From: Deltaproteobacteria bacterium
GTDB taxonomy: Bacteria > Desulfobacterota > GWC2-55-46
Length of the DNA: 64,000 nucleotides
Assembly (NCBI GenBank): GCA_020846435.1
Contig: JADLDY010000021.1
Span: 1-64,000, forward strand
Direction of reading: 5' to 3'
The notes under the pieces are model-generated. The model saw only the letters and a program-made list of their open reading frames with translations. It did not search any database and had not been told where the DNA came from. The position numbers and the translations under genes are program-made. This document shows positions 1-64,000 of the stretch, piece after piece (the first letter of the stretch is position 1; every line of letters starts with the position of its first letter).

Positions 1-216
1 GCCGCCCTCGATGAGGCGCAAAAGACGATTTTGTCTTTGGCTTCCACCGTAAAGGAGATAAACCTCCTCAACAGCCGCATCGTTGAGAGCTCCCTGGGGA
101 ACGTGGTCAAGACGCTTTGTTTCCTGGGCAACTTCACGCAGGCGAGCACCTACAAGGCGTCAGGCTCTTTCGAGGGCTTTGCCGTCAAGGGCTCGCGCCT
201 CTCAGAGGGGGCTTAG
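1..216 (+). CDS. flgN: FlgN-like flagellar chaperone, C-terminal part
   Basis: The frame is open from base 1 and ends at TAG 214-216, so only the last 71 residues are visible and the true start lies left of the window. The segment is helical with a LLNSRIVESSLG stretch and a polar tail. FlgN is the export chaperone of the hook-junction proteins FlgK and FlgL, and it is normally encoded immediately upstream of flgK, as here (3-nt gap). The assignment rests mainly on this position; sequence similarity of the C-terminus is only suggestive. Confidence 0.6.
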   Translation, partial: AALDEAQKTILSLASTVKEINLLNSRIVESSLGNVVKTLCFLGNFTQASTYKASGSFEGFAVKGSRLSEGA

Positions 217-219
217 GCC

Positions 220-1857
220 ATGTCCAGCATAAACGCGGTCTTCGACATAGCCAAAACAGCCCTTCTCGCCAGCCAGAAGGCGATAAACGTTACATCCCAC
301 AACATAGCCAACGCCAACACCGAGGGCTACACAAGGCAGAGGGCCGTCCTCGAGACGAAAAACCCGGTCAACTTCGGCGGCCTGTTCTTCGGCACTGGGG
401 TAGACGTAGCGGGCGTCGAGAGGGTCTACGACAGCTACCAGACCATGCAGCTGCGCGACGCGTCCTCAGGGCTTGCCCGGTTCGAGACAAGAGGGCAGCA
501 CATGGCCGCTCTCGAGTCCATTCTGAACGACTTTGACGGCTCTGGCCTTTCAACGAGGCTTGACGCTTTCTTCAATTCGGTCAACGACGTTGCCGCTAAC
601 CCGTCTTCCTACGGGGAGAGGGCCGCGCTCCTTTCCAACGCCAGGGTCCTTACCGACACCTTCAACATGGCCGCGACGAACATCAACAGGGACCTTGCCA
701 GCGTAAACACCCGGATAGAGCACAAGGTCGACGCGATAAACGGACTGGCCTCTAGGATCGCCGGTTTCAACGAGCAGATATCGACGATAGAGCTCTCGGG
801 GCTTTCCGCCAACGATCTGAGGGATAAAAGGGACCTGCTCCTCGAAGAGCTTTCCGGGATAGTAGACATAAGCGTCACGGAGAACGGCACAGGCCAGGTC
901 GACGTCTACGTCGGCGGCTCGTTCATCGTCGCGGCGAACAAGACATCGACCCTTACTTCCATGCCTGATCCAAGGGACCCTGATGTGCTTAATCTCATGC
1001 TCAACGGCGGGACGATAAACGCCAGGGTAACCGGCGGGAGCCTCAAGGGCGACTTCGAAGGCATCGCGCAGTACAAGGACGCGAGGGAGCGCGTAAACCT
1101 CCTGTCAGCCTCCATTGTCAAGGAAGTGAACCTGGTGCACTCTTCAGGCTACGGGCTTGACGGCTCGACCGGCACGGACTTCTTCTCGCCTCTTTCGGTC
1201 TACACCAACGCCAGCAGCGCCAACACCGGAGGGGCCGCCATAACGAGCGGCCTGGTCACTGACCTCAACGCCCTTACCCTTGACGATTACGAGATAAGGT
1301 TTTCAGGGCCCGGCGCGTATAACGTCGTAAACCTCGATACTGACGCTGTCGTCTCCAACGGGGCCTACACGTCAGGAGCGGCGATAACCTTCGACGGCCT
1401 CAGCGTCGTCATCTCCGACAGCGCGAGGGCGCCCCAGGCTGGAGACAGGTTCGTCGTGAGCGCCACGAAAAACGCGGCAATCGAGATGGGCGTAGAAGTT
1501 ACCGACCCGAGAAAGATAGCCGCCTCATCTACCCTCGCCGGGATACCCGGGGACAACGCCAACGCTCTGGCTCTCGCCGATTTGAGGGATGTGGCTTCAA
1601 TTGATGGCGCGACCTTCAGCCAGTTCTACAACGGCATTGTCACCGACATCGGCACAGAGGCCAACGACGCGAGGATAAACTACGAGGCTCAGAACAACTT
1701 CACGCAGGAATTGAGGGCCGCCAGGGAAGCCGTCTCGGGCGTCTCCATAGAGGAAGAGGCGATAAACCTCGTAAAGCTCCAGCGGGCCTACGAGGCGGCG
1801 GCGAAGGTCATGAGCACTGTCGACCAGATGATGGAAACGATCCTGAGGCTGAGGTAG
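220..1857 (+). CDS. flgK: Flagellar hook-associated protein 1 (FlgK)
   Basis: 545 residues. The protein forms the first hook-filament junction ring and is exported through the flagellar type III apparatus. The N-terminus has the D0 helix with the rod/hook signature (SQKAINVTSHNIANANTEGY, about residues 19-38), and the C-terminus has the matching coiled-coil D0 segment (KLQRAYEAAAKVMSTVDQMM). The length is typical of the family. ATG follows GAGGGGG about 9 nt upstream. Two bases separate its stop from flgL, so the two are co-transcribed. Confidence 0.96.
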   Translation: MSSINAVFDIAKTALLASQKAINVTSHNIANANTEGYTRQRAVLETKNPVNFGGLFFGTGVDVAGVERVYDSYQTMQLRDASSGLARFETRGQHMAALESILNDFDGSGLSTRLDAFFNSVNDVAANPSSYGERAALLSNARVLTDTFNMAATNINRDLASVNTRIEHKVDAINGLASRIAGFNEQISTIELSGLSANDLRDKRDLLLEELSGIVDISVTENGTGQVDVYVGGSFIVAANKTSTLTSMPDPRDPDVLNLMLNGGTINARVTGGSLKGDFEGIAQYKDARERVNLLSASIVKEVNLVHSSGYGLDGSTGTDFFSPLSVYTNASSANTGGAAITSGLVTDLNALTLDDYEIRFSGPGAYNVVNLDTDAVVSNGAYTSGAAITFDGLSVVISDSARAPQAGDRFVVSATKNAAIEMGVEVTDPRKIAASSTLAGIPGDNANALALADLRDVASIDGATFSQFYNGIVTDIGTEANDARINYEAQNNFTQELRAAREAVSGVSIEEEAINLVKLQRAYEAAAKVMSTVDQMMETILRLR

Positions 1858-1859
1858 AT

Positions 1860-2741
1860 ATGAGGATAACGCAGAACCTTTCATACGACGCTTACGTAAA
1901 CGACCTCACGAGGCGTCAGGAAGCCATATACAGGCTCAACAGGCAGATGGCGACCGGCCACAAGGTCAACTCCGCATCCGACGACCCGGCGGCGGCCCAT
2001 AACATCCTGACCTCGAAATCCATCCTTTCGTCAATCGACCAGTACGACAGGAACGTCGATTACGGCCTCTCTTCCCTGAGCTTCACCGAGACGGCCCTCG
2101 ACAGCGCAAAGGACGCGATAATGAGGCTCCAGGAGCTCGCCGTCACGGCGGCAAGCGGCCTGTCAAGCCAGGAAGCGAGGAGCCATATGCTCTCGGAGGT
2201 GAACAACCTGCGCGAAACCCTCATCAGCATCGGCAACTCGAACTTCGAGGGCAGGTACATATTCGCCGGCTACAAGACTGATACAGAGGCGTTCGACTCC
2301 ACAGGGACCTTTCAGGGAGACGCCAACACCCAGCAGCTCAAGATAAATTCTTCAGGCTCTGTCGCGATCGGCGTCAACGGCGGCGACGTATTCAGGGGGG
2401 CCTCGGGGGGCGTGGACATATTGCAGGTGGTCGCTGATTTCTCGACTGCCCTTGCCTCAAACGACAGGGACGGGGTCCTCTCGTCGGTCACTGGCCTGGA
2501 GAACTCCTTCAACCAGGTCTCGTCTGTCGTCTCTGACATCGGCGGCAGGATCTCCAGGCTCAACGCCGCGAAGGAGGACTTCTCAGATTACCGCCTTGAG
2601 GTGAGTAGCAAGATATCAGAGCTTGAGGACGCGGACATAACGGCGCTCATATCCGACCTGAAAACCAATCAGGTCGCCCTCGAAGCGGCTCTCGCTTCCG
2701 CGGGCAAGGTCTTCAGCATCAACATATTCGATTATCTTTAG
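1860..2741 (+). CDS. flgL: Flagellar hook-associated protein 3 (FlgL)
   Basis: 293 residues. FlgL is the second junction protein, between FlgK and the filament, and is related to flagellin. The N-terminus (RITQNLSYDAYVNDLTRRQ, then NSASDDPAAA about residues 39-48) is the flagellin/FlgL D0-D1 pattern, and the C-terminal helix (SDLKTNQVALEAALASAGKV) completes the pair. It directly follows flgK and precedes csrA, a common order in flagellar operons with FliW control. Confidence 0.95.
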   Translation: MRITQNLSYDAYVNDLTRRQEAIYRLNRQMATGHKVNSASDDPAAAHNILTSKSILSSIDQYDRNVDYGLSSLSFTETALDSAKDAIMRLQELAVTAASGLSSQEARSHMLSEVNNLRETLISIGNSNFEGRYIFAGYKTDTEAFDSTGTFQGDANTQQLKINSSGSVAIGVNGGDVFRGASGGVDILQVVADFSTALASNDRDGVLSSVTGLENSFNQVSSVVSDIGGRISRLNAAKEDFSDYRLEVSSKISELEDADITALISDLKTNQVALEAALASAGKVFSINIFDYL

Positions 2742-2798
2742 AACAACCGGCCCCATGACGGGGCGCGGCGCGACATAAATGCCAGGGAGGGCACGAAA

Positions 2799-3026
2799 AT
2801 GCTGGTTTTGACAAGGAAGTCAGGCGAGGGCATAAGGATCGGCGAGGACGTAAAGGTAGTGATCGTCGAGGTGAAGGACAACCAGGTGAAGCTCGGCATC
2901 CAGGCTCCAAGCGCCTGTCCGGTCCACAGGGAAGAGGTCTACCTCCGCATCCAGGAGGAGAACATCCGGGCCGCGGGGCTTCCGAGCCAGATAGCCGACA
3001 CACTGAAGGGGTTTAAGAAAAAATGA
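2799..3026 (+). CDS. csrA: Carbon storage regulator CsrA (RNA-binding translational regulator)
   Basis: 75 residues with the invariant start MLVLTRKSGEGIRIG and the VKLGIQAP strand of the CsrA/RsmA fold. The homodimer binds GGA motifs in RNA, usually over a Shine-Dalgarno sequence, and represses translation. AGGGAGG precedes the ATG and itself contains a GGA, so autoregulation is possible. The stop overlaps the fliW start by ATGA. The csrA-fliW pair is the known antagonist pair that controls flagellin translation; matching sites are seen in the fliC leader at 21505-21581. Confidence 0.96.
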   Translation: MLVLTRKSGEGIRIGEDVKVVIVEVKDNQVKLGIQAPSACPVHREEVYLRIQEENIRAAGLPSQIADTLKGFKKK

Positions 3027-3475
3027 ATACTGCTGAAAAGACGATGCCAGAGGTGAGCTTCACGACGAGCCGTTTCGGCTCAATCACGGTTGCCGAGGAC
3101 AGGATAATAAGTTTTGTGCAGGGAGTGCCGGGCTTCGAGCGGCTCAAGCGGTTCATCCTCATCGACCACGACGCCGAAGGCGTATTCAGGTGGCTCCAGG
3201 CCGTGGACGACCCGGCTGTCGCCTTCCTCCTAACTGACCCGAACCAGTTCAGGCCTGAGTATGTAGTGCCTTTGAGAAAGGCCGACGCCGACTGCCTCGG
3301 CGTAAAAGACCCCTCGAGCCTCATAACCCTCGTCATGGTCTGCGTCTCACATGAGACAAAGGAGCTCTCCCTCAATCTGAAGGGGCCGGTCGTCTTCAAC
3401 GCCGAGAACATGCTCGCCATCCAGTGCGTCCTCGACAGGGAGGACTGCCCGTCCCATTTTCCCATAAAGATATGA
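3023..3475 (+). CDS. fliW: Flagellar assembly factor FliW (CsrA antagonist)
   Basis: 150 residues. FliW binds either unassembled flagellin or CsrA. Free FliW removes CsrA from flagellin mRNA, which couples flagellin synthesis to export. Family features are visible: FTTSRFGSITVAEDRIISF near the N-terminus, the VPGFERLKRFILI stretch (about residues 35-47), and the C-terminal NLKGPVVFNAENMLAIQ motif. The start overlaps the csrA stop (ATGA), so the two are translationally coupled. Confidence 0.95.
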   Translation: MNTAEKTMPEVSFTTSRFGSITVAEDRIISFVQGVPGFERLKRFILIDHDAEGVFRWLQAVDDPAVAFLLTDPNQFRPEYVVPLRKADADCLGVKDPSSLITLVMVCVSHETKELSLNLKGPVVFNAENMLAIQCVLDREDCPSHFPIKI

Positions 3476-3478
3476 TAG

Positions 3479-3509
3479 CCTGCCGGGGCTCCGGCAGGGC
3501 GCCCCGGCA
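3479..3509 (+). terminator. Overlapping GC-rich hairpins after fliW
   Basis: Directly after the fliW stop, 3479-3486 pairs perfectly with 3491-3498 (8 bp, 4-nt loop). The same left arm can instead pair as 3481-3489 with 3501-3509 (9 bp). No U-tract follows, so this is not a classical intrinsic terminator. It may end the flgK-fliW transcript by another route or be an mRNA 3' structure. Confidence 0.35.
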
Positions 3510-3675
3510 AAATCATCCTCCCACACAGGAAAATTTTTCTGACACGCCAGTAGAGTCATATATTTGACTTTCTTTCTGTAAATCAAGGGCTATAAACCGC
3601 CACAGCCTCTCCTCTTCGTCATAACTACCCGTAAAAACAATGTTTTTTTAAAAAATCAAGCTTCGTTTGAGTCTC

Positions 3676-3691
3676 TGGCACGGTACTTGCT
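3676..3691 (+). promoter_or_regulatory. Sigma-54 (RpoN) promoter for the flagellin glycan operon
   Basis: TGGCACGGTACTTGCT matches the -24/-12 consensus (TGGCAC-N5-TTGC). GG at 3677-3678 and GC at 3689-3690 are exactly 10 nt apart. Transcription would start near 3702, about 45 nt before the pseB ATG. The preceding 3510-3675 stretch is AT-richer and holds no gene; an activator site would be expected there but I could not identify one. Confidence 0.8.
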
Positions 3692-3695
3692 TTAG

Positions 3696-5928
<2,233 letters not shown>

Positions 5929-5951
5929 GACAAGGGAAAGGAGGAGAGAAG

Positions 5952-6134
5952 ATGCCGAAGTTCGTATGCAAGAAGTGTTCAAGGGAATTCTGGGGATGGG
6001 GAGTAAGCCACATGTACAGGGCGGGAAAGAATCTCGTATGCCCGGATTGCGGGGAGCCGCTCGAGCAGAAGATGGAAAAACTCGCGTCCCCGGACCTCTC
6101 TGACGGGTTCTTCGATGGGCCTGAAGCGGCCTGA
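5952..6134 (+). CDS. Mini zinc-ribbon protein
   Basis: 60 residues, ATG preceded by AAAGGAGGAGA. Two CxxC pairs (C6-C9 and C30-C33) should bind one zinc; the loop between them is aromatic (FWGWGVSHMY). No enzyme domain fits in this length. Its 3' end overlaps the next gene by 20 bp, so it belongs to the glycan operon. I do not recognise the family. It might be a scaffold or a carrier-like accessory of the sugar pathway; that is conjecture. Confidence 0.75.
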   Translation: MPKFVCKKCSREFWGWGVSHMYRAGKNLVCPDCGEPLEQKMEKLASPDLSDGFFDGPEAA

Positions 6135-7173
6135 GGGCCCTTACAGGGCGGCTGTAATAGGCTGCGGCAGGGTCGCCTGGATGCTCGAAGACGACCCGCT
6201 TGAGAAAAAGCCCTGCACGCACATGGGGGCTTACATGGAGCTTGCAAGGATGGGTAAAGTGGAGGTCACGGCGGCCTCCGATGTTGACCCGGCAAGGCTT
6301 CATGAGTTCGGCAAAAGGTTTGGCGTAAAAAAGCTCTTCTCCGATTACAGGGAGATGCTCTCTCAGGAGAGGCCGGAGATAGTGAGCGTATGCGCGTGGG
6401 CCCCGGAGAGGGCCTGGATGGTCACCGCGGCGCTTGAGGCCGGTGTAAAGGGCGTCTGGTGCGAGAAAGCTTTGGCCACTTCCCTTGACGAGGCAAGGGC
6501 GATAGTCGAGGCGGCGGAGAAAAAAAGCGCTTCGGTCATAGTCTCCCACATGAGGAGATGGCACGAAGAGTACGCTAAGGCAAAAGAGATAATTGAAAAA
6601 GGCGGCATAGGCGCTCTCCAGTCGATAACAAGTTATTTTAGCGGCAGCTTCATCCATACCGGCACTCACGCTTTCGATGTCCTCCGCTGGTTTGCCGGAG
6701 AGATCGAATGGATAGAAGGCACTCTTGAGGAAGGATCCGGCACACTGCCCTGGGACGTGGCTGAAGACAGGGGCGGACGGGCCTTCATAAAATTCAAAAA
6801 TGGCGTTCACGCGGCAGTATTCGCCGAATCAAAAAAATATTTTTTCTTCGAGTTCGACATCATCGGAAGTGGCGGCAGGATAAGGATAGGCAACAACGGA
6901 CTTCTCGAATATTACAGGCCTGAAGCGAGCCGCCACTACACGGGTTTCAGGGAACTCAGCCTTACGAAGTTCCCTGTTTTCAAAGAAGTGAACATCTGGA
7001 CGGCCGCGCTTGAAAACCTTCTGGACGCGATGGAAGGCCGGGCAAAAAGCAGGAACGGACCAGTTGACGGACTTGCCGCACTCGAGGCGGCTCTCGCGGT
7101 GCACGAATCTGACAGGCTCGGCGGCAAAGTCTTTCTCCCGCTTGAGTCAAGATTGAAGATAAGGAGCAGATGA
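6115..7173 (+). CDS. Gfo/Idh/MocA-family sugar dehydrogenase (first copy)
   Basis: 352 residues. NAD(P)-dependent oxidoreductase acting on sugars or cyclitols. The Rossmann loop is GCGRVAW (residues 16-22). The usual EKP catalytic motif appears as CEKALATS, so the lysine is kept and the proline is replaced by alanine. The C-terminal alpha/beta domain has THAFDVLRWFAG, where the family's catalytic histidine sits. It overlaps both neighbours, so it is in the glycan operon. The substrate is unknown; oxidation or epimerisation of the nucleotide sugar or its acyl substituent is plausible. Confidence 0.88.
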   Translation: MGLKRPEGPYRAAVIGCGRVAWMLEDDPLEKKPCTHMGAYMELARMGKVEVTAASDVDPARLHEFGKRFGVKKLFSDYREMLSQERPEIVSVCAWAPERAWMVTAALEAGVKGVWCEKALATSLDEARAIVEAAEKKSASVIVSHMRRWHEEYAKAKEIIEKGGIGALQSITSYFSGSFIHTGTHAFDVLRWFAGEIEWIEGTLEEGSGTLPWDVAEDRGGRAFIKFKNGVHAAVFAESKKYFFFEFDIIGSGGRIRIGNNGLLEYYRPEASRHYTGFRELSLTKFPVFKEVNIWTAALENLLDAMEGRAKSRNGPVDGLAALEAALAVHESDRLGGKVFLPLESRLKIRSR

Positions 7174-7175
7174 AG

Positions 7176-8219
7176 ATGAGGAACACGATAAGGATAGCGG
7201 ACAGGCAGGTCGGCCCGGGACACCCGGTCTATGTGATAGCCGAGATAGGCTCGAACCACGACTCAGACCTCGGCAAGGCAAAAGAGCTCATAAAGGCCGC
7301 AAAGCACGCAGGAGCAGACGCTGTAAAGCTCCAGTCGTTCACCGCAGAGGGGCTCCTGAACCCGTTGAAGCCTGACAGCGAAGGCAAGTGGGTAGCTCAC
7401 CCGGCTTATCCGGTAATAGAGCGCCTTACGGTCCCGGAGGAATGGCACTCGTTGCTCTTTGATTTCTGCGCCTCTATCGGCGTGACCTTTCTTTCCGCGC
7501 CGTTTGATTCAGGCAGGGCAGAGCTCCTCCATGAGATAGGCGTCCCGGCCTTCAAGCTCGCCTCCGGCGAGCTTACCAACGAGCCGCTCTTGAAGCAGGT
7601 CGCCTCCTTCGGCAGGCCGGTGATACTCTCGACTGGGGCCGCTTACCTCGAAGAGGTAAAAAGAGCGGTTGAAGTCATACTCGAGGAGAAGAACTTCGAA
7701 GTAGCCCTTCTCCACTGCGCCTCCCTTTATCCGCCGCAGTACTCTGACATGAACATAAAGGCGATGACGACCCTCGCGGCCGAGTTCGGCTGCCCAGTCG
7801 GTTTTTCAGACCATACGCCGGGGAACACTGTCGCCGTCGCCGCGGTCTCCCTCGGCGCGTCCATCATCGAAAAGCACATAACCCTCGACAGGAAGCTCAA
7901 GGGCCCGGATCACCCGTACGCTATGGAAGTGGATGAGTTCCGCTACATGGTCTCCGAGATAAGGAATCTTGAAAAGGCCCTCGGAGACGGCGTGAAAAGG
8001 CCGTCCGAGAGCGAGTTGTCCGAAAGGGTTGGGGCCAGGCGCTCTATCTACGCCAGGAAAAACATCCACACTGGCGAGGTCATAACCTCTGACATGGTCA
8101 AGCTCGTGCGCCACGCCTACGGCATGGAGCCCAGGGACCTCGGCAGCATCATCGGCAAGAAAGCTCTCCATGAGCTCGCGAAGGACATGCCGGTACAGAG
8201 GGAGGATATATGCATATAA
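7176..8219 (+). CDS. pseI: Nonulosonic acid synthase (PseI/NeuB family)
   Basis: 347 residues from ATG 7176; AAGGAG at 7161-7166 is 9 nt away, whereas an in-frame ATG at 7170 would leave only 3 nt. The enzyme condenses a 6-deoxy-2,4-diamino hexose with phosphoenolpyruvate to give a nine-carbon acid. The TIM barrel has YVIAEIGSNHDSD near the N-terminus, FKLASGELTNEPLL, and GFSDHTPG. A C-terminal SAF (antifreeze-like) domain covers about residues 285-347 (RRSIYARKNIHTGEVIT). Whether the product is pseudaminic acid or a relative cannot be decided from sequence alone. Confidence 0.92.
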   Translation: MRNTIRIADRQVGPGHPVYVIAEIGSNHDSDLGKAKELIKAAKHAGADAVKLQSFTAEGLLNPLKPDSEGKWVAHPAYPVIERLTVPEEWHSLLFDFCASIGVTFLSAPFDSGRAELLHEIGVPAFKLASGELTNEPLLKQVASFGRPVILSTGAAYLEEVKRAVEVILEEKNFEVALLHCASLYPPQYSDMNIKAMTTLAAEFGCPVGFSDHTPGNTVAVAAVSLGASIIEKHITLDRKLKGPDHPYAMEVDEFRYMVSEIRNLEKALGDGVKRPSESELSERVGARRSIYARKNIHTGEVITSDMVKLVRHAYGMEPRDLGSIIGKKALHELAKDMPVQREDICI

Positions 8220-8995
8220 GGGAAGAGTTGAGGCCGATCGTCGCTATAGTACAGGCCAGGATGAGCTCTACAAGGCTCCCCGGCAAGGTGATGAAGGGCA
8301 TAGCAGGCCGCCCCATGCTCTGGCACGTCGTCAACAGGCTCAAGGCTGCGAAGCTCATCGACGAGATAGTCGTCGCCACTACCACCGGATGCGAGGACGA
8401 CATAATAGAAGAGTGGTGCTCTCTCAACGGGACAGCGTTTTCAAGGGGCAGCCTCGATGACGTCCTTGACAGGTACTATCAGGCGGCTCTCTCTTTTGGC
8501 GCGAAGACGATAGTAAGGATAACCTCAGACTGTCCTTTGATAGAGCCGGCGCTCGTGGACAGGGCGATTGAGAGGTTCAACAAGGGAGGCTTCTCTCATG
8601 TAAGTGTCGACTCTTCCTTTCCTGACGGGTTGGACGCGGAGGTCTTCTCCTTCGAGGCCCTTGAAAAGGCCCATAAGGAGGCTGCCCTCGCGTCCGAGAG
8701 AGAGCATGTGACCCCTTACATCTGGAAGAACCCGCAACTTTTCAGCCTCGGCAAGATAAAGAGCGACGTCGACCTCTCTTCAATGCGCTGGACGGTTGAC
8801 GACGAGCGCGACCTCAAGTTCGTGACCGAGATATACGAGGGAATAGGCGCGGGCGAGAGGGTCTTCCGCATGGAAGAGGTACTGCGGTTCCTCAGGCGCA
8901 GGCCCAATGTCCTCAAGATAAACTCCTCGACCATGAGGAATGAAGGGTACGCGAAATCCCTCCGGCAGGACAGGGTTGTAAAGAAGGCCGGATAA
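8210..8995 (+). CDS. SpsF-type cytidylyltransferase
   Basis: 261 residues, GGAGG just upstream of ATG and a 10-bp overlap with pseI. The nucleotidyltransferase signature AIVQARMSSTRLPGKVM is at the N-terminus, followed by RITSDCPLIEP, the metal/nucleotide region. The family is SpsF (spore-coat polysaccharide protein F). It is distinct from the classic PseF/NeuA cytidylyltransferases, which begin with a PARGGS-type motif. In this context it most likely activates the nine-carbon acid as its CMP form. Known: SpsF and SpsG occur together with PseI-like SpsE in Bacillus. Confidence 0.85.
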   Translation: MHIREELRPIVAIVQARMSSTRLPGKVMKGIAGRPMLWHVVNRLKAAKLIDEIVVATTTGCEDDIIEEWCSLNGTAFSRGSLDDVLDRYYQAALSFGAKTIVRITSDCPLIEPALVDRAIERFNKGGFSHVSVDSSFPDGLDAEVFSFEALEKAHKEAALASEREHVTPYIWKNPQLFSLGKIKSDVDLSSMRWTVDDERDLKFVTEIYEGIGAGERVFRMEEVLRFLRRRPNVLKINSSTMRNEGYAKSLRQDRVVKKAG

Positions 8996-9021
8996 CAAAA
9001 AAGCGAAAGGTGATGAAAACA

Positions 9022-10350
9022 ATGAACCTGGCTCATAAAAAAGAAGACAAGACCGCTCTTTTTCCGGCATCCGACGCTCTCTGGGAGAGAGCTCTTACAC
9101 GCATACCGGCCGGCACACAGACCCTGAGCAAGGGGCCGAACCAGTTTGTCATGGGCATAACCCCCAAGTACCTAAAAAAGGGCAGGGGCTCCCATGTATG
9201 GGACGTGGACGGCAACGAATACATCGATTACCCGCTCGCGCTCGGGCCGATACTCCTCGGCTATGACTACGCGCCGGTTAGCGAGGCGGTCATAAACCAG
9301 GTGAAGGAAGGCACGACTTTCACGCTCATGCACCCTCTCGAAGTAGAGGTAGCCGAGCTCCTTTCAACAGTCATCCCGTGCGCCGAGATGACGAGGTTCG
9401 GCAAGAACGGCGCTGACGTCACAAGCGCGGCCGTGAAGGTCGCGAGGGCCGCGACAGGCAAAGACCATATAGCCTACTGCGGCTATCACGGCTGCCAGGA
9501 CTGGTACGCTGTCACCACTCCGAGGAACAAGGGCATCCCCGCGGCGCTCAAGAATTACATGCACGCCTTCGAGTACAACAGGATAGAGACGCTCGAGAAG
9601 CTCTTCGCGGAAAACCCCGGCAAGATAGGTTGCGTCATAATGGAAGTCCCGGGTACTGACCCTGTGATCGACATAAAGACCGGAAAGAACTTTTTGCAGC
9701 TCGCCAGGGAAGTCGCCAACAGGAATGGAGCCCTCTTCGTCCTCGACGAGATCGTCACCGGCTTCAGATATTCGCTCGGTGGCGCGCAGAAGTACTACAA
9801 CGTCGTCCCTGACCTTGCCTGCTTTGGCAAGGGAATGGCCAACGGATTCGCGATATCGGCCCTCGTCGGCAAAAAGGAGTTCATGAAGGAGCTGAACGAG
9901 GTCTTCTTCTCGATGACCTACTCGGGCGACACAATAGGTCTTGCCGCAGCACGCGCTACCATTACCGAGCTCATGGAAAAGCCCGTCATAAAACATATCT
10001 GGGACATGGGAGAGGTGCTTCATAACGGCATCAACTCCTTTGCCGAGTCCATCGGCCTCGACTTCAGAATATACGGCAAGCCGCCCAGGGGAGGCATAAG
10101 CGCGCGGAACTCCTCAGGTGAGGAAGACCTCCTCCTGAAAAGCGTCTTCTTGCAGGAGACTGTCAAGAGGGGCATTCTCTACGGCGGGCCGGTCTTTGTG
10201 AGCTACTCGCACACGAGAGAGGATATCAACAAGACTATCGCCGCCTCCTGTGATGCTCTCCGGGTTTTGAAGAAGGCGATAGAGAGCGGAAACCCGGCAA
10301 GTGTCCTTGAAGGCGAGCCCGTCGGGGTCGTCTTCAGGCAGAGAAACTGA
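9022..10350 (+). CDS. Glutamate-1-semialdehyde aminomutase-like PLP enzyme
   Basis: 442 residues from ATG 9022. AGGTGAT (9008-9014) is a 7-base match to the ribosomal SD complement and favours 9022 over GTG 9010 or ATG 9013. Class III aminotransferase fold with DEIVTGFRYSLGGAQ and the PLP lysine K270 in FGKGMANG. The whole-length match to HemL is clear, but the flagellar glycan context and lack of other heme genes argue against a heme role. Likely a mutase or transaminase on a sugar or acyl precursor; the substrate is unknown. Confidence 0.87.
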   Translation: MNLAHKKEDKTALFPASDALWERALTRIPAGTQTLSKGPNQFVMGITPKYLKKGRGSHVWDVDGNEYIDYPLALGPILLGYDYAPVSEAVINQVKEGTTFTLMHPLEVEVAELLSTVIPCAEMTRFGKNGADVTSAAVKVARAATGKDHIAYCGYHGCQDWYAVTTPRNKGIPAALKNYMHAFEYNRIETLEKLFAENPGKIGCVIMEVPGTDPVIDIKTGKNFLQLAREVANRNGALFVLDEIVTGFRYSLGGAQKYYNVVPDLACFGKGMANGFAISALVGKKEFMKELNEVFFSMTYSGDTIGLAAARATITELMEKPVIKHIWDMGEVLHNGINSFAESIGLDFRIYGKPPRGGISARNSSGEEDLLLKSVFLQETVKRGILYGGPVFVSYSHTREDINKTIAASCDALRVLKKAIESGNPASVLEGEPVGVVFRQRN

Positions 10351-10367
10351 TGAGAGGGGATGAGCGC

Positions 10368-11381
10368 ATGATACCTGAAGGAAAGGTCCTTGTCGTGGGC
10401 TGCGGCTCAATCGGCAGGCGCCACATAAGAAACTTCCAGTCCCTGGGGGTCAAAAACTTCATCCTCTGCGATACCAGCGAAGAGAATCTGAAACTGGCAT
10501 CAATGGGCCTTGAGGCCCCGGTGCTGACGACGAACTTCAAGAACGCCCTTGTGAACGCGCCGTCTATGGCAGTCATCTGTACGCCGTCGTCACTGCACCT
10601 TGAGATGGCTTGCGAGCTTGTACGCGGCAAAGTCCATGTCCTCATTGAAAAGCCGCTTTCAGACACCCTCGACGGAGTGACTGAGCTTGAGAAGCTTGTC
10701 GATGAGAAGGGCGTTGTAGCGATGATGGCCATGTGTTACAGGTTCCACCCAATCTTCCGCGAGGTAAAGAAAATCCTCGGCGCTGGCACGATCGGCAAGG
10801 TCTACCATGTAAACTACTTCGGAGGCCACTACCTTCCTGACTGGCATCCCAAAGCCGATTACAGGATCGAGTACGCGGCCCGCAAGACTCTCGGAGGAGG
10901 CGTCATCCTCACTAGCATACACGGGCTTGATAACATAAGGTGGCTCTTCGGAGAGGTCGAGGAGGCGTACGCGTTCGTCGACAGGGTAAGCGGCCTCGAG
11001 ATGGACGTCGAGGACCTCGCGACAGCCATATTCAGGCTCAAGAACGGCATATACGTCAACTGGCAGACCGATTTCATACAGAGGGCAAACCAGCACAGGA
11101 TGGTCGTCGCTGGCTCAAACGGCACTTTGAGGGTCGACTTCATAACCGGCGTTATCGAGACCTACTCCGCCGTGACCGGCAAGTGGAGCTCTGAGACTCA
11201 CTCCTTCGAGATCAACGAGATGTATGTCGTCGAGGCGAGGCACTTTCTCGAGAGCGTAGAAAAGAAGAAAACGCCTGTCGCCGACGTAAAGGACGGACAC
11301 AGGACTTTGAGGCTCGCGCTCGCTGTGAAGGGCTCGAGGAACCTACTTGAGGAACGGCCTGGGACATGCAGAACGGCGTGA
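10368..11381 (+). CDS. Gfo/Idh/MocA-family sugar dehydrogenase (second copy)
   Basis: 337 residues from ATG 10368 with AGGGG 8 nt upstream; an ATG at 10350 overlapping the previous stop is an alternative. NAD(P) loop VVGCGSIGRRHIRN near the N-terminus, canonical LIEKPLSD catalytic lysine motif, and the C-terminal SIHGLDNIRWLFG helix. It is only distantly like the first copy at 6115, so the two probably act at different steps. It overlaps pseG by 16 bp. Confidence 0.9.
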   Translation: MIPEGKVLVVGCGSIGRRHIRNFQSLGVKNFILCDTSEENLKLASMGLEAPVLTTNFKNALVNAPSMAVICTPSSLHLEMACELVRGKVHVLIEKPLSDTLDGVTELEKLVDEKGVVAMMAMCYRFHPIFREVKKILGAGTIGKVYHVNYFGGHYLPDWHPKADYRIEYAARKTLGGGVILTSIHGLDNIRWLFGEVEEAYAFVDRVSGLEMDVEDLATAIFRLKNGIYVNWQTDFIQRANQHRMVVAGSNGTLRVDFITGVIETYSAVTGKWSSETHSFEINEMYVVEARHFLESVEKKKTPVADVKDGHRTLRLALAVKGSRNLLEERPGTCRTA

Positions 11382-12370
11382 CATTCTGGACAGAGGGCGG
11401 CCAGTCTATCGGCATGGGACATGTGATGCGGTGCATCAACATCGCCCGCGCCATCAATGCCGATGAGACGCCCATGCACTTCCTTGTCAACAACGAGAGG
11501 CCTGTAATCGAGAGGCTCAACCAGGAGGCGCTCTTCCACGTCGTCTACCCGATGAGCGGCAGGCACGCGGCAAGACTTGCCAACAGCGTAGTGGTAATCG
11601 ACACCAAGCGTGACGTCTCAAGCCAGGTCCGCGCTTTGAAGGACGATGGCAAGAGGGTAGTCCTCATTGACAACAGCTCGACAGACGAAGCTGACGCCAT
11701 CGTCATGCCGACCCCGGTTTACAGGGGTGAGCCTAAAGCCGCGCTCCTCTCCGGAAGCGGCTACCTCATCATAGGCGAGAACTTCAGGAACTCAAGGGGT
11801 GAAGAACCGACAAGCCATTCGTCCCCATTGAAGGTGCTGGTCACGATGGGCGGGGCAGACCCGTTCAATCTGACTGAGATGGTACTGAAGGCGCTGTGGC
11901 CGATGGAAGGCATAGAGGTCACGACTGTCATCGGCCCGGCTTTCAGGATGACCGGCACCATGGAAGAGTTCGTAAAAAGAAGCGGCAAGAGGTTCACCTT
12001 TGCCTTTAACGTCAAGGACATGGCCCCTGTGATGAAAGAGGCGCACATGGCTTTCACGGCTGTAGGCACGACTGTATATGAGCTCGCGTACATGGGCGTC
12101 CCTGCTGTCCTCATAGGCAACTATGAGACAGACTGGCCCGACCTCTCAATGCTCGAGTCCCTTGGCATCTGCACATCCCTAGGCTATTACAGGGAGCTTG
12201 CCCCCTCGATGATAACAGGGGCAACCGAAAAATTCAGGGACGACGCAACGGAATGGAAAAAAATGGCTGAAGCCGGCCGCGCTCTTACGGACGGCTGCGG
12301 CGCTTCAAGGATCGCGTCTCTCATATCTTCACTTTTCAAACCAACAGAACTGAATTCAGGAGCATGGTAA
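11366..12370 (+). CDS. pseG: UDP-sugar hydrolase PseG / SpsG family
   Basis: 334 residues. GT-B-like fold protein that removes UDP from the diamino-trideoxy hexose before PseI acts. The N-terminal GGQSIGMGHVMRCINIARA has the conserved GMGHVMR with the catalytic histidine. VTMGGADP and VGTTVYELAYMGVP form the C-terminal nucleotide-binding half. SpsG and PseG are one family, so the name depends on context; with PseB, PseC and PseI nearby PseG is the best call. Confidence 0.88.
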   Translation: MQNGVTFWTEGGQSIGMGHVMRCINIARAINADETPMHFLVNNERPVIERLNQEALFHVVYPMSGRHAARLANSVVVIDTKRDVSSQVRALKDDGKRVVLIDNSSTDEADAIVMPTPVYRGEPKAALLSGSGYLIIGENFRNSRGEEPTSHSSPLKVLVTMGGADPFNLTEMVLKALWPMEGIEVTTVIGPAFRMTGTMEEFVKRSGKRFTFAFNVKDMAPVMKEAHMAFTAVGTTVYELAYMGVPAVLIGNYETDWPDLSMLESLGICTSLGYYRELAPSMITGATEKFRDDATEWKKMAEAGRALTDGCGASRIASLISSLFKPTELNSGAW

Positions 12371-13272
12371 TGACACACAGCGGAAGCGTACTCGACAGGT
12401 CCCACGGTTTCAGCGTCCTCGACTGCACTGACTGCGGCTTCATACATCTGAACCCGGTGCCGTCTGAAGACGACCTCGACAGGGTTTACAGGGAAGAGTA
12501 TTACAGGGACGAAAAGCCTCTGTTCATAGAGCGGGTGAGGGAAGACCTTGCCTGGTGGGAGTCGGTCTATAATGACAGGTACGAGTTCTTCGAGTCGAGA
12601 CTGCCAGAGAACAGGCGCTCCATCCTCGACATTGGCTGCGGGCCTGGCTACTTCCTCAAAGCTGGAGTAGAGAGGGGCTGGAAGGGTTTCGGAGTAGAGC
12701 CTTCAGCGCAGGCCGCGAGCCACGCGCGCTCACTCGGGATAGAAGTGATAAACACCTTCTTTGACACCGGGCTCGCCTCCGCGCTTAAGAAGAAGTTCGA
12801 CGCGGTCCATCTCTCCGAAGTCCTGGAGCACGTGCCAGACCCCTCGATGATCTTGAAGGCCGCTGGCAGGCTCATGAACGAGGGCAGCCTCATCTGCTGC
12901 GTCGTCCCCAACGATTTCAGCCCTGTGCAGAAGGTCTTGAAGGAGAAGCTCCATTACAAGCCATACTGGGTCGCCCCTCCGCACCATATAAACTACTTCA
13001 GCTTCGATTCCATGAAGTCGCTGATGGAAAAGAGCGGGTTCAAGGTAGTCGGCGCGACCTCGATGTTCCCGATTGATTTCTTCCTGCTCATGGGAGACGA
13101 CTACGTAGGCAATGACGAGCTGGGCAGGGCCAGCCACGCGAGGAGAAAGAGGCTCGACCTCATGCTCGCCGAGCCTGAGCTCAAGGGCTTCAAAAAAGAG
13201 ATGTACGAGCTCATGGCCAGACACGGCATTGGAAGGGAAATGATCATCTACGGGGAGAAGATAAATGGTTAA
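12370..13272 (+). CDS. Class I SAM methyltransferase with half zinc ribbon
   Basis: 300 residues from ATG 12370, which is 7 nt from AGGAG; ATG 12364 would be only 1 nt away. A single CxxC (C19-C22) resembles the second half of the zinc ribbon that begins sugar C- and O-methyltransferases; the first CxxC is missing. Motif I ILDIGCGPGYFL binds S-adenosylmethionine, followed by LSEVLEHVPDP. It overlaps the pseG stop by one base. Probably O- or C-methylates the flagellar sugar or its side group. Confidence 0.85.
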   Translation: MTHSGSVLDRSHGFSVLDCTDCGFIHLNPVPSEDDLDRVYREEYYRDEKPLFIERVREDLAWWESVYNDRYEFFESRLPENRRSILDIGCGPGYFLKAGVERGWKGFGVEPSAQAASHARSLGIEVINTFFDTGLASALKKKFDAVHLSEVLEHVPDPSMILKAAGRLMNEGSLICCVVPNDFSPVQKVLKEKLHYKPYWVAPPHHINYFSFDSMKSLMEKSGFKVVGATSMFPIDFFLLMGDDYVGNDELGRASHARRKRLDLMLAEPELKGFKKEMYELMARHGIGREMIIYGEKING

Positions 13273-14089
13273 CGACGCATGCAGGCTCTGCAATTCAAAA
13301 GAGGCGCGCCTCGTCGCCGTGGTCGACGGCAGCCAGTATGTCAGGTGCGCAATTTGCGGGGTAGAGAGGATGGCTTCTTATCCATCAGACGCCGAGATCG
13401 CCGAGTTCTACGATAACGGCTACATGACAAAGAAGTTCAACAACCTCGGACATCACCTCCACTTCACAAAGGAGTACAGGGAGACCTACTTTGCCGAGAA
13501 GTCTCTTACTTTCGACGATCTCAGGGTCGACACGGCCTCACTCAAGGGCAGGAAGCTCCTTGACGTAGGCTGCGCCAACGGCCAGTTTCTCGAGTTCACC
13601 GGAAGGCTCGGCATGGACTCGACCGGCATCGACATATCAGAGGAGATGGTAAATGCCGGAAAAGAGGCCGGACTCAACTGCCAGGTCCAGGACCTCTTCG
13701 AGATGAAAGGCTCTTTTGACCTCTTGACCTACTGGGACGTCATCGAGCACGTCTCTGACCCCAGAAAGGTACTCGAGAAGACCCGCACGCTTCTTTCCCC
13801 GGGCGGAGAGGTAATTCTCCAGACGCCGTGCACCGGCATTGTCTCTGAGCTCTTCGGCGACAAGTGGCTCTACTATCTCCCGGTCCAGCACCTCCACCTT
13901 TTCTCCCAGGACTCTTTGTTCAAGCTACTCTCTGAGACGGGCTTTTCTGTCGTGAGCTGGGTCAGGTTCGGCAGCTGCAACCCCAAGGGGTCTATCCCCG
14001 ACGTCAACAAGAGGGCGATGGACACGATAGCCAAGCGGATGGGCATAGGCGACACGATAGTCGTTCGCGCGAGGAGGACCGACAATTGA
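13265..14089 (+). CDS. Class I SAM methyltransferase with full zinc ribbon
   Basis: 274 residues, GGGGAG 7 nt upstream. Two CxxC pairs (C6-C9, C28-C31) form an N-terminal zinc ribbon. Motif I LLDVGCANGQFL and YWDVIEHVSDP follow. It is paralogous to the preceding gene, overlapping it by 8 bp. Two adjacent methyltransferases would fit a doubly methylated substituent, such as the dimethylated glyceric acid groups known on some Campylobacter flagellar sugars; this is inference. Confidence 0.86.
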   Translation: MVNDACRLCNSKEARLVAVVDGSQYVRCAICGVERMASYPSDAEIAEFYDNGYMTKKFNNLGHHLHFTKEYRETYFAEKSLTFDDLRVDTASLKGRKLLDVGCANGQFLEFTGRLGMDSTGIDISEEMVNAGKEAGLNCQVQDLFEMKGSFDLLTYWDVIEHVSDPRKVLEKTRTLLSPGGEVILQTPCTGIVSELFGDKWLYYLPVQHLHLFSQDSLFKLLSETGFSVVSWVRFGSCNPKGSIPDVNKRAMDTIAKRMGIGDTIVVRARRTDN

Positions 14090-14850
14090 AAGACCTCTTC
14101 AACCTTGAGGGAAAGGCCGCTCTTGTCACCGGCGGCGGCAGCGGCCTCGGCCAGGCGATAGCCTTAGGGCTTGCCTTAGCCGGCGCAATGGTTGCGGTCT
14201 CGGGCAGGGACATCCTGAAACTCAGGGAGACGGTAAACCAGATAACGAAGAACGGCGGGCTCTCCACTGCCATAGAGATGAACATACTCGACACCGATTC
14301 CGTAAATGAGGCGGTAAGCCGCGTTGTCGAGGAGTACGGCCACATAGACATACTCGTCAACTCGGCCGGCGTGCACCTCAAGAAGGACACTCTCGAAGTG
14401 ACTGACGAGGAATGGTCCAGGGTAATCGACACCAACCTCACCGGCTCGTTCAGGGTATGCAGGGCTGTTGCCACACAGATGAAGGTTCAGGGAGGCGGCA
14501 AGATAGTAAACATAGCGTCCCTCGGGTCTTTCGTAGCTTTGAAAGATGCGGCCGCCTACACATCGTCAAAGGCAGGCGTGGTGCTTCTTACCAAGAACCT
14601 CGCTGTCGAGCTCGCGCCTTTCAATATACAGGTCAACGCCATAGCTCCGGGAGTTTTCAGGACGGCGTTGAACTCGAAGGTGCTTGTTGGCGAGAGGCTT
14701 GAAAGGATACTCGCGAATACGCCGATGAAGCGTCTCGGCGTGCCAGAAGAGCTCACCGGCACCGCGGTGTATCTGTCGTCAAAGGCGTCTAATTTCGTAA
14801 CGGGCGCGGTAATTCCAGTAGATGGAGGGTTCCTCGCATGGGGGATATGA
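14086..14850 (+). CDS. Short-chain dehydrogenase/reductase
   Basis: 254 residues from TTG 14086, supported by GAGGAGG 8 nt upstream and a 4-bp overlap with the previous stop. Classical SDR: GGGSGLG cofactor loop, NSAGVHL, catalytic Y158-x3-K162, and PVDGGFLAWGI C-terminus. The closest characterised types are gluconate 5-dehydrogenase and 3-oxoacyl-ACP reductase. SDRs of this type (PtmA-like) accompany nonulosonate tailoring in Campylobacter flagellar loci. Substrate unknown. Confidence 0.9.
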   Translation: MKDLFNLEGKAALVTGGGSGLGQAIALGLALAGAMVAVSGRDILKLRETVNQITKNGGLSTAIEMNILDTDSVNEAVSRVVEEYGHIDILVNSAGVHLKKDTLEVTDEEWSRVIDTNLTGSFRVCRAVATQMKVQGGGKIVNIASLGSFVALKDAAAYTSSKAGVVLLTKNLAVELAPFNIQVNAIAPGVFRTALNSKVLVGERLERILANTPMKRLGVPEELTGTAVYLSSKASNFVTGAVIPVDGGFLAWGI

Positions 14851-16067
14851 AGAAAAAGGCCGTAATGGTGTTGGGCGCCGGCGTCATGCAGGTCCCGATG
14901 ATACGGAAAGCAAGGGAGATGGGCCTCTTTGTCATCGCTTCCGATAAAAACTCCGGGGCTGAAGGCTTTTCTGAAGCTGATCTTGCCCTTACCCTTGACA
15001 TAAAGAACGCCGCTTCTCACGTTGAATGGGCTTTGAAAAACAAGGATGCCTACAACATCTCCGGCGTAGTAGCCGGGGCTGACGTCGCCATAACGGCCGC
15101 CGAGATCTCGAACGCGCTCGGGCTCCCGGGAATTCCGGTAGAGGTGGCTGAGAGGTCTAACAACAAGTCCCTCATGAAGGAGCGCTGGCTCAAGGACGGC
15201 ATACCGACGCCGTGGGCCGAAGAGGTCTCGACCCTTCAGGAAGCAAGGAACGCCATTAAAAAGACCGGCCTGCCGTGCATGGTAAAGGCAATAGATAACG
15301 CGGCCTCGAGGGGCTCGAAGCGCATTGATTCGATAGACGAGCTTGAAGAGGCGCTTGCAGACGCCAAAGAGCACTCGACGACAGGCACTGCTCTCATCGA
15401 GGAGTTTGTCGAAGGCACTGAGCAGTCCGTCGAGCTGATCGTATGGAACAACAGGCATTACAGGTTCGGCATCGTCGACAGGCACTTCGGCTTTGGCCAG
15501 TTCCCGATAGAGACAGGACACACAAACCCGAGCGCGCTTGGCGCACAGGTGCAGGAAAGCCTTTACAGGGTGGTCGAAGACGCGGCCGCCTCCCTTGGCA
15601 TAGACTTCGGCCCTTACAAGGCCGACACGATTCTTACGAAAAAGGGGCCGATGGTCCTGGAGCTTCCGGCACGTCTTTCAGGAGGCTTTCATTCACAGTA
15701 CACGACCCCTCTGGCGACCGGCCTTGAGCCGCAGAAGATGGCACTAGCTCTGGCAGCCGGCATTGAGGTCAAAGAGGAATACCATACGCGCACAAGGAAT
15801 CATGTGACTGTCTGCAAGGCGGTCTTTCCCGAGCCTGGCGTCGTGCGGCTCATAAGGGGCGTTGAGGCGGCAAAGGCGCTGCCCGGCGTCGATCAGATAT
15901 TCCTGATGATCAGCGAAGGCGACGTCATATCCGCTTACCGCAACTGCGCCCACAGGGTCTGCTACATAATCGCGAGCGGGAAGAACATGGCAGAAGCAGA
16001 GCTTAACTGGCAGAGGGCCGCCAATACGGTGAGGATAAATACCACTCCGGAGAAGATATATGCCTGA
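14838..16067 (+). CDS. ATP-grasp carboxylate ligase
   Basis: 409 residues; GGAGGG 8 nt upstream supports ATG 14838. N-terminal preATP-grasp Rossmann part (VMVLGAGVMQVPMIRKA), central ATP-grasp region with VKAIDNAASRGSKRI and ALIEEFVEGTEQSVE, and metal ligands in MVLELPARLSGGFHSQY. The family activates a carboxylate as acyl phosphate and couples it to an amine or thiol. Placed in a locus lacking the PseH acetyltransferase, it could acylate the 4-amino group or the finished sugar with a special acid. That role is inference. Confidence 0.87.
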   Translation: MGDMKKKAVMVLGAGVMQVPMIRKAREMGLFVIASDKNSGAEGFSEADLALTLDIKNAASHVEWALKNKDAYNISGVVAGADVAITAAEISNALGLPGIPVEVAERSNNKSLMKERWLKDGIPTPWAEEVSTLQEARNAIKKTGLPCMVKAIDNAASRGSKRIDSIDELEEALADAKEHSTTGTALIEEFVEGTEQSVELIVWNNRHYRFGIVDRHFGFGQFPIETGHTNPSALGAQVQESLYRVVEDAAASLGIDFGPYKADTILTKKGPMVLELPARLSGGFHSQYTTPLATGLEPQKMALALAAGIEVKEEYHTRTRNHVTVCKAVFPEPGVVRLIRGVEAAKALPGVDQIFLMISEGDVISAYRNCAHRVCYIIASGKNMAEAELNWQRAANTVRINTTPEKIYA

Positions 16068-16839
16068 TCCGGTCCATGTCAAAGCCGCGAGAAGAGAAGG
16101 GCTCAACAAGGTTGTCGCAGGAGGAGCGCTCGATGCTCTCTCTCTCGACCTGCTCGTCCTTGCAAAGGGGCAGTCTTTCACCTTTTCAACGGAAGGCACC
16201 GAGGCTGCGTCAGTCATCATGAGTGGAGACGCTCTCGTGGGTGTTCAGGGCCTTGAGTACAGGCTTAAAAGAAAGAGCGTCTTCCTTGAGAGGGCCTCTT
16301 GTGTCTGTCTGCCGATCGAAAGCGAAGCGGTATTTACGGCGATTGAGAAAACCGAGATAGCGATATGCAGATCAAAGTGCGGCCAGAAGGGCTCGCCCTT
16401 TTTCGTTTCTTCCGAGATGGTCAGGGAAAAGACGGTGGGGAGAGACAACTGGGAAAGAAAGGTCGTTGACATACTCGGCGCAGACTCGCCTGCGGCCCGC
16501 CTTGTCGTGGGCGAGACATTCAACGCTCCTGGCGGCTGGTCGAGCTTCCCTCCTCACAAGCACGACACGGCGACCCCTGGCGTAGAAGCGAAGATGGAGG
16601 AAATATATCTTTTCAGGCTTGATCCTCCAGAGGGCTTTGGCACGCAGACGATTTACGGAAGTCAGGGCACTCATTCATTCAAGGTAGGTGATTACGACGC
16701 AGTGACAATACCCTGGGGCTATCATCCAGTGTCAGCAATGCCGGGCTACGGCCTCTATTACCTCTGGTTCCTCTCTGGAGAGGGCAGGGCGCTCATGCCC
16801 AACACCGATCCTGACTATAAATGGCTTGAGGCAAAATAA
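16060..16839 (+). CDS. IolB-like (5-deoxy-glucuronate isomerase family) cupin protein
   Basis: 259 residues, overlapping the ATP-grasp gene by 8 bp. The bicupin shows H166-x-H168, E180/E181 in MEEIYLFR, and H222 in WGYHPVSAMPGYGLYYLWF, the metal ligands and signature of IolB. IolB isomerises 5-deoxy-glucuronate in myo-inositol breakdown, but no other inositol-breakdown gene except generic Gfo/Idh members is nearby. In this operon it more likely isomerises an aldose-type intermediate of the glycan or of its acyl group. Confidence 0.85.
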   Translation: MPDPVHVKAARREGLNKVVAGGALDALSLDLLVLAKGQSFTFSTEGTEAASVIMSGDALVGVQGLEYRLKRKSVFLERASCVCLPIESEAVFTAIEKTEIAICRSKCGQKGSPFFVSSEMVREKTVGRDNWERKVVDILGADSPAARLVVGETFNAPGGWSSFPPHKHDTATPGVEAKMEEIYLFRLDPPEGFGTQTIYGSQGTHSFKVGDYDAVTIPWGYHPVSAMPGYGLYYLWFLSGEGRALMPNTDPDYKWLEAK

Positions 16840-16840
16840 T

Positions 16841-18868
16841 ATGCTCAAACTCTACACGATCTTTCACTGCAACCTGGCCTTCTCGATGATACCGAGAGAA
16901 CATTTTCCGACGGTAATCAAAAGGTGCTACGCCCCGCTCCTCGACCTCGCTGAAAAAGGCTTCCCCATCGCGATAGAGATGACGGCGTGGACGCTCAAGG
17001 AGGTCAACGCGATTGACCCGTCCTTTATTGAAAGGCTGCGTTCGCTCTGGCACTCCGGCAAATGCGAGTTCATCGGCTCTGCATATTCGCAGGCAATATT
17101 CCCGCTTATACCCGCGGAGGTCAACAGGTGGAACCTCGAGATAGGAAACAGGTACTACCAGGACCTGCTTGGCAGGAGGCCCAGGACCGCTCTCGTCAAT
17201 GAGCAGACTTTTTCCAGAGGCCTTGTCGACCTGTACAGGGAAGCAGGATACAACGCCATCATAATGGACTGGAACAACTCCACCCAGCATAACCGCTATC
17301 CCAAGGAGTATCTTTACCACCCGCAGAGGGCGGCAGGCCTGAAGTCCGATGTGGATGTCCTCTGGAGCCATTCTATAGCGTTTCAGAAGTTCCAGAGGTG
17401 CGTGCACGGCGAGATAACAGAGGACGAGTACATCGACTTTCTTTTCTCCCACGCAGTGGAAGGCGAGGAGAGGGTGTTCCCGCTTTATACCAACGACGCG
17501 GAAGTCTTCAGTTACAGGCCGGGGCATGACGCCACAATCGAAGACGAGTACGCGAATCTGGAGCGCCTCCTGAGGAGAATCGCCTCTGATAAACGCGCTG
17601 AGTTCATCACTCCGTCCAGGGCTCTCTCTGAGAGCCGGGACAGCTCCCTGTCGAACGTGATCAAGCTGGAGTCGGTAGAGACTCCGGTCGTTTGCAAGAA
17701 GCAGGACAAGTACAACCCTCTCCGCTGGGCCGCGGCCGGGCGCGACAGCGTGCACATCAACACGGAATGCTACAAGGTGTTTGAAAGCATAAGGGCGCTC
17801 AAGGAGCAGGGCGCGCTTGAAAAAGAAACTCTCGAGAGCTGCAAGGAAGTCCTCTGCGAGCTCTGGGGGAGCGACTTCAGGACCAACACCATAGACGAGA
17901 AGTTTGCCTGGTTCCAGAACAGGCTCGGCTGGCTCAAGATAGAAACGGAACGCCTCCTCGGCAACCACACACAGAGGACGCCTCTTCTGGCGTGGGTCTA
18001 CGGCTCTGACTACTGCATGCCGGGCATCTCCGGCGGCTCTTTTCAGGAGCCTCAGGAGGCGAAGGGCAAAAGAGCACTGATTGAATCGGCCGAGAAGGTG
18101 TTGAAGATAGACACAGGCGCGGTCGTCGCGGAGTTCATGGAGTCCAAGGGACACGCTCTGAAGTCGCTCATATTCCCATCGGTCTCTTCAAAGCCGCTCA
18201 TCGGCACGCTCCCTCATGGCCACTACGAGGACATAAGCCTCGGCGCCGATTTTTTCAGCGGTCACCTCATACACTCTTCGAGGGAAGGCAAAAAGACTAC
18301 CGACCTCGTGGCCTCGACAGCAACTGTGGAAGAGATGAACGACAGTGTCTCTCTCGAGGTCAGGACGCCGCTCGAGATAGGTACGCTCTGGAAAAAATAC
18401 GAGATATCAAAAAGCGCCCCTGAGGTCAAGGTGACTTACAGGCTGAAGGTCAACGGCCTTCTCGCCTCTTCCCTGAGGGCTGGCATCTTCACTTTCATGC
18501 CGTCTGCCTTTGACAGGGAGACCCTCTGGTTCGAGACTGTCAACGGCGGGGCCGGCCCTGAGAGGTTTTACCTGAAAGGCCACGCGCTGAACCACGACGA
18601 GCCGGTGAGCCAGTCCGTCTCCGCGACCTCCTGCCTCGGGTCGACTGAGGGCTGGGTGAGGATAGGCGACAGAGAGAAATCCGTTGAGATACATACCGAC
18701 AAGTCCAGGCTCTTTTCCGTGCCGATGATAAAGTACAAAGAGCTGCCTGAAGAGAACTCTTTTTTCCTGAGGCTCTATCATTCGCTCGGCGAGTTCGACG
18801 ACACCGCGTGGTGGGTCTGGAGAGGTTATAACGAGGCCGCCTTCACATTGAGGGCCGCAAGGAGCTGA
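16841..18868 (+). CDS. GH57-like glycoside hydrolase/transferase
   Basis: 675 residues from ATG 16841, directly after the preceding stop. The first ~260 residues form a GH57/GH38-type (beta/alpha)7 barrel: WTLKEVN, CEFIGSAYSQAIFPLIP, then E121 in VNEQTFSRG at the place of the GH57 nucleophile, and a Y-N-D-A-E-V-F strand near 220. A helical middle and a C-terminal beta domain (about 420-675) resemble the DUF1925/1926-type tail of amylopullulanase relatives. Cytoplasmic, no signal peptide. It may trim or transfer a sugar in the flagellin glycan; no clear counterpart in known flagellar loci. Confidence 0.8.
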   Translation: MLKLYTIFHCNLAFSMIPREHFPTVIKRCYAPLLDLAEKGFPIAIEMTAWTLKEVNAIDPSFIERLRSLWHSGKCEFIGSAYSQAIFPLIPAEVNRWNLEIGNRYYQDLLGRRPRTALVNEQTFSRGLVDLYREAGYNAIIMDWNNSTQHNRYPKEYLYHPQRAAGLKSDVDVLWSHSIAFQKFQRCVHGEITEDEYIDFLFSHAVEGEERVFPLYTNDAEVFSYRPGHDATIEDEYANLERLLRRIASDKRAEFITPSRALSESRDSSLSNVIKLESVETPVVCKKQDKYNPLRWAAAGRDSVHINTECYKVFESIRALKEQGALEKETLESCKEVLCELWGSDFRTNTIDEKFAWFQNRLGWLKIETERLLGNHTQRTPLLAWVYGSDYCMPGISGGSFQEPQEAKGKRALIESAEKVLKIDTGAVVAEFMESKGHALKSLIFPSVSSKPLIGTLPHGHYEDISLGADFFSGHLIHSSREGKKTTDLVASTATVEEMNDSVSLEVRTPLEIGTLWKKYEISKSAPEVKVTYRLKVNGLLASSLRAGIFTFMPSAFDRETLWFETVNGGAGPERFYLKGHALNHDEPVSQSVSATSCLGSTEGWVRIGDREKSVEIHTDKSRLFSVPMIKYKELPEENSFFLRLYHSLGEFDDTAWWVWRGYNEAAFTLRAARS

Positions 18869-18871
18869 CAT

Positions 18872-20782
18872 ATGCAGATACTCAAAGCCAACCATGATCT
18901 CCTTAGCGCTAAAAACAGGGCGCTTGCAAACGCTCTCAATGCGTACAGCGGCGCGTCTGTCGCGATTGAGGCGGCCAAAAACGGACAGCCGACATTCAGG
19001 CACGGCGGCAGGCTCTTCCAGAGCGCTTACAGCCCTGAGAAGGAGGCCGCGAGCCAGACGGCCGAAATAGCCGCCAAAAAGCCTGACTGGGTCCTGCTTT
19101 TCGGCCTCGGCTGCGGACAGCTCGTGAAAGCCCTGAACGACGCCGGCATGGACAAGGTCCTTGTGTATGAGCCCTCGATGGAGGTGCTCTCAGGCGTTCT
19201 CGCCTCTGTCGATCTCTCCGGGGTCCTCTCCAGGGAAAATGTCGCCCTCTATTCAGACCTGACGTCTTTGATATCGAAGGTAAGGGAGATTGACGGCTTT
19301 GACACTCTGCTCGGGTATGCCACGACTCCGTACAAGCTCGGCTTTTCACAGGAGTTCGCCGAGTTCAATACGCGCGTCAACAACGCTCACACGACTAACA
19401 GGGTATGCATAAGGACCGACATAGAGTCACGCGAGAACTGGATTGAGAATTACTTCGCCAACATAGAACGATTGCCTGATTGCCCGCCGATAGACTCACT
19501 CCGTGGCGCCTTCAAGGGCGTTCCGATGATAATCGCCGGCGCCGGCCCCTCTCTCCAGAAGAACGCCCATCTCCTCAGGGAGGCAAAGGGCAAGGCAGTG
19601 ATAGTCGCCGCAATAACAGCCTACAAGCCGCTTTTGAAGCACGGGGTAGTCCCTGATTTTGTCATAGCTTCCGAAAAAGTCGACCTGCCCGAGTACTTCA
19701 CCTACGGGGAGGACGACCTCAAGACCCGCCTCATCCTCGCCGAGGTCGCCAACCCCGGCATGTTCGAGAGAAAGGTCAGGGAGAAGTTCGTATTCTTCAA
19801 CCCGTTCATCACGCTGAGCCGTTCGCAGGCCCCGCTCTGGGGCTCTTCATACTTCCCGTCAACCGGCGGGTCTGTGACTACTGCGGCTTTTGACATTGGA
19901 CTGATGTTCGGCTGCGACCCCATGGTGCTCGTCGGCCAGGACCTGTGTTTCGGGGAGAACGGCACGCACGTCCCGGGCGGCGTGTACATAGCCCAGGACG
20001 TAAAGATAGACCGCGAGAAGGGCAGTGTCTCGATCGAGGAGGACTACGTCACATTGAAGGAAAGGGCCAAAAGCAGCTTTGACCTCCTGTGGCTCAAGGG
20101 ACTCGACAGAAGACCGGTGCCGAGCAAATTCGACTGGGTGACCTTCCACCAGTGGTTCGAGAATTACGCCGCGGCCCTTAAAAACGAGGGCTCTTCCGTG
20201 CGCCTCATAAACGCGACCGAGGGAGGCGCCTGGATAGAGGGCATGGAACATACCACGCTCGCTCAAGTCCTTGAAAGGCATCTGAAAAACGAAGTGCCGA
20301 TAGACTTCCTTGTCTCGGAAGCTGTGGCAAGAAGGCCAGTTGCCGACTTTGCCGGCCTCTTAGAATCCGTTGCCGGCATGCAAATGAGCCTCAAGGAACT
20401 GAAGCTTGCTGCCGATGCTATTACAAGAGAGGTCTCCCGGCTTAAAAAGGAGCTCTCAAAAGAAGGCGTCCACTCTGGCGCGGCCAGAAGGATCGAGAGG
20501 GTCAAACGGCTCGAGGACGTGCTCTTCAGGACGGCGGAAAGGTCGCCGTTCATCTGGGAGACCCTGATGGCGAGCATATGCGAGCTCAAGGAGTACCTGA
20601 GGGCGGAAGCCGCCTCAGGCACGCAGGGCATAGAAGATGATGTCGAGGCCATACTGAAGGCTTACGCTAGCCTCTCAAAGGCATGCGCCAAGTTCTACCC
20701 GGTCCTCGGCAGGGCGAAGGCCTCTCTGGAAGCCCACGCGCCCAGGTCTGAAAGTGCCGGCACAACAAGAAAAGCGGTTTGA
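18872..20782 (+). CDS. maf: Maf-family flagellin glycosyltransferase (motility accessory factor)
   Basis: 636 residues; AAGGAG upstream of the ATG. The N-terminal domain (about 1-190) contains VLLFGLGCGQLVKAL, and the central DUF115/MAF_flag10 domain (about 200-430) contains PMIIAGAGPSLQKNA, VIASEKVDLPEYF and STGGSVTTAAFDIG, the CMP-sugar-binding core. The C-terminal ~180 residues are helical. Maf proteins move CMP-activated nonulosonic acids onto Ser/Thr of flagellin in the cytoplasm. Its place between sugar genes and fliC fits exactly. Confidence 0.93.
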   Translation: MQILKANHDLLSAKNRALANALNAYSGASVAIEAAKNGQPTFRHGGRLFQSAYSPEKEAASQTAEIAAKKPDWVLLFGLGCGQLVKALNDAGMDKVLVYEPSMEVLSGVLASVDLSGVLSRENVALYSDLTSLISKVREIDGFDTLLGYATTPYKLGFSQEFAEFNTRVNNAHTTNRVCIRTDIESRENWIENYFANIERLPDCPPIDSLRGAFKGVPMIIAGAGPSLQKNAHLLREAKGKAVIVAAITAYKPLLKHGVVPDFVIASEKVDLPEYFTYGEDDLKTRLILAEVANPGMFERKVREKFVFFNPFITLSRSQAPLWGSSYFPSTGGSVTTAAFDIGLMFGCDPMVLVGQDLCFGENGTHVPGGVYIAQDVKIDREKGSVSIEEDYVTLKERAKSSFDLLWLKGLDRRPVPSKFDWVTFHQWFENYAAALKNEGSSVRLINATEGGAWIEGMEHTTLAQVLERHLKNEVPIDFLVSEAVARRPVADFAGLLESVAGMQMSLKELKLAADAITREVSRLKKELSKEGVHSGAARRIERVKRLEDVLFRTAERSPFIWETLMASICELKEYLRAEAASGTQGIEDDVEAILKAYASLSKACAKFYPVLGRAKASLEAHAPRSESAGTTRKAV

Positions 20783-20807
20783 AAAATCAAAAGGAGAAGC
20801 GCTGGTG

Positions 20808-21407
20808 ATGACTGAAGTCTATCTTGACGGAGTAAGGCTCGAGTTCGAGGACAGCGGAAGCGGTTCGACGATAAAGGAGCTGATAGAGACGATAGAAAAT
20901 GACCTCTCAGGCCTGAGGCGCTTCGTGATGGAGCTGTGGATAGACGGCGAGATGCTCCAGGAATGGAGGGGAAGCCGGGTCCTCAACAGACCGATCTCCA
21001 TATACAGCGACTACAAGCTCAAGACAGCCTCGATGGAAGAGGTGGCGCTCGAGGGGCTCGACCTCGTGCAGGAGTACATGAAAGTCACGAGGGAGAACAT
21101 AGACGCGTGCGTGAACGACCTGCGCGTTGGCAACGGCCGCGCGGACGCGGTCATGTCCTCGGTCTTCGACGGCTTCGTCGAGATAGTCAAGACCATTGAC
21201 GCTCTCGCCAGGGGCGGTGAGCGGTACAGGATGGACCTGTTCAGGGAGAACCCTGCCGCCTACTTCAACCCGGTCATAAGGGGGCTTGAGGAGCTGCGCG
21301 AGGCGAGCGACGGGGGCGACAGCATCACCGCCGCGGATATCCTCGAGTACGAGCTCAAGCCGCTCCTCGAGGAGATGGAAGGCAACCTGTTTCACTATTA
21401 CGCGTAA
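20808..21407 (+). CDS. Unknown protein between maf and flagellin
   Basis: 199 residues from ATG 20808; GTG 20805, 8 nt from AAGGAG (20791-20796), is an equally good start. The first ~75 residues are beta-rich (VYLDGVRLEF, ELWIDGEMLQEW); the remainder is helical (EGLDLVQEYMKVTRENI and ELREAS...ELKPLLEEM). No signal peptide, membrane segment or catalytic motif seen. It continues the maf operon with overlapping frames and ends 183 nt before fliC. A flagellin- or Maf-binding helper is conceivable. I do not recognise the family. Confidence 0.8.
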   Translation: MTEVYLDGVRLEFEDSGSGSTIKELIETIENDLSGLRRFVMELWIDGEMLQEWRGSRVLNRPISIYSDYKLKTASMEEVALEGLDLVQEYMKVTRENIDACVNDLRVGNGRADAVMSSVFDGFVEIVKTIDALARGGERYRMDLFRENPAAYFNPVIRGLEELREASDGGDSITAADILEYELKPLLEEMEGNLFHYYA

Positions 21408-21415
21408 TTTTTTCC

Positions 21416-21442
21416 TAAAGGTTTAATTCAATGCTCCGATAT
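21416..21442 (+). promoter_or_regulatory. Sigma-28 (FliA) promoter of flagellin
   Basis: TAAA at 21416-21419 and TCCGATAT at 21435-21442 are separated by exactly 15 nt, matching TAAA-N15-GCCGATAA (6 of 8 in the -10 element). Transcription would start near 21449, giving a ~142-nt leader before the fliC ATG at 21591. Confidence 0.75.
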
Positions 21443-21504
21443 TACTCTTAAGTGGGTTTCAGTCCAAACCGGGCCGAAGAGGGGGGATCAGGGCAGCTGG
21501 CCGG

Positions 21505-21581
21505 ACAAGGACCCTTGATTAAAGAGAAGAAGCGCAACAAAAAAAACGGCAAGGATGCCGGAAGAACACACACTAAGGAGG
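21505..21581 (+). promoter_or_regulatory. Probable CsrA-binding leader of fliC mRNA
   Basis: Three GGA sites fit CsrA recognition. ACAAGGA at 21505-21511 matches the core of the selected consensus. CAAGGATG at 21550-21557 lies in a hairpin whose stem is CGGC 21547-21550 with GCCG 21557-21560 and whose 6-nt loop exposes AAGGAT. The Shine-Dalgarno AAGGAGG at 21575-21581 has the third GGA, 24 nt from the second. A dimer could bridge hairpin and SD and block initiation, with FliW relieving it. Supported by csrA-fliW in the same locus. Confidence 0.6.
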
Positions 21582-21590
21582 GTATAACCA

Positions 21591-22421
21591 ATGTCACTCG
21601 TAATCAACACTAACGTAGCAGCTCTTATCGCGCAGCAGAACCTTGCAACCTCTAACTCCCAGATGAAAGTCAGCGTACAGAGGCTTTCTTCGGGCTACAG
21701 GGTCAACAGCGCGGCCGATGACGCAGCCGGTCTCGGCAGGGCCGACCAGCTTCGCAGCCAGTCGAGGATGATCCAGGCCTCAATCAGGAACATCAACGAC
21801 GGCGTCAGCGCGATGGAAATCGCCGACAAGGCTGCCGAGCAGATAACAAACATCGTGACCAGGATGAGTGAACTTGCCGCTTCCAGCGCGCAGGGCACCC
21901 TCGATGGAACCAACAGGTCCTATTACAGCGATGAGTACAACAAGCTCATCAATGAAATAGACAGGATCTCGAACACCACCGAGTTCGGCGGCTACAAGCT
22001 GATCAACGGCGGCACCTCGGCCCTCACGATGTACATCGGTTTCAAGAACACCGCCAACGACCAGCTTTCCATAAGCCTGAACGTGCTGACAACCGGCACG
22101 AGCGGACTTAACCTGGTCTCTGGCGCCATATCCACCCAGGCCGGCGCACTGAGCGCTCTCGATTCGGTGAGCGCGGCGTTGAAGACCATCAACGACGCGA
22201 GAGCCATATACGGTGCTTCCACCAACAGGCTTTCAGCCGCCTTGAACAACCTCCAGGTGACCTACACGAACTACCAGGCCGCCGAGTCGAGGATAAGGGA
22301 CGCTGACTTCGCCTACGAGACCGCGCAGTACACCAGGAACCAGATAATGGTTCAGGCCGGCACGTCCGTTCTTGCCCAGGCTAACCAGACGCCGCAGAAC
22401 GTACTGTCGCTCCTCAGATAA
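21591..22421 (+). CDS. fliC: Flagellin
   Basis: 276 residues, so the protein is almost only the conserved D0-D1 core with a short central part and no D2/D3 domains. N-terminus SLVINTNVAALIAQQNL, then SGYRVNSAADDAAGL; C-terminus SRIRDADFAYETAQYTRNQI through NVLSLLR. The middle (about 150-200) is Ser/Thr-rich (TTGTSGLNLVSGAISTQ) and is the expected place for glycan attachment by Maf. Strong SD AAGGAGG 9 nt upstream. Driven by the sigma-28 promoter and probably controlled by CsrA/FliW. Confidence 0.97.
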   Translation: MSLVINTNVAALIAQQNLATSNSQMKVSVQRLSSGYRVNSAADDAAGLGRADQLRSQSRMIQASIRNINDGVSAMEIADKAAEQITNIVTRMSELAASSAQGTLDGTNRSYYSDEYNKLINEIDRISNTTEFGGYKLINGGTSALTMYIGFKNTANDQLSISLNVLTTGTSGLNLVSGAISTQAGALSALDSVSAALKTINDARAIYGASTNRLSAALNNLQVTYTNYQAAESRIRDADFAYETAQYTRNQIMVQAGTSVLAQANQTPQNVLSLLR

Positions 22422-22426
22422 AAGCC

Positions 22427-22480
22427 ACCCGCTTTAACGGGTCACGGACAGGGCGCGGGGGGGATTAGACCCCCCCGCCC
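22427..22480 (+). terminator. Tandem hairpins after flagellin
   Basis: 22427-22431 pairs with 22438-22442 (5 bp, 6-nt loop), followed by a strong hairpin in which CGGGGGGG 22456-22463 pairs with CCCCCCCG 22470-22477 (loop ATTAGA, extendable by one pair). Only ATTT follows, so termination may be partial and let some transcription reach flaG 16 nt further on. The structure may also stabilise fliC mRNA. Confidence 0.55.
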
Positions 22481-22495
22481 ATTTGTGAGGGAGAT

Positions 22496-22849
22496 ATGGG
22501 CATCGAAAGTGTAATGAACGCGGCGGTAAGAAAGCCGTTTGAAGCTGACTCAGTCGCGAAGACGCCGGTAAAGGGCTCAAAAGAAGCCGCCCCAGCCTCT
22601 GAAAAGGCCGAGGCCAAACCTCCGGCAACGTCTGACGTAGAAGCGATTGCGTCAGAAGTACAGATCTACCTCAAGCGGCTCAACACAGAGCTGAGGTTCG
22701 AGGTAGACTCAAGGTCAAAGGAAGTCATCGTCAAGATAGTCGACCCGTCAAACGACGAGGTCATCCGCCAGATACCTTCAGAGGAGCTCGTCGCCATCCG
22801 CAGGAGGATGGAAGACCTCGTGGGCGTCCTGTACAAGGCGAGCACCTGA
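22496..22849 (+). CDS. flaG: FlaG family flagellar protein
   Basis: 117 residues. N-terminal ~45 residues are disordered and Ala/Lys/Pro-rich. The C-terminal FlaG domain has LNTELRFEVDSRSKEVIVKIVDP and EVIRQIPSEELVAIRRRM. FlaG influences filament length in several bacteria and lies typically between flagellin and fliD, as here. GAGG precedes the ATG. Confidence 0.92.
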   Translation: MGIESVMNAAVRKPFEADSVAKTPVKGSKEAAPASEKAEAKPPATSDVEAIASEVQIYLKRLNTELRFEVDSRSKEVIVKIVDPSNDEVIRQIPSEELVAIRRRMEDLVGVLYKAST

Positions 22850-22850
22850 A

Positions 22851-22957
22851 AAAGGCTGTTCAAAAAAGTCCATGTGCGCCTCTGGCATCAAGCCTGTCAT
22901 CGCGGCGTCAACTGCCCGGCCTGGACTCGCCGCATATGGAGCTTTTTGAGCAGCTTT
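22851..22957. repeat. Long imperfect inverted repeat between flaG and fliD
   Basis: The left arm 22851-22878 (starts AAAGGCTGTTCAAAAAAG) is matched by the reverse complement of the right arm 22931-22957 at about 24 of 28 positions, with ~52 nt between. It looks like the GGCTGTTCAAAAA-type intergenic palindromes that I recall as dispersed in Desulfobacterota and relatives. It would form a long hairpin in either transcript and may act as a terminator or be a mobile repeat unit. It carries no ORF. Confidence 0.6.
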
Positions 22958-22998
22958 AATAGACCAAGCCAACCTGTTAGAACGAGAGGCGTGCGAGC

Positions 22999-24342
22999 AT
23001 GAGCATATCAGCCACTTCGGGCGTTGTAAGCAACATCGACTACCAGAGCCTCATAACCCAGCTCGTAGGCATAAGAAGGCAGTCGATCACGCAGCTCCAG
23101 ACCGACAAGAAGGGGCTTGAGATAACCAACTCGGCCTATTCGAACCTGAGCTCGCGCGTAAAGGACCTCGTGACAGCGGCCGACGGGCTGCGCAACCCTG
23201 CGGCCTTCGGCTCGTTCAAGACGACCGTTTCCGACAGCAACGCTATCAGCGCTTCCGCCGGCTCAGGCGCTTCCTACGGCTCTCATTCCATTGTAGTCTC
23301 GACTCTGGCGAAGTCGCACAAGGTGGCCGCCGACGGGGTAGCCGCCGCTACTTCCACGATAGCGGCAGGCGCGGGTTCATTCACATTCCAGGTAGGCGCC
23401 GGGACAGCCCAGAGTGTTCCTGTCGACGCGGCTACCACACTGACCAGCCTCAAGGATTCCATCAACGCGCTCAACGCCGGGGTCACCGCCTCCGTCGTCA
23501 ACGACGGGTCAGGCCCGAACCCTTACAGGCTGATCCTCGCTGGCACTTCCACCGGCACCTCTAACAGCGTGACTATCACGCAGAACGACACATCCCTTGT
23601 TTTTTCGACAACGCTCCAGGCCGCCCAGGACGCGACTTTCACTGTCGACGCCATGTCCTTCACCAGGCAGACGAACAGCGCTTCAGATATTATTCCGGGC
23701 GTGACCCTCGACCTCCTCTCGGCTGACCCGGCCAGGACCATCGGCGTCACGGTCAGCAGGGACACAGATTCCATCTCTGACAACGTAAAGAAGCTGGTCG
23801 ACGCGTATAACGGCGTCGTAAGCTACATAAAGCAGAACAACCGGTACGATTCTGACACGAAAAAGGCCTATCCTTTCTTCGGCGACAGCGTCGCCAGGAG
23901 CATCGCCGACGATTTGAGGAGGGTCTTCTCTTCCGCGGCAGCCGGGCTTCCCGACACAATGAACAGGCTCCTTCATGCGGGTATATCAACCGACAGGGAA
24001 GGCGTCATGTCGCTGGACACGAGCAAGCTAAAGAACGCTCTCAACTCGAACTTCGACGGGGTAGTGAGCCTGTTTACCAAGGGCGCGACCACTACCGGTT
24101 TCGCCGAGCTCATCCACCAGTCAGCGAGCTCCATAGACGACTTTGTAGACGGCAGGATAAAGGGGCGCCAGGACGGGCTCAAGAAGAACATGACAAGGAT
24201 AGACCAGGACATCCGTCAGAAAGAGACGCAACTGGTCTCCTACGAGGAGCAGCTCCGGGCCCAGTTCACGGGACTTGAAGCCATGCTCGCCAGCCTCAAG
24301 GGACAGAGCAACGCGTTAAACAACTACTTCGGGGGTGCGTAA
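22999..24342 (+). CDS. fliD: Flagellar filament cap protein FliD
   Basis: 447 residues. FliD forms the cap that folds flagellin at the filament tip. N-terminus ATSGVVSNIDYQSLITQLV is the FliD signature. The middle is Thr/Ser-rich beta. The C-terminal domain has VKKLVDAYNGVVSYIKQN and the coiled coil KNMTRIDQDIRQKETQLVSY ending in ALNNYFGG. Length typical. It is immediately followed by fliS. Confidence 0.95.
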   Translation: MSISATSGVVSNIDYQSLITQLVGIRRQSITQLQTDKKGLEITNSAYSNLSSRVKDLVTAADGLRNPAAFGSFKTTVSDSNAISASAGSGASYGSHSIVVSTLAKSHKVAADGVAAATSTIAAGAGSFTFQVGAGTAQSVPVDAATTLTSLKDSINALNAGVTASVVNDGSGPNPYRLILAGTSTGTSNSVTITQNDTSLVFSTTLQAAQDATFTVDAMSFTRQTNSASDIIPGVTLDLLSADPARTIGVTVSRDTDSISDNVKKLVDAYNGVVSYIKQNNRYDSDTKKAYPFFGDSVARSIADDLRRVFSSAAAGLPDTMNRLLHAGISTDREGVMSLDTSKLKNALNSNFDGVVSLFTKGATTTGFAELIHQSASSIDDFVDGRIKGRQDGLKKNMTRIDQDIRQKETQLVSYEEQLRAQFTGLEAMLASLKGQSNALNNYFGGA

Positions 24343-24756
24343 TTGAACAGGGTAAGGCAGTACCAGAACGTCCAGGTCCTTACGGCTGACAGGGTAACCC
24401 TCATTGTCATGCTCTATGACGGCATATTGCGCTTCAACAGGCTCGCGCTCAAGGCCATATCTGACAACGACATACCAGGCAGGGGCGCGCATATCAACAG
24501 GTCGCTCGAGATAATCGGCGAGCTGGCAAACTCCCTGAACATGGAAGAGGGCGGCGAGATAGCGAAGAACCTCTCCAAGCTCTATGATTTTTGCGCGACG
24601 GCGCTGACCGAGGCCAACCTCAAGAGCGACCCCAAGGCGATAGAGTCGGTCAACAGGGTCATCCTGGAGATAAAATCAGGCTGGGAAGCCATCGCGGCCG
24701 AGAGGCAAAAACAATCGGCTGAAGAGCCGTTGAGGAGCGTAAGCTGTGGCGCATGA
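24343..24756 (+). CDS. fliS: Flagellin export chaperone FliS
   Basis: 137 residues. TTG start directly after the fliD TAA, with GGGGGTG 5 nt upstream; no ATG fits the conserved N-terminus. The pattern YQNVQVLTADRVTLIVMLYDGILRFNRLAL is the FliS helix 1-2 (quoted part shorter than the whole), and AINRSLEIIGEL-like helix follows (HINRSLEIIGELANSL). FliS binds the flagellin C-terminus and prevents premature polymerisation. Confidence 0.93.
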   Translation: MNRVRQYQNVQVLTADRVTLIVMLYDGILRFNRLALKAISDNDIPGRGAHINRSLEIIGELANSLNMEEGGEIAKNLSKLYDFCATALTEANLKSDPKAIESVNRVILEIKSGWEAIAAERQKQSAEEPLRSVSCGA

Positions 24757-25060
24757 GTTGAGCGAGAAGGCCCTTATACTTAAGAAACTGCTTGAGATAT
24801 CCGTCCTTCAGCGCGGCTTTATAAGGGAAAACAGGATTGACGAACTCCTTGAGGCGCACTCTGTCAGAGAAGGGCTCTTCTCGATGCTCAAGGGAGCGCC
24901 CACACATGTGCCCCCTGAGCTTGCCGGGCTTGCCAGGGAGCTCGCCGAGAGCGACGCCGAGCTTTCCTCCTCTATCAGCTCCATAATGGAGTCCATCGCC
25001 TCGAGGCTCGGCCAGGTCAAGACAGGCATGAGCGCCGTCAAAGCCTACGGCAGGTACTGA
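24746..25060 (+). CDS. FliT-like small flagellar protein
   Basis: 104 residues from GTG 24746, overlapping the fliS stop by 11 bp. All-helical with heptad-like leucines (ALILKKLLEISVLQRGFI) and an acidic middle. Position after fliS and size match FliT/FlgN-type export chaperones, here presumably for FliD. Sequence identity to characterised FliT cannot be judged by eye, so no symbol is given. Confidence 0.7.
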   Translation: MAHELSEKALILKKLLEISVLQRGFIRENRIDELLEAHSVREGLFSMLKGAPTHVPPELAGLARELAESDAELSSSISSIMESIASRLGQVKTGMSAVKAYGRY

Positions 25061-25142
25061 CAGGCCTGCTTAAAGCTTCAACCGCATCGCCATCAATTCT
25101 GAAATACACGCGCATCCCCCGTAAAAAACCCAAAAAAAAACC

Positions 25143-25170
25143 TCAAGTTCCCCCGGCTCTCTGACGATAT
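25143..25170 (+). promoter_or_regulatory. Sigma-28 (FliA) promoter
   Basis: TCAAGTTC (25143-25150) and GACGATAT (25163-25170) match TAAAGTTT and GCCGATAA at 6/8 each, with a 12-nt spacer (11 is usual). It lies 33 nt before the small gene at 25204 and would also read into the response regulator genes. Confidence 0.55.
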
Positions 25171-25203
25171 TTATAGTGTCAGAAAAACCTTGGAGGGCTT
25201 CCT

Positions 25204-25392
25204 ATGATCAAGGTTCAAAAGGTCATGGCAGAGGGCTTCTTTCACGCAGACAAGACAAAACAGATTTCAAACAACCCGCAAGAGCGCCCTCCATCGGGAG
25301 ATACCGTAACGATATCCGAGGAAGGCAAAAAAAGGCGGGTAATGGGCCATGTGATGGCCAGTTTGTCCGGGCCGGACACCAGAAAGGTCTGA
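25204..25392 (+). CDS. Small FlgM-N-terminus-like protein
   Basis: 62 residues, GGAGGG 6 nt upstream of ATG and a sigma-28 promoter before it. The segment SGDTVTISEEGKKRR resembles the D-x-V-x-[IL]-S segment found near the N-terminus of FlgM anti-sigma factors and other small flagellar proteins. The C-terminal sigma-binding helices of FlgM (usually ~40 more residues) are absent, so it is either an unrelated small late-flagellar protein or a shortened FlgM. Late flagellar expression is the firmest inference. Confidence 0.65.
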   Translation: MIKVQKVMAEGFFHADKTKQISNNPQERPPSGDTVTISEEGKKRRVMGHVMASLSGPDTRKV

Positions 25393-25433
25393 CAGGGACG
25401 CCTGAGGGCGGACTAAATTATCAGGACTGCGCT

Positions 25434-26045
25434 ATGTCTTTTGAGAAGTTCAAGATACTCATAACCGACGACGACATGGACCTGCGTGAGCTCCTCACCG
25501 AGGCGGTGAAGAACTGGGGCTACGAGGTCTCTGTCGCCAAAGAAGGTGACGAAGCCCTCCGCAAGCTCAGGATGGAGAGGTTCGACATCGTCATAACCGA
25601 CCTCATGATGCCGGGCATGGACGGGCTCGCGCTCCTGCAGAAGATCAAGGAACTCGACAAGGAGATACTCGTCATCATAATCACCGGCTACGCTACGATC
25701 GAGACGGCCGTGAAGGCGATCGAGACGGGCGCGTACGACTACATAACCAAGCCCTTCAGGCTCGATGAGCTGATGATAGTCATCAAGAACGCCTGCGAGA
25801 GGCTCCGCCTCGTCCTCCAGAACAGGGGGCTCCTTGAAGAACTGAGGACGGCTTACGGCGAGATAGCGGTATTGAAGAAAGCCCTCTCCACTGGGGACCA
25901 GAGTCAGCCTGAGGGCCAGCGGGAGCCCGGCGGCCAGGAGAGCTCCGCGCGCGACGGGTTGAACCCTGCGCGCCATCAGGAGTACATGAAAGAGGCTGAC
26001 AGGTTCACGCGGAAGGCAGTCAAAACATCCGGATCCGGAGCATAG
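25434..26045 (+). CDS. Response regulator, single REC domain with helical tail
   Basis: 203 residues from ATG 25434 (MSFEKFKILITDDD); longer upstream reading runs through the small gene in another frame and is not credible. REC domain about 7-125: acidic pocket ITDDD, phospho-acceptor D56 in ITDLMMPGMDG, switch T in ITGYATIETA and K in DYITKPFR. The tail (~125-203) is helical then polar/Gly-Gln-rich and has no DNA-binding domain. Only one base separates it from the HD-GYP gene, so they act together. Confidence 0.93.
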   Translation: MSFEKFKILITDDDMDLRELLTEAVKNWGYEVSVAKEGDEALRKLRMERFDIVITDLMMPGMDGLALLQKIKELDKEILVIIITGYATIETAVKAIETGAYDYITKPFRLDELMIVIKNACERLRLVLQNRGLLEELRTAYGEIAVLKKALSTGDQSQPEGQREPGGQESSARDGLNPARHQEYMKEADRFTRKAVKTSGSGA

Positions 26046-26046
26046 A

Positions 26047-27567
26047 GTGCAGGCAGCGGCTTTAACGATTGAAAATTTGAGGATAATGCTAGTCGACGAC
26101 GACGACAGCGTGCGCGAAGCCCTGACCGAGATACTCTCGAGGAGAGGCTGGCTGGTAGAGGACTTCTCGAGCGCCGAGAGCGCAATCACCGCCCTGAAGA
26201 GGGGGCAGTACGGGGTCATACTCGCCGACGTGAACATGCCGGGCTTGAGCGGGATGGACTTTTTGCACCTTGCGAGAGAGTCCGCGCCTGACGTGCCGGT
26301 CGTCATGATAACCGGCTATCCGTCCATCGACCTCGCGGTCGAGTCGATAAAGTTCGGCGCAGTAGACTTCCTTCAGAAGCCTTTCAAGGCCGAGGAGCTC
26401 GAGATAGTCATAAGAAAGGCGGCAGGGAATGCCGAGAGAGCGCCAAAGCACTCTGACAGAACACGCGCCATAGGTGGCGCGGCGCCTTTGCTCGCCCGCA
26501 AGAGGCTTGAGGACAAGATAAAGGAGCTCTCGATACTCCATACCATAAGCGAGTCTCTCGACGAGGTCTCCGAGAAAAAGGACATCTTCAGGAAGACGAT
26601 GGACATCGCCCAGATAATCGCCGACTCTGACATGGCGTTCATCGCGGTCGTCGAGCACGACAACGGAAAGCTTGTAGTCAGGGGCGCGTCCGGTTATGAT
26701 GACCGGGCCGTCATCGGTACGGAGTTCTCCCTTGTTGACGAGCCCTTCAGGAGCGTCCTGGACAAGAAGTGCTACTCGTATTTTCTCGCCAGACCGGGCT
26801 CGCTCGGATCTCTGGTGCCGCCCGTCTCAGAGCTTCCGGTGCTGCTCGCGCCGATGATAATAAACAGAGAGGCGGTAGTCATCCTGGGGCTCGTGGGGCG
26901 TCCAGGCGGCCCGGAGATATCAGGGGATGCGCTGACGCTGGTGTTGAACCTGACGGCCAAGGCTTCATTGAAACTTGAGAATATAGCCCTGTCCGAGAAC
27001 ATATTCTCGAGCATCATAGGCGCTCTTAATTCGCTCCTCAACGCGCTTGACGCGAGGGACACCTACACGAAGGACCACTCGCACAGGGTCACGCGCTACG
27101 CCGCGGAGATCGCGAGAGCCATGGGCTGCAGGCAGGAGGTCGTCGACAGCATCAACTTCGCTGGCCCCCTGCACGACATTGGAAAGATCGGCGTAAGGGA
27201 CGAGATACTCCTCAAGAAGGGCGGCTTCACAGGGGAGGAGCGCGAGATAATGAAGAGCCACGTCGTGCGCGGCGAGGAGATTTTGAGGCCTCTTAATCTG
27301 CTGGCCTCCGAGAAGGCGGTAGTCCTGTACCACCACGAGAGGTGGGACGGGGGAGGGTACCCGATGGGGCTCTCAGGCTCTGAAATACCGATAGTCGCGA
27401 GGATATTCAGCGTGGCTGACACCTTTGACGCCATGACTTCCACGAGGCCATACAGGCAGGCGTTGAGCCTGGAGGTCGCGAAGGAAGAGATAATGAAGTG
27501 CCGGGGCACGCAGTTCGACCCCGAGGTAGTTGACGCGTTCATCATAAGCGAGATACTGAAAGGATAG
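26047..27567 (+). CDS. REC-GAF-HD-GYP cyclic-di-GMP phosphodiesterase
   Basis: 506 residues, GTG start after the previous TAG. REC domain about 13-130 with D61 in LADVNMPGLSG and K in FLQKPFK; GAF-like domain about 160-310; HD-GYP domain about 325-500 with H376-D377 in HDIGKIG, HHERWDGGGYPMGLSG (GYP 437-439) and ADTFDAMTSTRPYR. All key residues of an active HD-GYP enzyme are present. Phosphorylation likely controls hydrolysis of cyclic-di-GMP, here next to flagellar genes and a PilZ protein. Confidence 0.93.
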   Translation: MQAAALTIENLRIMLVDDDDSVREALTEILSRRGWLVEDFSSAESAITALKRGQYGVILADVNMPGLSGMDFLHLARESAPDVPVVMITGYPSIDLAVESIKFGAVDFLQKPFKAEELEIVIRKAAGNAERAPKHSDRTRAIGGAAPLLARKRLEDKIKELSILHTISESLDEVSEKKDIFRKTMDIAQIIADSDMAFIAVVEHDNGKLVVRGASGYDDRAVIGTEFSLVDEPFRSVLDKKCYSYFLARPGSLGSLVPPVSELPVLLAPMIINREAVVILGLVGRPGGPEISGDALTLVLNLTAKASLKLENIALSENIFSSIIGALNSLLNALDARDTYTKDHSHRVTRYAAEIARAMGCRQEVVDSINFAGPLHDIGKIGVRDEILLKKGGFTGEEREIMKSHVVRGEEILRPLNLLASEKAVVLYHHERWDGGGYPMGLSGSEIPIVARIFSVADTFDAMTSTRPYRQALSLEVAKEEIMKCRGTQFDPEVVDAFIISEILKG

Positions 27568-27571
27568 GCCT

Positions 27572-28117
27572 ATGGACTCCGGCGAGAATATCATGCAGGA
27601 AGACGCGCCCAGGAGAGAGTACGTAAGGACCAACGACGTCATCCCGGTTTACTATGAAGTGGCCGGCAGCGAAGGTGAGGCCCCGCGTACCGCTTTCGAC
27701 TGGGAGGTCATGTTCGACGACATAGAGCCCAGGGCCGAGGACAACCCGAAGCTCTATGAGCTCCTCTTCGACATAAACCAGAAGCTCAACATACTCCTCA
27801 ACCACATGTCCGACAAGAACGGCTTCAACCTGCCGGAGGCCAAAGAGGTCAATATAAGCGGCGGCGGACTCAGGTTCTTTTCAAATGAGGCGTTCGAGTC
27901 GGGCCAGAGGCTTGTTTTGAAGACCTTTTTGCCTGTCTACGCGCACGTTGTGAAGATAAACTGCGAGGTCGTAAGGTCCCTTCCACAGGAGGGCGGCGGT
28001 TTTTCTGTCGCGGTCAAGTACGTTGACATGGACGAGACAACAAGGGACAAGATAATAAAGTATATCTTCGCCAAGCAGAGAAGGATTTTGAGGACGGAAA
28101 AAGGCACAACCGACTGA
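27572..28117 (+). CDS. PilZ-domain cyclic-di-GMP receptor
   Basis: 181 residues, 4 nt after the HD-GYP gene. The PilZ signature is split: RREYVR (residues ~14-19) gives the RxxxR arm, and NISGGGLRF (~93-101) gives the [DN]xSxxG strand. About 75 residues between them form an inserted helical region (PKLYELLFDINQKLNILLNH), as in a common PilZ subfamily. It likely reports the cyclic-di-GMP level set by the preceding enzyme to motility or surface functions. Confidence 0.87.
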   Translation: MDSGENIMQEDAPRREYVRTNDVIPVYYEVAGSEGEAPRTAFDWEVMFDDIEPRAEDNPKLYELLFDINQKLNILLNHMSDKNGFNLPEAKEVNISGGGLRFFSNEAFESGQRLVLKTFLPVYAHVVKINCEVVRSLPQEGGGFSVAVKYVDMDETTRDKIIKYIFAKQRRILRTEKGTTD

Positions 28118-28133
28118 CCCCCGCTCAATTGTC

Positions 28134-28162
28134 TTGTCATGCAACTGCCGGGCAATTATAAT
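28134..28162 (+). promoter_or_regulatory. Near-consensus sigma-70 promoter of tilS
   Basis: TTGTCA (28134-28139), 17-nt spacer, TATAAT (28157-28162). The expected start site at 28168-28170 coincides with the tilS ATG (28169), so the transcript should be leaderless or nearly so. Confidence 0.7.
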
Positions 28163-28168
28163 CAGTAG

Positions 28169-29557
28169 ATGCCCGGCCTTATCCAGCAGGTAAAAAAAAC
28201 CATAAATCAATGGGAGATGCTCTCCAGTGGAGAGACCGTCGTAGCCGCGGTCTCCGGCGGGGCTGACTCCGTCGTAATGCTCCATCTCCTCATCGAGCTC
28301 TCTGAAGAGCTCGGCCTTAAGGTAATCGTCGCGCACATGGACCATGGACTGCGCGGCAGGGAATCGAAGCGGGATCATGACTTCGTAAAGGCCCTCGCGC
28401 AAAAATGTGGCCTCGAGTTCACCTCAGTGCGTCTTGAAAAAGGCGCTCTCAAGGGGACCGGCGCTTCCGCGCAGGAGGCGGCGCGCCTCAAGAGGTACGC
28501 CTTTTTAGAGAAGAGCGCCGCGAAGTACAAGGCGCAAAGGGTAGCCCTCGGACACACAGCCGACGACCAGGCCGAGACAGTCCTCATGAGGCTCCTTAAA
28601 GGCTCCTCCCTTTCAGGCCTCTCCGGCATCCCGCCGAAAAGGGGCATCTTCATAAGGCCGCTGATATCATCTTCCCGCTCGTCCATCGAGGAGTACGCTA
28701 AAGCGCGCTCCATCTCTTTTGTAACCGACTCATCCAACCTGACGACCAAGTACCTGCGCAACAGCGTGAGGCTCGAGCTCATCCCGTACCTTGAAAAGAA
28801 GTACAACCCCTCGGTAAAAGAGGCTCTCGCGAGGACCTCATCTGTCCTTTCCAATGACGACGATTTCATCGAGAAGGCGGCTGACAGGGCTTTTGCGTCG
28901 GCGTTGATAGAGAAAAACTCTCTCTCTCTCATCTTCGACAGGGCTCGGCTGCTTCGAGCGCACAGGGCTCTTTCAGCGAGGATATTCCTCAAGGCGATTC
29001 ACAGCCTCGGGGCTGAGGCAGGCGCGGCTTCTTCCCATGTCGAGGCCTTCTTCGGCATATTGAAGGGTAAGAGCCCTAACGCCTCGATAAGCCTGCCATG
29101 CGGCCTTCACGCGAGAAGGGAGTACAAGAGGCTTATCGTTTCGAGGGAGGCCCCTCCCGGTGGAATTCACGGGGTCTTCCTGAAAATCCCCGGCATGACA
29201 GTCATCGAGGGCTCTGGCGCTATCAGGGCTGAGATAAAGCGGCCGCCAAAGAAGTTTAAGACAGGCCCTCAGGTGGCGTGGTTCGACTGTGACGCCCTGC
29301 TTGAGGCAGGGGAATTGAGCGTGAGGCAGGCCTCTCCCGGCGACAGGATGACCCCATTCGGCATGGACGGGACGAGGAAGCTCAAGGACATATTCATCGA
29401 CGCCAAGGTTCCCCTTGCCCAAAGGAAGACGACCCCTGTCGTGACCTCCGGCTCTGAGGTCATCTGGCTCGCTGGCCTGAGGCAGTCGGCTTGTTTCAGC
29501 GTGTCAAAGGCGACAAGGCGCGCCTTGAGGCTGGAGTTTGTAAAAGAGGCTCCTTGA
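28169..29557 (+). CDS. tilS: tRNA(Ile)-lysidine synthase
   Basis: 462 residues. Converts C34 of the CAU-anticodon tRNA-Ile to lysidine so that it reads AUA. N-terminal PP-loop SGGADS (29-34) in the adenylation domain, LGHTADDQAETVLMRLLKGS, middle TilS domain, and C-terminal domain with DRMTPFGMDGTRKLKDIF. No SD precedes the ATG, consistent with the predicted leaderless mRNA. Essential housekeeping gene. Confidence 0.94.
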   Translation: MPGLIQQVKKTINQWEMLSSGETVVAAVSGGADSVVMLHLLIELSEELGLKVIVAHMDHGLRGRESKRDHDFVKALAQKCGLEFTSVRLEKGALKGTGASAQEAARLKRYAFLEKSAAKYKAQRVALGHTADDQAETVLMRLLKGSSLSGLSGIPPKRGIFIRPLISSSRSSIEEYAKARSISFVTDSSNLTTKYLRNSVRLELIPYLEKKYNPSVKEALARTSSVLSNDDDFIEKAADRAFASALIEKNSLSLIFDRARLLRAHRALSARIFLKAIHSLGAEAGAASSHVEAFFGILKGKSPNASISLPCGLHARREYKRLIVSREAPPGGIHGVFLKIPGMTVIEGSGAIRAEIKRPPKKFKTGPQVAWFDCDALLEAGELSVRQASPGDRMTPFGMDGTRKLKDIFIDAKVPLAQRKTTPVVTSGSEVIWLAGLRQSACFSVSKATRRALRLEFVKEAP

Positions 29558-29570
29558 GGCCATTATTCAC

Positions 29571-29599
29571 TTGAGATTAAGGGCGGGATTTGTTAAATT
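29571..29599 (+). promoter_or_regulatory. Possible sigma-70 promoter before the carbonic-anhydrase-like gene
   Basis: TTGAGA (29571-29576), 17-nt spacer, TAAATT (29594-29599). The match is moderate (5/6 and 4/6). Confidence 0.35.
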
Positions 29600-29634
29600 T
29601 GATGAATTTACTAATACTTTTTCCGGGGTCGTGA

Positions 29635-30153
29635 ATGCTCAAGCCTTATAAGGGGAAAATGCCCACTCTCGGTGAAGGCGTATTCATCGAGGAGAGCGCC
29701 CAGGTAATAGGCGACGTGGAGATAGGCGCGCACTCCAGCGTCTGGTTCAACGCGGTTGTCAGGGGTGACGTCCACCATATCAGGATAGGCGACAGGACCA
29801 ACGTCCAGGACAATTGCACCCTGCACGTCACCAAGGACACCTATCCGCTCATCATCGGCAATGACATAACGATCGGCCACAACGTCATCCTCCATGGCTG
29901 TACTGTGAAGGACAGGTGTTTGATAGGCATGGGAGCCATCATCCTCGACAACGCCGAGATAGGCGAAGACTCGATAGTCGGCGCTGGCGCCCTTGTGACC
30001 GAAGGGATGAAAGTGCCTCCCGGCTCGTTAGTCCTCGGCATACCGGCGAAGGTCGCGAGGGCCGTGAAGCCCGAGGAAAAGACAAGGATATTGAAATCAG
30101 CACAGAACTATATCGAGTACTCGAGGAATTATACCGAGCCGGAAAAGGTGTAG
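29635..30153 (+). CDS. Gamma carbonic anhydrase family (YrdA/PaaY-like) protein
   Basis: 172 residues forming a left-handed beta-helix of hexapeptide repeats (VIGDVEIGAHSSVWFNAVVRGDV, shown in part; IGNDITIGHNVILHGC). Zinc-ligand histidines are present in VHHIRIG, DITIGHN and ILHGC. Members are trimeric; some hydrate CO2 and many have unproven activity. The start ATG 29635 has no strong SD. It ends 25 nt before tolQ. Confidence 0.9.
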   Translation: MLKPYKGKMPTLGEGVFIEESAQVIGDVEIGAHSSVWFNAVVRGDVHHIRIGDRTNVQDNCTLHVTKDTYPLIIGNDITIGHNVILHGCTVKDRCLIGMGAIILDNAEIGEDSIVGAGALVTEGMKVPPGSLVLGIPAKVARAVKPEEKTRILKSAQNYIEYSRNYTEPEKV

Positions 30154-30178
30154 CGCCGAAAGACTCTCCAAGGAGTTA

Positions 30179-30802
30179 ATGTTCCAGGACCTCTCTTTAT
30201 TAGCCTTGCTGCAAAAAGGCGGCATTACTGTCGTAGTGCTTGCGCTCCTCTCTGTCCTCTCCATAGCGATAACGCTCGAACGCGCCTGGGCCTTCAGGAA
30301 GTTTGGCCGCGCCCTGAGCGAATCTTTTTCATCCATAAGAAGCGCCATGAAAGAAAGCGGCCTGACGGCTGTCTCCGCCGTCTGCAAGGCGCAGCCTTCC
30401 CCTTTGTCTTCTGTGCTCCTTTCCGGCCTATCAAGGTCAGGAAAAGGCAAGGAAGAGGTCAATGAGGCGATGGAGCTTGCCGGAAGAAAAGAGCTCTCGA
30501 AGCTCGAGCGGTCTCTTGGCATACTGGGCACGATAGGCTCGACAGCGCCCTTCATCGGCCTCTTCGGCACTGTCCTCGGCATAATAAGGGCGTTCAGTGA
30601 CCTCGCTATAGCGCAAGGGGCTTCGCCTGCGGCTGTTGCCGACGGCATAGCCGAGGCGCTCATCGCGACGGCTGCCGGGCTTTTCGTTGCCGTGCCGGCT
30701 GTCGTGGCATATAACTATTTCGTGAGGTCTGCATCGAGGCACGCTCTCGAGCTCGAAGCTTCGGCTTCCGAGTTCACCGGCCGGATAGCGGAGGGCGACT
30801 GA
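30179..30802 (+). CDS. tolQ: TolQ/ExbB-type proton channel subunit
   Basis: 207 residues with three membrane segments (about 12-32, 115-137, 155-178). LGTIGSTAPFIGLFGTVLGI and ALIATAAGLFVAVPAVVAYN are the MotA/TolQ/ExbB signature. With TolR it uses the proton gradient to energise outer-membrane processes. AAGGAG lies just before the ATG. The stop overlaps tolR by one base. TolQ versus ExbB cannot be decided since tolA/tolB/pal or tonB are not adjacent. Confidence 0.88.
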   Translation: MFQDLSLLALLQKGGITVVVLALLSVLSIAITLERAWAFRKFGRALSESFSSIRSAMKESGLTAVSAVCKAQPSPLSSVLLSGLSRSGKGKEEVNEAMELAGRKELSKLERSLGILGTIGSTAPFIGLFGTVLGIIRAFSDLAIAQGASPAAVADGIAEALIATAAGLFVAVPAVVAYNYFVRSASRHALELEASASEFTGRIAEGD

Positions 30803-31215
30803 TGGCCTGGAAGACCGGGAGCCGTAATGAGAAAGTGATGTCGGAGATCAACATAACCCCGTTCACAGACGTCATGCTCGTGCTCCTCGTCATCTTCATG
30901 GTCACGACCCCGCTCATAATGGCGGGCTCTTTCAAGGTAAAGCTGCCGAAGGCAGTCTCTGCGGGCGCGGAGGAAGGCAAAGGCGCGATTGTTTCAATAA
31001 ACGAGGCAGGCGCTATAAGCGTCAACAACAGGCCAGTTGAGATGGAAGGGTTAGCGGCCGCGCTCTCTGACGAGTTTAAAAGATCAGGGAAGACCGTCAT
31101 CATCCGGGCTGACGGCAATGTACGGCATTCCGTGATAGTAAAGGTACTTGATATAGCGAGGCTCTCAGGGGCTGAGCGCCTTTCGATCGCGGCCGAGAAC
31201 GTCAGGACCAAATAG
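30802..31215 (+). CDS. tolR: TolR/ExbD-type biopolymer transport protein
   Basis: 137 residues. Cytoplasmic N-terminus with SEINITPFTDVMLVLLVIFM, containing the conserved proton-binding Asp in the single membrane helix (about 22-42), followed by a periplasmic domain with VIIRADGNVRHSVIVKV. Co-translated with tolQ. ExbD is the alternative name. Confidence 0.88.
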   Translation: MAWKTGSRNEKVMSEINITPFTDVMLVLLVIFMVTTPLIMAGSFKVKLPKAVSAGAEEGKGAIVSINEAGAISVNNRPVEMEGLAAALSDEFKRSGKTVIIRADGNVRHSVIVKVLDIARLSGAERLSIAAENVRTK

Positions 31216-31230
31216 GGGCTTTCAATATCG

Positions 31231-32196
31231 ATGAGATACGCTTCAATTGACATAGGGACAAACACATTAAGGCTCCTCATAGCCGAGCTTGACAACGACG
31301 GCTTGAGGCCGGTTATCTACAAGAGGAAGATAACGAGGCTCGGCGGCGGCTATGACGAGGTCTCCGGCATCTCCAGGGAGGCCGCCGAGAGGACCTTCGC
31401 GGCCCTGAAAGAGTTCCGCCGCCACATAGACGACGCCGGAGTATCTACTGTTCTGGCTTTTGCCACGAGCGTCGTGAGGCGGGCGAAGAACTCCGCGTGG
31501 TTCACCGGAGAGGTCAGGAAGAAGACCGGCATAGAGGTGACAGTCATACACGGCAACGAGGAAGCAAGGCTCTCTCTTCAGGGCGTGCTTTCGGTGATAG
31601 ACGAGCGTCAGGGTAAAAAGCTCGTGATAGACGTCGGGGGAGGCTCCACCGAGTTCATCGCCACGATCGGCCCTGATATGGTCGGCGGCTGGTCGATGGA
31701 GTTGGGGGTCGTGCATCTGACTGAAAAATACCTGAACAGCGACCCGCCTTCGGCTTCCGAGCTCAAGGAGATGGAATCCGAGATAAAAGGCGTGCTCGAT
31801 GAACTCATGTCGAGGATGCGCGCAGACGGAATAGACCCACTCGATTTTTCCGGAAAGAGAAGGGCGACGTTTGTCGGCACTGCCGGGACCATAACGACCC
31901 TTGCCGCAATAGACCAGGACCTTGACGTCTATGACAGGGCGAAGATAAACAATTACACCCTTTCGAGGGAGAGGATAGCCGAGCTTTACGAGGGACTCTG
32001 CCCGATGACTCTGGTGGAGAGGCAGACTGTTTTGAGCCTCGAGAAGGGCAGGGAAGACCTCATCGTGCCGGGCTCCGCGATAACGCTTCTCGCGATGGAC
32101 GCCTTCGGCTTTGACAGGGCGAAGGTCAGCGACGCGGGGCTTCTTGAGGGGATTATTCTTGACAAGGTCAAGCCGGGCGCGGCGTTGAAGTATTAA
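31231..32196 (+). CDS. Ppx/GppA phosphatase family protein
   Basis: 321 residues. ASKHA-fold exopolyphosphatase / guanosine pentaphosphate phosphohydrolase. N-terminal SIDIGTNTLRLLIAEL, VIDVGGGSTEFI and GTAGTITTLAAI are the phosphate loops. It lacks the C-terminal HD-type extension of E. coli Ppx/GppA, so it is the short form. Short forms have polyphosphate or (p)ppGpp activity; substrate undecided. Located 15 nt after tolR. Confidence 0.9.
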   Translation: MRYASIDIGTNTLRLLIAELDNDGLRPVIYKRKITRLGGGYDEVSGISREAAERTFAALKEFRRHIDDAGVSTVLAFATSVVRRAKNSAWFTGEVRKKTGIEVTVIHGNEEARLSLQGVLSVIDERQGKKLVIDVGGGSTEFIATIGPDMVGGWSMELGVVHLTEKYLNSDPPSASELKEMESEIKGVLDELMSRMRADGIDPLDFSGKRRATFVGTAGTITTLAAIDQDLDVYDRAKINNYTLSRERIAELYEGLCPMTLVERQTVLSLEKGREDLIVPGSAITLLAMDAFGFDRAKVSDAGLLEGIILDKVKPGAALKY

Positions 32197-32254
32197 ATCG
32201 GATTTTTTCATCAAACTATTATAAAAAGGACTAAAGAGGGGAGGCTTAACATAC

Positions 32255-33715
32255 ATGGAACCGCTCAGAATAAGAACAGCTTTGACATTCGACGATGTGC
32301 TCCTCGAGCCCGCGTTCTCGCAGACCATGCCGAGGGACACGGACGTCTCAACGAGGCTCACCAGCGAGATACGGCTCAACATACCGCTCATCAGCGCTGC
32401 GATGGACACGGTGACTGAGTGGAAGATGGCCATCTCTATCGCCCTCGAAGGCGGGATAGGCATAATCCACAAGAACCTCACGATAGAAGAGCAGGCCGCG
32501 ATGGTCGACAAGGTGAAGAAGTACGAGTCGGTCGTCATCACCAAGCCCATGACCCTCTCCCCGGAGCAGAAGGTCGCCGACGCACTTGAGATTATGAAGA
32601 TGGAGAACATCTCCGGCTTCCCCATCGTGAAAGACGGCGTACTCGTCGGCATCCTCACGAACAGGGACCTCCGTTTCGAGACCAACCCTTCCAAAAGAAT
32701 ATCCGAGATAATGACGAAGGATGTCATAACCGCGCCCTATGGAATTGCCATCGAGAAGGCTAAAGAGCTTCTTCACAAGCACAGGATCGAAAAGCTCCCG
32801 GTCGTCGACAAGAAGAACCATCTCAAGGGCCTCATCACTGTCACCGACATCGAAAAGAGGGAGAAGCACCCTAACTCGTGCAAGGACGGCTTCGGACGTC
32901 TCAGGGTAGGGGCGGCCGTCGGTGTTTCATTCGACAGGGAAGCGAGGATTGACGCTCTGATCAAGGCTGGGGCAGACGTCATAATAATCGACACCGCGCA
33001 CGGCCACAGCAAGGGCGTGCTTGACGCCGTGAAATCGACCAAGAAGAGCTTCAACTGCCAGCTCATAGCGGGCAATGTCGCAACCTCAGAGGCCGCAGAG
33101 GCGCTCATCAAGGCCGGTGTAGACGGCATAAAGGTCGGCGTCGGGCCTGGCTCGATCTGCACGACGAGGATAGTCACCGGCATAGGCGTCCCGCAGATAA
33201 CGGCTGTCTCTGACGTCGTGAAGGTCGCCTCGAAGAAGAACATACCCGTCATATCGGACGGAGGAATAAAGTACTCGGGAGATGTCACAAAGGCGATTGC
33301 CGCCGGGGCTGACTCGATAATGATAGGCGGCCTGTTCGCCGGGACGGATGAAAGCCCGGGCGAGACAATACTCTACCAGGGCCGCACTTTCAAGCTGTAC
33401 AGGGGCATGGGCTCTATCGAGGCCATGAAAAAGGGAAGCAAGGACAGGTACTTCCAGGAAGATGTTGAGAGCGAGCTTAAACTGGTGCCAGAGGGCATCG
33501 AGGGCCGCGTCCCCCACAAGGGGGCGATTGCCGCGACCATTTTCCAGCTCATTGGGGGCTTAAGGGCCGGCATGGGATACTGCGGCGCGAAGAACATACC
33601 CGAGCTTCACAAGAAGGCCAGGTTCGTCAAAATCACTCCGTCGGGCCTGCGCGAGAGCCACGTCCATGACGTGACGATCACCAAGGAAGCCCCGAACTAC
33701 AAGCAGGAGGTCTGA
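32255..33715 (+). CDS. guaB: Inosine-5'-monophosphate dehydrogenase
   Basis: 486 residues. First committed step to GMP: IMP to XMP with NAD. TIM barrel interrupted by two CBS domains (about 93-205: [17 protein letters not shown] and [18 protein letters not shown]). Catalytic C302 in [11 protein letters not shown], flap with [24 protein letters not shown] precedes the ATG. It lies 20 nt upstream of guaA, making a guanine-nucleotide operon. Confidence 0.97.
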
Positions 33716-33735
33716 GGCCGCACGGCTGAAACGAT

Positions 33736-35286
33736 ATGGACATACACGCGCAGAAAGTTCTCATCCTCGACTTCGGCTCCCAGTACACCCAGCTCATCGC
33801 GAGAAGGGTCAGGGAGATGAAAGTTTATTGCGAGATACACCCCTACAACTGCGGGGCTGACTTCATCAGGAAGTTCAAGCCGCAAGGCATAATACTCTCC
33901 GGCGGCCCCTCCAGCGTCTACGACAAGGGCGCGCCGATGCTCGAGAAGTCGTTCTTCAAGGACGTGACAGTGCCTGTCCTGGGCATCTGCTACGGCATGC
34001 AGCTTACGGCCAAGCTCCTCGGCGGCAAGGTCGAACGCTCCAGGAAAAGGGAGTACGGCGCCTCAGACCTCAAGGTCAAGGGGCAGGACGCGTTCTTCTC
34101 AGGCCTCGGCAAAGGGCCTGTAAGGGTCTGGATGAGCCACGGCGACAGGGTCGAAGCTGTCCCGCCGGGCTTCAAGGTAATTGGCACCTCCGAGAACTCG
34201 AGCGTTTGCGCAATGAAGAGCGACAACGGCTCTGTCTACGGCGTGCAGTTCCACCCTGAGGTCGTGCACACGCCCAAGGGGGCGCGCATATTGAAAAACT
34301 TCATCATGGGCGTCTGCGGGTGCAAGCCCTCATGGACGATGAAGTCGTTCATAGAGACCTCTATCGCGGCCATCCGCGAAAAAGTTGGGGACGCTCGCGT
34401 GGTATGCGGCATAAGCGGCGGGGTAGACTCGGCCGTTGCGGCACTTCTCGTGCACAAGGCCATCGGCAACCAGCTGACCTGCATCTTCGTCGACAACGGC
34501 GTATTGAGGAAGGGCGAGGCAGACAAGGTCGAGGCGACGCTGAAAAAATCCTTCCACATGAACATCAAGAGAGTGAACGCCTCGGCCCGCTTTTTGAAGA
34601 AGCTTGCGGGAGTTGAAGACCCGGAGAAAAAGAGGAAGATAATAGGCGGCGAGTTCGTCAGGGTCTTTGACGAAGAGGCCTCAAAGATAAAGAACGTGAA
34701 GTTCCTCGCGCAGGGCACGCTCTACCCTGACGTCATCGAAAGCGTATCCTTCAAGGGGCCTTCGGCGACGATCAAGAGCCACCACAACGTCGGCGGCCTA
34801 TTGAAGAAGATGAAGCTCAAGCTCGTCGAGCCGTTAAGGGAGCTCTTCAAGGACGAGGTGAGGGCTCTGGGCCGTGAGATGGGCATGACCGAAGAGATAG
34901 TCGGCAGGCAGCCCTTCCCGGGCCCGGGCCTTGCCATAAGGATAATAGGCGAGGTCACGCAGAAAAGGTGCGACATCCTCCGTGAGGCCGACGCCATAGT
35001 TTTAGAGGAGATAAAGGCCGCGGGACTTTACGCAGACATCTGGCAGTCTTTCGCCGTGCTCCTTCCCATAAAGACCGTCGGGGTCATGGGGGACGAGAGG
35101 ACTTACGAGAACACGGTCGCGCTTCGCGCCGTCAACAGCGTCGACGGCATGACCGCCGACTGGGTGAGGCTCCCGTATGACGTCATGGAGCGCATATCCA
35201 GGAGGATAATCAACGAGGTCAGGGGCGTCAACAGGGTCGTATACGACATCAGCTCAAAACCGCCGGCAACTATCGAATGGGAGTAG
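33736..35286 (+). CDS. guaA: GMP synthase (glutamine-hydrolysing)
   Basis: 516 residues. N-terminal class I glutaminase (about 5-195) with nucleophile C85 in GICYGMQL and H-x-E in [13 protein letters not shown] pyrophosphatase domain with the PP-loop SGGVDS (227-232), and C-terminal dimerisation domain ending in [11 protein letters not shown], the typical family end. Makes GMP from XMP. Its stop overlaps the next start. Confidence 0.97.
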
Positions 35287-36023
35287 ATCAGCTTATGGTA
35301 GAGGACCTGAAAGGCAAGGAGACCTGGCGGATATTCCGCATATTGAGCGAGTTCATCGAGGGCTTTGACGAGCTCTCTGACATCGGCCCGGCGGTCTCTA
35401 TCTTCGGCTCCGCGAGGATAGAGTCCAACAAGAAATACTACAAGCAGTGCGTCGAGGTTTCGAGCATGCTTTCGAAGAACGGCTACGCCGTCATAACCGG
35501 CGGCGGGCCCGGCCTGATGGAGGCCGCTAACAAAGGGGCCATACAGAACGGCGGCATGTCGATAGGCCTCAACATCTCGCTCCCCAGGGAGCAGAAGGCC
35601 AACAAGTACCAGAACAGGTCTTTGCACTTCAAGTACTTCTTCGCCAGAAAGGTCATGTTCGTCAAATACGCAGTGGGCTATGTCTGCATGCCCGGCGGCT
35701 TCGGCACACTCGATGAGCTCTTCGAGGCGTTGACGCTCATCCAGACCCACAAGATCTACCCCTTCCCGATAATCCTGTTCGGCAAGGAATACTGGGCCCC
35801 ATTGATGGACTTCATCAAGAAGACCATGCTCCATCACAAGACGATAGACCCCGAAGACCTCGACTACATCGAGTTGACCGACGACCCGAAAGAGGTCCTC
35901 GCCATAATCAACAAACACATGGACAAGAAGATGAAGCTCATAAAGAGCGCGAAGGCCATGGAAAAGCGCGGCGATAAGGACAAAAAGACTGTCAGGATAA
36001 AAAACAGGAAGGGCATACCCTGA
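35277..36023 (+). CDS. LOG-family nucleotide phosphoribohydrolase
   Basis: 248 residues. Rossmann-like fold with [25 protein letters not shown] and the signature [12 protein letters not shown]. Family members release a base from nucleoside 5'-monophosphates (cytokinin-activating LOG and PpnN-like enzymes). Its overlap with guaA suggests a role in purine nucleotide turnover. ATG 35295 with GGGAG 11 nt upstream is a possible alternative start. Confidence 0.9.
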
Positions 36024-36033
36024 GGAGGCGCGA

Positions 36034-36303
36034 ATGTCAGGATGCGGACACGACCACGGAAATGGCGGACACGACCACGGAAATGGCGGCCACGACCACG
36101 GAAATGGCGGCCACGGCCATGGAAATGACGATCACGATGAGGAATTGAAGGAAGTCCTCGTCAGCCTCGAGGTGGACCAGATAGCGGCCCTCGAAGAGAT
36201 GGCAAAAGAGTACGCGGCAAAGCTCGGACAGAAATGGGACCTGAGCGCGATGCTGAGAGTGGCAGTAGGACACTTTCTTACCAAGATGGGAAAGATGGCG
36301 TAG
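36034..36303 (+). CDS. His-rich putative metal-binding protein
   Basis: 89 residues, GGAGG upstream. Residues 5-32 are four near-identical copies of GHDHGNG (four 21-nt repeats, 36046-36129), a likely Ni/Zn/Co-binding segment. The rest is helical (SLEVDQIAALEEMAKEYAAKLG) and resembles a ribbon-helix-helix or small helical domain. Possibly a metal store or metal-responsive regulator; I do not recognise a family. Last gene before a strong terminator. Confidence 0.8.
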   Translation: MSGCGHDHGNGGHDHGNGGHDHGNGGHGHGNDDHDEELKEVLVSLEVDQIAALEEMAKEYAAKLGQKWDLSAMLRVAVGHFLTKMGKMA

Positions 36304-36307
36304 GCAT

Positions 36308-36339
36308 AAGGCTGTGGAGAGATCCACAGCCTTTTTTTT
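36308..36339 (+). terminator. Intrinsic terminator
   Basis: A perfect 11-bp stem (36308-36318 with 36323-36333) and GAGA tetraloop are followed by an eight-T run that begins in the stem (36332-36339). It closes the tolQ/guaBA/LOG/His-rich group. Confidence 0.92.
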
Positions 36340-36372
36340 GTAGATACCGCTTTGCCATAGGAGAATGATGTT

Positions 36373-36942
36373 ATGTCTGCACTCGGGCGCACAATAACTT
36401 TAGAATTTTGCAAACTCTGTGGATGGGCTCACAATGTGTGGGTTATACATAGAACATTTGAAGACAACCTTGATGCCGAGGTAGTGAAGCGCCTTAAATG
36501 TCCATATGTGGTGTCAGACCTTAGTATAATTACTCTGGAATATTGTCTTCTTCAGATAGCCAAACTCCATGACAATGCCGTTCAAAACGGAAATAAAAAT
36601 CTCACCATTTCATATGTCTTAGAATTTGGTGGATGGGATGAAAAAACTCGGTCTGAACTATGTATGCTTGCGAGTAAACTTGAAAAATTAAGACAGAAAA
36701 TCAAACCAGCACGAAATAAGATTCTCTCGCACAACGACCTTGAAACAATATTAAATGATACATTGCATGGAAAATTTTGCAAGGATGCAGATATTGAGTA
36801 CTTCAATACTCTTCAAGAATTCGTGAATGTAATTCATGACAAGGAGTTTGGTGGCCCTTACCCCTTAGAGAATAGTATGGCAAAAAATGATGCCCTGATT
36901 CTTGTAGATGTACTAATGGGGAAACTCAATCCATTATTTTAG
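36373..36942 (+). CDS. HEPN-like (AbiU2-type) protein of foreign composition
   Basis: 189 residues; AGGAG 9 nt upstream of ATG. Codons are strongly AT-rich compared with the GC-rich neighbours, which indicates acquisition from elsewhere. Helical protein with R114-N-K-x3-H120 (ARNKILSHND), fitting the R-x(4-6)-H motif of HEPN ribonucleases and the RNK..SH pattern of AbiU2-like HEPN domains. No antitoxin gene sits beside it. Assignment is by motif only; a role in defence or stress RNA cleavage is possible. Confidence 0.7.
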   Translation: MSALGRTITLEFCKLCGWAHNVWVIHRTFEDNLDAEVVKRLKCPYVVSDLSIITLEYCLLQIAKLHDNAVQNGNKNLTISYVLEFGGWDEKTRSELCMLASKLEKLRQKIKPARNKILSHNDLETILNDTLHGKFCKDADIEYFNTLQEFVNVIHDKEFGGPYPLENSMAKNDALILVDVLMGKLNPLF

Positions 36943-36969
36943 CGGGTTCAGGTTTGTAACCTGAACCCG
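36943..36969. terminator. Perfect 12-bp hairpin after the HEPN-like gene
   Basis: CGGGTTCAGGTT (36943-36954) pairs perfectly with 36958-36969 across a 3-nt loop. It starts right after the stop codon. No U-tract follows on either strand, so it could be a symmetrical terminator of reduced strength or a scar of the insertion that brought the gene. Confidence 0.5.
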
Positions 36970-36994
36970 AATATTAGCTGGATAGCTCCGTAGA

Positions 36995-37018
36995 TTGGGT
37001 TACCGAAGCGTAACCCAA
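36995..37018. repeat. REP-like palindrome
   Basis: TTGGGTTAC (36995-37003) pairs with GTAACCCAA (37010-37018) around a CGAAGC loop. The GTAGATTGGGTTAC...GTAACCCAAC form resembles dispersed extragenic palindromes found in many genomes. The flanking 37019-37156 holds no gene that I can see. Confidence 0.5.
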
Positions 37019-37177
37019 CACAGTCTCGCGTCAATGCGCGGCAGAGCACTACGAGCTTCGAAAACCGCGTAAAGCCCCGGCGTTCCTGCTTGCAAGCGGT
37101 TGTATGACTTCAAAAGTTGACGTAAAGAGCTCTGGCAGGATACGATACGTCATACAATGGGATATGGCACGATTGAT

Positions 37178-38620
37178 ATGAAGCGATTAATTCTGGTTTC
37201 AGCGATTCTTCTTTTAATGGCTTCCCATGTTTTCGCGGAGGTCGAGAAGTGCCGCGAAGCATATTTGAAAGAAGATTTCGCGGGGGCTTTCAAGCTATGC
37301 AGTGTCCTTGCAGAAGAGGGGCACGCAGAGCCTCAGCTTAATTTGGGGCTCATGTATCGTTTTGGCCAGGGAGTGCCAAAGGATACTGCCAAAGCTCTGC
37401 AGTGGTACACAAAAGCGGCAGAGCAGGGATTGGCCACCGCCCAGTATGGTCTGGCTCAGATGTATCATAATGGCGAAGGAATGCCTGAGGACCACGCCAA
37501 AGCTGTAAAATGGTATACGAAGGCGGCAGAACAAGGGGACCTGGGTTCTCAGTTTCAGTTAGCTGGCATGTATCATAAGGGTGACGGCGTGCCAATGGAC
37601 TATGCCAAAGCTCTGAAGTGGTACACGAAAGCGGCAGAGCAGGATCATTCGAGTGCCGAATATACCCTTGGCTTCATGTATCGTTTTGGCCAGGGAGTTC
37701 CAAAGGACTATGCCAAGGCTCTGAAATGGTACACGAAAGCGGCGGAGCAGGGATTGGCCGCCGCCCAGTATGGTCTGGCTTATATGTATCATAATGGGGA
37801 AGGAGTGCCGAAGGACTATGCAAAAGCCCTGAGATGGTACACGCAAGCGGCGGAACAGGGATTGGCTGGCGCTCAGTATGGTTTAGCCGGGATGTATCAT
37901 AAAGGCGAGGGCGTACAAAAGGACAATGCCAAAGCTCTGAAGTGGTACACTAAAGCGGCAGAGCAGGGTCATTCAAGCGCGCGGTATGCCCTCGGGCAGA
38001 TGTCTGAAGAAGGCGAGGGTGTGCCAAAGGACAATGCCAAAGCTCTGAGATGGTACACGCAAGCGGCAGAGCAGGGACACTCAGGCGCTCAGTACAGCCT
38101 CGGGCTCATGTATAGTTTTGGCGATGGAGTAACCAAGGACAATGCCAAGGCTCTGAGGTGGTACACGAAGGCGGCAGAGCAGGGATTGGCTCGCGCTCAG
38201 TATAACCTTGGGCATATGTATGATGAAGGCGAGGCGGTGCCAAAGGACTATGCCGAGGCAATAAAGTGGTACACTAAAGCGGGAGAGCAGGGCCTGGCAC
38301 GCGCTCAGTATAATTTGGGGTACATGTATTATCATGGCGAAGGGGTGCCAAAGGACTATGGCGAGGCATTTAAATGGTACTCAAAAGCGGCAGAGCAGGG
38401 GCACGCAGGCGCACAAACCTTTATCGGGTCAATGTATGTTACTGGTGAAGGAGTAACAAAGGATTACGTTCTGGCTTACAAATGGCTTGATCTTTCAGCC
38501 GCGCAAGGGAAAGAGAGCGCTAAAAACAGCCTCAGTATTCTTAAAAAGAACATGACATCTGCCCAGATCGCGGAGGCGCAGAAACTCTCAAGGGAATTCA
38601 AGCCTACGCTGTCTGAATAA
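37178..38620 (+). CDS. Exported Sel1-repeat protein, 11 repeats
   Basis: 480 residues from ATG 37178, chosen because it begins a clean signal peptide (KRLILVSAILLLMASHVFA, cleavage near residue 20); ATG 37157 would put seven residues before it. Eleven 36-residue Sel1 repeats (37325-38512) with the core G-x-G-V-P-K-D-Y-A-K-A-L-K-W-Y. Repeats 1-3 and 4-6 share a RFGQ/HNGE/HKG order and near-identical DNA, pointing to a recent duplication of a three-repeat block. Periplasmic solenoid for protein contacts; partner unknown. Confidence 0.9.
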   Translation: MKRLILVSAILLLMASHVFAEVEKCREAYLKEDFAGAFKLCSVLAEEGHAEPQLNLGLMYRFGQGVPKDTAKALQWYTKAAEQGLATAQYGLAQMYHNGEGMPEDHAKAVKWYTKAAEQGDLGSQFQLAGMYHKGDGVPMDYAKALKWYTKAAEQDHSSAEYTLGFMYRFGQGVPKDYAKALKWYTKAAEQGLAAAQYGLAYMYHNGEGVPKDYAKALRWYTQAAEQGLAGAQYGLAGMYHKGEGVQKDNAKALKWYTKAAEQGHSSARYALGQMSEEGEGVPKDNAKALRWYTQAAEQGHSGAQYSLGLMYSFGDGVTKDNAKALRWYTKAAEQGLARAQYNLGHMYDEGEAVPKDYAEAIKWYTKAGEQGLARAQYNLGYMYYHGEGVPKDYGEAFKWYSKAAEQGHAGAQTFIGSMYVTGEGVTKDYVLAYKWLDLSAAQGKESAKNSLSILKKNMTSAQIAEAQKLSREFKPTLSE

Positions 38621-38634
38621 TATTCCTCACTGTC

Positions 38635-38659
38635 ATGCGCTCTTTCGTAGAGAGCGCAT
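38635..38659 (+). terminator. Hairpin after the Sel1 gene
   Basis: ATGCGCTCT (38635-38643) pairs with 38651-38659 around a 7-nt loop. No U-tract follows. It lies between the convergent Sel1 and DUF2934 genes. Confidence 0.35.
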
Positions 38660-38669
38660 TGCCGAAGTC

Positions 38670-38900
38670 TCAAGGCCGCGTCAGTTCACCTTTTAAATCC
38701 TTTTTTTTTGCCTTTTCCGCCGGGCTCCCGGCCTTTTCCTTCACCTGTTTCGCGGTTGGGGCAGCAAGCTCTTTTTTGGCATGTATGGCGATTACGGCCT
38801 TCTCCGCTTCAAGCCAGTTTTCCAGGTCCCTTCCGCCAGCCCTGCCGCTTTTTTCGTACAGATCATACGCCGCCTTTTCTATCTCTTCATGCATGTTCAT
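38670..38900 (-). CDS. DUF2934 domain protein
   Basis: 76 residues from ATG 38900, set by AGGAG 6 nt upstream; an upstream in-frame start at 39020 lacks an SD. The segment IEKAAYDLYEKSGRAGGRDLENWLEAE is the DUF2934 motif (first ~35 residues). The tail is Lys/Ala-rich (KELAAPTAKQVKEKAG and KKKDLKGELTRP). Function of the family is unknown. Convergent with the Sel1 gene. Confidence 0.85.
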   Translation of the reverse strand: MNMHEEIEKAAYDLYEKSGRAGGRDLENWLEAEKAVIAIHAKKELAAPTAKQVKEKAGSPAEKAKKKDLKGELTRP

Positions 38901-39022
38901 ATTCTTCTCCTGAAGGAATATTTTCTTAGTATTAATTGCTATTTTATGAGTATAGCGGAATTGAGCAGATATTGCCGGACGCCGAGTGTATTCCGGACGT
39001 TCGTATAGTCCCGCCGCCATTT

Positions 39023-39058
39023 AAAAGGCCCGTAACTCTTTGGAGTTACGGGCCTTTT
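39023..39058. terminator. Bidirectional intrinsic terminator
   Basis: A perfect 16-bp stem (39023-39038 with 39043-39058), TTTG loop, with four A/T pairs at its base and further Ts after it on the + strand (39061-39066 region). On the - strand it lies 31 nt past the DUF4197 stop and should end that transcript before DUF2934. Confidence 0.88.
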
Positions 39059-39088
39059 ATTTTTTCAGTTCTCAACAGAAAAAACCTG

Positions 39089-39802
39089 TTACTTGCCGAA
39101 TACTTCTTTCAGAATGCTTGTGGTCCGGGCCACAGGGTCTTTCCTGATCTTCATCTCTTCTTGTCCGAGCGTGTAAAAAAGCCCGTCAAGCGCTTCGGAA
39201 ACGACATATTGGGTTATGTCCATCTTCGGGCTCTTCATGAAAGGGACGCTTTTGGCCTTTCCGGCGAGAGCCTTGTACTGCTTTGTCACGTTGTTCTCAT
39301 CCATGGTCTTCTCTACGACTGGCGTGAACGCGGCCGTGAGCTTACCGGTGGTCTTGCCCTTGAAGTACTCGGTTGCCGCCGTGTCTCCGCCATTCAATAT
39401 CTTGCGCGCGTCATCGATGTTCATCTCAAGGATGGCGTCAGAGAATATCTTTTTCGCGGCAGGCGCGGCCTTCTCAGCCGACCGGTTCATGCTGAGCACG
39501 AAGTCGTCTACTTCAGTGCCATAACCCACTGCCCTCAGCCCCTTCTCCATGGCCTGGAGCTTCTTTGGCATGAGGATCTTTATGGCTTCGTTGGCGAAGT
39601 AACCGTCAGTCCGGCCGGTCAGTTTTACGGCATTCTCCGCGCCGACCTGAAGGGCCTCTTTCAATCCGGAGGCGATTTTTTCTTCGCTCAAACTGCTTTG
39701 AGTCCCGAATCCCAACCGTTTGGAAATATCGCCGAACTGCGCCAGCGACGCTGTCGCAGACAAGAGAAAAACAGAGATCAGTAAAAAAACACGGATTATC
39801 AT
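39089..39802 (-). CDS. DUF4197 exported protein
   Basis: 237 residues from ATG 39802, supported by GAGGTG 6 nt upstream and a signal peptide (IIRVFLLISVFLLSATASLA). DUF4197 motifs: SLSEEKIASGLKEALQVG, NEAIKILMPKKLQAMEKGL, SMNRSAEKAAPAAKKIF, ILNGGDTAATEYFKGKT and EALDGLFYTLGQEEMKIRKD. Periplasmic helical protein of unknown function. Single-gene unit ending at the terminator 39023-39058. Confidence 0.9.
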   Translation of the reverse strand: MIIRVFLLISVFLLSATASLAQFGDISKRLGFGTQSSLSEEKIASGLKEALQVGAENAVKLTGRTDGYFANEAIKILMPKKLQAMEKGLRAVGYGTEVDDFVLSMNRSAEKAAPAAKKIFSDAILEMNIDDARKILNGGDTAATEYFKGKTTGKLTAAFTPVVEKTMDENNVTKQYKALAGKAKSVPFMKSPKMDITQYVVSEALDGLFYTLGQEEMKIRKDPVARTTSILKEVFGK

Positions 39803-39895
39803 TAGCCGCACCTCGCCATTTCTTATGTATACGAAAGCATAACGGGCGCACTCCACATTGTCAATGGATGCCGGCGGTGGTGTCAGGTAAGGGTT

Positions 39896-40207
39896 CTAAT
39901 CCGGGTCAAGTCCGGCGACTGAGAGCGCCAATGTACGGCACAACGGCGAATTGCCCTGATCCGGCTCGAGGATCAAAAGCCTCTTTTGAGACTTTGAAAA
40001 GGATTTGATCTTTATCTCCAGTTTCAATGCCGCACTCCTGTTGGCGCAGCTCATGCTCCAGAGCAGGTCTTTGACTCCTTTAATCCTTGTATACCGGGCT
40101 CCCTTGCCGCTTTTATGCTCTGAGAGCCTTCTGGCCAGGTCGCATGTTACCCCTGTATAGTAGGAGCCGTCAGAGCACTCAAGGATATAGACGAACCAGG
40201 GACCCAT
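39896..40207 (-). CDS. GIY-YIG nuclease family protein
   Basis: 103 residues, GAGGAG upstream. The first strands FVYILECSDGSYYTGVTCDL give the GIY-YIG motif in the form VYI-YTG, followed by RRLSEHKSGKGARYT with the conserved Arg and His. Short UPF0213/YhbQ-type member. Known relatives are structure-specific or unproven nucleases. No mobile-element genes are next to it. Confidence 0.88.
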   Translation of the reverse strand: MGPWFVYILECSDGSYYTGVTCDLARRLSEHKSGKGARYTRIKGVKDLLWSMSCANRSAALKLEIKIKSFSKSQKRLLILEPDQGNSPLCRTLALSVAGLDPD

Positions 40208-40435
40208 TTTCTCTTATCTCCTCTGTCAGTCCGGAATTCTATCAGATCGGCAGTCAAAAAAAAACAACTTGAAATCAATCTTCAACGCCTCTAACTCATT
40301 GAGTTACCGGCTCTATTTATTCCGGGCGGATTGACAGTCCTTGTTCCTGCGCAGGTTTTTTTTCAGTTCGCCTCCTTTTTTCCGGAAAGGTGATAGACTT
40401 TTGTCATTGGTCGAGCGTGAGCGGGAGATGAGAGC

Positions 40436-41671
40436 ATGAAGATATCATTTGTCAGAGTATCGTTTGTCTTGTTAAGCGTTCTGTTCCTGATGACCGGAGT
40501 TTCGATAGCGCAAGACGGAGAAGCTCCTCCGGAGAGCCCGCCAATAGAGCAGCCGCTTGTGCGCGAAGGCGACTTCGCGCTTACTCTTTCGGAAGCGCTC
40601 GAACTTGGCGTGACAGACAATGAAACTGAAGCCGTGAACCTGTTGAACTCCGCCGGCATCGCACCGCTGAACGGCTGGATCGCCGACTACCCTGTGACTC
40701 CGGATATAGTAGGAGAGCTCCGGGCGTCTGTCGCCGAAGCGGCTGACGCTGGCAAGTTATCCACCGGAAAGGACGCCGCCCTTGTAATCTATCAGGACGT
40801 AGTAGAGGAATACGGCCTTTCAATAAGGGTCGGCGAAGGTCAGGGCGCGACCGGCTGGGGACAAGAGCCAGCCTCGAAGGACTTGAATGAATATTACACG
40901 ACACAGGGCCCTCCGGTTGTAACCTACTATGCTCCGCCTCCGGCTTACGCGTACATGTATACCTGGGTGCCCTATCAGTTCTGGTGGTGGAATTACTGGT
41001 ATCCCGGTTTTTTTGTCCTTGTGGATTTTGACGTCAGGATGCACTTCCACGAAAGAGTGCGCTACCGCCCGTATGACAGGTTTCGTCCGCGTTTTTACGA
41101 AAGAGCGAGGCCGCGCACGCACGACAGGGTGCGCCCTGGGGAGAGGGCGCGACTCGATATGGACCGCAGGCAAGGAGAGTTCCTCAGCAACCATTTCCGT
41201 GAACGCAAAACCAACACGGTGCGTCGAATAGACCCTACGCGAAGGGCTTCAGCCGTGACTTCCGGCGTGGCTGGCGGCACGCGAACCGAGTACGGAGGAA
41301 CCCGCGGCTTTGTCCAGCCGAGACTGCGCGGAGGAACCCGTTCAAGCGCATTTGACCGCTTCGGCAGCACCCGTATCGACGGGGCCGCGAGCGACCGTGG
41401 TTTCCAGAGCCGCACCGGCGCCGGCATCACCCCGCGGAGCGCAGCTCCCCGCGCTGCTGTTCCCGGCAGAGACATCACCAACAGACAGAGGCTCGACCTG
41501 GACAAGGCCAGACAGGAAAGGGCCGTCCAGGGCAGGACAACTCAGACGCAGGAGAGGGTCAATCAGGGCAGGCCTTACAGAGGCGACCAGACTAAAAGGG
41601 ATGTCCGCAAGGAAGGCTTCCGCGACAGCCGCGGCGGGACGTTCCACGGCGGCGGCAGACGTCAGCGCTGA
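40436..41671 (+). CDS. Exported protein with aromatic patch and Arg/Gly-rich tail
   Basis: 411 residues, GGGAG 8 nt upstream. Signal peptide (residues 1-25, ending in GVSIAQ). About 45-150 is a folded acidic helical region. About 160-195 is Pro/Tyr/Trp-rich (PPPAYAYMYTWVPYQF then WWWNYWYPGFF). From ~200 on it is strongly basic with Arg-Pro, Arg-Gly and Gln/Thr repeats, probably disordered. I do not recognise a family. It lies 83 nt before the DUF2950 gene start, a possible pair. Confidence 0.78.
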   Translation: MKISFVRVSFVLLSVLFLMTGVSIAQDGEAPPESPPIEQPLVREGDFALTLSEALELGVTDNETEAVNLLNSAGIAPLNGWIADYPVTPDIVGELRASVAEAADAGKLSTGKDAALVIYQDVVEEYGLSIRVGEGQGATGWGQEPASKDLNEYYTTQGPPVVTYYAPPPAYAYMYTWVPYQFWWWNYWYPGFFVLVDFDVRMHFHERVRYRPYDRFRPRFYERARPRTHDRVRPGERARLDMDRRQGEFLSNHFRERKTNTVRRIDPTRRASAVTSGVAGGTRTEYGGTRGFVQPRLRGGTRSSAFDRFGSTRIDGAASDRGFQSRTGAGITPRSAAPRAAVPGRDITNRQRLDLDKARQERAVQGRTTQTQERVNQGRPYRGDQTKRDVRKEGFRDSRGGTFHGGGRRQR

Positions 41672-41754
41672 AAATATGCGCTGAATAACCGCGTGAGTCA
41701 GAAACGCTCTAAATGCCAACTGTTTTATAGTACAGACGCATGGAGGTAGAGATA

Positions 41755-42726
41755 ATGATCAGTAACGCGGTAATATTCATACACCGTTTATTCCGCCGTT
41801 GCGCCTTGACGGCTTTAGCGTCATCTATGCTGATCGCGACAGCCTTCGGTTTGCCCGCCTTTGCTCAGGACGGCGGCCAGAAGGTCTTCAAGACACCGCA
41901 GGATGCGTTCAAGGCGCTCGTTGAGGCCGCAAGAGAGAACGACACCATGGGGCTCATCGCCATTTTCGGGTCAGACGCGACCGACCTCGTATCCTCAGGA
42001 GACGCTGTCGCTGATACTCATTCCAGAGAGCGTTTCGTCAAGGCGGCGCAGGAGAAGGTCGAATTCTCCAGGCTTGACGACAAATCGAGGCTCGCGCTCA
42101 TAGGTAAGGACAGATGGTGCTTCCCTATACCGATCGTGAAATCAGCCAAGGGTTGGACCTTCTTTACCGAGGACGGAAAGGAAGAGATCATAAACCGCAG
42201 GATCGGCAGGAACGAGCTCAATACCATTCAGGTCTCCCTTGCTTACGTGAACGCGCAGCGCGAGTACGCTTCAGTTGACCGTGACGGCGACGGGACGCTT
42301 CAGTACGCGCAGAATTTCGTCAGTATCAAGGGCATGAGGGACGGCCTCTACTGGGAAGCCGCTCCCGGAGAGCAAAGGAGCCCTATGGGCCCGTTCTTTG
42401 CCCGCGCCACGGAAGAAGGGTACTCATACGTTAAAGACGACAAGCCTTTGCCGTACTATGGATATTATTTCAGGATACTGAAAAGCCAGGGGACCAGCGC
42501 CCCGGGCGGGGCGATGGATTATGTGGTCGACGGCAAAATGACGGCGGGTTTCGCCCTTATCGCGTATCCCGCGCACTACGGCTCCTCAGGTGTCATGACC
42601 TTCATCGTCAACCAGCAGGGCGTCGTCTATGAGAAGGACCTCGGGCCGGCGACTGAAGAGGCGGCAAGGGCGCTTTCAGCTTATGACCCTGACGATACAT
42701 GGGTAAAAGTCGAACAGGGAAAATAG
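41755..42726 (+). CDS. DUF2950 exported protein
   Basis: 323 residues from ATG 41755, set by GGAGG 8 nt upstream; ATG 41740 would cover the SD. N-terminal signal sequence (RRCALTALASSMLIATAFGLP, cut in an AFAQ site). DUF2950 hallmarks: FKTPQDAFKALVEAARENDT, NELNTIQVSLAYVNAQREYA, and GGAMDYVVDGKMTAGFALIAYP with MTFIVNQQGVVYEKDLG at the end. Function of the family is unknown; periplasmic. Confidence 0.9.
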   Translation: MISNAVIFIHRLFRRCALTALASSMLIATAFGLPAFAQDGGQKVFKTPQDAFKALVEAARENDTMGLIAIFGSDATDLVSSGDAVADTHSRERFVKAAQEKVEFSRLDDKSRLALIGKDRWCFPIPIVKSAKGWTFFTEDGKEEIINRRIGRNELNTIQVSLAYVNAQREYASVDRDGDGTLQYAQNFVSIKGMRDGLYWEAAPGEQRSPMGPFFARATEEGYSYVKDDKPLPYYGYYFRILKSQGTSAPGGAMDYVVDGKMTAGFALIAYPAHYGSSGVMTFIVNQQGVVYEKDLGPATEEAARALSAYDPDDTWVKVEQGK

Positions 42727-42760
42727 CGTTAAAAAGGCAGGCGCGCCGCCGGTGGCAGTT

Positions 42761-43510
42761 TCAGAAGAGTACCTGGCAGGGGATGCCCTCTTTTTCAAAA
42801 GCCTTTTTCAGCTCTGCACCCTTTAGATAAAAATAGCTGTCCTGCATGGCCCATTCCAGAGCGTGCTTTTTGTACGCCCAGTCGCCGTAGTGGTAGTTCA
42901 ATCTGTCGACAAGCACATAATCCACCTTGCCCTTGAGCATCCCGGCAAGACCCTCGGCGCCGGGAAGGATCGGGGCTATCATGCAGAAAGTCCTCACTCC
43001 CTCAGAGTGAAGGGCTTCAAGCGCGTTGACCCTGTTGATTGAAGGGGGCGCTCCAGGCTCGAATATCTTTCTTATCTTTTCATCTGCAGTGGTTATGGTA
43101 AAACCGACTTCTGAGTCTTTTGCCTGCTTGATTATCTCGATATCACGGAGGACAAGGTCTGATTTGGTCTGAATTGTGAACGGCCAGCCGGCTTCGACAA
43201 GGACCTCGAGGCATTTTCTTGTAAGAGAGTATTTTTTCTCAAGCGGCTGGTAGGGGTCGCACACGCCGCTTACCCATACTCTGCCGGCCTTTTTCTTCTT
43301 TAGCTCTTTAGCCAGAAGCACAGGGGCGTTTATCTTGACATCTACAAACTCACCCCAGGGCTCCCTGTGCGCCGTGAACCTCTTCATGAAACTGGCGTAG
43401 CAGTAGACGCACGCGTGCTCACAGCCGACATAGGGGTTCAGGGCATAATCGTATACCTGTGACCTGGAAAGCACGCTTTTTGCCTGAATTTCGGTGACCT
43501 TCATTCTCAT
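42761..43510 (-). CDS. SplB-like radical SAM protein
   Basis: 249 residues. The radical SAM cluster motif C30-x3-C34-x2-C37 (GCEHACVYC) follows LNPYVGC, as in the Rv2578c/SplB-like group related to spore photoproduct lyase. WVSGVCDPYQPLEKKY and FTIQTKSDLVLRD form the barrel strands. Substrate unknown. Transcribed alone, convergent with DUF2950 and divergent from the barrel protein. Confidence 0.9.
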   Translation of the reverse strand: MRMKVTEIQAKSVLSRSQVYDYALNPYVGCEHACVYCYASFMKRFTAHREPWGEFVDVKINAPVLLAKELKKKKAGRVWVSGVCDPYQPLEKKYSLTRKCLEVLVEAGWPFTIQTKSDLVLRDIEIIKQAKDSEVGFTITTADEKIRKIFEPGAPPSINRVNALEALHSEGVRTFCMIAPILPGAEGLAGMLKGKVDYVLVDRLNYHYGDWAYKKHALEWAMQDSYFYLKGAELKKAFEKEGIPCQVLF

Positions 43511-43532
43511 GATGATATTTTATCACGGTTAG

Positions 43533-43544
43533 GATAATATTATC
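43533..43544. other. 12-bp perfect palindrome in a divergent promoter region
   Basis: GATAATATTATC at 43533-43544 lies between the SplB-like gene (-) and the barrel gene (+). It could be an operator or simply an AT-rich -10 region. Confidence 0.3.
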
Positions 43545-43631
43545 TCCTGGAAGAGGATGCTTGAGGTCCTGACATATTCATTCCAAATAAAAAAAACAGC
43601 CGTCGCTGTTCATCAAAGAGAGGGGGTTCCT

Positions 43632-44150
43632 GTGAAAAAAACCGGATTGGTCCTGATTCTTTTTTCGTTGATTTTTATCTCTGCCGAAGCCAGCGCGAAT
43701 GGCCCGGCCGCGTGGTTGTCAGTCGGTGAGAAGGACGGCAATACAGGTTTCGCCGTTGGTTTCAGGGGCGTTGACCTCGGGATAGAGCTCGGCGGTATAA
43801 ACGAGTCTGATTATTCATCTTCGGATATTTATGATTATCCGGTGCCGCATACCGACTTCACAGACCTCGGCAAGCAGAAAGTCGACAGCGCCATAGGTTT
43901 AGACGTCCTCGGCTTTTATAACGCGTCCAGACAGCTTTCTTTTTACGGCGGGCTTGGGCTGTATTTCCAGCAATACATAAGGATAGGTCAATCCAACATC
44001 TCCGGTCTCCTGTATACTGAAGCCGAGGAAACCGAAGCTGACGCGGCTTTCTCAGCCGGCATACAGTTCTTCCCGTCAAACTCTGTCCTTCTGGGCATAG
44101 GGTACCATTCCATCAGGGGCATAAACGGTCAGATAGGCATAAAGTTCTAA
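43632..44150 (+). CDS. Small outer-membrane beta-barrel protein
   Basis: 172 residues from GTG 43632 with GAGAGGGGG 5 nt upstream, which starts a signal peptide (KKTGLVLILFSLIFISAEASA). The mature part shows alternating hydrophobic strands (GFAVGFRGVDLGIELGG, SFYGGLGLYFQQYIRIG, VLLGIGYHSIRGINGQIGI) and ends with GIKF, a C-terminal aromatic as in outer-membrane barrels. Likely an eight-stranded barrel; function unknown. Confidence 0.78.
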   Translation: MKKTGLVLILFSLIFISAEASANGPAAWLSVGEKDGNTGFAVGFRGVDLGIELGGINESDYSSSDIYDYPVPHTDFTDLGKQKVDSAIGLDVLGFYNASRQLSFYGGLGLYFQQYIRIGQSNISGLLYTEAEETEADAAFSAGIQFFPSNSVLLGIGYHSIRGINGQIGIKF

Positions 44151-44182
44151 AGAGCCTCAGAACGGAGTCTGGTAAAGTTTAA

Positions 44183-45265
44183 ATGGACGTTCAGGTAATC
44201 TTCTTCTTCGTTGCCGGCCTTGTCCTTCTTGCCGCAGGCGCGGAGTTTCTTGTGCGCGGCTCTTCCAGGCTCGCCGCGTTCATCGGCATATCCCCTCTTG
44301 TCATAGGGCTCACTGTCGTGGCTTTCGGCACGAGCGCCCCAGAGCTTGCCGTGAGCGTAATGGCAGGAAGGGCAGGGCAGACGGATATCGCGCTCGGCAA
44401 TGTCCTCGGCAGCAACATATTCAATGTTCTATTCATACTCGGGATATCGGCCCTCATTACGCCGCTTGTCGTATCCAGGCAGCTTGTAAGGGTAGATGTG
44501 CCGGTAATGGTAGTCGTCTCTATCGTGGCGCTCGTGTTCAGCCTCGACGGCAGAGTGAGCATGCTCGAGGGGATTGCGCTATTCATCGGCATCATCCTTT
44601 ATACCGGCTTCCAGATCGTCATGAGCCGCTCTGAGAGCGCGGCAGGCGAGTTCGCTAAGGAGTTCAGCGGCTCAGATAGGACATGGAAAGACTGGGTTTT
44701 GAATATTTTTCTGATCGCCTCCGGGCTCGCAATCCTCGTCCTCGGGTCGAGATGGCTCGTAGATAGCGCCGTTGTCATTGCCAGGGCGCTTGGCGTCAAC
44801 GACCTTATCATAGGGTTGACCATTGTAGCCGCAGGCACTTCCCTTCCTGAAGTCGCAACCTCTGTCATCGCGAGCGTGAAGGGCGAGAGAGATATAGCGG
44901 TCGGTAACGTCATAGGCAGCAACATCTTCAACATACTCTGCGTGCTCGGCCTTTCGAGCATATTGTCAGCTGACGGCATAGCGGTAAGCGCTTCGGCTTT
45001 GAGCTTTGATATCCCTGTGATGGTGGGAGTGGCTATTGCCTGCGTCCCTATATTCTTCGCGGGGCGCATGATAGGCCGCTGGAAAGGCGGTTTATTTCTC
45101 CTCTATTACATCCTTTATACGGTATATCTCTTTCTCGTTTCCACGCAGAACCAGGCCATTGACGAGTTCCGGTTCGCGATGGGCGGCTTTGTGATCCCGT
45201 TGACTATCATAACGCTGCTGACTGTCGTCATAAGGACGATCAGGGAAGAAAGAAGGACTGGCTGA
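44183..45265 (+). CDS. Calcium/sodium antiporter (CaCA family, YrbG-like)
   Basis: 360 residues with about ten membrane helices in two inverted halves. The alpha repeats are FGTSAPELAVSV (residues ~48-59) and AGTSLPEVATSV (~218-229), each with the ion-binding Glu, followed by ALGNVLGSNIFN and AVGNVIGSNIFN. Exchanges cations across the inner membrane. Followed by a strong terminator. Confidence 0.94.
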   Translation: MDVQVIFFFVAGLVLLAAGAEFLVRGSSRLAAFIGISPLVIGLTVVAFGTSAPELAVSVMAGRAGQTDIALGNVLGSNIFNVLFILGISALITPLVVSRQLVRVDVPVMVVVSIVALVFSLDGRVSMLEGIALFIGIILYTGFQIVMSRSESAAGEFAKEFSGSDRTWKDWVLNIFLIASGLAILVLGSRWLVDSAVVIARALGVNDLIIGLTIVAAGTSLPEVATSVIASVKGERDIAVGNVIGSNIFNILCVLGLSSILSADGIAVSASALSFDIPVMVGVAIACVPIFFAGRMIGRWKGGLFLLYYILYTVYLFLVSTQNQAIDEFRFAMGGFVIPLTIITLLTVVIRTIREERRTG

Positions 45266-45277
45266 CAATTTGAAAAG

Positions 45278-45307
45278 GGCCGCGGGATAGAACCCGCGGC
45301 CTTTTTT
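45278..45307 (+). terminator. Intrinsic terminator after the antiporter
   Basis: GGCCGCGGG (45278-45286) pairs with 45293-45301 around an ATAGAA loop, followed by six Ts (45302-45307). Preceding As extend the stem. Confidence 0.9.
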
Positions 45308-45403
45308 ATGCTGTTTATCCCCCCACAAGTTTTTTTGTCAACCCCGCCTCGATAGTCAAAAAACACGTTTTGCGTTAAACTCTCATTATACGGGAGGCAG
45401 CGC

Positions 45404-45964
45404 ATGAACGAGCCGATAGATGGCAGGGTGTTTATCCACACTGTTGACGCCTCAGGAAGCATAACAGCGGTCAATGACGAGTGGGTCGAGTTCGCCATTG
45501 AAAACGAGGCGCCTGAGCTTTTAAGACAGTCAGTCGTGGGACACGCAATCTGGGACTTCATGGACGGCAAGGAAACGCGCCACATCTCAAGGCTTCTCAT
45601 TGATAAGGTAAGGACTTCGGGGACTGCGATAACGCTTCCATACAGGTGCGATTCCCCATCTCTCAAGCGGTTCATGGAGATGGATATAATCCCGGTCGAG
45701 GGCGGCAGGGTCGAGTTCAGAAGCAGGATATTACGGCTCGAAAAACGGGAACCAATAGAGCTCCTTGACATAGAGGCCGCGCGCTCTGAAAGCTTCATCA
45801 CCATTTGCAGCTGGTGCAGGAGGACAAGGACATCGAAAGGATGGGTCGAGGTAGATGAAGCTGTAAGGACGCTCGGGCTGTTCTCGATGGACGCCCTCCC
45901 TCAGATAACCCACGGGATGTGCGAAGACTGCGCGGCGCTCATATCTTCCAAGACAAAAAACTGA
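45404..45964 (+). CDS. PAS-like sensor with C-terminal zinc-binding motif
   Basis: 186 residues, GGGAGG 7 nt upstream. N-terminal PAS-like fold (about 5-120: VDASGSITAVNDEWVEFA, VVGHAIWDFM). The C-terminal ~55 residues carry ICSWCRR and later HGMCEDC, a CxxC...CxxC pattern with GWVEVDEAV between that I have seen appended to PAS domains in Desulfobacterota. No catalytic output domain. Probably a redox or ligand sensor acting through protein contacts. Confidence 0.8.
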   Translation: MNEPIDGRVFIHTVDASGSITAVNDEWVEFAIENEAPELLRQSVVGHAIWDFMDGKETRHISRLLIDKVRTSGTAITLPYRCDSPSLKRFMEMDIIPVEGGRVEFRSRILRLEKREPIELLDIEAARSESFITICSWCRRTRTSKGWVEVDEAVRTLGLFSMDALPQITHGMCEDCAALISSKTKN

Positions 45965-46012
45965 GTCTTCTTGAGCTTGCCGACATTTTAAAAAAAACTT
46001 CCTCTGCAACGC

Positions 46013-46040
46013 TTGACATATTTTAAAATTAGTATAAGAT
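46013..46040 (+). promoter_or_regulatory. Probable sigma-70 promoter of the polysaccharide locus
   Basis: TTGACA (46013-46018), 16-nt AT-rich spacer, TAAGAT (46035-46040). About 90 nt before the GT9 start. Confidence 0.55.
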
Positions 46041-46133
46041 TGGTTTACCTTTCACACGCAACTGAAACGGCTTTTTTATAACCCATCCTGATCCCGCATC
46101 CTGTCATAACAATCAAACAAGGCGTGAACTGGC

Positions 46134-47363
46134 GTGAACCTTGCGCGTCTGCGGCTCATTTCGCGTAAATTCAAATCTTTTGCCACCTGCGTCTCTTCGT
46201 ACCTCATCAACAGGCTTTTTAACAACCGGCCGCCGTCTTTCACAGGCCCTGTCAATGTGGTTGTCTTCAAGCTCGACAATGCCGGTGACGTCGTACTCTC
46301 TTCTCTTGTCATGCCGGCTGTGGCTGAGGCCCTTGGCGGAGGCCGCATATACTATGTTGTCAAAAAAGGGCTCGGGCCGCTTTTAAGCCAGGTCGATTGC
46401 GTCTCAGGCGTAATCGAAGTGCCAGGCGGGCTTGGCCATTGCAGCAGGGTGGGAGCAGACGAGAGAAAAGGGCTCAACATCTCAAGGAGGATCATAAAAA
46501 AGGCCATGGCAGAGCTGAGGCCAGCTCTCATAATAGACCTGAGGCCGACAGCTCTTGGAAATTACGGCGCGCTTGCGGCAAGGCTCTATGGAGCGCGCCA
46601 CAGGGTAACCCTCGACAGGATAAGGCTCAAGGAGAATTACGGTCAAGGCAGGAAAATGAAGTGGAAGCGGCACGAGGCAGAGACTTTCTGCGCGGCCCTC
46701 GAAGAGGCGGGAATATTGAAGCGCCATGGTGATTACAGGTCTACGCTGACATTCTGGAAGAGGCCTGTCGGCGCGCCCCTGTCTGGCAAAAGGTACTTTC
46801 TCATTCAGCCAGGCGCTGTCTGGGAGTACAAGAAGTGGCCTGAGCGAAGTTACGCGACCCTCATCGATTCACTCTCAGCCCTTTACCCGGACCTCATCTT
46901 TGTACTTGTGGGAAGCGGTGAGGAAAGCGGCGTCTGCTCCAGGGTATGCGAGATGACCGGCAGGAGAGCGAGAGAAAGGGTCGTTGACCTTGCGGGAAAG
47001 ACGACCTTCGCTGAGCTTCTCTGTCTTGTGGGCAACGCTGATATGGTCGTCGCTAACGACTCAGGGGTCGCGCACATGGCAGGAGCGTTTGGCGTAAGAA
47101 CAGTCGTTTTTTTCGGCCCGTCCTCGCCTGAGAGGTTCAAGCCACTGTCGGAGCGCCAGGGGAATATAAAGGTCTTTCACCATAAGCTTCACTGCAACCC
47201 TTGCGACCAGCATCAATGTATTGAAGGGCCAGCATCATACTGTCTTACACGTATAACACCGGCTGAAGTAGTTGAAGTCATACGCTCAATAATGGGAGAA
47301 GGCGAAGACCTTGAAAAAAAAGACAACCAGCCTGCTCAAGAACACATAGCTTCAAACGTATAA
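46134..47363 (+). CDS. Glycosyltransferase family 9 (heptosyltransferase-like)
   Basis: 409 residues from GTG 46134 (weak SD). GT-B fold: N-terminal VVFKLDNAGDVVLSSLVMPA and C-terminal LCLVGNADMVVANDSGVAHMAG, VFFGPSSPERFKPLS, the GT9 donor-site signature. GT9 enzymes add ADP-heptose or related sugars in LPS core synthesis. First gene of the surface-polysaccharide locus. Confidence 0.92.
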   Translation: MNLARLRLISRKFKSFATCVSSYLINRLFNNRPPSFTGPVNVVVFKLDNAGDVVLSSLVMPAVAEALGGGRIYYVVKKGLGPLLSQVDCVSGVIEVPGGLGHCSRVGADERKGLNISRRIIKKAMAELRPALIIDLRPTALGNYGALAARLYGARHRVTLDRIRLKENYGQGRKMKWKRHEAETFCAALEEAGILKRHGDYRSTLTFWKRPVGAPLSGKRYFLIQPGAVWEYKKWPERSYATLIDSLSALYPDLIFVLVGSGEESGVCSRVCEMTGRRARERVVDLAGKTTFAELLCLVGNADMVVANDSGVAHMAGAFGVRTVVFFGPSSPERFKPLSERQGNIKVFHHKLHCNPCDQHQCIEGPASYCLTRITPAEVVEVIRSIMGEGEDLEKKDNQPAQEHIASNV

Positions 47364-47479
47364 GTACTTAACCGAGATCTGCTAAAGAACACCCCTTCAC
47401 GACACTCACCATTTCGGCTCACGGCCGGCCTCATTAAAAAAAAAGAAGCAGTAAGATTACCCATTTATCGGGTGGCAAT

Positions 47480-48727
47480 ATGCTATTGACTGAAAATCCC
47501 AAAAAAAGGGCGGATTCCGGAGCGAAGAGGATATTCCTCATCACTCCAAGGTTTCCTTTCCCTGTAATAGGCGGGGACAAGCTGCGTGTTTACAATATCG
47601 TCAAATACCTGTCCGGCTATTACAGGTTCACTCTGGCCTCTTTGTATTCAACCGAGGAGGAGGAGCAGGCCACAGCTGAAGACGGCATCTTTGACGAGGT
47701 CTACCGCGTGAGGCAGCCGAAGGCCGCGTCCTACTGCTACACCGCCGGGAGCCTCCTCAATGGGAGGTCTCTGCAGAGAGGTTATTTTTATAACCCAAGG
47801 CTCAAAAGGCTCATAGACTCCAAGATAGGCGGGCACGACCTCTTGCTTGCGCACCTCATTCGCGTATCTGACTATGTCATGGGCAAAGGTATCCCTTCAA
47901 TATGCGAGATGACGGACGCCATCTCGATGAACTATGAACGGGCAGGAAGGGCAAATAACCGTTCGCTTAAAAAGTTTATTTACAGGTTCGAGCACAAAAG
48001 ATGCCTTGATTCAGAAAGGATGTGCCTTGATGGCTTTGATGGCTGCGTTGTCGTCTCTCCAAATGACAGGCAGTACCTTGCCGACAAATATCCGCAGTAC
48101 TCAGGGAAGATGCACGTGATACCCAATGGCGTCAGGTTAGAGGACTTCAAGTGCGCGAGAGACAAGGTCACAAAGGGCAAAATCATCTTCATCGGCAACA
48201 TGAGGACGCTTCAGAACTCGGACGCCGCCTCCTACTTCGCTAAGGAAGTATTTCCCTTAATAAGGAGCAAAAGGCCTGAGGCCACATTCTGGATAATCGG
48301 AGCTGACCCCGGCCGCGAGATTCTCTCACTTTCGTCCATCCCCGGGGTAGTAGTGACAGGCAGGGTCGACGACGTCAGAGAGAGCGCGCATGACGCCGAG
48401 GCGAGCGTATGCCCGGTAAGGATAGGCGCTGGGATACAGAACAAGGTTCTGGAGTCAATGGCAATGGGCATACCTGTGGTGACGACTTCGATAGGGGCTG
48501 AGGGGCTTGCCGCCAGAGACGGCTTTGACTTCAAGGTCGCCGACTCCCCGGCTGAGTTCGCGAAAGCTCTCTTCGAGATATTCAGTGACAGGTCAAAGGC
48601 ACAGGCGTTTTCAAGAAACGGCAGAACCCTTGTCGAAGAGCGTTACTCATGGGACGGAATGCTCAAGTCTTACAGAGAGCTTATCGACAGGGTATTGGGC
48701 AGGGTAGAAGAATGCAGGCCGCAATGA
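47480..48727 (+). CDS. Glycosyltransferase family 4
   Basis: 415 residues. GT-B fold: FLITPRFPFPVIGGDKLRVYN at the N-terminus (Gly-rich acceptor loop), VIPNGVRLEDF at the linker, and NKVLESMAMGIPVVTTSIGAEGL, the donor-binding signature. It resembles the sugar transferases of exosortase/PEP-CTERM-associated polysaccharide loci, but no exosortase is seen here. Builds a lipid-linked repeat unit in the cytoplasm. Confidence 0.9.
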   Translation: MLLTENPKKRADSGAKRIFLITPRFPFPVIGGDKLRVYNIVKYLSGYYRFTLASLYSTEEEEQATAEDGIFDEVYRVRQPKAASYCYTAGSLLNGRSLQRGYFYNPRLKRLIDSKIGGHDLLLAHLIRVSDYVMGKGIPSICEMTDAISMNYERAGRANNRSLKKFIYRFEHKRCLDSERMCLDGFDGCVVVSPNDRQYLADKYPQYSGKMHVIPNGVRLEDFKCARDKVTKGKIIFIGNMRTLQNSDAASYFAKEVFPLIRSKRPEATFWIIGADPGREILSLSSIPGVVVTGRVDDVRESAHDAEASVCPVRIGAGIQNKVLESMAMGIPVVTTSIGAEGLAARDGFDFKVADSPAEFAKALFEIFSDRSKAQAFSRNGRTLVEERYSWDGMLKSYRELIDRVLGRVEECRPQ

Positions 48728-50274
48728 CGTTAAAAATAAGCGATAGCCCGAAAAATGGCCTGAGAGAGTCATGCCGGAGGCTCCTCGCGCTCAAAAAAAG
48801 CCCGGTTGGAGACACCTTTGAAAAGGTCTTCATACTTTCCGCGACGCATCTCGTAAGCGGCCTTCTTATGCTCGCGACCTTCGTGCTCCTCGCGAACAAG
48901 CTCGGCCCCAGGCTCTACGGAGAGTTTACCTTCGTTGACTCGGTCCTGTTCATAGCCATACTATGCGCCTCATTGGGCACAGAATATGTAGGGAACAGGG
49001 AGGTCGCGAGAAGGGACGAATCAAGGGAGCTTGTAAACGGCGTTCTCATCCTGAGGTGTATCGCGTCTCTCGCGGTCTTCAGCCTCATAGTGCTATGGAC
49101 GCTCATATTCGTCGACTCTCCCACTTTGCGCCCGCTTCTGTTGATCAGCGCTGGAGTATTGCTCTCGGTACCTGGTATCGCTGGCTGGTACTTTCTTGCC
49201 AAACACAGGGTAAGGATAGTCGCTGTCGTGACCCTCATAAGGGAGGCCGCGTTCTTTCTTCCGGTCTTTTTCATTCTCGATCTCGTCGAAGACCCTGAAA
49301 AGAGGCTCCTTTACGCCGCGGTCTTCTATCTTCTCTCGAGGTTTGCATTCTCGGCGATTTTCCTTTTGAAGCTCATAACGGAAAACGGGTTTTCAATCAA
49401 GGTCAAGACAGTCACATACAGATTTCTCTTCAAGGATAGTCTGGCCCTTCTTTACGCGTCTCTTGTCTCGAGCGTGACAATAGGTTTGCAGATTTACATG
49501 CTCAAGCTCCTTGGAGAAGAGTACGCGCTCGGCGTCTACGGCGCGCTCTTCAAGCAGATCTTCTACATACAGCTCCTTTCGCTTTCGTTCATCATGGTCT
49601 TTTTCCCGCTTCTTTCTAAGGCATGGGTCGAGGACAGGGCAAGGTATTCGCGTCTCGCGTCAGCCCTGTCGGAACTTACGCTTGTCGTTGTCCTGCCAAT
49701 TGCGATGAGCGGTGTCTTATATCCAGACTACATATTAAGTCTTTTTTTTACTGCAGACTACGCCCAGGGCGGACTTGCCTTGCAGCTCCTGTGCCTGTCT
49801 CTCTTCCCCATGAGCTATGTAAGAGTCTTGACGACAGGGGTTCTCATAAGCATGGACATGACCTCGAAGATGTACTCGCTCGTGAACATAGCTTTTGTCG
49901 GCTCGATAATCTCCGGCGTTGTCATCTTCGCTTTCAAGAGCGCTGACGCAGGAGCGGCGGCTTCAAGGCTTGCCGCAGAGTGCCTTTTCGCGGCCGTCTC
50001 TTACAGGGTGGTGTCAAAGAAGGTACGGGTCATTACGCCGGGCCTTCTCTGGTGCGTACTGCCGGGAGCCGCGGCGATGGTGGCAGTCAGGATCGTCATT
50101 CCTGAAGGATATGAGCTTTTCGGGATGATCTCCTGCTACCTGGCGTTTTTTGCAGTATATCTGTTCGGCCTCTTTTACGCACGCCGAGATGAGGTGAAAG
50201 AAGCTTTCTCAACCGCCAGAGGTGGCAGCGAAAGGACTGGAAAGCAAATACTCATAGGAAGGGAAGAGACATGA
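48712..50274 (+). CDS. wzx: Wzx-type polysaccharide flippase
   Basis: 520 residues from ATG 48712 (GGGTAG upstream), overlapping the GT4 stop; ATG 48724 in the ATGA overlap is the alternative. About 14 membrane helices of the MATE/MOP superfamily (e.g. VFILSATHLVSGLLMLATFVL, shown shortened: LVSGLLMLATFVLLANKLGP). Near the N-terminus GPRLYGEFTFVDSV is typical of Wzx. Flips undecaprenyl-linked repeat units to the periplasm for Wzy. Confidence 0.88.
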   Translation: MQAAMTLKISDSPKNGLRESCRRLLALKKSPVGDTFEKVFILSATHLVSGLLMLATFVLLANKLGPRLYGEFTFVDSVLFIAILCASLGTEYVGNREVARRDESRELVNGVLILRCIASLAVFSLIVLWTLIFVDSPTLRPLLLISAGVLLSVPGIAGWYFLAKHRVRIVAVVTLIREAAFFLPVFFILDLVEDPEKRLLYAAVFYLLSRFAFSAIFLLKLITENGFSIKVKTVTYRFLFKDSLALLYASLVSSVTIGLQIYMLKLLGEEYALGVYGALFKQIFYIQLLSLSFIMVFFPLLSKAWVEDRARYSRLASALSELTLVVVLPIAMSGVLYPDYILSLFFTADYAQGGLALQLLCLSLFPMSYVRVLTTGVLISMDMTSKMYSLVNIAFVGSIISGVVIFAFKSADAGAAASRLAAECLFAAVSYRVVSKKVRVITPGLLWCVLPGAAAMVAVRIVIPEGYELFGMISCYLAFFAVYLFGLFYARRDEVKEAFSTARGGSERTGKQILIGREET

Positions 50275-51422
50275 TAAACGCGATCAAAAATTATTTTCAG
50301 ATAGACGGAGCGTCCCAGGTCGACTGGAAGAAGTTTGCTTATCCAAAAAGGTTCTACAACGCGCTCAAATACGTACATTACAGGAAGAGCATGCCTGTTG
50401 AGGCTCCGTATTACCCGCTGACAGTGATGCTCGAAGTTAGCACCTTCTGCAACTTCAAATGCCCGGCCTGCGAAAGGGAGCTGTACAAAAAGGATGTTGC
50501 GTCTACCGGCGGCCTCTTCAAGGAAAACGTCAAGCTCGAGGAGATAAAAAGGCTCTCGGCGCTGCTTCCTTACGTGTACAGCGTCTATCTCGTGGCAGGG
50601 CTCGGCGAGCCTTTCATAAACAAGGACTTCTGGCCGATAGTCTCCTTTCTCAAGTCTTTCGACGTTAAGATCGGGTACTTCACAAACGCCTCCCTGCTTG
50701 ACGAGGAGAAGATAGCCGAGACCTTTCGCCGCCGCATCAATACCGTCCTCATCTCCATGGACACGCACGAGCGTTCAAAGTACGAGATGGTCAAGGAAGG
50801 CGCTGACTTTGACCACACGGTCAGCATGATAAAGCTCTTCGCGGACTATAAAAAGCGTTTCAGCTCCACTCATCCATTTCACCTCGGTCTCAACTATATA
50901 TTCAGGGCCGACAATTACGCGGACATTCTACCGTACCTCGACTTCGTAAAGGAGCTCGGTGTCGAGTACGTGCACTGCTCTTCCCTTATTGTGCACGTCG
51001 ACGAAACCAGGGATTTTTCTTTCTTCAAGGTCCCGGTGGAGAAAAAAACGAAGGTTTTCGAAGAAGCGCGGAAAAAGGCAGCGAGTCTCGGTATAGGACT
51101 GAGGCTTCCAAACCTCGAGATCGACAGGAACACACGCTGCTGTTATCCATGGCACGGCATCTCGGTGTTCAAGGGTGGAGACGTCGCGACCTGTCCGTAC
51201 TTCCGGACGAACAGGGATTTTTACTACCACGTCGAGCGCGACTCAGGCCTTATTGAAGATAAGAGGTTTGTAAAAAATACGGTCATAGGCAATTACCTCA
51301 AGGAGAACATACTCGACATCTGGAACAACGAGCGCATCAAGCAGATAAGAAGGGGAGAGCTCAAACTCGAGCCTCACGCATCCCCGTGCGACGCCTGTTA
51401 CTACAAGTTCCTTCTTCACTGA
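50271..51422 (+). CDS. Radical SAM/SPASM protein 1
   Basis: 383 residues, ATGA overlap with wzx. The radical SAM cluster motif is C60-x3-C64-x2-C67 (STFCNFKCPAC). C-terminal SPASM features: CCYPWHGISVFKGGDVATCPY, and NILDIWNNERIKQIRRG followed by CDACYY. These proteins bind two or three Fe-S clusters and act on peptides, sugars or small molecules. Four such proteins in one polysaccharide locus imply glycan or lipid-carrier tailoring. Confidence 0.9.
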   Translation: MINAIKNYFQIDGASQVDWKKFAYPKRFYNALKYVHYRKSMPVEAPYYPLTVMLEVSTFCNFKCPACERELYKKDVASTGGLFKENVKLEEIKRLSALLPYVYSVYLVAGLGEPFINKDFWPIVSFLKSFDVKIGYFTNASLLDEEKIAETFRRRINTVLISMDTHERSKYEMVKEGADFDHTVSMIKLFADYKKRFSSTHPFHLGLNYIFRADNYADILPYLDFVKELGVEYVHCSSLIVHVDETRDFSFFKVPVEKKTKVFEEARKKAASLGIGLRLPNLEIDRNTRCCYPWHGISVFKGGDVATCPYFRTNRDFYYHVERDSGLIEDKRFVKNTVIGNYLKENILDIWNNERIKQIRRGELKLEPHASPCDACYYKFLLH

Positions 51423-51468
51423 CTGGGCCTGAGGGTTTTGATCTGAAAAGCTTGCCTGGAAGGTTGCC

Positions 51469-52593
51469 ATGAATATGGAAGATAAAAGCGAAAAAAAACT
51501 GATAGCGCACCTGTCGCTCACCAACGCCTGCAATTTTCTCTGCACCATTTGCCCGTCGATGCGCGAAGACAAGAAGTATTCGAGGCCCAGGATGACGGCC
51601 GGGCTTCTTGACAGAGTTCTCTTAGAGGTGCTTCCCGATTGTTCGACTTTGATCCTCGGCGGCAACAGCCTCGGCGAAGTGACGACTCACAGCGAGTTTG
51701 GCCGCTTTCTCGCAGACAGCTTCAACCCTGACAACAGGATCAGGATGCGCCTTACTACAAACGGGTACAGGCTTGGCGAGCTATCATCGAAGCTGGCGCG
51801 CAAATTCTCATTTGTTTCAATCTCTTTCGACGGGGCGACAAAGGGGACCTATGAAGCAATAAGAAAATACCCGTATGAGAAGATTGTCGCGAATATAAAA
51901 AAACTCAACGCTGAGCGCGTCAAAGAGGGCACAGAGCTCAAGATCGGGCTTGGCATGACGCTTCTTTACGACAACCTCCATGAGCTTCCGGCGCTTGTCG
52001 AGCTCGCTTCCTCCCTTGGAGTTGACATGGTAGCAGGAAGCTACTTCATACCGAATTTTCCATCAGAAAGGTATCAGTGCCTCTATTACCACCAGAGGTA
52101 CGCAAACGATATCGCTGAAAAAGCCGAGGAGAGAGCCTGGCTTCTCGGGGTCGAGTTCAGGATGCCGAGGTTCATGATGCCCGGGCAAAAGCTCACGCAA
52201 GATGAGCTCCGTCCGGTCCATGAGACGTGCCCTCTGCCTTCTACAATGGTGAACATCTCGGAGACCGGTGTCGTGACTCCGTGCTGCGCCAATCCGACCA
52301 TAATGGGCGACCTTTCAAAACAGAGCTTCGAGGAGGTCTGGAACGGGAAAAAATATTCCAGGTTCAGGGAAGACCCGGGAGCCAATCATTACTGCCGTAT
52401 CTGCCATACGCCTGTATTCGGGAAGAGGGCGAGCACAGGGGTCATGCTTGACCCGTCATACCAGATAAAGACTATCGGAACAGAGCTTGGAATGGGACAG
52501 GTGCTTTGTTCAGGCCTCGTCCGCACTTTGTCAGGCTCAAAGACAGGTTTGAGCGTAATAAACTTCGGAAAATCAGCGGTGGGCAGGAAGTAG
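51469..52593 (+). CDS. Radical SAM/SPASM protein 2
   Basis: 374 residues, GGAAGG upstream. Cluster motif C21-x3-C25-x2-C28 (ACNFLCTIC). SPASM part: VNISETGVVTPCCANPTIMG, SFEEVWNGKKYSRFRED, and CRICHTP. It lacks the ~35-residue N-terminal extension of protein 1. Substrate unknown. The 141-nt gap after it (52594-52734) holds no convincing gene. Confidence 0.9.
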   Translation: MNMEDKSEKKLIAHLSLTNACNFLCTICPSMREDKKYSRPRMTAGLLDRVLLEVLPDCSTLILGGNSLGEVTTHSEFGRFLADSFNPDNRIRMRLTTNGYRLGELSSKLARKFSFVSISFDGATKGTYEAIRKYPYEKIVANIKKLNAERVKEGTELKIGLGMTLLYDNLHELPALVELASSLGVDMVAGSYFIPNFPSERYQCLYYHQRYANDIAEKAEERAWLLGVEFRMPRFMMPGQKLTQDELRPVHETCPLPSTMVNISETGVVTPCCANPTIMGDLSKQSFEEVWNGKKYSRFREDPGANHYCRICHTPVFGKRASTGVMLDPSYQIKTIGTELGMGQVLCSGLVRTLSGSKTGLSVINFGKSAVGRK

Positions 52594-52734
52594 CCTTTGA
52601 AATACCAATAACAATGAGCAAGGCGCACTCGAAGTCTGGATTTACCGGGGAGCTGGCAGTACAGCGCGGGGCAGGCAAAAAAAACAAGCAACCAGGACTA
52701 TTCACTCTCGAGACAGGTAAAAATCGGAGAGTGC

Positions 52735-53844
52735 ATGAAAACAGTGTTGCCTTTTGCGGTCTCTTTTGTCGTTCAGTTACTCGCTCTTAAATATTTTTGC
52801 AGGCATTCCATGTGCATCGACAACGCTAAGATCTTCAAGCCGCAGAGGATGCACATCCTGCCTACACCGCGGGCCGGTGGGCTCGGAATCTTCGCCGGCT
52901 CGCTCATCGTCCTGTCTCTGGCTGAGCCAGAGGGGATGCACTTCGTCATGTCGGCGCTCCCGGTGTTTCTCATCGGTTTTGTGGAGGACCTGAGCTCGAG
53001 CGTAAACCCCTTCCAGCGGCTTCTCATCATTGCCGCGGGAGCCGGGCTGGGCTCCATATTCATGGACGCGGTCATAACCGACATAGGGTTTTTGACGCTC
53101 CCTCTGGCTCTCGCCATACCGTTCACGGTCTTCGCTGTGACGGGGGTTGCCAACGCGATAAACATAATAGACGGGATGAACGGGCTTGCCTCGGGGATAT
53201 CGATCATCACATTCTTTTTTCTCGGCCTTGCCGCGTACATCGTCGGAGACACTGCCATACTCGCGCTTTCCGTGGCCTTGCTGGCCGCGACAGCCGGTTT
53301 TTTCGTTTTCAATTTTCCGAAGGGGAGGATATTCCTTGGCGACGGAGGAGCCTACTTCATTGGTTTCGCGATTGCCGAGCTTTCAGTGATGCTCGTCAAC
53401 AGAAACCCTGAAATATCGCCATGGTTTCCGCTCGCGCTCATGGCTTATCCGGTAACCGAGGTGGCTTTCACGATCTTCAGAAGAAAAGTGAAAAAAGGAC
53501 GCTCTCCTTTCATGCCTGACAGGGCGCACCTTCACAGCCTGCTTTACAAACGGGTTACCAGGAGCAACTCGCGAACGTCCTGCGTCTTCTGGTCCATGAC
53601 AGTTCCATTTGACGCCGCGGCCTTTTTTCTGCTTGATAGCTCGGTGGCGATGACAGCCGTTATCGTAACATTTGTCGCCATGTATCTCGCGCTCTATACG
53701 CGGATAGTCAGGTTCAGGACTCCATCTTTCCTGAGGTCGCTCTCAAGCGGTTCGCGTCCTATTGACTGGCAGAGCCCTTCGTGGGATGAGGCGATAACAA
53801 ACGGCGTTGAAGTATATAAACAAAAACTTGGAGAAGGACAATGA
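52735..53844 (+). CDS. Undecaprenyl-phosphate sugar-1-phosphate transferase (WecA/MraY family)
   Basis: 369 residues with about ten membrane helices. Family motifs: PTPRAGG (first loop), NIIDGMNGLASG, FLGDGGAYFIGF with catalytic Asp residues, and DRAHLHSLLYKR (the HxH loop typical of WecA-type enzymes). It should start the repeat unit by transferring GlcNAc-1-P or another HexNAc-1-P to undecaprenyl phosphate. The stop overlaps the next gene (ATGA). Confidence 0.92.
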   Translation: MKTVLPFAVSFVVQLLALKYFCRHSMCIDNAKIFKPQRMHILPTPRAGGLGIFAGSLIVLSLAEPEGMHFVMSALPVFLIGFVEDLSSSVNPFQRLLIIAAGAGLGSIFMDAVITDIGFLTLPLALAIPFTVFAVTGVANAINIIDGMNGLASGISIITFFFLGLAAYIVGDTAILALSVALLAATAGFFVFNFPKGRIFLGDGGAYFIGFAIAELSVMLVNRNPEISPWFPLALMAYPVTEVAFTIFRRKVKKGRSPFMPDRAHLHSLLYKRVTRSNSRTSCVFWSMTVPFDAAAFFLLDSSVAMTAVIVTFVAMYLALYTRIVRFRTPSFLRSLSSGSRPIDWQSPSWDEAITNGVEVYKQKLGEGQ

Positions 53845-55124
53845 AAGAGTTCGCCATGCATATCGCTTCAAGGGCAAAAAAATCAAAGCCCTACGTCAAG
53901 TGGCTCACCGAGCAGACCGCCGCGATAGTCAGGCAGCGGGGCTTGAAGGCAGGCCTCAATTACCTTTGGACAATAGCTTTCTCAATCGAGGACGGCGTAG
54001 GCCTCCTCTATCCGCTCTGGTCTAAAAAGCCGTGGCTTGTCCGTTATCCCGGGAGGATCGAGGTCGAAGTCACTACCAAATGCTTCCTGAAATGCCTGAA
54101 GTGCGAGCAGGTCTACTGGAATGAGCCGCAAAAGAGCCTGAGCGCCGCGCAAATAGAAAAAGTGCTTGACGAATTCCCGAGGCTCAAGGCCATAAGCCTC
54201 TCAGGCATCGGGCATAATTACCAGAACCCTGAATATGAAAAGATCCTGAAGCTCTGCTGCGACAAGTCGCTTTACGTGCAGTTTTTTGACACATTCCTGC
54301 TCTTGAGCCCATCGAGAGCGAAAAACCTCGTTGACTGGGGAGTGACAAAAGTCTGGATGTCGATTGACGGAGTTGACGAAAAGACTGTCGCTGTCCAGCA
54401 GCAGGGCTCGAGTTTCAGCAAGGTCGTGAACAACGCCAAGTTCCTGTCAAGGTACAAGCTCGAAAAGAAGGCGAGGTTCCCCGAGCTCGGCTTCACGGTC
54501 GTTGTAACTAAGTACAACATCGACAGGCTCCCGGAGTTTCTCGACCTCTTTGACTCGATAGTCGGTGAATCGCAGAGGATGATCATGGTCCAGTTCATTA
54601 GGCTTATAGGCTTCGATGAGAACAAATACCTTATGCCTGACGCTTCGCTCCTTAAAAACGCCAAGGCAGCCGTGCTTGAACGTGCATCGAAGTTCAGGCG
54701 CGAGCGTTTCAGGATGAACTTCACGCACTTCAAGTACAACGTCGAAGATAACAAGGAGCCAATAGAGTGCTGCGCGTCATGGGCCGTGCCGTTCATCACA
54801 GTCGACGGCGTCGTGTACCCTTGCTGCGGACTGACTGAGGGCAACCAGAGAAAGCATATCGACAAGGCTGCTTTCGGCAATGTCTTTGATAAGCCGTTCA
54901 GGAAGATCTGGAACAATGAAGGATACTCAGACCTCAAATCCAGGATCTCCAAAGGCCTTTCACCTGACATATGCAGGCTGTACAGGCCCTGTACGTCTTT
55001 CAAGACCGGCCCTGCCTTGTTACAAAAGCCAGTTGAAGCGGCGGAAACAAAAGCCGCGCCAGCACACTCTGTCCAACCGGTATATGCCGGGAAAGCGGCG
55101 ATCAAAGAAGCCCATGACGCTTGA
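53841..55124 (+). CDS. Radical SAM/SPASM protein 3
   Basis: 427 residues; GGAGAAGG upstream. Cluster motif C81-x3-C85-x2-C88 (KCFLKCLKC) after an ~75-residue N-terminal helical extension. SPASM part: CCASWAVPFITVDGVVYPCCG, FDKPFRKIWNNEGY, and CRLYRPC. The C-terminal ~35 residues are Ala/Lys/Pro-rich and probably disordered. Co-translated with the WecA-type gene and the next gene. Confidence 0.9.
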   Translation: MKEFAMHIASRAKKSKPYVKWLTEQTAAIVRQRGLKAGLNYLWTIAFSIEDGVGLLYPLWSKKPWLVRYPGRIEVEVTTKCFLKCLKCEQVYWNEPQKSLSAAQIEKVLDEFPRLKAISLSGIGHNYQNPEYEKILKLCCDKSLYVQFFDTFLLLSPSRAKNLVDWGVTKVWMSIDGVDEKTVAVQQQGSSFSKVVNNAKFLSRYKLEKKARFPELGFTVVVTKYNIDRLPEFLDLFDSIVGESQRMIMVQFIRLIGFDENKYLMPDASLLKNAKAAVLERASKFRRERFRMNFTHFKYNVEDNKEPIECCASWAVPFITVDGVVYPCCGLTEGNQRKHIDKAAFGNVFDKPFRKIWNNEGYSDLKSRISKGLSPDICRLYRPCTSFKTGPALLQKPVEAAETKAAPAHSVQPVYAGKAAIKEAHDA

Positions 55125-56160
55125 TGACCTGAAAAATGGCAGATGGGAGGTGCTGTCGTCGCCTGTCCTTGGGCCTTCAACCAGCGGGTGGGACAGCCAT
55201 TCGAGCATGACGCCTGTCGTCTTCAGTAACTCAGAGATGGGAATAGAGAGCTCAGGCGACTACGGCATGCTTTACGTCGGCGTCGGGCACCGTTCTAGCG
55301 CCTGGGGCGTTGGCTATGCTTCTTCTGACGACCTCTTTAGCTGGCAAAAAAATCCTGGGAATCCTGTCCTTCTGCAGGACAAAGCGGCTTCTTTCCAGAT
55401 TGACGCTCCCTGCCTGTTGAGGACTGAGACGGGATTGAACCTCATCTGCGAGGAAAAGAGAATTGAGGACAGCCTCGCGGCTTCCATGCGCAACCTGCTG
55501 AGCCCATCTACAAAGCTGGCCCTTAGGGCTCTAAGGCGTGCAATCGGTCTTGAAAAACCGACTGTCGTGAATCATGCAGCAGGCAGGTACTTTGTAAGTT
55601 TCGAGTCAAGAGACGTCTCGAGATGGAGCGGCTCAACAAAAAAAGTCGTCTTTGAAAGCGGTCCGCACGGCGCGTTTGACTGCGCGGGGGTCTTCTCACC
55701 GCAGGTCTACAAGTTCGGAGGCCTGTTTTACCTTTTCTATGGCGGGACAGACGGCAGGAAGGCTTATACCGGACTTGCCGTAGGCAAAAAGCCTGGCGGC
55801 AGATGGGCCCGGCTGGCTTCAATGCCAATACTCTCACCAGGGGAGAGCGGGGATTGGGACGAGGTGAACTCACTTATCGTCAGCGTCATCAGATTAGACG
55901 ACTGCTACTGCGCTTTTTACGAGGGCGAGGACTCCAGAAGAATGTACAGCATAGGCATGGCCTGGTCTAAAGACCTTGTAAACTGGGTCAAGTGGGAGAA
56001 GAACCCTGTCATCTCGCCGGGCAGCGCTTCATATTGCGAGCACATGGTATGTGGGCCGAGGGCATTCTCAGATGGCAAGAGCCTCTACATTTTCTTTAAC
56101 GGCCACGGAAAAGACATGCGCGGGTCCTGCGGCCTGGCCATATTCAGGGGGGACGGATGA
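55114..56160 (+). CDS. Five-bladed beta-propeller glycosidase-like protein (GH43/GH130-type)
   Basis: 348 residues from ATG 55114, overlapping the previous stop by 11 bp; a longer in-frame reading only duplicates the upstream gene's region. Propeller blades carry the repeated YFVSFE..., YLFYGGTDGRKAYTGLAVG, YCAFYEGEDSRRMYSIGMA and LYIFFNGHGKDM motifs with W/D turns (SKDLVNWVKWEKNPVI). No signal peptide, so it would act in the cytoplasm; it may be a phosphorylase or a non-catalytic sugar-binding protein. Substrate unknown. Confidence 0.8.
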   Translation: MTLDDLKNGRWEVLSSPVLGPSTSGWDSHSSMTPVVFSNSEMGIESSGDYGMLYVGVGHRSSAWGVGYASSDDLFSWQKNPGNPVLLQDKAASFQIDAPCLLRTETGLNLICEEKRIEDSLAASMRNLLSPSTKLALRALRRAIGLEKPTVVNHAAGRYFVSFESRDVSRWSGSTKKVVFESGPHGAFDCAGVFSPQVYKFGGLFYLFYGGTDGRKAYTGLAVGKKPGGRWARLASMPILSPGESGDWDEVNSLIVSVIRLDDCYCAFYEGEDSRRMYSIGMAWSKDLVNWVKWEKNPVISPGSASYCEHMVCGPRAFSDGKSLYIFFNGHGKDMRGSCGLAIFRGDG

Positions 56161-57005
56161 AAGAGGGGAGCGTTTCAGGATGGGAGCTTTTCAAGTTCAG
56201 TTTGTCGCTCGGCGCAGGCTATTACAGAAAAGGCCATGGAAAGCTCTTGCACCGCGAGGCAATGAGGAGGCTTCTGACACCGATAAACGTCAGCCGTTGC
56301 TACGAGTTCAGGAGGACGTTTGAGCTTCTGCTACCCAAAAGCGGCGAGCTTGTATTCGATCTTTCAAGCCCGAAGCTTCTTAGCCATTTTTTGAGTGAGC
56401 GGCAGGGGTGCAGGGTCATAGCGGCTGACATGAACAAGGAAGAGGTATATGACTGGACGAGCCTGACGAGGGAGAGGGAGAACCTGCCGTCATGGATAAT
56501 AGCCGACGGCGTTTGCCTCGGCATCAAGGACGACACCTTTGACAAGGTCTACTCGATCTCAGTGCTCGAGCATATACCGGGAGACGGCGACACGAAAACC
56601 ATGAAAGAGCTTGCCCGGGTTTTAAAGCCCGGCGGCAGGCTTGTAGTGACTGTCCCTTACGCCACAAGGCACAGGAGCGAGCGCGCCAGAAAAGACGTCT
56701 ACAACCTGCATAGGGAAAAAACAGGCGTTTTTCACTGGTCCCACTTCTATGATGAGCCGTCGTTGAGAAAGAAGCTGATCGAAGGCTCTGGACTTGAACT
56801 CGAGGGTGTATACTTTGGTTATGGCCCGGGCTCCGCGCTCTGGAAAAAGATAGAGAGGATGGGACGGTACGGCTTTCCTCTCTGGCTCTTCTCGATGATC
56901 ATTGAAAAATACGGTTTGAGGGAGTCGAGCTTTCAGCCGGCCTTCCTCGAAGACGACCAGTTCCTCGCGGCAGTCGCTGTCCTCAGAAAGGAGAAAAAAC
57001 ATTGA
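56157..57005 (+). CDS. Class I SAM methyltransferase
   Basis: 282 residues, ATGA overlap. Motif I is degenerate (VFDLSSPKLLSHFL, with the glycines of G-x-G-x-G missing), while motif II IAADMNKEEV and SISVLEHIPGDGD, LKPGGRLVVTVPY are intact. C-terminal half is longer than usual. It probably methylates a sugar of the surface polysaccharide; the altered motif I may reduce cofactor binding. Confidence 0.82.
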   Translation: MKEGSVSGWELFKFSLSLGAGYYRKGHGKLLHREAMRRLLTPINVSRCYEFRRTFELLLPKSGELVFDLSSPKLLSHFLSERQGCRVIAADMNKEEVYDWTSLTRERENLPSWIIADGVCLGIKDDTFDKVYSISVLEHIPGDGDTKTMKELARVLKPGGRLVVTVPYATRHRSERARKDVYNLHREKTGVFHWSHFYDEPSLRKKLIEGSGLELEGVYFGYGPGSALWKKIERMGRYGFPLWLFSMIIEKYGLRESSFQPAFLEDDQFLAAVAVLRKEKKH

Positions 57006-58129
57006 TAAACACTGGGCGCGTAAACCTCGCCAACATCAGGCGGGGCGCATATTCGGTATTTAACTGGATCCCGTACCATGCGCACTTTTTCACGCCGTAC
57101 CCTGTCGGCAGCTTCATCATCAACATCTCGCGGGAATGCGAGATGCGCTGCATGATGTGCAATATCTGGCAGAACAGAAAAACAGAGTATGCAGGAAAGT
57201 CACTCGACGCTGAAACCCTCTCGGCCATGCTGAATAATTCGGCGTTTCTCAAGAAAATGCCGTACGTCGTCATGACCGGAGGCGAGCCATTCCTCAGAAA
57301 GGATTTTGGAGAGATACTCAAGTCGGTTCTTTTGGTCCCGCACATAAGGAAGGTTACGATCGGCACAAGCGGGTTTTTGACGCGCAAGATCGTCTCCGAC
57401 GTAAACGCGTGCCTTGAGGCGACTGACCGCGCAAAAAAAATAGCCCTGCAGATCTCTCTTCAGGGCGTTGGCGAGGTTCAGGACAGGATAAAGGGCAGGG
57501 CGGATGCGTTCTCGCGCCTTAAGAAGACGATCAACGAACTCAAGGCTCTCAGCATGAAGTACCCCGGCAGGCTCACACTGTATATCTATTCGGTCCTTCA
57601 GGAGCAGAACAAGGACACCTTTGAAAAGACTTACGAGTTCTCACGCGAGCAGGGCATAGGCTACACCTTCGGGATAATAAACAACCTCAGTTACAACATG
57701 AACAGCTCCGAGCAATACACAAAGGAGCTCATAAATGAGGGTGACTTCAAAAGGCTCTCTGACCTTTACCCGTTCTACGGCGTGCTCAAGAACTGGGCGA
57801 GAAAAGGGTTTACCCAGCAGTCGACCGGGCTAAGGTGCTTTGCCGGTTACAGTTCATTTTTTCTGGATTTTGACGGCAGCGTCTATCCGTGCCTTCATAC
57901 CTCAAGCCTCAAAAGTTTCAGAATGGGTAATGTCTTTGAAGAGAGCTTTGACGGAATTTGGAAAAAAGCTAAAAAAGCGAGGGCTCTTACCAAGACCTGC
58001 GCCATTGACGAATGTCTTCAGGGTTGCGACAGGTCGGTTGTGAAACTCCAGTATTACGTCCCGGAGATGGTCTGCAGGGCGGCGACGCTGAACAGGTACA
58101 GCCTTTTGAAAGCAAGGGGCATCTTGTAA
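57002..58129 (+). CDS. Radical SAM/SPASM protein 4
   Basis: 375 residues from TTG 57002, supported by AAAGGAG about 9 nt upstream and a 4-bp overlap with the methyltransferase. Cluster motif C46-x3-C50-x2-C53 (ECEMRCMMC), then MTGGEPFLRKDF. SPASM part: CFAGYSSFFLDFDGSVYPCLH, SFDGIWKKAKKARAL and CAIDECLQGC. Last + strand gene of the locus, convergent with wzy. Confidence 0.9.
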   Translation: MINTGRVNLANIRRGAYSVFNWIPYHAHFFTPYPVGSFIINISRECEMRCMMCNIWQNRKTEYAGKSLDAETLSAMLNNSAFLKKMPYVVMTGGEPFLRKDFGEILKSVLLVPHIRKVTIGTSGFLTRKIVSDVNACLEATDRAKKIALQISLQGVGEVQDRIKGRADAFSRLKKTINELKALSMKYPGRLTLYIYSVLQEQNKDTFEKTYEFSREQGIGYTFGIINNLSYNMNSSEQYTKELINEGDFKRLSDLYPFYGVLKNWARKGFTQQSTGLRCFAGYSSFFLDFDGSVYPCLHTSSLKSFRMGNVFEESFDGIWKKAKKARALTKTCAIDECLQGCDRSVVKLQYYVPEMVCRAATLNRYSLLKARGIL

Positions 58130-58231
58130 TGCTTAACGTTCTTTTGAAACTGGATGATGTGCCGTTTAAAAAGCTGACAAATCAGACACAGGGAAAATCC
58201 TGTATAAAGACGCGTACGGCGTTTATGCTCC

Positions 58232-59551
58232 TTACGGTATTTTGAAAGACAGCGTACCTGTCGGCAGTCTCAGAAAAAAATAGACCAGAGAGTAGGCTAC
58301 AAAAAATGCAGCAATCGACATCGCCGTGTCAAAGACAGTTATGAGCACAGGCCCGCCTGCTATAAACGTCTGGTACTGCTGAAAGAGCAGAAAGCAGACC
58401 GGCGTACCTATGATGGTTTTCCTTCCATTCACGAGAAAATCCCCGAACCTCACGAAATAAAAGAAGAACAGAAAAGCGCCAGCCATAGTGGCTGGAAGGC
58501 CGAAGTTCGCGTAAAGCTGTCCGAAAAGCGAAGTCGTCGCCTGCATGTGGTACTCGTTATGTCCAAGTATCTTCTCGAATATGAGCGCGTCGAAGTTAAG
58601 CTCATGGAGCTGGAACGGCATCACGGGAGAGAGGCCGAGCTTGAGGAGAATGTAGCTGAGGTCGAACCAGAAGCCCTCGCCGTACAGAAAAGGCTCTGTG
58701 ACCCCGTAAGAGCTCAGCACGTAGATAAGACCTTCAGCGGCCGAGGTAGTAGACCTCATATACAGGAAGACCAGGAGTTCTGAGAGACCATCTGCTTTCT
58801 GGATCGTATAAAGCGCGAAAATAGAAAAGACGGCCCCGGCCGTTATGAAGGGCGCGAGATTGGAAAGCCGCACTCTTGTGACAAGACCGATGAAGCAGGC
58901 TGACCAGAGAAAGAAAGCGATGATATTGGCTTTGTAGCCGAGCGAAGAGAACAGAATGAGGATAGACAAGCCGAAGAGAAGCCATCCCTTGTCTCCAAAT
59001 CTTATAAGCTCGCCAAGGCCTGTCTCCATAAGCCTGTCTGTCGTGTTTCTTATCTTGAGGCGGGCCATGTGGAAGCAGTAGATGATTGACATGTAAAAGA
59101 GCGTCAATAGGAAATAACGCACAAGGCGTGTCGCGGCCCACCCGCCGTCCTGCGAAAATGTCACCTTGGCGATATTCGGCTCATCGGCGAAAACAGGGAC
59201 CCCCCTTTTAAGAAACATGAAGGTTATCCCTGCCGCCGCCAGAAAGAGAGCCAGACGAAAGGCCCTGGAATGCGTACCGGCGTTTTGACGGTCCATGTCG
59301 ATATCATATTGCGGCATTGAATTCTTATTTTTCTTCCCAAGAAAACTCCCGGCGTAGATCATTAACAGTATCGGGCTGTAAATGGCTGTCAGTTCAGAGT
59401 TGTCGGCGATAGAGATCTGTATGCCGAGCAAAAAAGGAAATAGCCCCGCAAACATCGATATCATTACAGGGTGAAGGATGTTCCTGGAAGCCGCCCGGAA
59501 GAATAAAAAAAACGGGAGCGCTCCAAGCATAAGAAAGTTAAGGGTCGACAT
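58232..59551 (-). CDS. wzy: Wzy-type O-antigen/EPS polymerase
   Basis: 439 residues, about 11-12 membrane helices and a large periplasmic loop near 300-350 (GVTEPFLYGEGFWFDLSYIL). It shows no sequence motif beyond the oligosaccharide-repeat-unit polymerase pattern, so the call rests on topology and on position after the SLBB exporter and Wzz genes. It starts 24 nt after the SLBB stop, so it is in the same transcript. Confidence 0.75.
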   Translation of the reverse strand: MSTLNFLMLGALPFFLFFRAASRNILHPVMISMFAGLFPFLLGIQISIADNSELTAIYSPILLMIYAGSFLGKKNKNSMPQYDIDMDRQNAGTHSRAFRLALFLAAAGITFMFLKRGVPVFADEPNIAKVTFSQDGGWAATRLVRYFLLTLFYMSIIYCFHMARLKIRNTTDRLMETGLGELIRFGDKGWLLFGLSILILFSSLGYKANIIAFFLWSACFIGLVTRVRLSNLAPFITAGAVFSIFALYTIQKADGLSELLVFLYMRSTTSAAEGLIYVLSSYGVTEPFLYGEGFWFDLSYILLKLGLSPVMPFQLHELNFDALIFEKILGHNEYHMQATTSLFGQLYANFGLPATMAGAFLFFFYFVRFGDFLVNGRKTIIGTPVCFLLFQQYQTFIAGGPVLITVFDTAMSIAAFFVAYSLVYFFLRLPTGTLSFKIP

Positions 59552-59575
59552 GTCTTTTTTTCCGGCTTTTCAGTG

Positions 59576-62275
59576 TCAGAACGCCACGATAAGCACACCG
59601 GCCGTGACGGCTATCTGGTAGAGTATCTGCGTTATATCCTTGACCTCCCTCAGCCATAGACCCTTGTCGATCTTTTCAGGGACAACGATGGTGTCTCCCG
59701 GGTCAAGCGTCGAGCGCGTAAAGCCAAAGCCTGAGGGCCAGGAGCTGTTTCTGCTCAAGGCAGTGCCGTCGCTCTTGAGGACGAATACCCTGCCTTCGTC
59801 TGCGTCAACGCTGTATCCGCCAGCCTTGCTGATATAGTTTTTGATGGCAGCTTCCTGCTCGAAGATGAACGCGGCCGGGTTTTGCACCGCGCCCATTATC
59901 TGTACCTGTGTCGGCCTCACCGGCACAAAAAGCCGGTCGCCGTGCTCGAGCGCGACATCATAACTCGAGCCGCTGAACCTGTTTAGTTCATCGAATTTCA
60001 GCGCGATCCTGCCCTGTGCCTTTACAGCCTTCACTCTGGCGAGGAGCTCTTTTTTAAGGCTGAGCGCGGTCTCCATCTGTTTCACATCATCCGTGCCTGT
60101 CGAGGTCAACGCCTGGGCGCTTGCGTCGTTAAGAAGCCTGGCTTCGAGCCGACTTACGGCCTCTTCCAGAGTTGTCTGCTGCAGCTCCCTTACAGACTCT
60201 CTCGTGAAAACCGCGCCATTGAGATAGGCCTCGTTTGTGAAGTCTCCAGCCCTTGTTATGACGCTGCTCAACTTCTCGCCCTTCTTGAATACATATTTTC
60301 CAGGGAACCGTACCTCGCCGCTGAGTTCTATGTACCGCCTGTCGAGCCAGTCGATCACCTCCCTGACAAAAAGAGAGTCATACGGCTTTATTTGAAGATT
60401 ATGCTCAGGGTCGCCTTCGAGCGCTTTTTCAAGGTCGAGCGTCCTGTAACTTAATGATGAGGTCGTCTTGTCTTCAACCTCATAGGAGGCGAGCTCGGCC
60501 TCTTTCAGATATGCAGATTCCTTAAGTCCGCCGCCCGCGAAGACGAGGTCGCTTACCCTCATATTGGAAGCGTAGCCGTACTCACCGGGCCTGTTGACCT
60601 GACCGAGGACGCTGACCGTTTTTTGAGGCTCCGCTTCAAGCGCCGAGTGCACACGCACGACGTCAGATGACCGAAGGACAGGATTTTCGGAGGGGACTCC
60701 CTGGAGGGCCTTTCCGAGATTGAGCCTCAGGAGCGATGTCTTTTGCGTCAGTTCGTCTTTTCTGTAAAGCTCGTATTCCCCGTAAGACGCTTCGGTTGTG
60801 AGCCCTCCGGCAAGAAGGATAAGGTCTTTTACAGTGAGGTTTTCTTCAATCGTGAATTGGCCCGGCGTCCTTACTTCGCCTTCTATGCTTACAGTCGGCC
60901 TGTCCCTGAAAAGCCATGTCGAGAAGACGAAGACCGAATCGAGCGGCATGAGCTTGAGGTCGTCAGGCTCGCTTCCTGAAAGGAGCGCGCCTACGTTGAA
61001 AGGGATGACCATTGTGTTAAGCTCCGGGGTGAGCCTCTTGATGACGCCGTAGGTGAGATGGGTTTCCTCCAGCAGATCTGAGAATCCGGTTATGATCCCG
61101 CTCAGTTTCATGCCGGGCTTGAGCTCGTACTTGCCAGGCCTTTTCACATTCCCGTAAAGATAGACGGCGTTGGTGTCCTTGCCGGTTATCGAGAGCACCT
61201 TCACGAAGTCGCCGTCCCTGAGCATGAACGATCCGGCTTTAGCTGTGTCGCCGGCGTTGATGTCGGCGACGACCCGCCTGCTGTTGTTTTCGATCCTTTC
61301 AACCTGCACCTGTTGTGTGTACGCGGTAGGTATCACGCCTCCCGAGAGTTCGATAGCCTCAAGAAGGCTGGTCGGGCCCTTAATCTCGTATGCGGCCGGT
61401 CTTTTTATATTTCCGGCTATCCCGATGACAGGGCCGATGACAGGCACGAAGACTACATCGCCGTCATTGAGCCTCGCGTCCCGTGATTTGTCTCCTTTCA
61501 GCAGGAGGTCGTAAAAGTCTATCTGCCTCGGTTTTTCGGTGCCTCGCCTCAGTTCGACCTTCCTCAGCGAGCCTATTGGCGCGGCCCCGCCAGCGGACAT
61601 GAGCGCGCTGGAGACGGTCGAGGCCGCGCTCATCTTGTATGAGCCGGGACGGCTTACTTCGCCGAGGACAAAGACCTGTATGCTCCTGAGCCTGCCCATC
61701 GTAACCGAGACTTCAGCGCCGATGATACTTCTTGCCTTGCTCGATATGAGTTCGCCTGCCTCTTTGAAGGTCATGCCGTTGACGTTGAGCGGACCTATCA
61801 TCGGCAGGCTTATCGTGCCTTCACGCGTGACTTTCAAAATGTGCTCGCCGGTTACTCTGCCCCAGAACGTGACGCCTATCTCGTCGCCGTAGCCAATCGG
61901 GTAGTCAGGGTTTATCGGGAGGCTCTCCGGAGCGCTCAGCTCAGAGCCGGAGAAGACAGCTTGGCCAAAAGGCTTTAGAGGAGGGGTAGCGGCGAGCAAC
62001 GGGTCCTCGGCCATGAGACGTTCAAAGATATCCGCCGGCCCGCTGGCCTTCTCATTCTTTTTCTTGTCTGGTACATCTTTAGTTCTCTTTTCAGACTTGA
62101 CGCTCTCTCCGGCGGCTTCAACGCAGGGTGCGCCGTCAGATTGTCTTGACGTCTCGACGATACCGTCTTTGGCACAGGGCTCGACAGGTCTGTCATCTCC
62201 GAGAGGCGCAGTGGGAAGACAGAAAATAAGGGCGGCTAAAATGATGAGCGCCTGCCGCAGGCTCCACTTTCTCAT
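59576..62275 (-). CDS. Polysaccharide export protein with seven SLBB repeats
   Basis: 899 residues. Signal peptide (RQALIILAALIFCLPTAPLG). Poly_export domain about 125-215 (NPDYPIGYGDEIGVTFWG). Seven SLBB-type repeats follow, recognised by G-x-V-x-x-P-G-x-[YF] cores (e.g. LGEVSRPGSYKM, YGNVKRPGKYEL, LGQVNRPGEYGY, SGEVRFPGKYVF). A C-terminal hydrophobic helix (ILYQIAVTAGVLIVAF). E. coli Wza is ~380 residues with two SLBB domains, so this is an extended periplasm-spanning relative. Forms the outer export channel. Confidence 0.9.
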   Translation of the reverse strand: MRKWSLRQALIILAALIFCLPTAPLGDDRPVEPCAKDGIVETSRQSDGAPCVEAAGESVKSEKRTKDVPDKKKNEKASGPADIFERLMAEDPLLAATPPLKPFGQAVFSGSELSAPESLPINPDYPIGYGDEIGVTFWGRVTGEHILKVTREGTISLPMIGPLNVNGMTFKEAGELISSKARSIIGAEVSVTMGRLRSIQVFVLGEVSRPGSYKMSAASTVSSALMSAGGAAPIGSLRKVELRRGTEKPRQIDFYDLLLKGDKSRDARLNDGDVVFVPVIGPVIGIAGNIKRPAAYEIKGPTSLLEAIELSGGVIPTAYTQQVQVERIENNSRRVVADINAGDTAKAGSFMLRDGDFVKVLSITGKDTNAVYLYGNVKRPGKYELKPGMKLSGIITGFSDLLEETHLTYGVIKRLTPELNTMVIPFNVGALLSGSEPDDLKLMPLDSVFVFSTWLFRDRPTVSIEGEVRTPGQFTIEENLTVKDLILLAGGLTTEASYGEYELYRKDELTQKTSLLRLNLGKALQGVPSENPVLRSSDVVRVHSALEAEPQKTVSVLGQVNRPGEYGYASNMRVSDLVFAGGGLKESAYLKEAELASYEVEDKTTSSLSYRTLDLEKALEGDPEHNLQIKPYDSLFVREVIDWLDRRYIELSGEVRFPGKYVFKKGEKLSSVITRAGDFTNEAYLNGAVFTRESVRELQQTTLEEAVSRLEARLLNDASAQALTSTGTDDVKQMETALSLKKELLARVKAVKAQGRIALKFDELNRFSGSSYDVALEHGDRLFVPVRPTQVQIMGAVQNPAAFIFEQEAAIKNYISKAGGYSVDADEGRVFVLKSDGTALSRNSSWPSGFGFTRSTLDPGDTIVVPEKIDKGLWLREVKDITQILYQIAVTAGVLIVAF

Positions 62276-62302
62276 TCTCTCTCCATGTCAGTGCTTTTGT
62301 TT

Positions 62303-63205
62303 TTAATTTTTTTCGAAGGATTTTCTTCTGTACCGGCGCGCCTCGAAAAACTCCAGGCCAAAAGCGAGCAAGACGCCAGCTGACAGGGAGAGCCCGAAGC
62401 CAGCGGCGATGATGATGTGGCGTTTCGGGGAGGACTTCATGTCAGGCGCTTCCGGCGGGTCTATCACCTTGAACGCGAAGTTCTCCATCACGCCAGCCAT
62501 CATGGATGATTCGATCTGCTGGGCTATGAGGCCGTAGATATTCTGCCTTATCAAGGGGTCTGCCGTATACTTGAGCTGCCCTTCGAGATAGTCTCTGTTC
62601 GATTCAGCGACTCGTCTGGCCTCAGAGCTCAAATGGGTGTTGAGTACCTGGAGGAGCTTTTCAATGACAGCGGCCGCGCCCGCGGGGCTCGCGCTCTCGC
62701 TCGTTATCGTTATTGTGTTGTCCTTCGGGCTGTGTTTTACGCTGATGGCGCGCTCGAGGGCGCGGAGCCCCTCATGCACTGAGGGTTTTTCCTTTCCGGC
62801 TTCCCAGTCATTTTTTTCACTGTCCCACCTCGCGCCGAAGATGACCGGCAGGAGATCGAACTGCTCGATTGTCTTTTTCCTCAGCATGTTCGAGTTAAGG
62901 AGGGCGAGTATCTCGCCGGAAGACGAAGGGGAGGACAGGGACATGCCAGGGACCGACTCGATCTGCTGGACAAGTACGGAGATGCCAGTTGACGCGCCTC
63001 CTTCCTTGACCGGCGAGATGACGGCCTTTGCCTTATACCTGTCAGCGAGAGAATAAGAGTACGTGAGGGAGAGGACAAGCCCTGTTATCGAAAGGATCGA
63101 TATGAGAAGGGCCCTCTTGCGGACAATGGCGAGATAACCGAGGATATCTATCTCATCCCGTTTGTTCCGGCTTCTCTGGTCTTGTTGGGTCGGGGTCTCC
63201 CGCAT
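62303..63205 (-). CDS. wzz: Wzz-type chain-length determinant
   Basis: 300 residues from ATG 63205, which has AGGAG 6 nt upstream; a TTG at 63223 would cover that SD. Polysaccharide co-polymerase: DEIDILGYLAIVRKR then first membrane helix (~28-48), periplasmic helical domain, PEAPDMKSSPKR proline-rich motif, and second membrane helix (~272-292). There is no kinase domain. It sets polymer length together with Wzy. First gene of the - strand operon. Confidence 0.9.
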   Translation of the reverse strand: MRETPTQQDQRSRNKRDEIDILGYLAIVRKRALLISILSITGLVLSLTYSYSLADRYKAKAVISPVKEGGASTGISVLVQQIESVPGMSLSSPSSSGEILALLNSNMLRKKTIEQFDLLPVIFGARWDSEKNDWEAGKEKPSVHEGLRALERAISVKHSPKDNTITITSESASPAGAAAVIEKLLQVLNTHLSSEARRVAESNRDYLEGQLKYTADPLIRQNIYGLIAQQIESSMMAGVMENFAFKVIDPPEAPDMKSSPKRHIIIAAGFGLSLSAGVLLAFGLEFFEARRYRRKSFEKN

Positions 63206-63223
63206 CTGACTCTCCTGAGTCAA

Positions 63224-63699
63224 GGTAAGCCGGCTCTCTCAGGCGGTATACGCCAGCGCGGACGCTTAAAGCGCGCATGGCGAATGAGGACCGCCTGGGC
63301 AGAGAGGCCCTGGACTGGCTCTAAGATGCGGGTCGCGGTGTGTGTGTTTGTTTGCTGCCCTGGAAGAGCCCCCTTGATGAAAAAAGGCGGGATGAGGTCG
63401 GGGCTCAGGGTCTGTCAAATGGCGCGCAATGAGCGCGCCTGATGTTTCAATTTCTGTTACATATTATACGGACTCTTTTTTTCCTGTCAAGGTTAATTTA
63501 AATAAAGGGTCAAGCGACAGGCGTTTTCGCTATTTACCAGACTGCCTTGTTTTCGGATATTGGACAAAAAATTCGTTTTCTGGTATCACTTGGGCTGATG
63601 GCCGCACCCTGACACACCTTTGACCTTCTCCCCTGAGAGCCTTCTTCCTGAGCCTGACGTGAAACACCGATTAACCTGTTGTTACAAATTGGAGGGACG
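63224..63699. other. Divergent intergenic region of 476 nt
   Basis: No gene seen. It holds the wzz leader, the wzz promoter and whatever drives the GT4 gene at 63700. In the leader, 63421-63427 and 63433-63439 form a 7-bp GC hairpin (GGCGCGC stem, 5-nt loop). No known riboswitch was recognised. The 63491-63690 part is AT-richer; no convincing + strand promoter was identified, only a weak TTGGAC...TATCAC pair. Confidence 0.6.
63463..63490 (-). promoter_or_regulatory. Consensus sigma-70 promoter of the wzz-SLBB-wzy operon
   Basis: Reading the - strand, TTGACA (63490-63485), a 16-nt spacer and TATAAT (63468-63463) are a full 12/12 match. The start site would be near 63456, leaving a leader of about 250 nt before the wzz ATG. 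Confidence 0.82.
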
Positions 63700-64000
63700 A
63701 TGGTCCATCAAGGCAGGCTCAAAAGGGTCGCTTTTGTGACTGATTTTTACCCGGAGGTGCACGCCAAATGGTCCGGGGCTGAGATAGCCTGCCAGAGGCT
63801 GAGGACGCTCCTCACGGAAAAGGGCGTCTGTGTAAACGTATTCACTTCAAAGGCAGACTTCCCTGAAAAGGCCCCGCCATTTGTCGAGGAGGTCCGGCTT
63901 CTGGAGGAGACATCGGCCCTCCTGGGCTCTTCTCTCAAGACCTTCTTCCCGTTCGACGTTTCAGGGTACAGGTTCTTCCTGAAACGCTTCAGTGAATTTT
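63700..64000 (+). CDS. Glycosyltransferase family 4, N-terminal part
   Basis: Open from ATG 63700 (GGAGGG just upstream) to the window edge, 100 residues visible. KRVAFVTDFYPEVHAKWSGAEIACQRL has the GT-B N-terminal strand and Gly loop, and VNVFTSKADF follows. The donor-binding half is outside the window. Divergent from wzz, so it belongs to the surface-polysaccharide locus or a second transcript of it. Confidence 0.75.
   Translation, partial: MVHQGRLKRVAFVTDFYPEVHAKWSGAEIACQRLRTLLTEKGVCVNVFTSKADFPEKAPPFVEEVRLLEETSALLGSSLKTFFPFDVSGYRFFLKRFSEF

Follow-up and report, generated by a model that had tools for sequence, protein, structure and literature searches.

Four radical SAM proteins in a probable Wzx/Wzy-type polysaccharide locus of a deltaproteobacterium

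Four radical SAM proteins (RS1 to RS4) are encoded together with a Wzx-type flippase, a WecA/MraY-type enzyme, a five-bladed propeller protein and a methyltransferase in one tightly packed plus-strand operon of the window, the 64,000-nucleotide stretch of DNA analyzed here, which comes from an uncultured deltaproteobacterium. Our main reading, to which we give a probability of about 70%, is that the locus makes a Wzx/Wzy-type surface polysaccharide whose sugars RS1 to RS4 modify before flipping. That their substrate is in some way glycan-related is, from genomic context, very probable, because it is favored by the operon structure, conserved co-occurrence, class-wide enrichment near Wzx relative to a radical SAM control, and sugar cassettes in phages that include a glycosyltransferase fusion. 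The same observations support the initial annotation in so far as it takes these proteins to serve a surface glycan, or the lipid-linked precursor of one.

The locus had been placed at 50271 to 58129; the radical SAM genes indeed lie there, but the full glycan locus is wider, extending from 46134 to 63223. Upstream of RS1 are a GT9-family, heptosyltransferase-like glycosyltransferase (46134..47363; PF01075, 4.4e-25, under all NCBIfam equivalog cut-offs), a Stp1-like GT4 glycosyltransferase (47480..48727) and the Wzx-type flippase (48649..50274, start codon uncertain; PF01943, 67.4 bits against a cut-off of 28.2). RS1 (50271..51422) shares 4 bp with the end of the Wzx gene and is followed by RS2 (51469..52593), which lacks an N-terminal extension, and by the WecA/MraY-type polyprenyl-phosphate sugar-1-phosphate transferase (52735..53844; PF00953, 113 bits; TIGR02380, 104 bits against a cut-off of 326). 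RS3 (53841..55124), with a predicted helical N-terminal extension of about 70 residues, overlaps the stop of this transferase gene by 4 bp. The propeller gene (55114..56160) starts near 55114, within the end of RS3, and 4-bp overlaps join it to the class I SAM-dependent methyltransferase (56157..57005; PF08241, 49.6 bits) and the latter to RS4 (57002..58129), which has a TTG start. A candidate sigma-70-like promoter (TTGACA-16-TAAGAT, 46013..46040, plus strand) lies 94 bp upstream of the GT9 gene; it agrees with the consensus at 10 of 12 positions and is the top one of 10 matches in the region, where 6.5 are expected by chance. Convergent to this operon and downstream of it, on the minus strand, are a putative Wzy-like polymerase (58232..59551), a Wza-type outer-membrane export protein with repeated export/SLBB-like segments (59576..62275) and a Wzz-type chain-length determinant (62303..63223; PF02706, 40.1 bits, cut-off 25.5). 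The first of these is a hydrophobic protein assigned by position, with no family match in Pfam, NCBIfam or PHROG and 73% identity to its counterpart in a second genome of the genus. No Rfam RNA family was found within the window.

The locus is assigned to the Wzx/Wzy-dependent type by PF00953, PF01943 and PF02706, all above cut-off, whereas Wza is recognized through EpsE/EpsY-type matches below cut-off (TIGR03028, 192.5 against 262.65 bits; TIGR03027, 156.8 against 180; three stretches each). With its Wzx, PNPT enzyme, Wza, Wzz and Stp1-like glycosyltransferase it resembles exopolysaccharide loci of this kind, including those of the XrtA/PEP-CTERM types. However, it falls short of the thresholds that define the latter, not only in TIGR03027 but also in TIGR03087 (the GT4 enzyme, 254.6 against 316.65 bits) and TIGR03007 (50.2 against 278.85), and the exosortase gene of this genome is on another contig. 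We know of no radical SAM tailoring genes in Wzx/Wzy exopolysaccharide loci, the XrtA types included.

That the four radical SAM proteins are different from one another, and interleaved with wzx, a WecA-type gene, a propeller gene and a methyltransferase, is borne out. Each is an intact ORF that passes the Pfam gathering scores for Radical_SAM (PF04055) and SPASM (PF13186); RS2 to RS4 share 19 to 25% identity with RS1, and the four make up 4 of the 9 PF13186 matches in the 2.4-Mb genome. In a tree, the separation of RS1, RS3 and RS4 is highly supported, and that of RS2 moderately so (83/86). All four keep the CxxxCxxC motif of the superfamily in the PF04055 domain (C60/C64/C67 in RS1, C21/C25/C28 in RS2, C81/C85/C88 in RS3), as the initial annotation held, but its statement that they also keep the SPASM cysteines needs correction. 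The seven-cysteine SPASM motif, CX9-15GX4C-gap-CX2CX5CX3C-gap-C (PMC6231123), is absent from RS1, RS2 and RS3, and RS4 has six of the seven with altered spacing (C279, C297, C333, C338, C342 and C358). RS1 to RS3 show the Twitch pattern, a truncated SPASM domain with four auxiliary cysteines as in BtrN: C290-x17-C308 and C373-x2-C376 in RS1, C254-x17-C272 and C309-x2-C312 in RS2, and C310/C311-x17-C328/C329 and C378-x5-C384 in RS3. The second pair of RS3 is Cx5C in the genus of the window and CxxC in G023 and G058, two other genomes with RS1 and RS3. We saw no positionally invariant non-cluster cysteine among the orthologues of RS1 (four), RS3 (four) or RS2 (three). A viperin-type defense role was considered and rejected, the PADLOC matches being at superfamily level only (17 to 39 bits).

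The relatives of these proteins point in more than one direction. BtrN, a radical SAM dehydrogenase of the Twitch type from the butirosin pathway, has a single auxiliary cluster with four cysteines (PMC9012708, PMC6231123). It is detected by the profiles of both RS1 and RS3 and acts on a sugar-like ring, although the similarity is remote and mostly in the C-terminal domain, and its substrate is an antibiotic precursor rather than a surface glycan. The AF2 model of RS3 (mean pLDDT 69) matches the folds of the sugar-acting enzymes DesII and BlsE (14 to 17% identity) and also, among its best hits, those of the peptide modifiers SuiB and SkfB. The substrate of DesII is a dTDP-aminosugar and that of BlsE a nucleoside sugar acid. 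Such sugar-acting relatives, along with the lack of an invariant non-cluster cysteine in RS1 to RS3, suggest a glycan substrate, and the modeled likeness to SuiB and SkfB counts against it.

This likeness, and the fact that most characterized SPASM enzymes act on peptides, would fit maturation of a RiPP encoded in or near the locus, which we consider unlikely. A small peptide substrate gene, proposed earlier as a check, was sought between the genes of the locus, and none was convincing: intergenic gaps, where present, are only 46 to 141 bp and hold no conserved small ORF; the sole small ORF fitting the gap between RS2 and the WecA-like gene (58 aa) extends into the latter, and this gap is mostly different in the sister genome. 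Pfam gave no match to a leader-binding domain, and the N-terminal extension of RS3 is modeled, with low confidence, as helical and devoid of the three-stranded RRE sheet. Further, it is Wzx and glycosyltransferases, rather than a small gene, with which the radical SAM genes are syntenic.

Also counted against a glycan substrate is that the top NCBIfam scores of RS1 to RS3 are to metalloenzyme-maturase families, TIGR04317 (90 to 123 bits) and TIGR04311. In Thermovirga, a relative with 25.5% identity adjoins a tungsten oxidoreductase and MoaD. Nevertheless, a role as maturases like those of tungsten-cofactor oxidoreductase is highly improbable: the TIGR04317 scores are far under the cut-off of 380, the locus has no oxidoreductase or MoaD gene, and glycan genes predominate among the ORFs predicted around RS1 and RS3 in G023 and G058.

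Conservation ties RS1 and RS3 to glycan genes more broadly. The entire locus is syntenic in the second genome of the genus. Of 63 genomes of the class, four have RS1, RS3 and the propeller together, in different families and each time near Wzx, and the set of four is identical for each of the three genes. Searches of additional genomes across the phylum with RS1 and the propeller did not turn up the module. RS2 and RS4 are less widely conserved, which makes it less certain that they belong to it. One might suppose that radical SAM genes lie near Wzx merely because glycan islands gather mobile genes, with no joint function, and the drop in GC over the locus from about 0.57 to 0.51–0.53 is like that of many variable surface-glycan regions. 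Yet this is very unlikely, given that the same trio recurs across families and that RS1 and RS3 change least of the operon genes compared (dN 0.077 and 0.105, against 0.239 for Wzx and 0.273 for GT9, values to be read as ranks only because dS is saturated at 1.4 to 2.3, with the propeller left out). Moreover, among the SPASM-family matches listed in the class, 43 of 150 are within 10 kb of a Wzx match (3.9 expected, about 11 times random placement), whereas 0 of 131 MiaB/RimO-type radical SAM genes are (3.0 expected); on the strength of this control, chance co-location was rejected.

Phage contigs carry RS3 homologues that fall inside the RS3 clade, in cassettes with glycosyltransferase, epimerase and nucleotidyltransferase genes; one is fused to an Anp1/GT2 glycosyltransferase domain. 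The epimerase-like SDR of the cassette with the fusion has a counterpart of 50% identity in the G023 locus and another, 54% identical, on the G058 contig that bears RS3. In the genome of the window, the best match to this companion of RS3 reaches only 35% identity, and the lack of a close copy there counts against a glycan substrate. Neither RS3 nor the phage fusion matched named phages at 1e-5, and the propeller had no match among viral contigs. These cassettes bear on whether the radical SAM proteins act on the lipid carrier instead of the sugar, for example by C–C bond formation or polyprenyl desaturation. In favor of the carrier, the genes for RS3 and the polyprenyl-phosphate transferase overlap, and some radical SAM enzymes do act on lipids, such as the archaeal macrocyclic archaeol synthase (7tol), which the RS3 profile hits at 3e-4; but the company of sugar-nucleotide genes and the glycosyltransferase fusion in phages indicate a sugar, and among the ORFs read G023 and G058 have RS1 and RS3 with no neighboring WecA-like gene. 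A lipid target is thus quite unlikely.

From this context we infer the substrate, the reaction and the order of steps in sugar modification before export. The WecA-like enzyme would start the repeat unit on the lipid carrier and the glycosyltransferases extend it; RS1 to RS4 would modify at least one sugar in the cytoplasm, either as sugar precursor or within the lipid-linked unit, ahead of flipping by Wzx. Each would cleave SAM at the CxxxCxxC cluster, the 5'-deoxyadenosyl radical taking hydrogen from a sugar carbon, and in RS1 to RS3 a second electron would pass to the single auxiliary cluster; RS4 may have as many as two such clusters. Most likely, RS1 to RS3 oxidize or epimerize sugars ahead of export. 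By analogy to BtrN, their main reaction may tentatively be taken as a two-electron oxidation, the simplest outcome being conversion of a sugar alcohol to a ketone, with epimerization less probable. The methyltransferase might cap a product, and the propeller protein might bind or trim the modified unit. The latter hits the GH117 enzyme 4ak6 in a profile search (2.7e-16), and its AF2 model (pLDDT 71) resembles GH130 structures; it shares the five-bladed fold with these families and the fold class with GH43, but stays under the GH43 gathering score (PF04616, 29.9 against 32.2 bits) and has no signal peptide by eye.

The initial annotation called such a system little described, a description that holds for the biochemistry, whereas the gene arrangement has a precedent. 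Radical SAM-rich glycan loci have already been annotated in Brachyspira hyodysenteriae, and the present locus is a variant of a biochemically uncharacterized kind. According to a 2014 report, a 36-kb plasmid of that organism has six tabulated radical SAM genes amid glycosyltransferase, NAD-dependent epimerase and rfb genes (PMC4267127). RS1 relatives there are about 25% identical; the gene order and sugars differ, and the module of RS1, RS3 and propeller does not appear in the published table. Full-text literature searches on radical SAM proteins in Wzx, O-antigen, exopolysaccharide and nonulosonic contexts yielded as relevant only the Brachyspira plasmid papers and a remark that a variable region of pelagimyophages contains radical SAM cassettes (PMC7029224). 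AviX12 (avilamycin), a radical SAM enzyme for which in vivo work suggests inversion of a sugar carbon in an oligosaccharide antibiotic (cited in PMC8326336), is comparable in its described activity to what is proposed for the RS enzymes, and its pathway differs.

It is conceivable, at somewhat below even odds, that RS1 and RS3 represent a class of radical SAM enzymes that tailor lipid-linked or nascent glycans, as a conserved cytoplasmic module with the propeller ahead of Wzx, whose RS3 branch is also carried by phages, there fused to a glycosyltransferase. The diversity of surface sugars is commonly ascribed to epimerases, dehydratases and transferases with sugar nucleotides as substrates. 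If our reading is true, these bacteria also alter C–H positions of sugars by radical chemistry, between the transferase and the flippase, and the resulting sugars would be missed by glycan prediction from sequence. The phage copies of RS3, one of them glycosyltransferase-fused, would offer a compact system for identifying the substrate.

The four radical SAM genes on the plus strand, RS1 (50271-51422), RS2 (51469-52593), RS3 (53841-55124) and RS4 (57002-58129), are intact at the positions proposed in the initial annotation, and the neighbors it named are likewise present: Wzx, a WecA/MraY-type enzyme (52735-53844, plus strand), a five-bladed beta-propeller protein (55114-56160, plus strand) and a methyltransferase. 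Their operon starts with a GT9 gene at 46134, 94 bp upstream of which lies a candidate promoter whose sequence match was graded reasonable, and a convergent Wzy-like/Wza/Wzz set runs up against it at 58.2 kb. Overlaps of 4 bp are seen at Wzx/RS1, WecA/RS3, propeller/methyltransferase and methyltransferase/RS4. The GC content is ~0.57 over the first 36 kb of the window and 0.50-0.54 at 36001-60000, with the operon at 0.51-0.53. Outside the operon, a 249-aa minus-strand ORF (42761-43510) contains CxxxCxxC and appears radical SAM-like by eye. A separate flagellin glycosylation island (3702-20782; PseB, PseC, a NeuB/PseI-type synthase, a cytidylyltransferase and a PseD/Maf-like protein) has no SPASM matches; four of the nine SPASM-family matches in the whole genome fall in the polysaccharide locus.

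All four proteins pass the Pfam cutoffs for both Radical_SAM and SPASM. The claim that all are SPASM proteins nonetheless fails for RS1-RS3: the seven-cysteine SPASM motif, as defined in PMC6231123, is absent from these three, which have four auxiliary cysteines (C-x17-C plus CxxC, the latter replaced by Cx5C in RS3 of the window's genus) arranged as in the Twitch pattern of BtrN. RS4, with six of the seven SPASM cysteines, is SPASM-like. Thus, three of the set are Twitch proteins and one is SPASM-like. Identity to RS1 is only 19-25% for RS2-RS4; in a tree of radical SAM proteins, in which some long branches have unsure joins, RS1, RS3 and RS4 each fall in a strongly supported clade of their own (99/98, 98/98 and 100/100), and the RS2 clade has moderate support (83/86).

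The initial observation of four radical SAM genes stands, and its reading that RS1-RS4 serve a surface glycan is probable. Of the best 150 SPASM matches across 62 class genomes, 43 have a Wzx match no more than 10 kb away, against 3.9 expected from random placement; these come from 22 genomes and are not independent because several share one locus. The control family PF00919 (MiaB/RimO-type radical SAM) has none of its 131 matches within 20 kb of Wzx. The propeller has the fold of GH130/GH117/GH43 enzymes and no obvious export signal, which is consistent with action on the repeat unit in the cytoplasm. Action on a peptide is an alternative. Fold and profile matches include the peptide enzymes SuiB and SkfB along with the sugar-acting BtrN, DesII and BlsE, and structure alone is therefore not decisive. 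The search for a small peptide substrate gene, suggested at the outset, found no convincing candidate between the genes, the Pfam search recovered no leader-binding domain, and the RS3 N-terminus is modeled as helical, at low confidence; together these argue against a peptide substrate.

Regarding the putative reaction on the glycan, two-electron oxidation in BtrN accompanies a single, fully ligated auxiliary cluster (PMC9012708), and in known peptide radical SAM epimerases the hydrogen is returned by an additional cysteine (PMC8326336). No extra invariant cysteine was seen in the few orthologues of RS1, RS2 and RS3 compared. Given this and the predicted BtrN-like single auxiliary cluster, we tentatively prefer oxidation to epimerization for RS1-RS3.

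The entire locus, with gene order unchanged, is present in G001, the second genome of the genus (also found as CAJPGC010000040). Identity is 87% for RS1, 84% for RS3, 77% for the methyltransferase and RS4, and 64-74% for most other locus genes. Nonsynonymous divergence is lowest for RS1 (dN 0.077) and RS3 (0.105), versus 0.239 for Wzx and 0.273 for GT9; only the dN ranks are used because synonymous sites are saturated. In G023 (same family) and G058 (same class), homologues of RS1 (46% and 31% identity), RS3 (30% and 28%) and the propeller (40% and 29%) are grouped with Wzx and cobalamin-binding radical SAM genes. G058 has a second RS1 copy adjoining another Wzx. Strong profile matches to all three are confined to these four of 63 class genomes, where E-values are inflated because those genomes also supplied the profile sequences; the single-sequence matches are free of this inflation. 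Among 395 genomes of the phylum, no further genome with RS1 or the propeller was found. A DUF362 protein with ferredoxin-type cysteines, a candidate electron donor, directly precedes the RS3 homologue of G023 (L028:7819-8949).

Other glycan regions with multiple radical SAM genes exist in the class, such as contig 343 of G053. There, the 12.5-kb locus L034 (G053:C343:1-12487) encodes six radical SAM proteins, four of the Twitch type and two of the cobalamin-binding type. It also encodes a beta-keto acid cleavage enzyme (BKACE), a methyltransferase, an aldo-keto reductase and an acyltransferase-like protein, some of these named from sequence reading only, and looks like a rare-sugar pathway. 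The order radical SAM-GT9-radical SAM-GT9 recurs in L032, L033, L037 and L039 (genomes G044, G037, G039 and G032), in family f4 of the same taxonomic order, and is possibly a lipopolysaccharide-core counterpart.

RS3 homologues also occur on contigs classified as viral by IMG/VR (31% identity in L095-L097, 30% in L109), and are nested within the RS3 clade in the tree. They are accompanied by glycosyltransferases, an epimerase-like SDR and a sugar nucleotidyltransferase. Compared with the G023 locus, identity is 50% for the SDR of L109, 48% for that of L095 and 41% for the L109 nucleotidyltransferase; G058 has an SDR 54% identical to the viral one, ~12 kb from RS3 on the same contig. In L109 (5170-7050; IMGVR_UViG_3300009034_000593), an Anp1/GT2 glycosyltransferase domain is fused to an RS3-clade Twitch radical SAM domain in one 626-residue ORF, after which come two cobalamin-binding radical SAM genes, GT4, the SDR and the nucleotidyltransferase. 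The viral status of L095 and L109 is that of the IMG/VR classification; L100 and L112 carry tail or terminase and portal genes. In L112 (3888-6269; IMGVR_UViG_3300010319_000031), the stretch between the large terminase and portal genes of a phage holds two Twitch-like radical SAM ORFs. L101 (830-5867) and L103 (3102-6909) have, respectively, four and three consecutive viral ORFs with both radical SAM and auxiliary cysteine patterns, the majority beginning with a Twitch-like segment. A search of 50,697 named phages with RS3 and the viral fusion gave zero matches at 1e-5.

La et al. 2014 (PMC4267127) described six radical SAM genes amid glycosyltransferase and rfb genes on a B. hyodysenteriae plasmid and proposed that they contribute to lipooligosaccharide or glycosylation. 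We found that B. hyodysenteriae plasmids encode RS1 relatives (~25% identity), and that a Methylobacterium plasmid has a radical SAM gene flanked by GT87 and GT2 genes. Comparable loci were found in the literature solely as annotation; no functional study was found in the literature searched, which covered few subscription journals.
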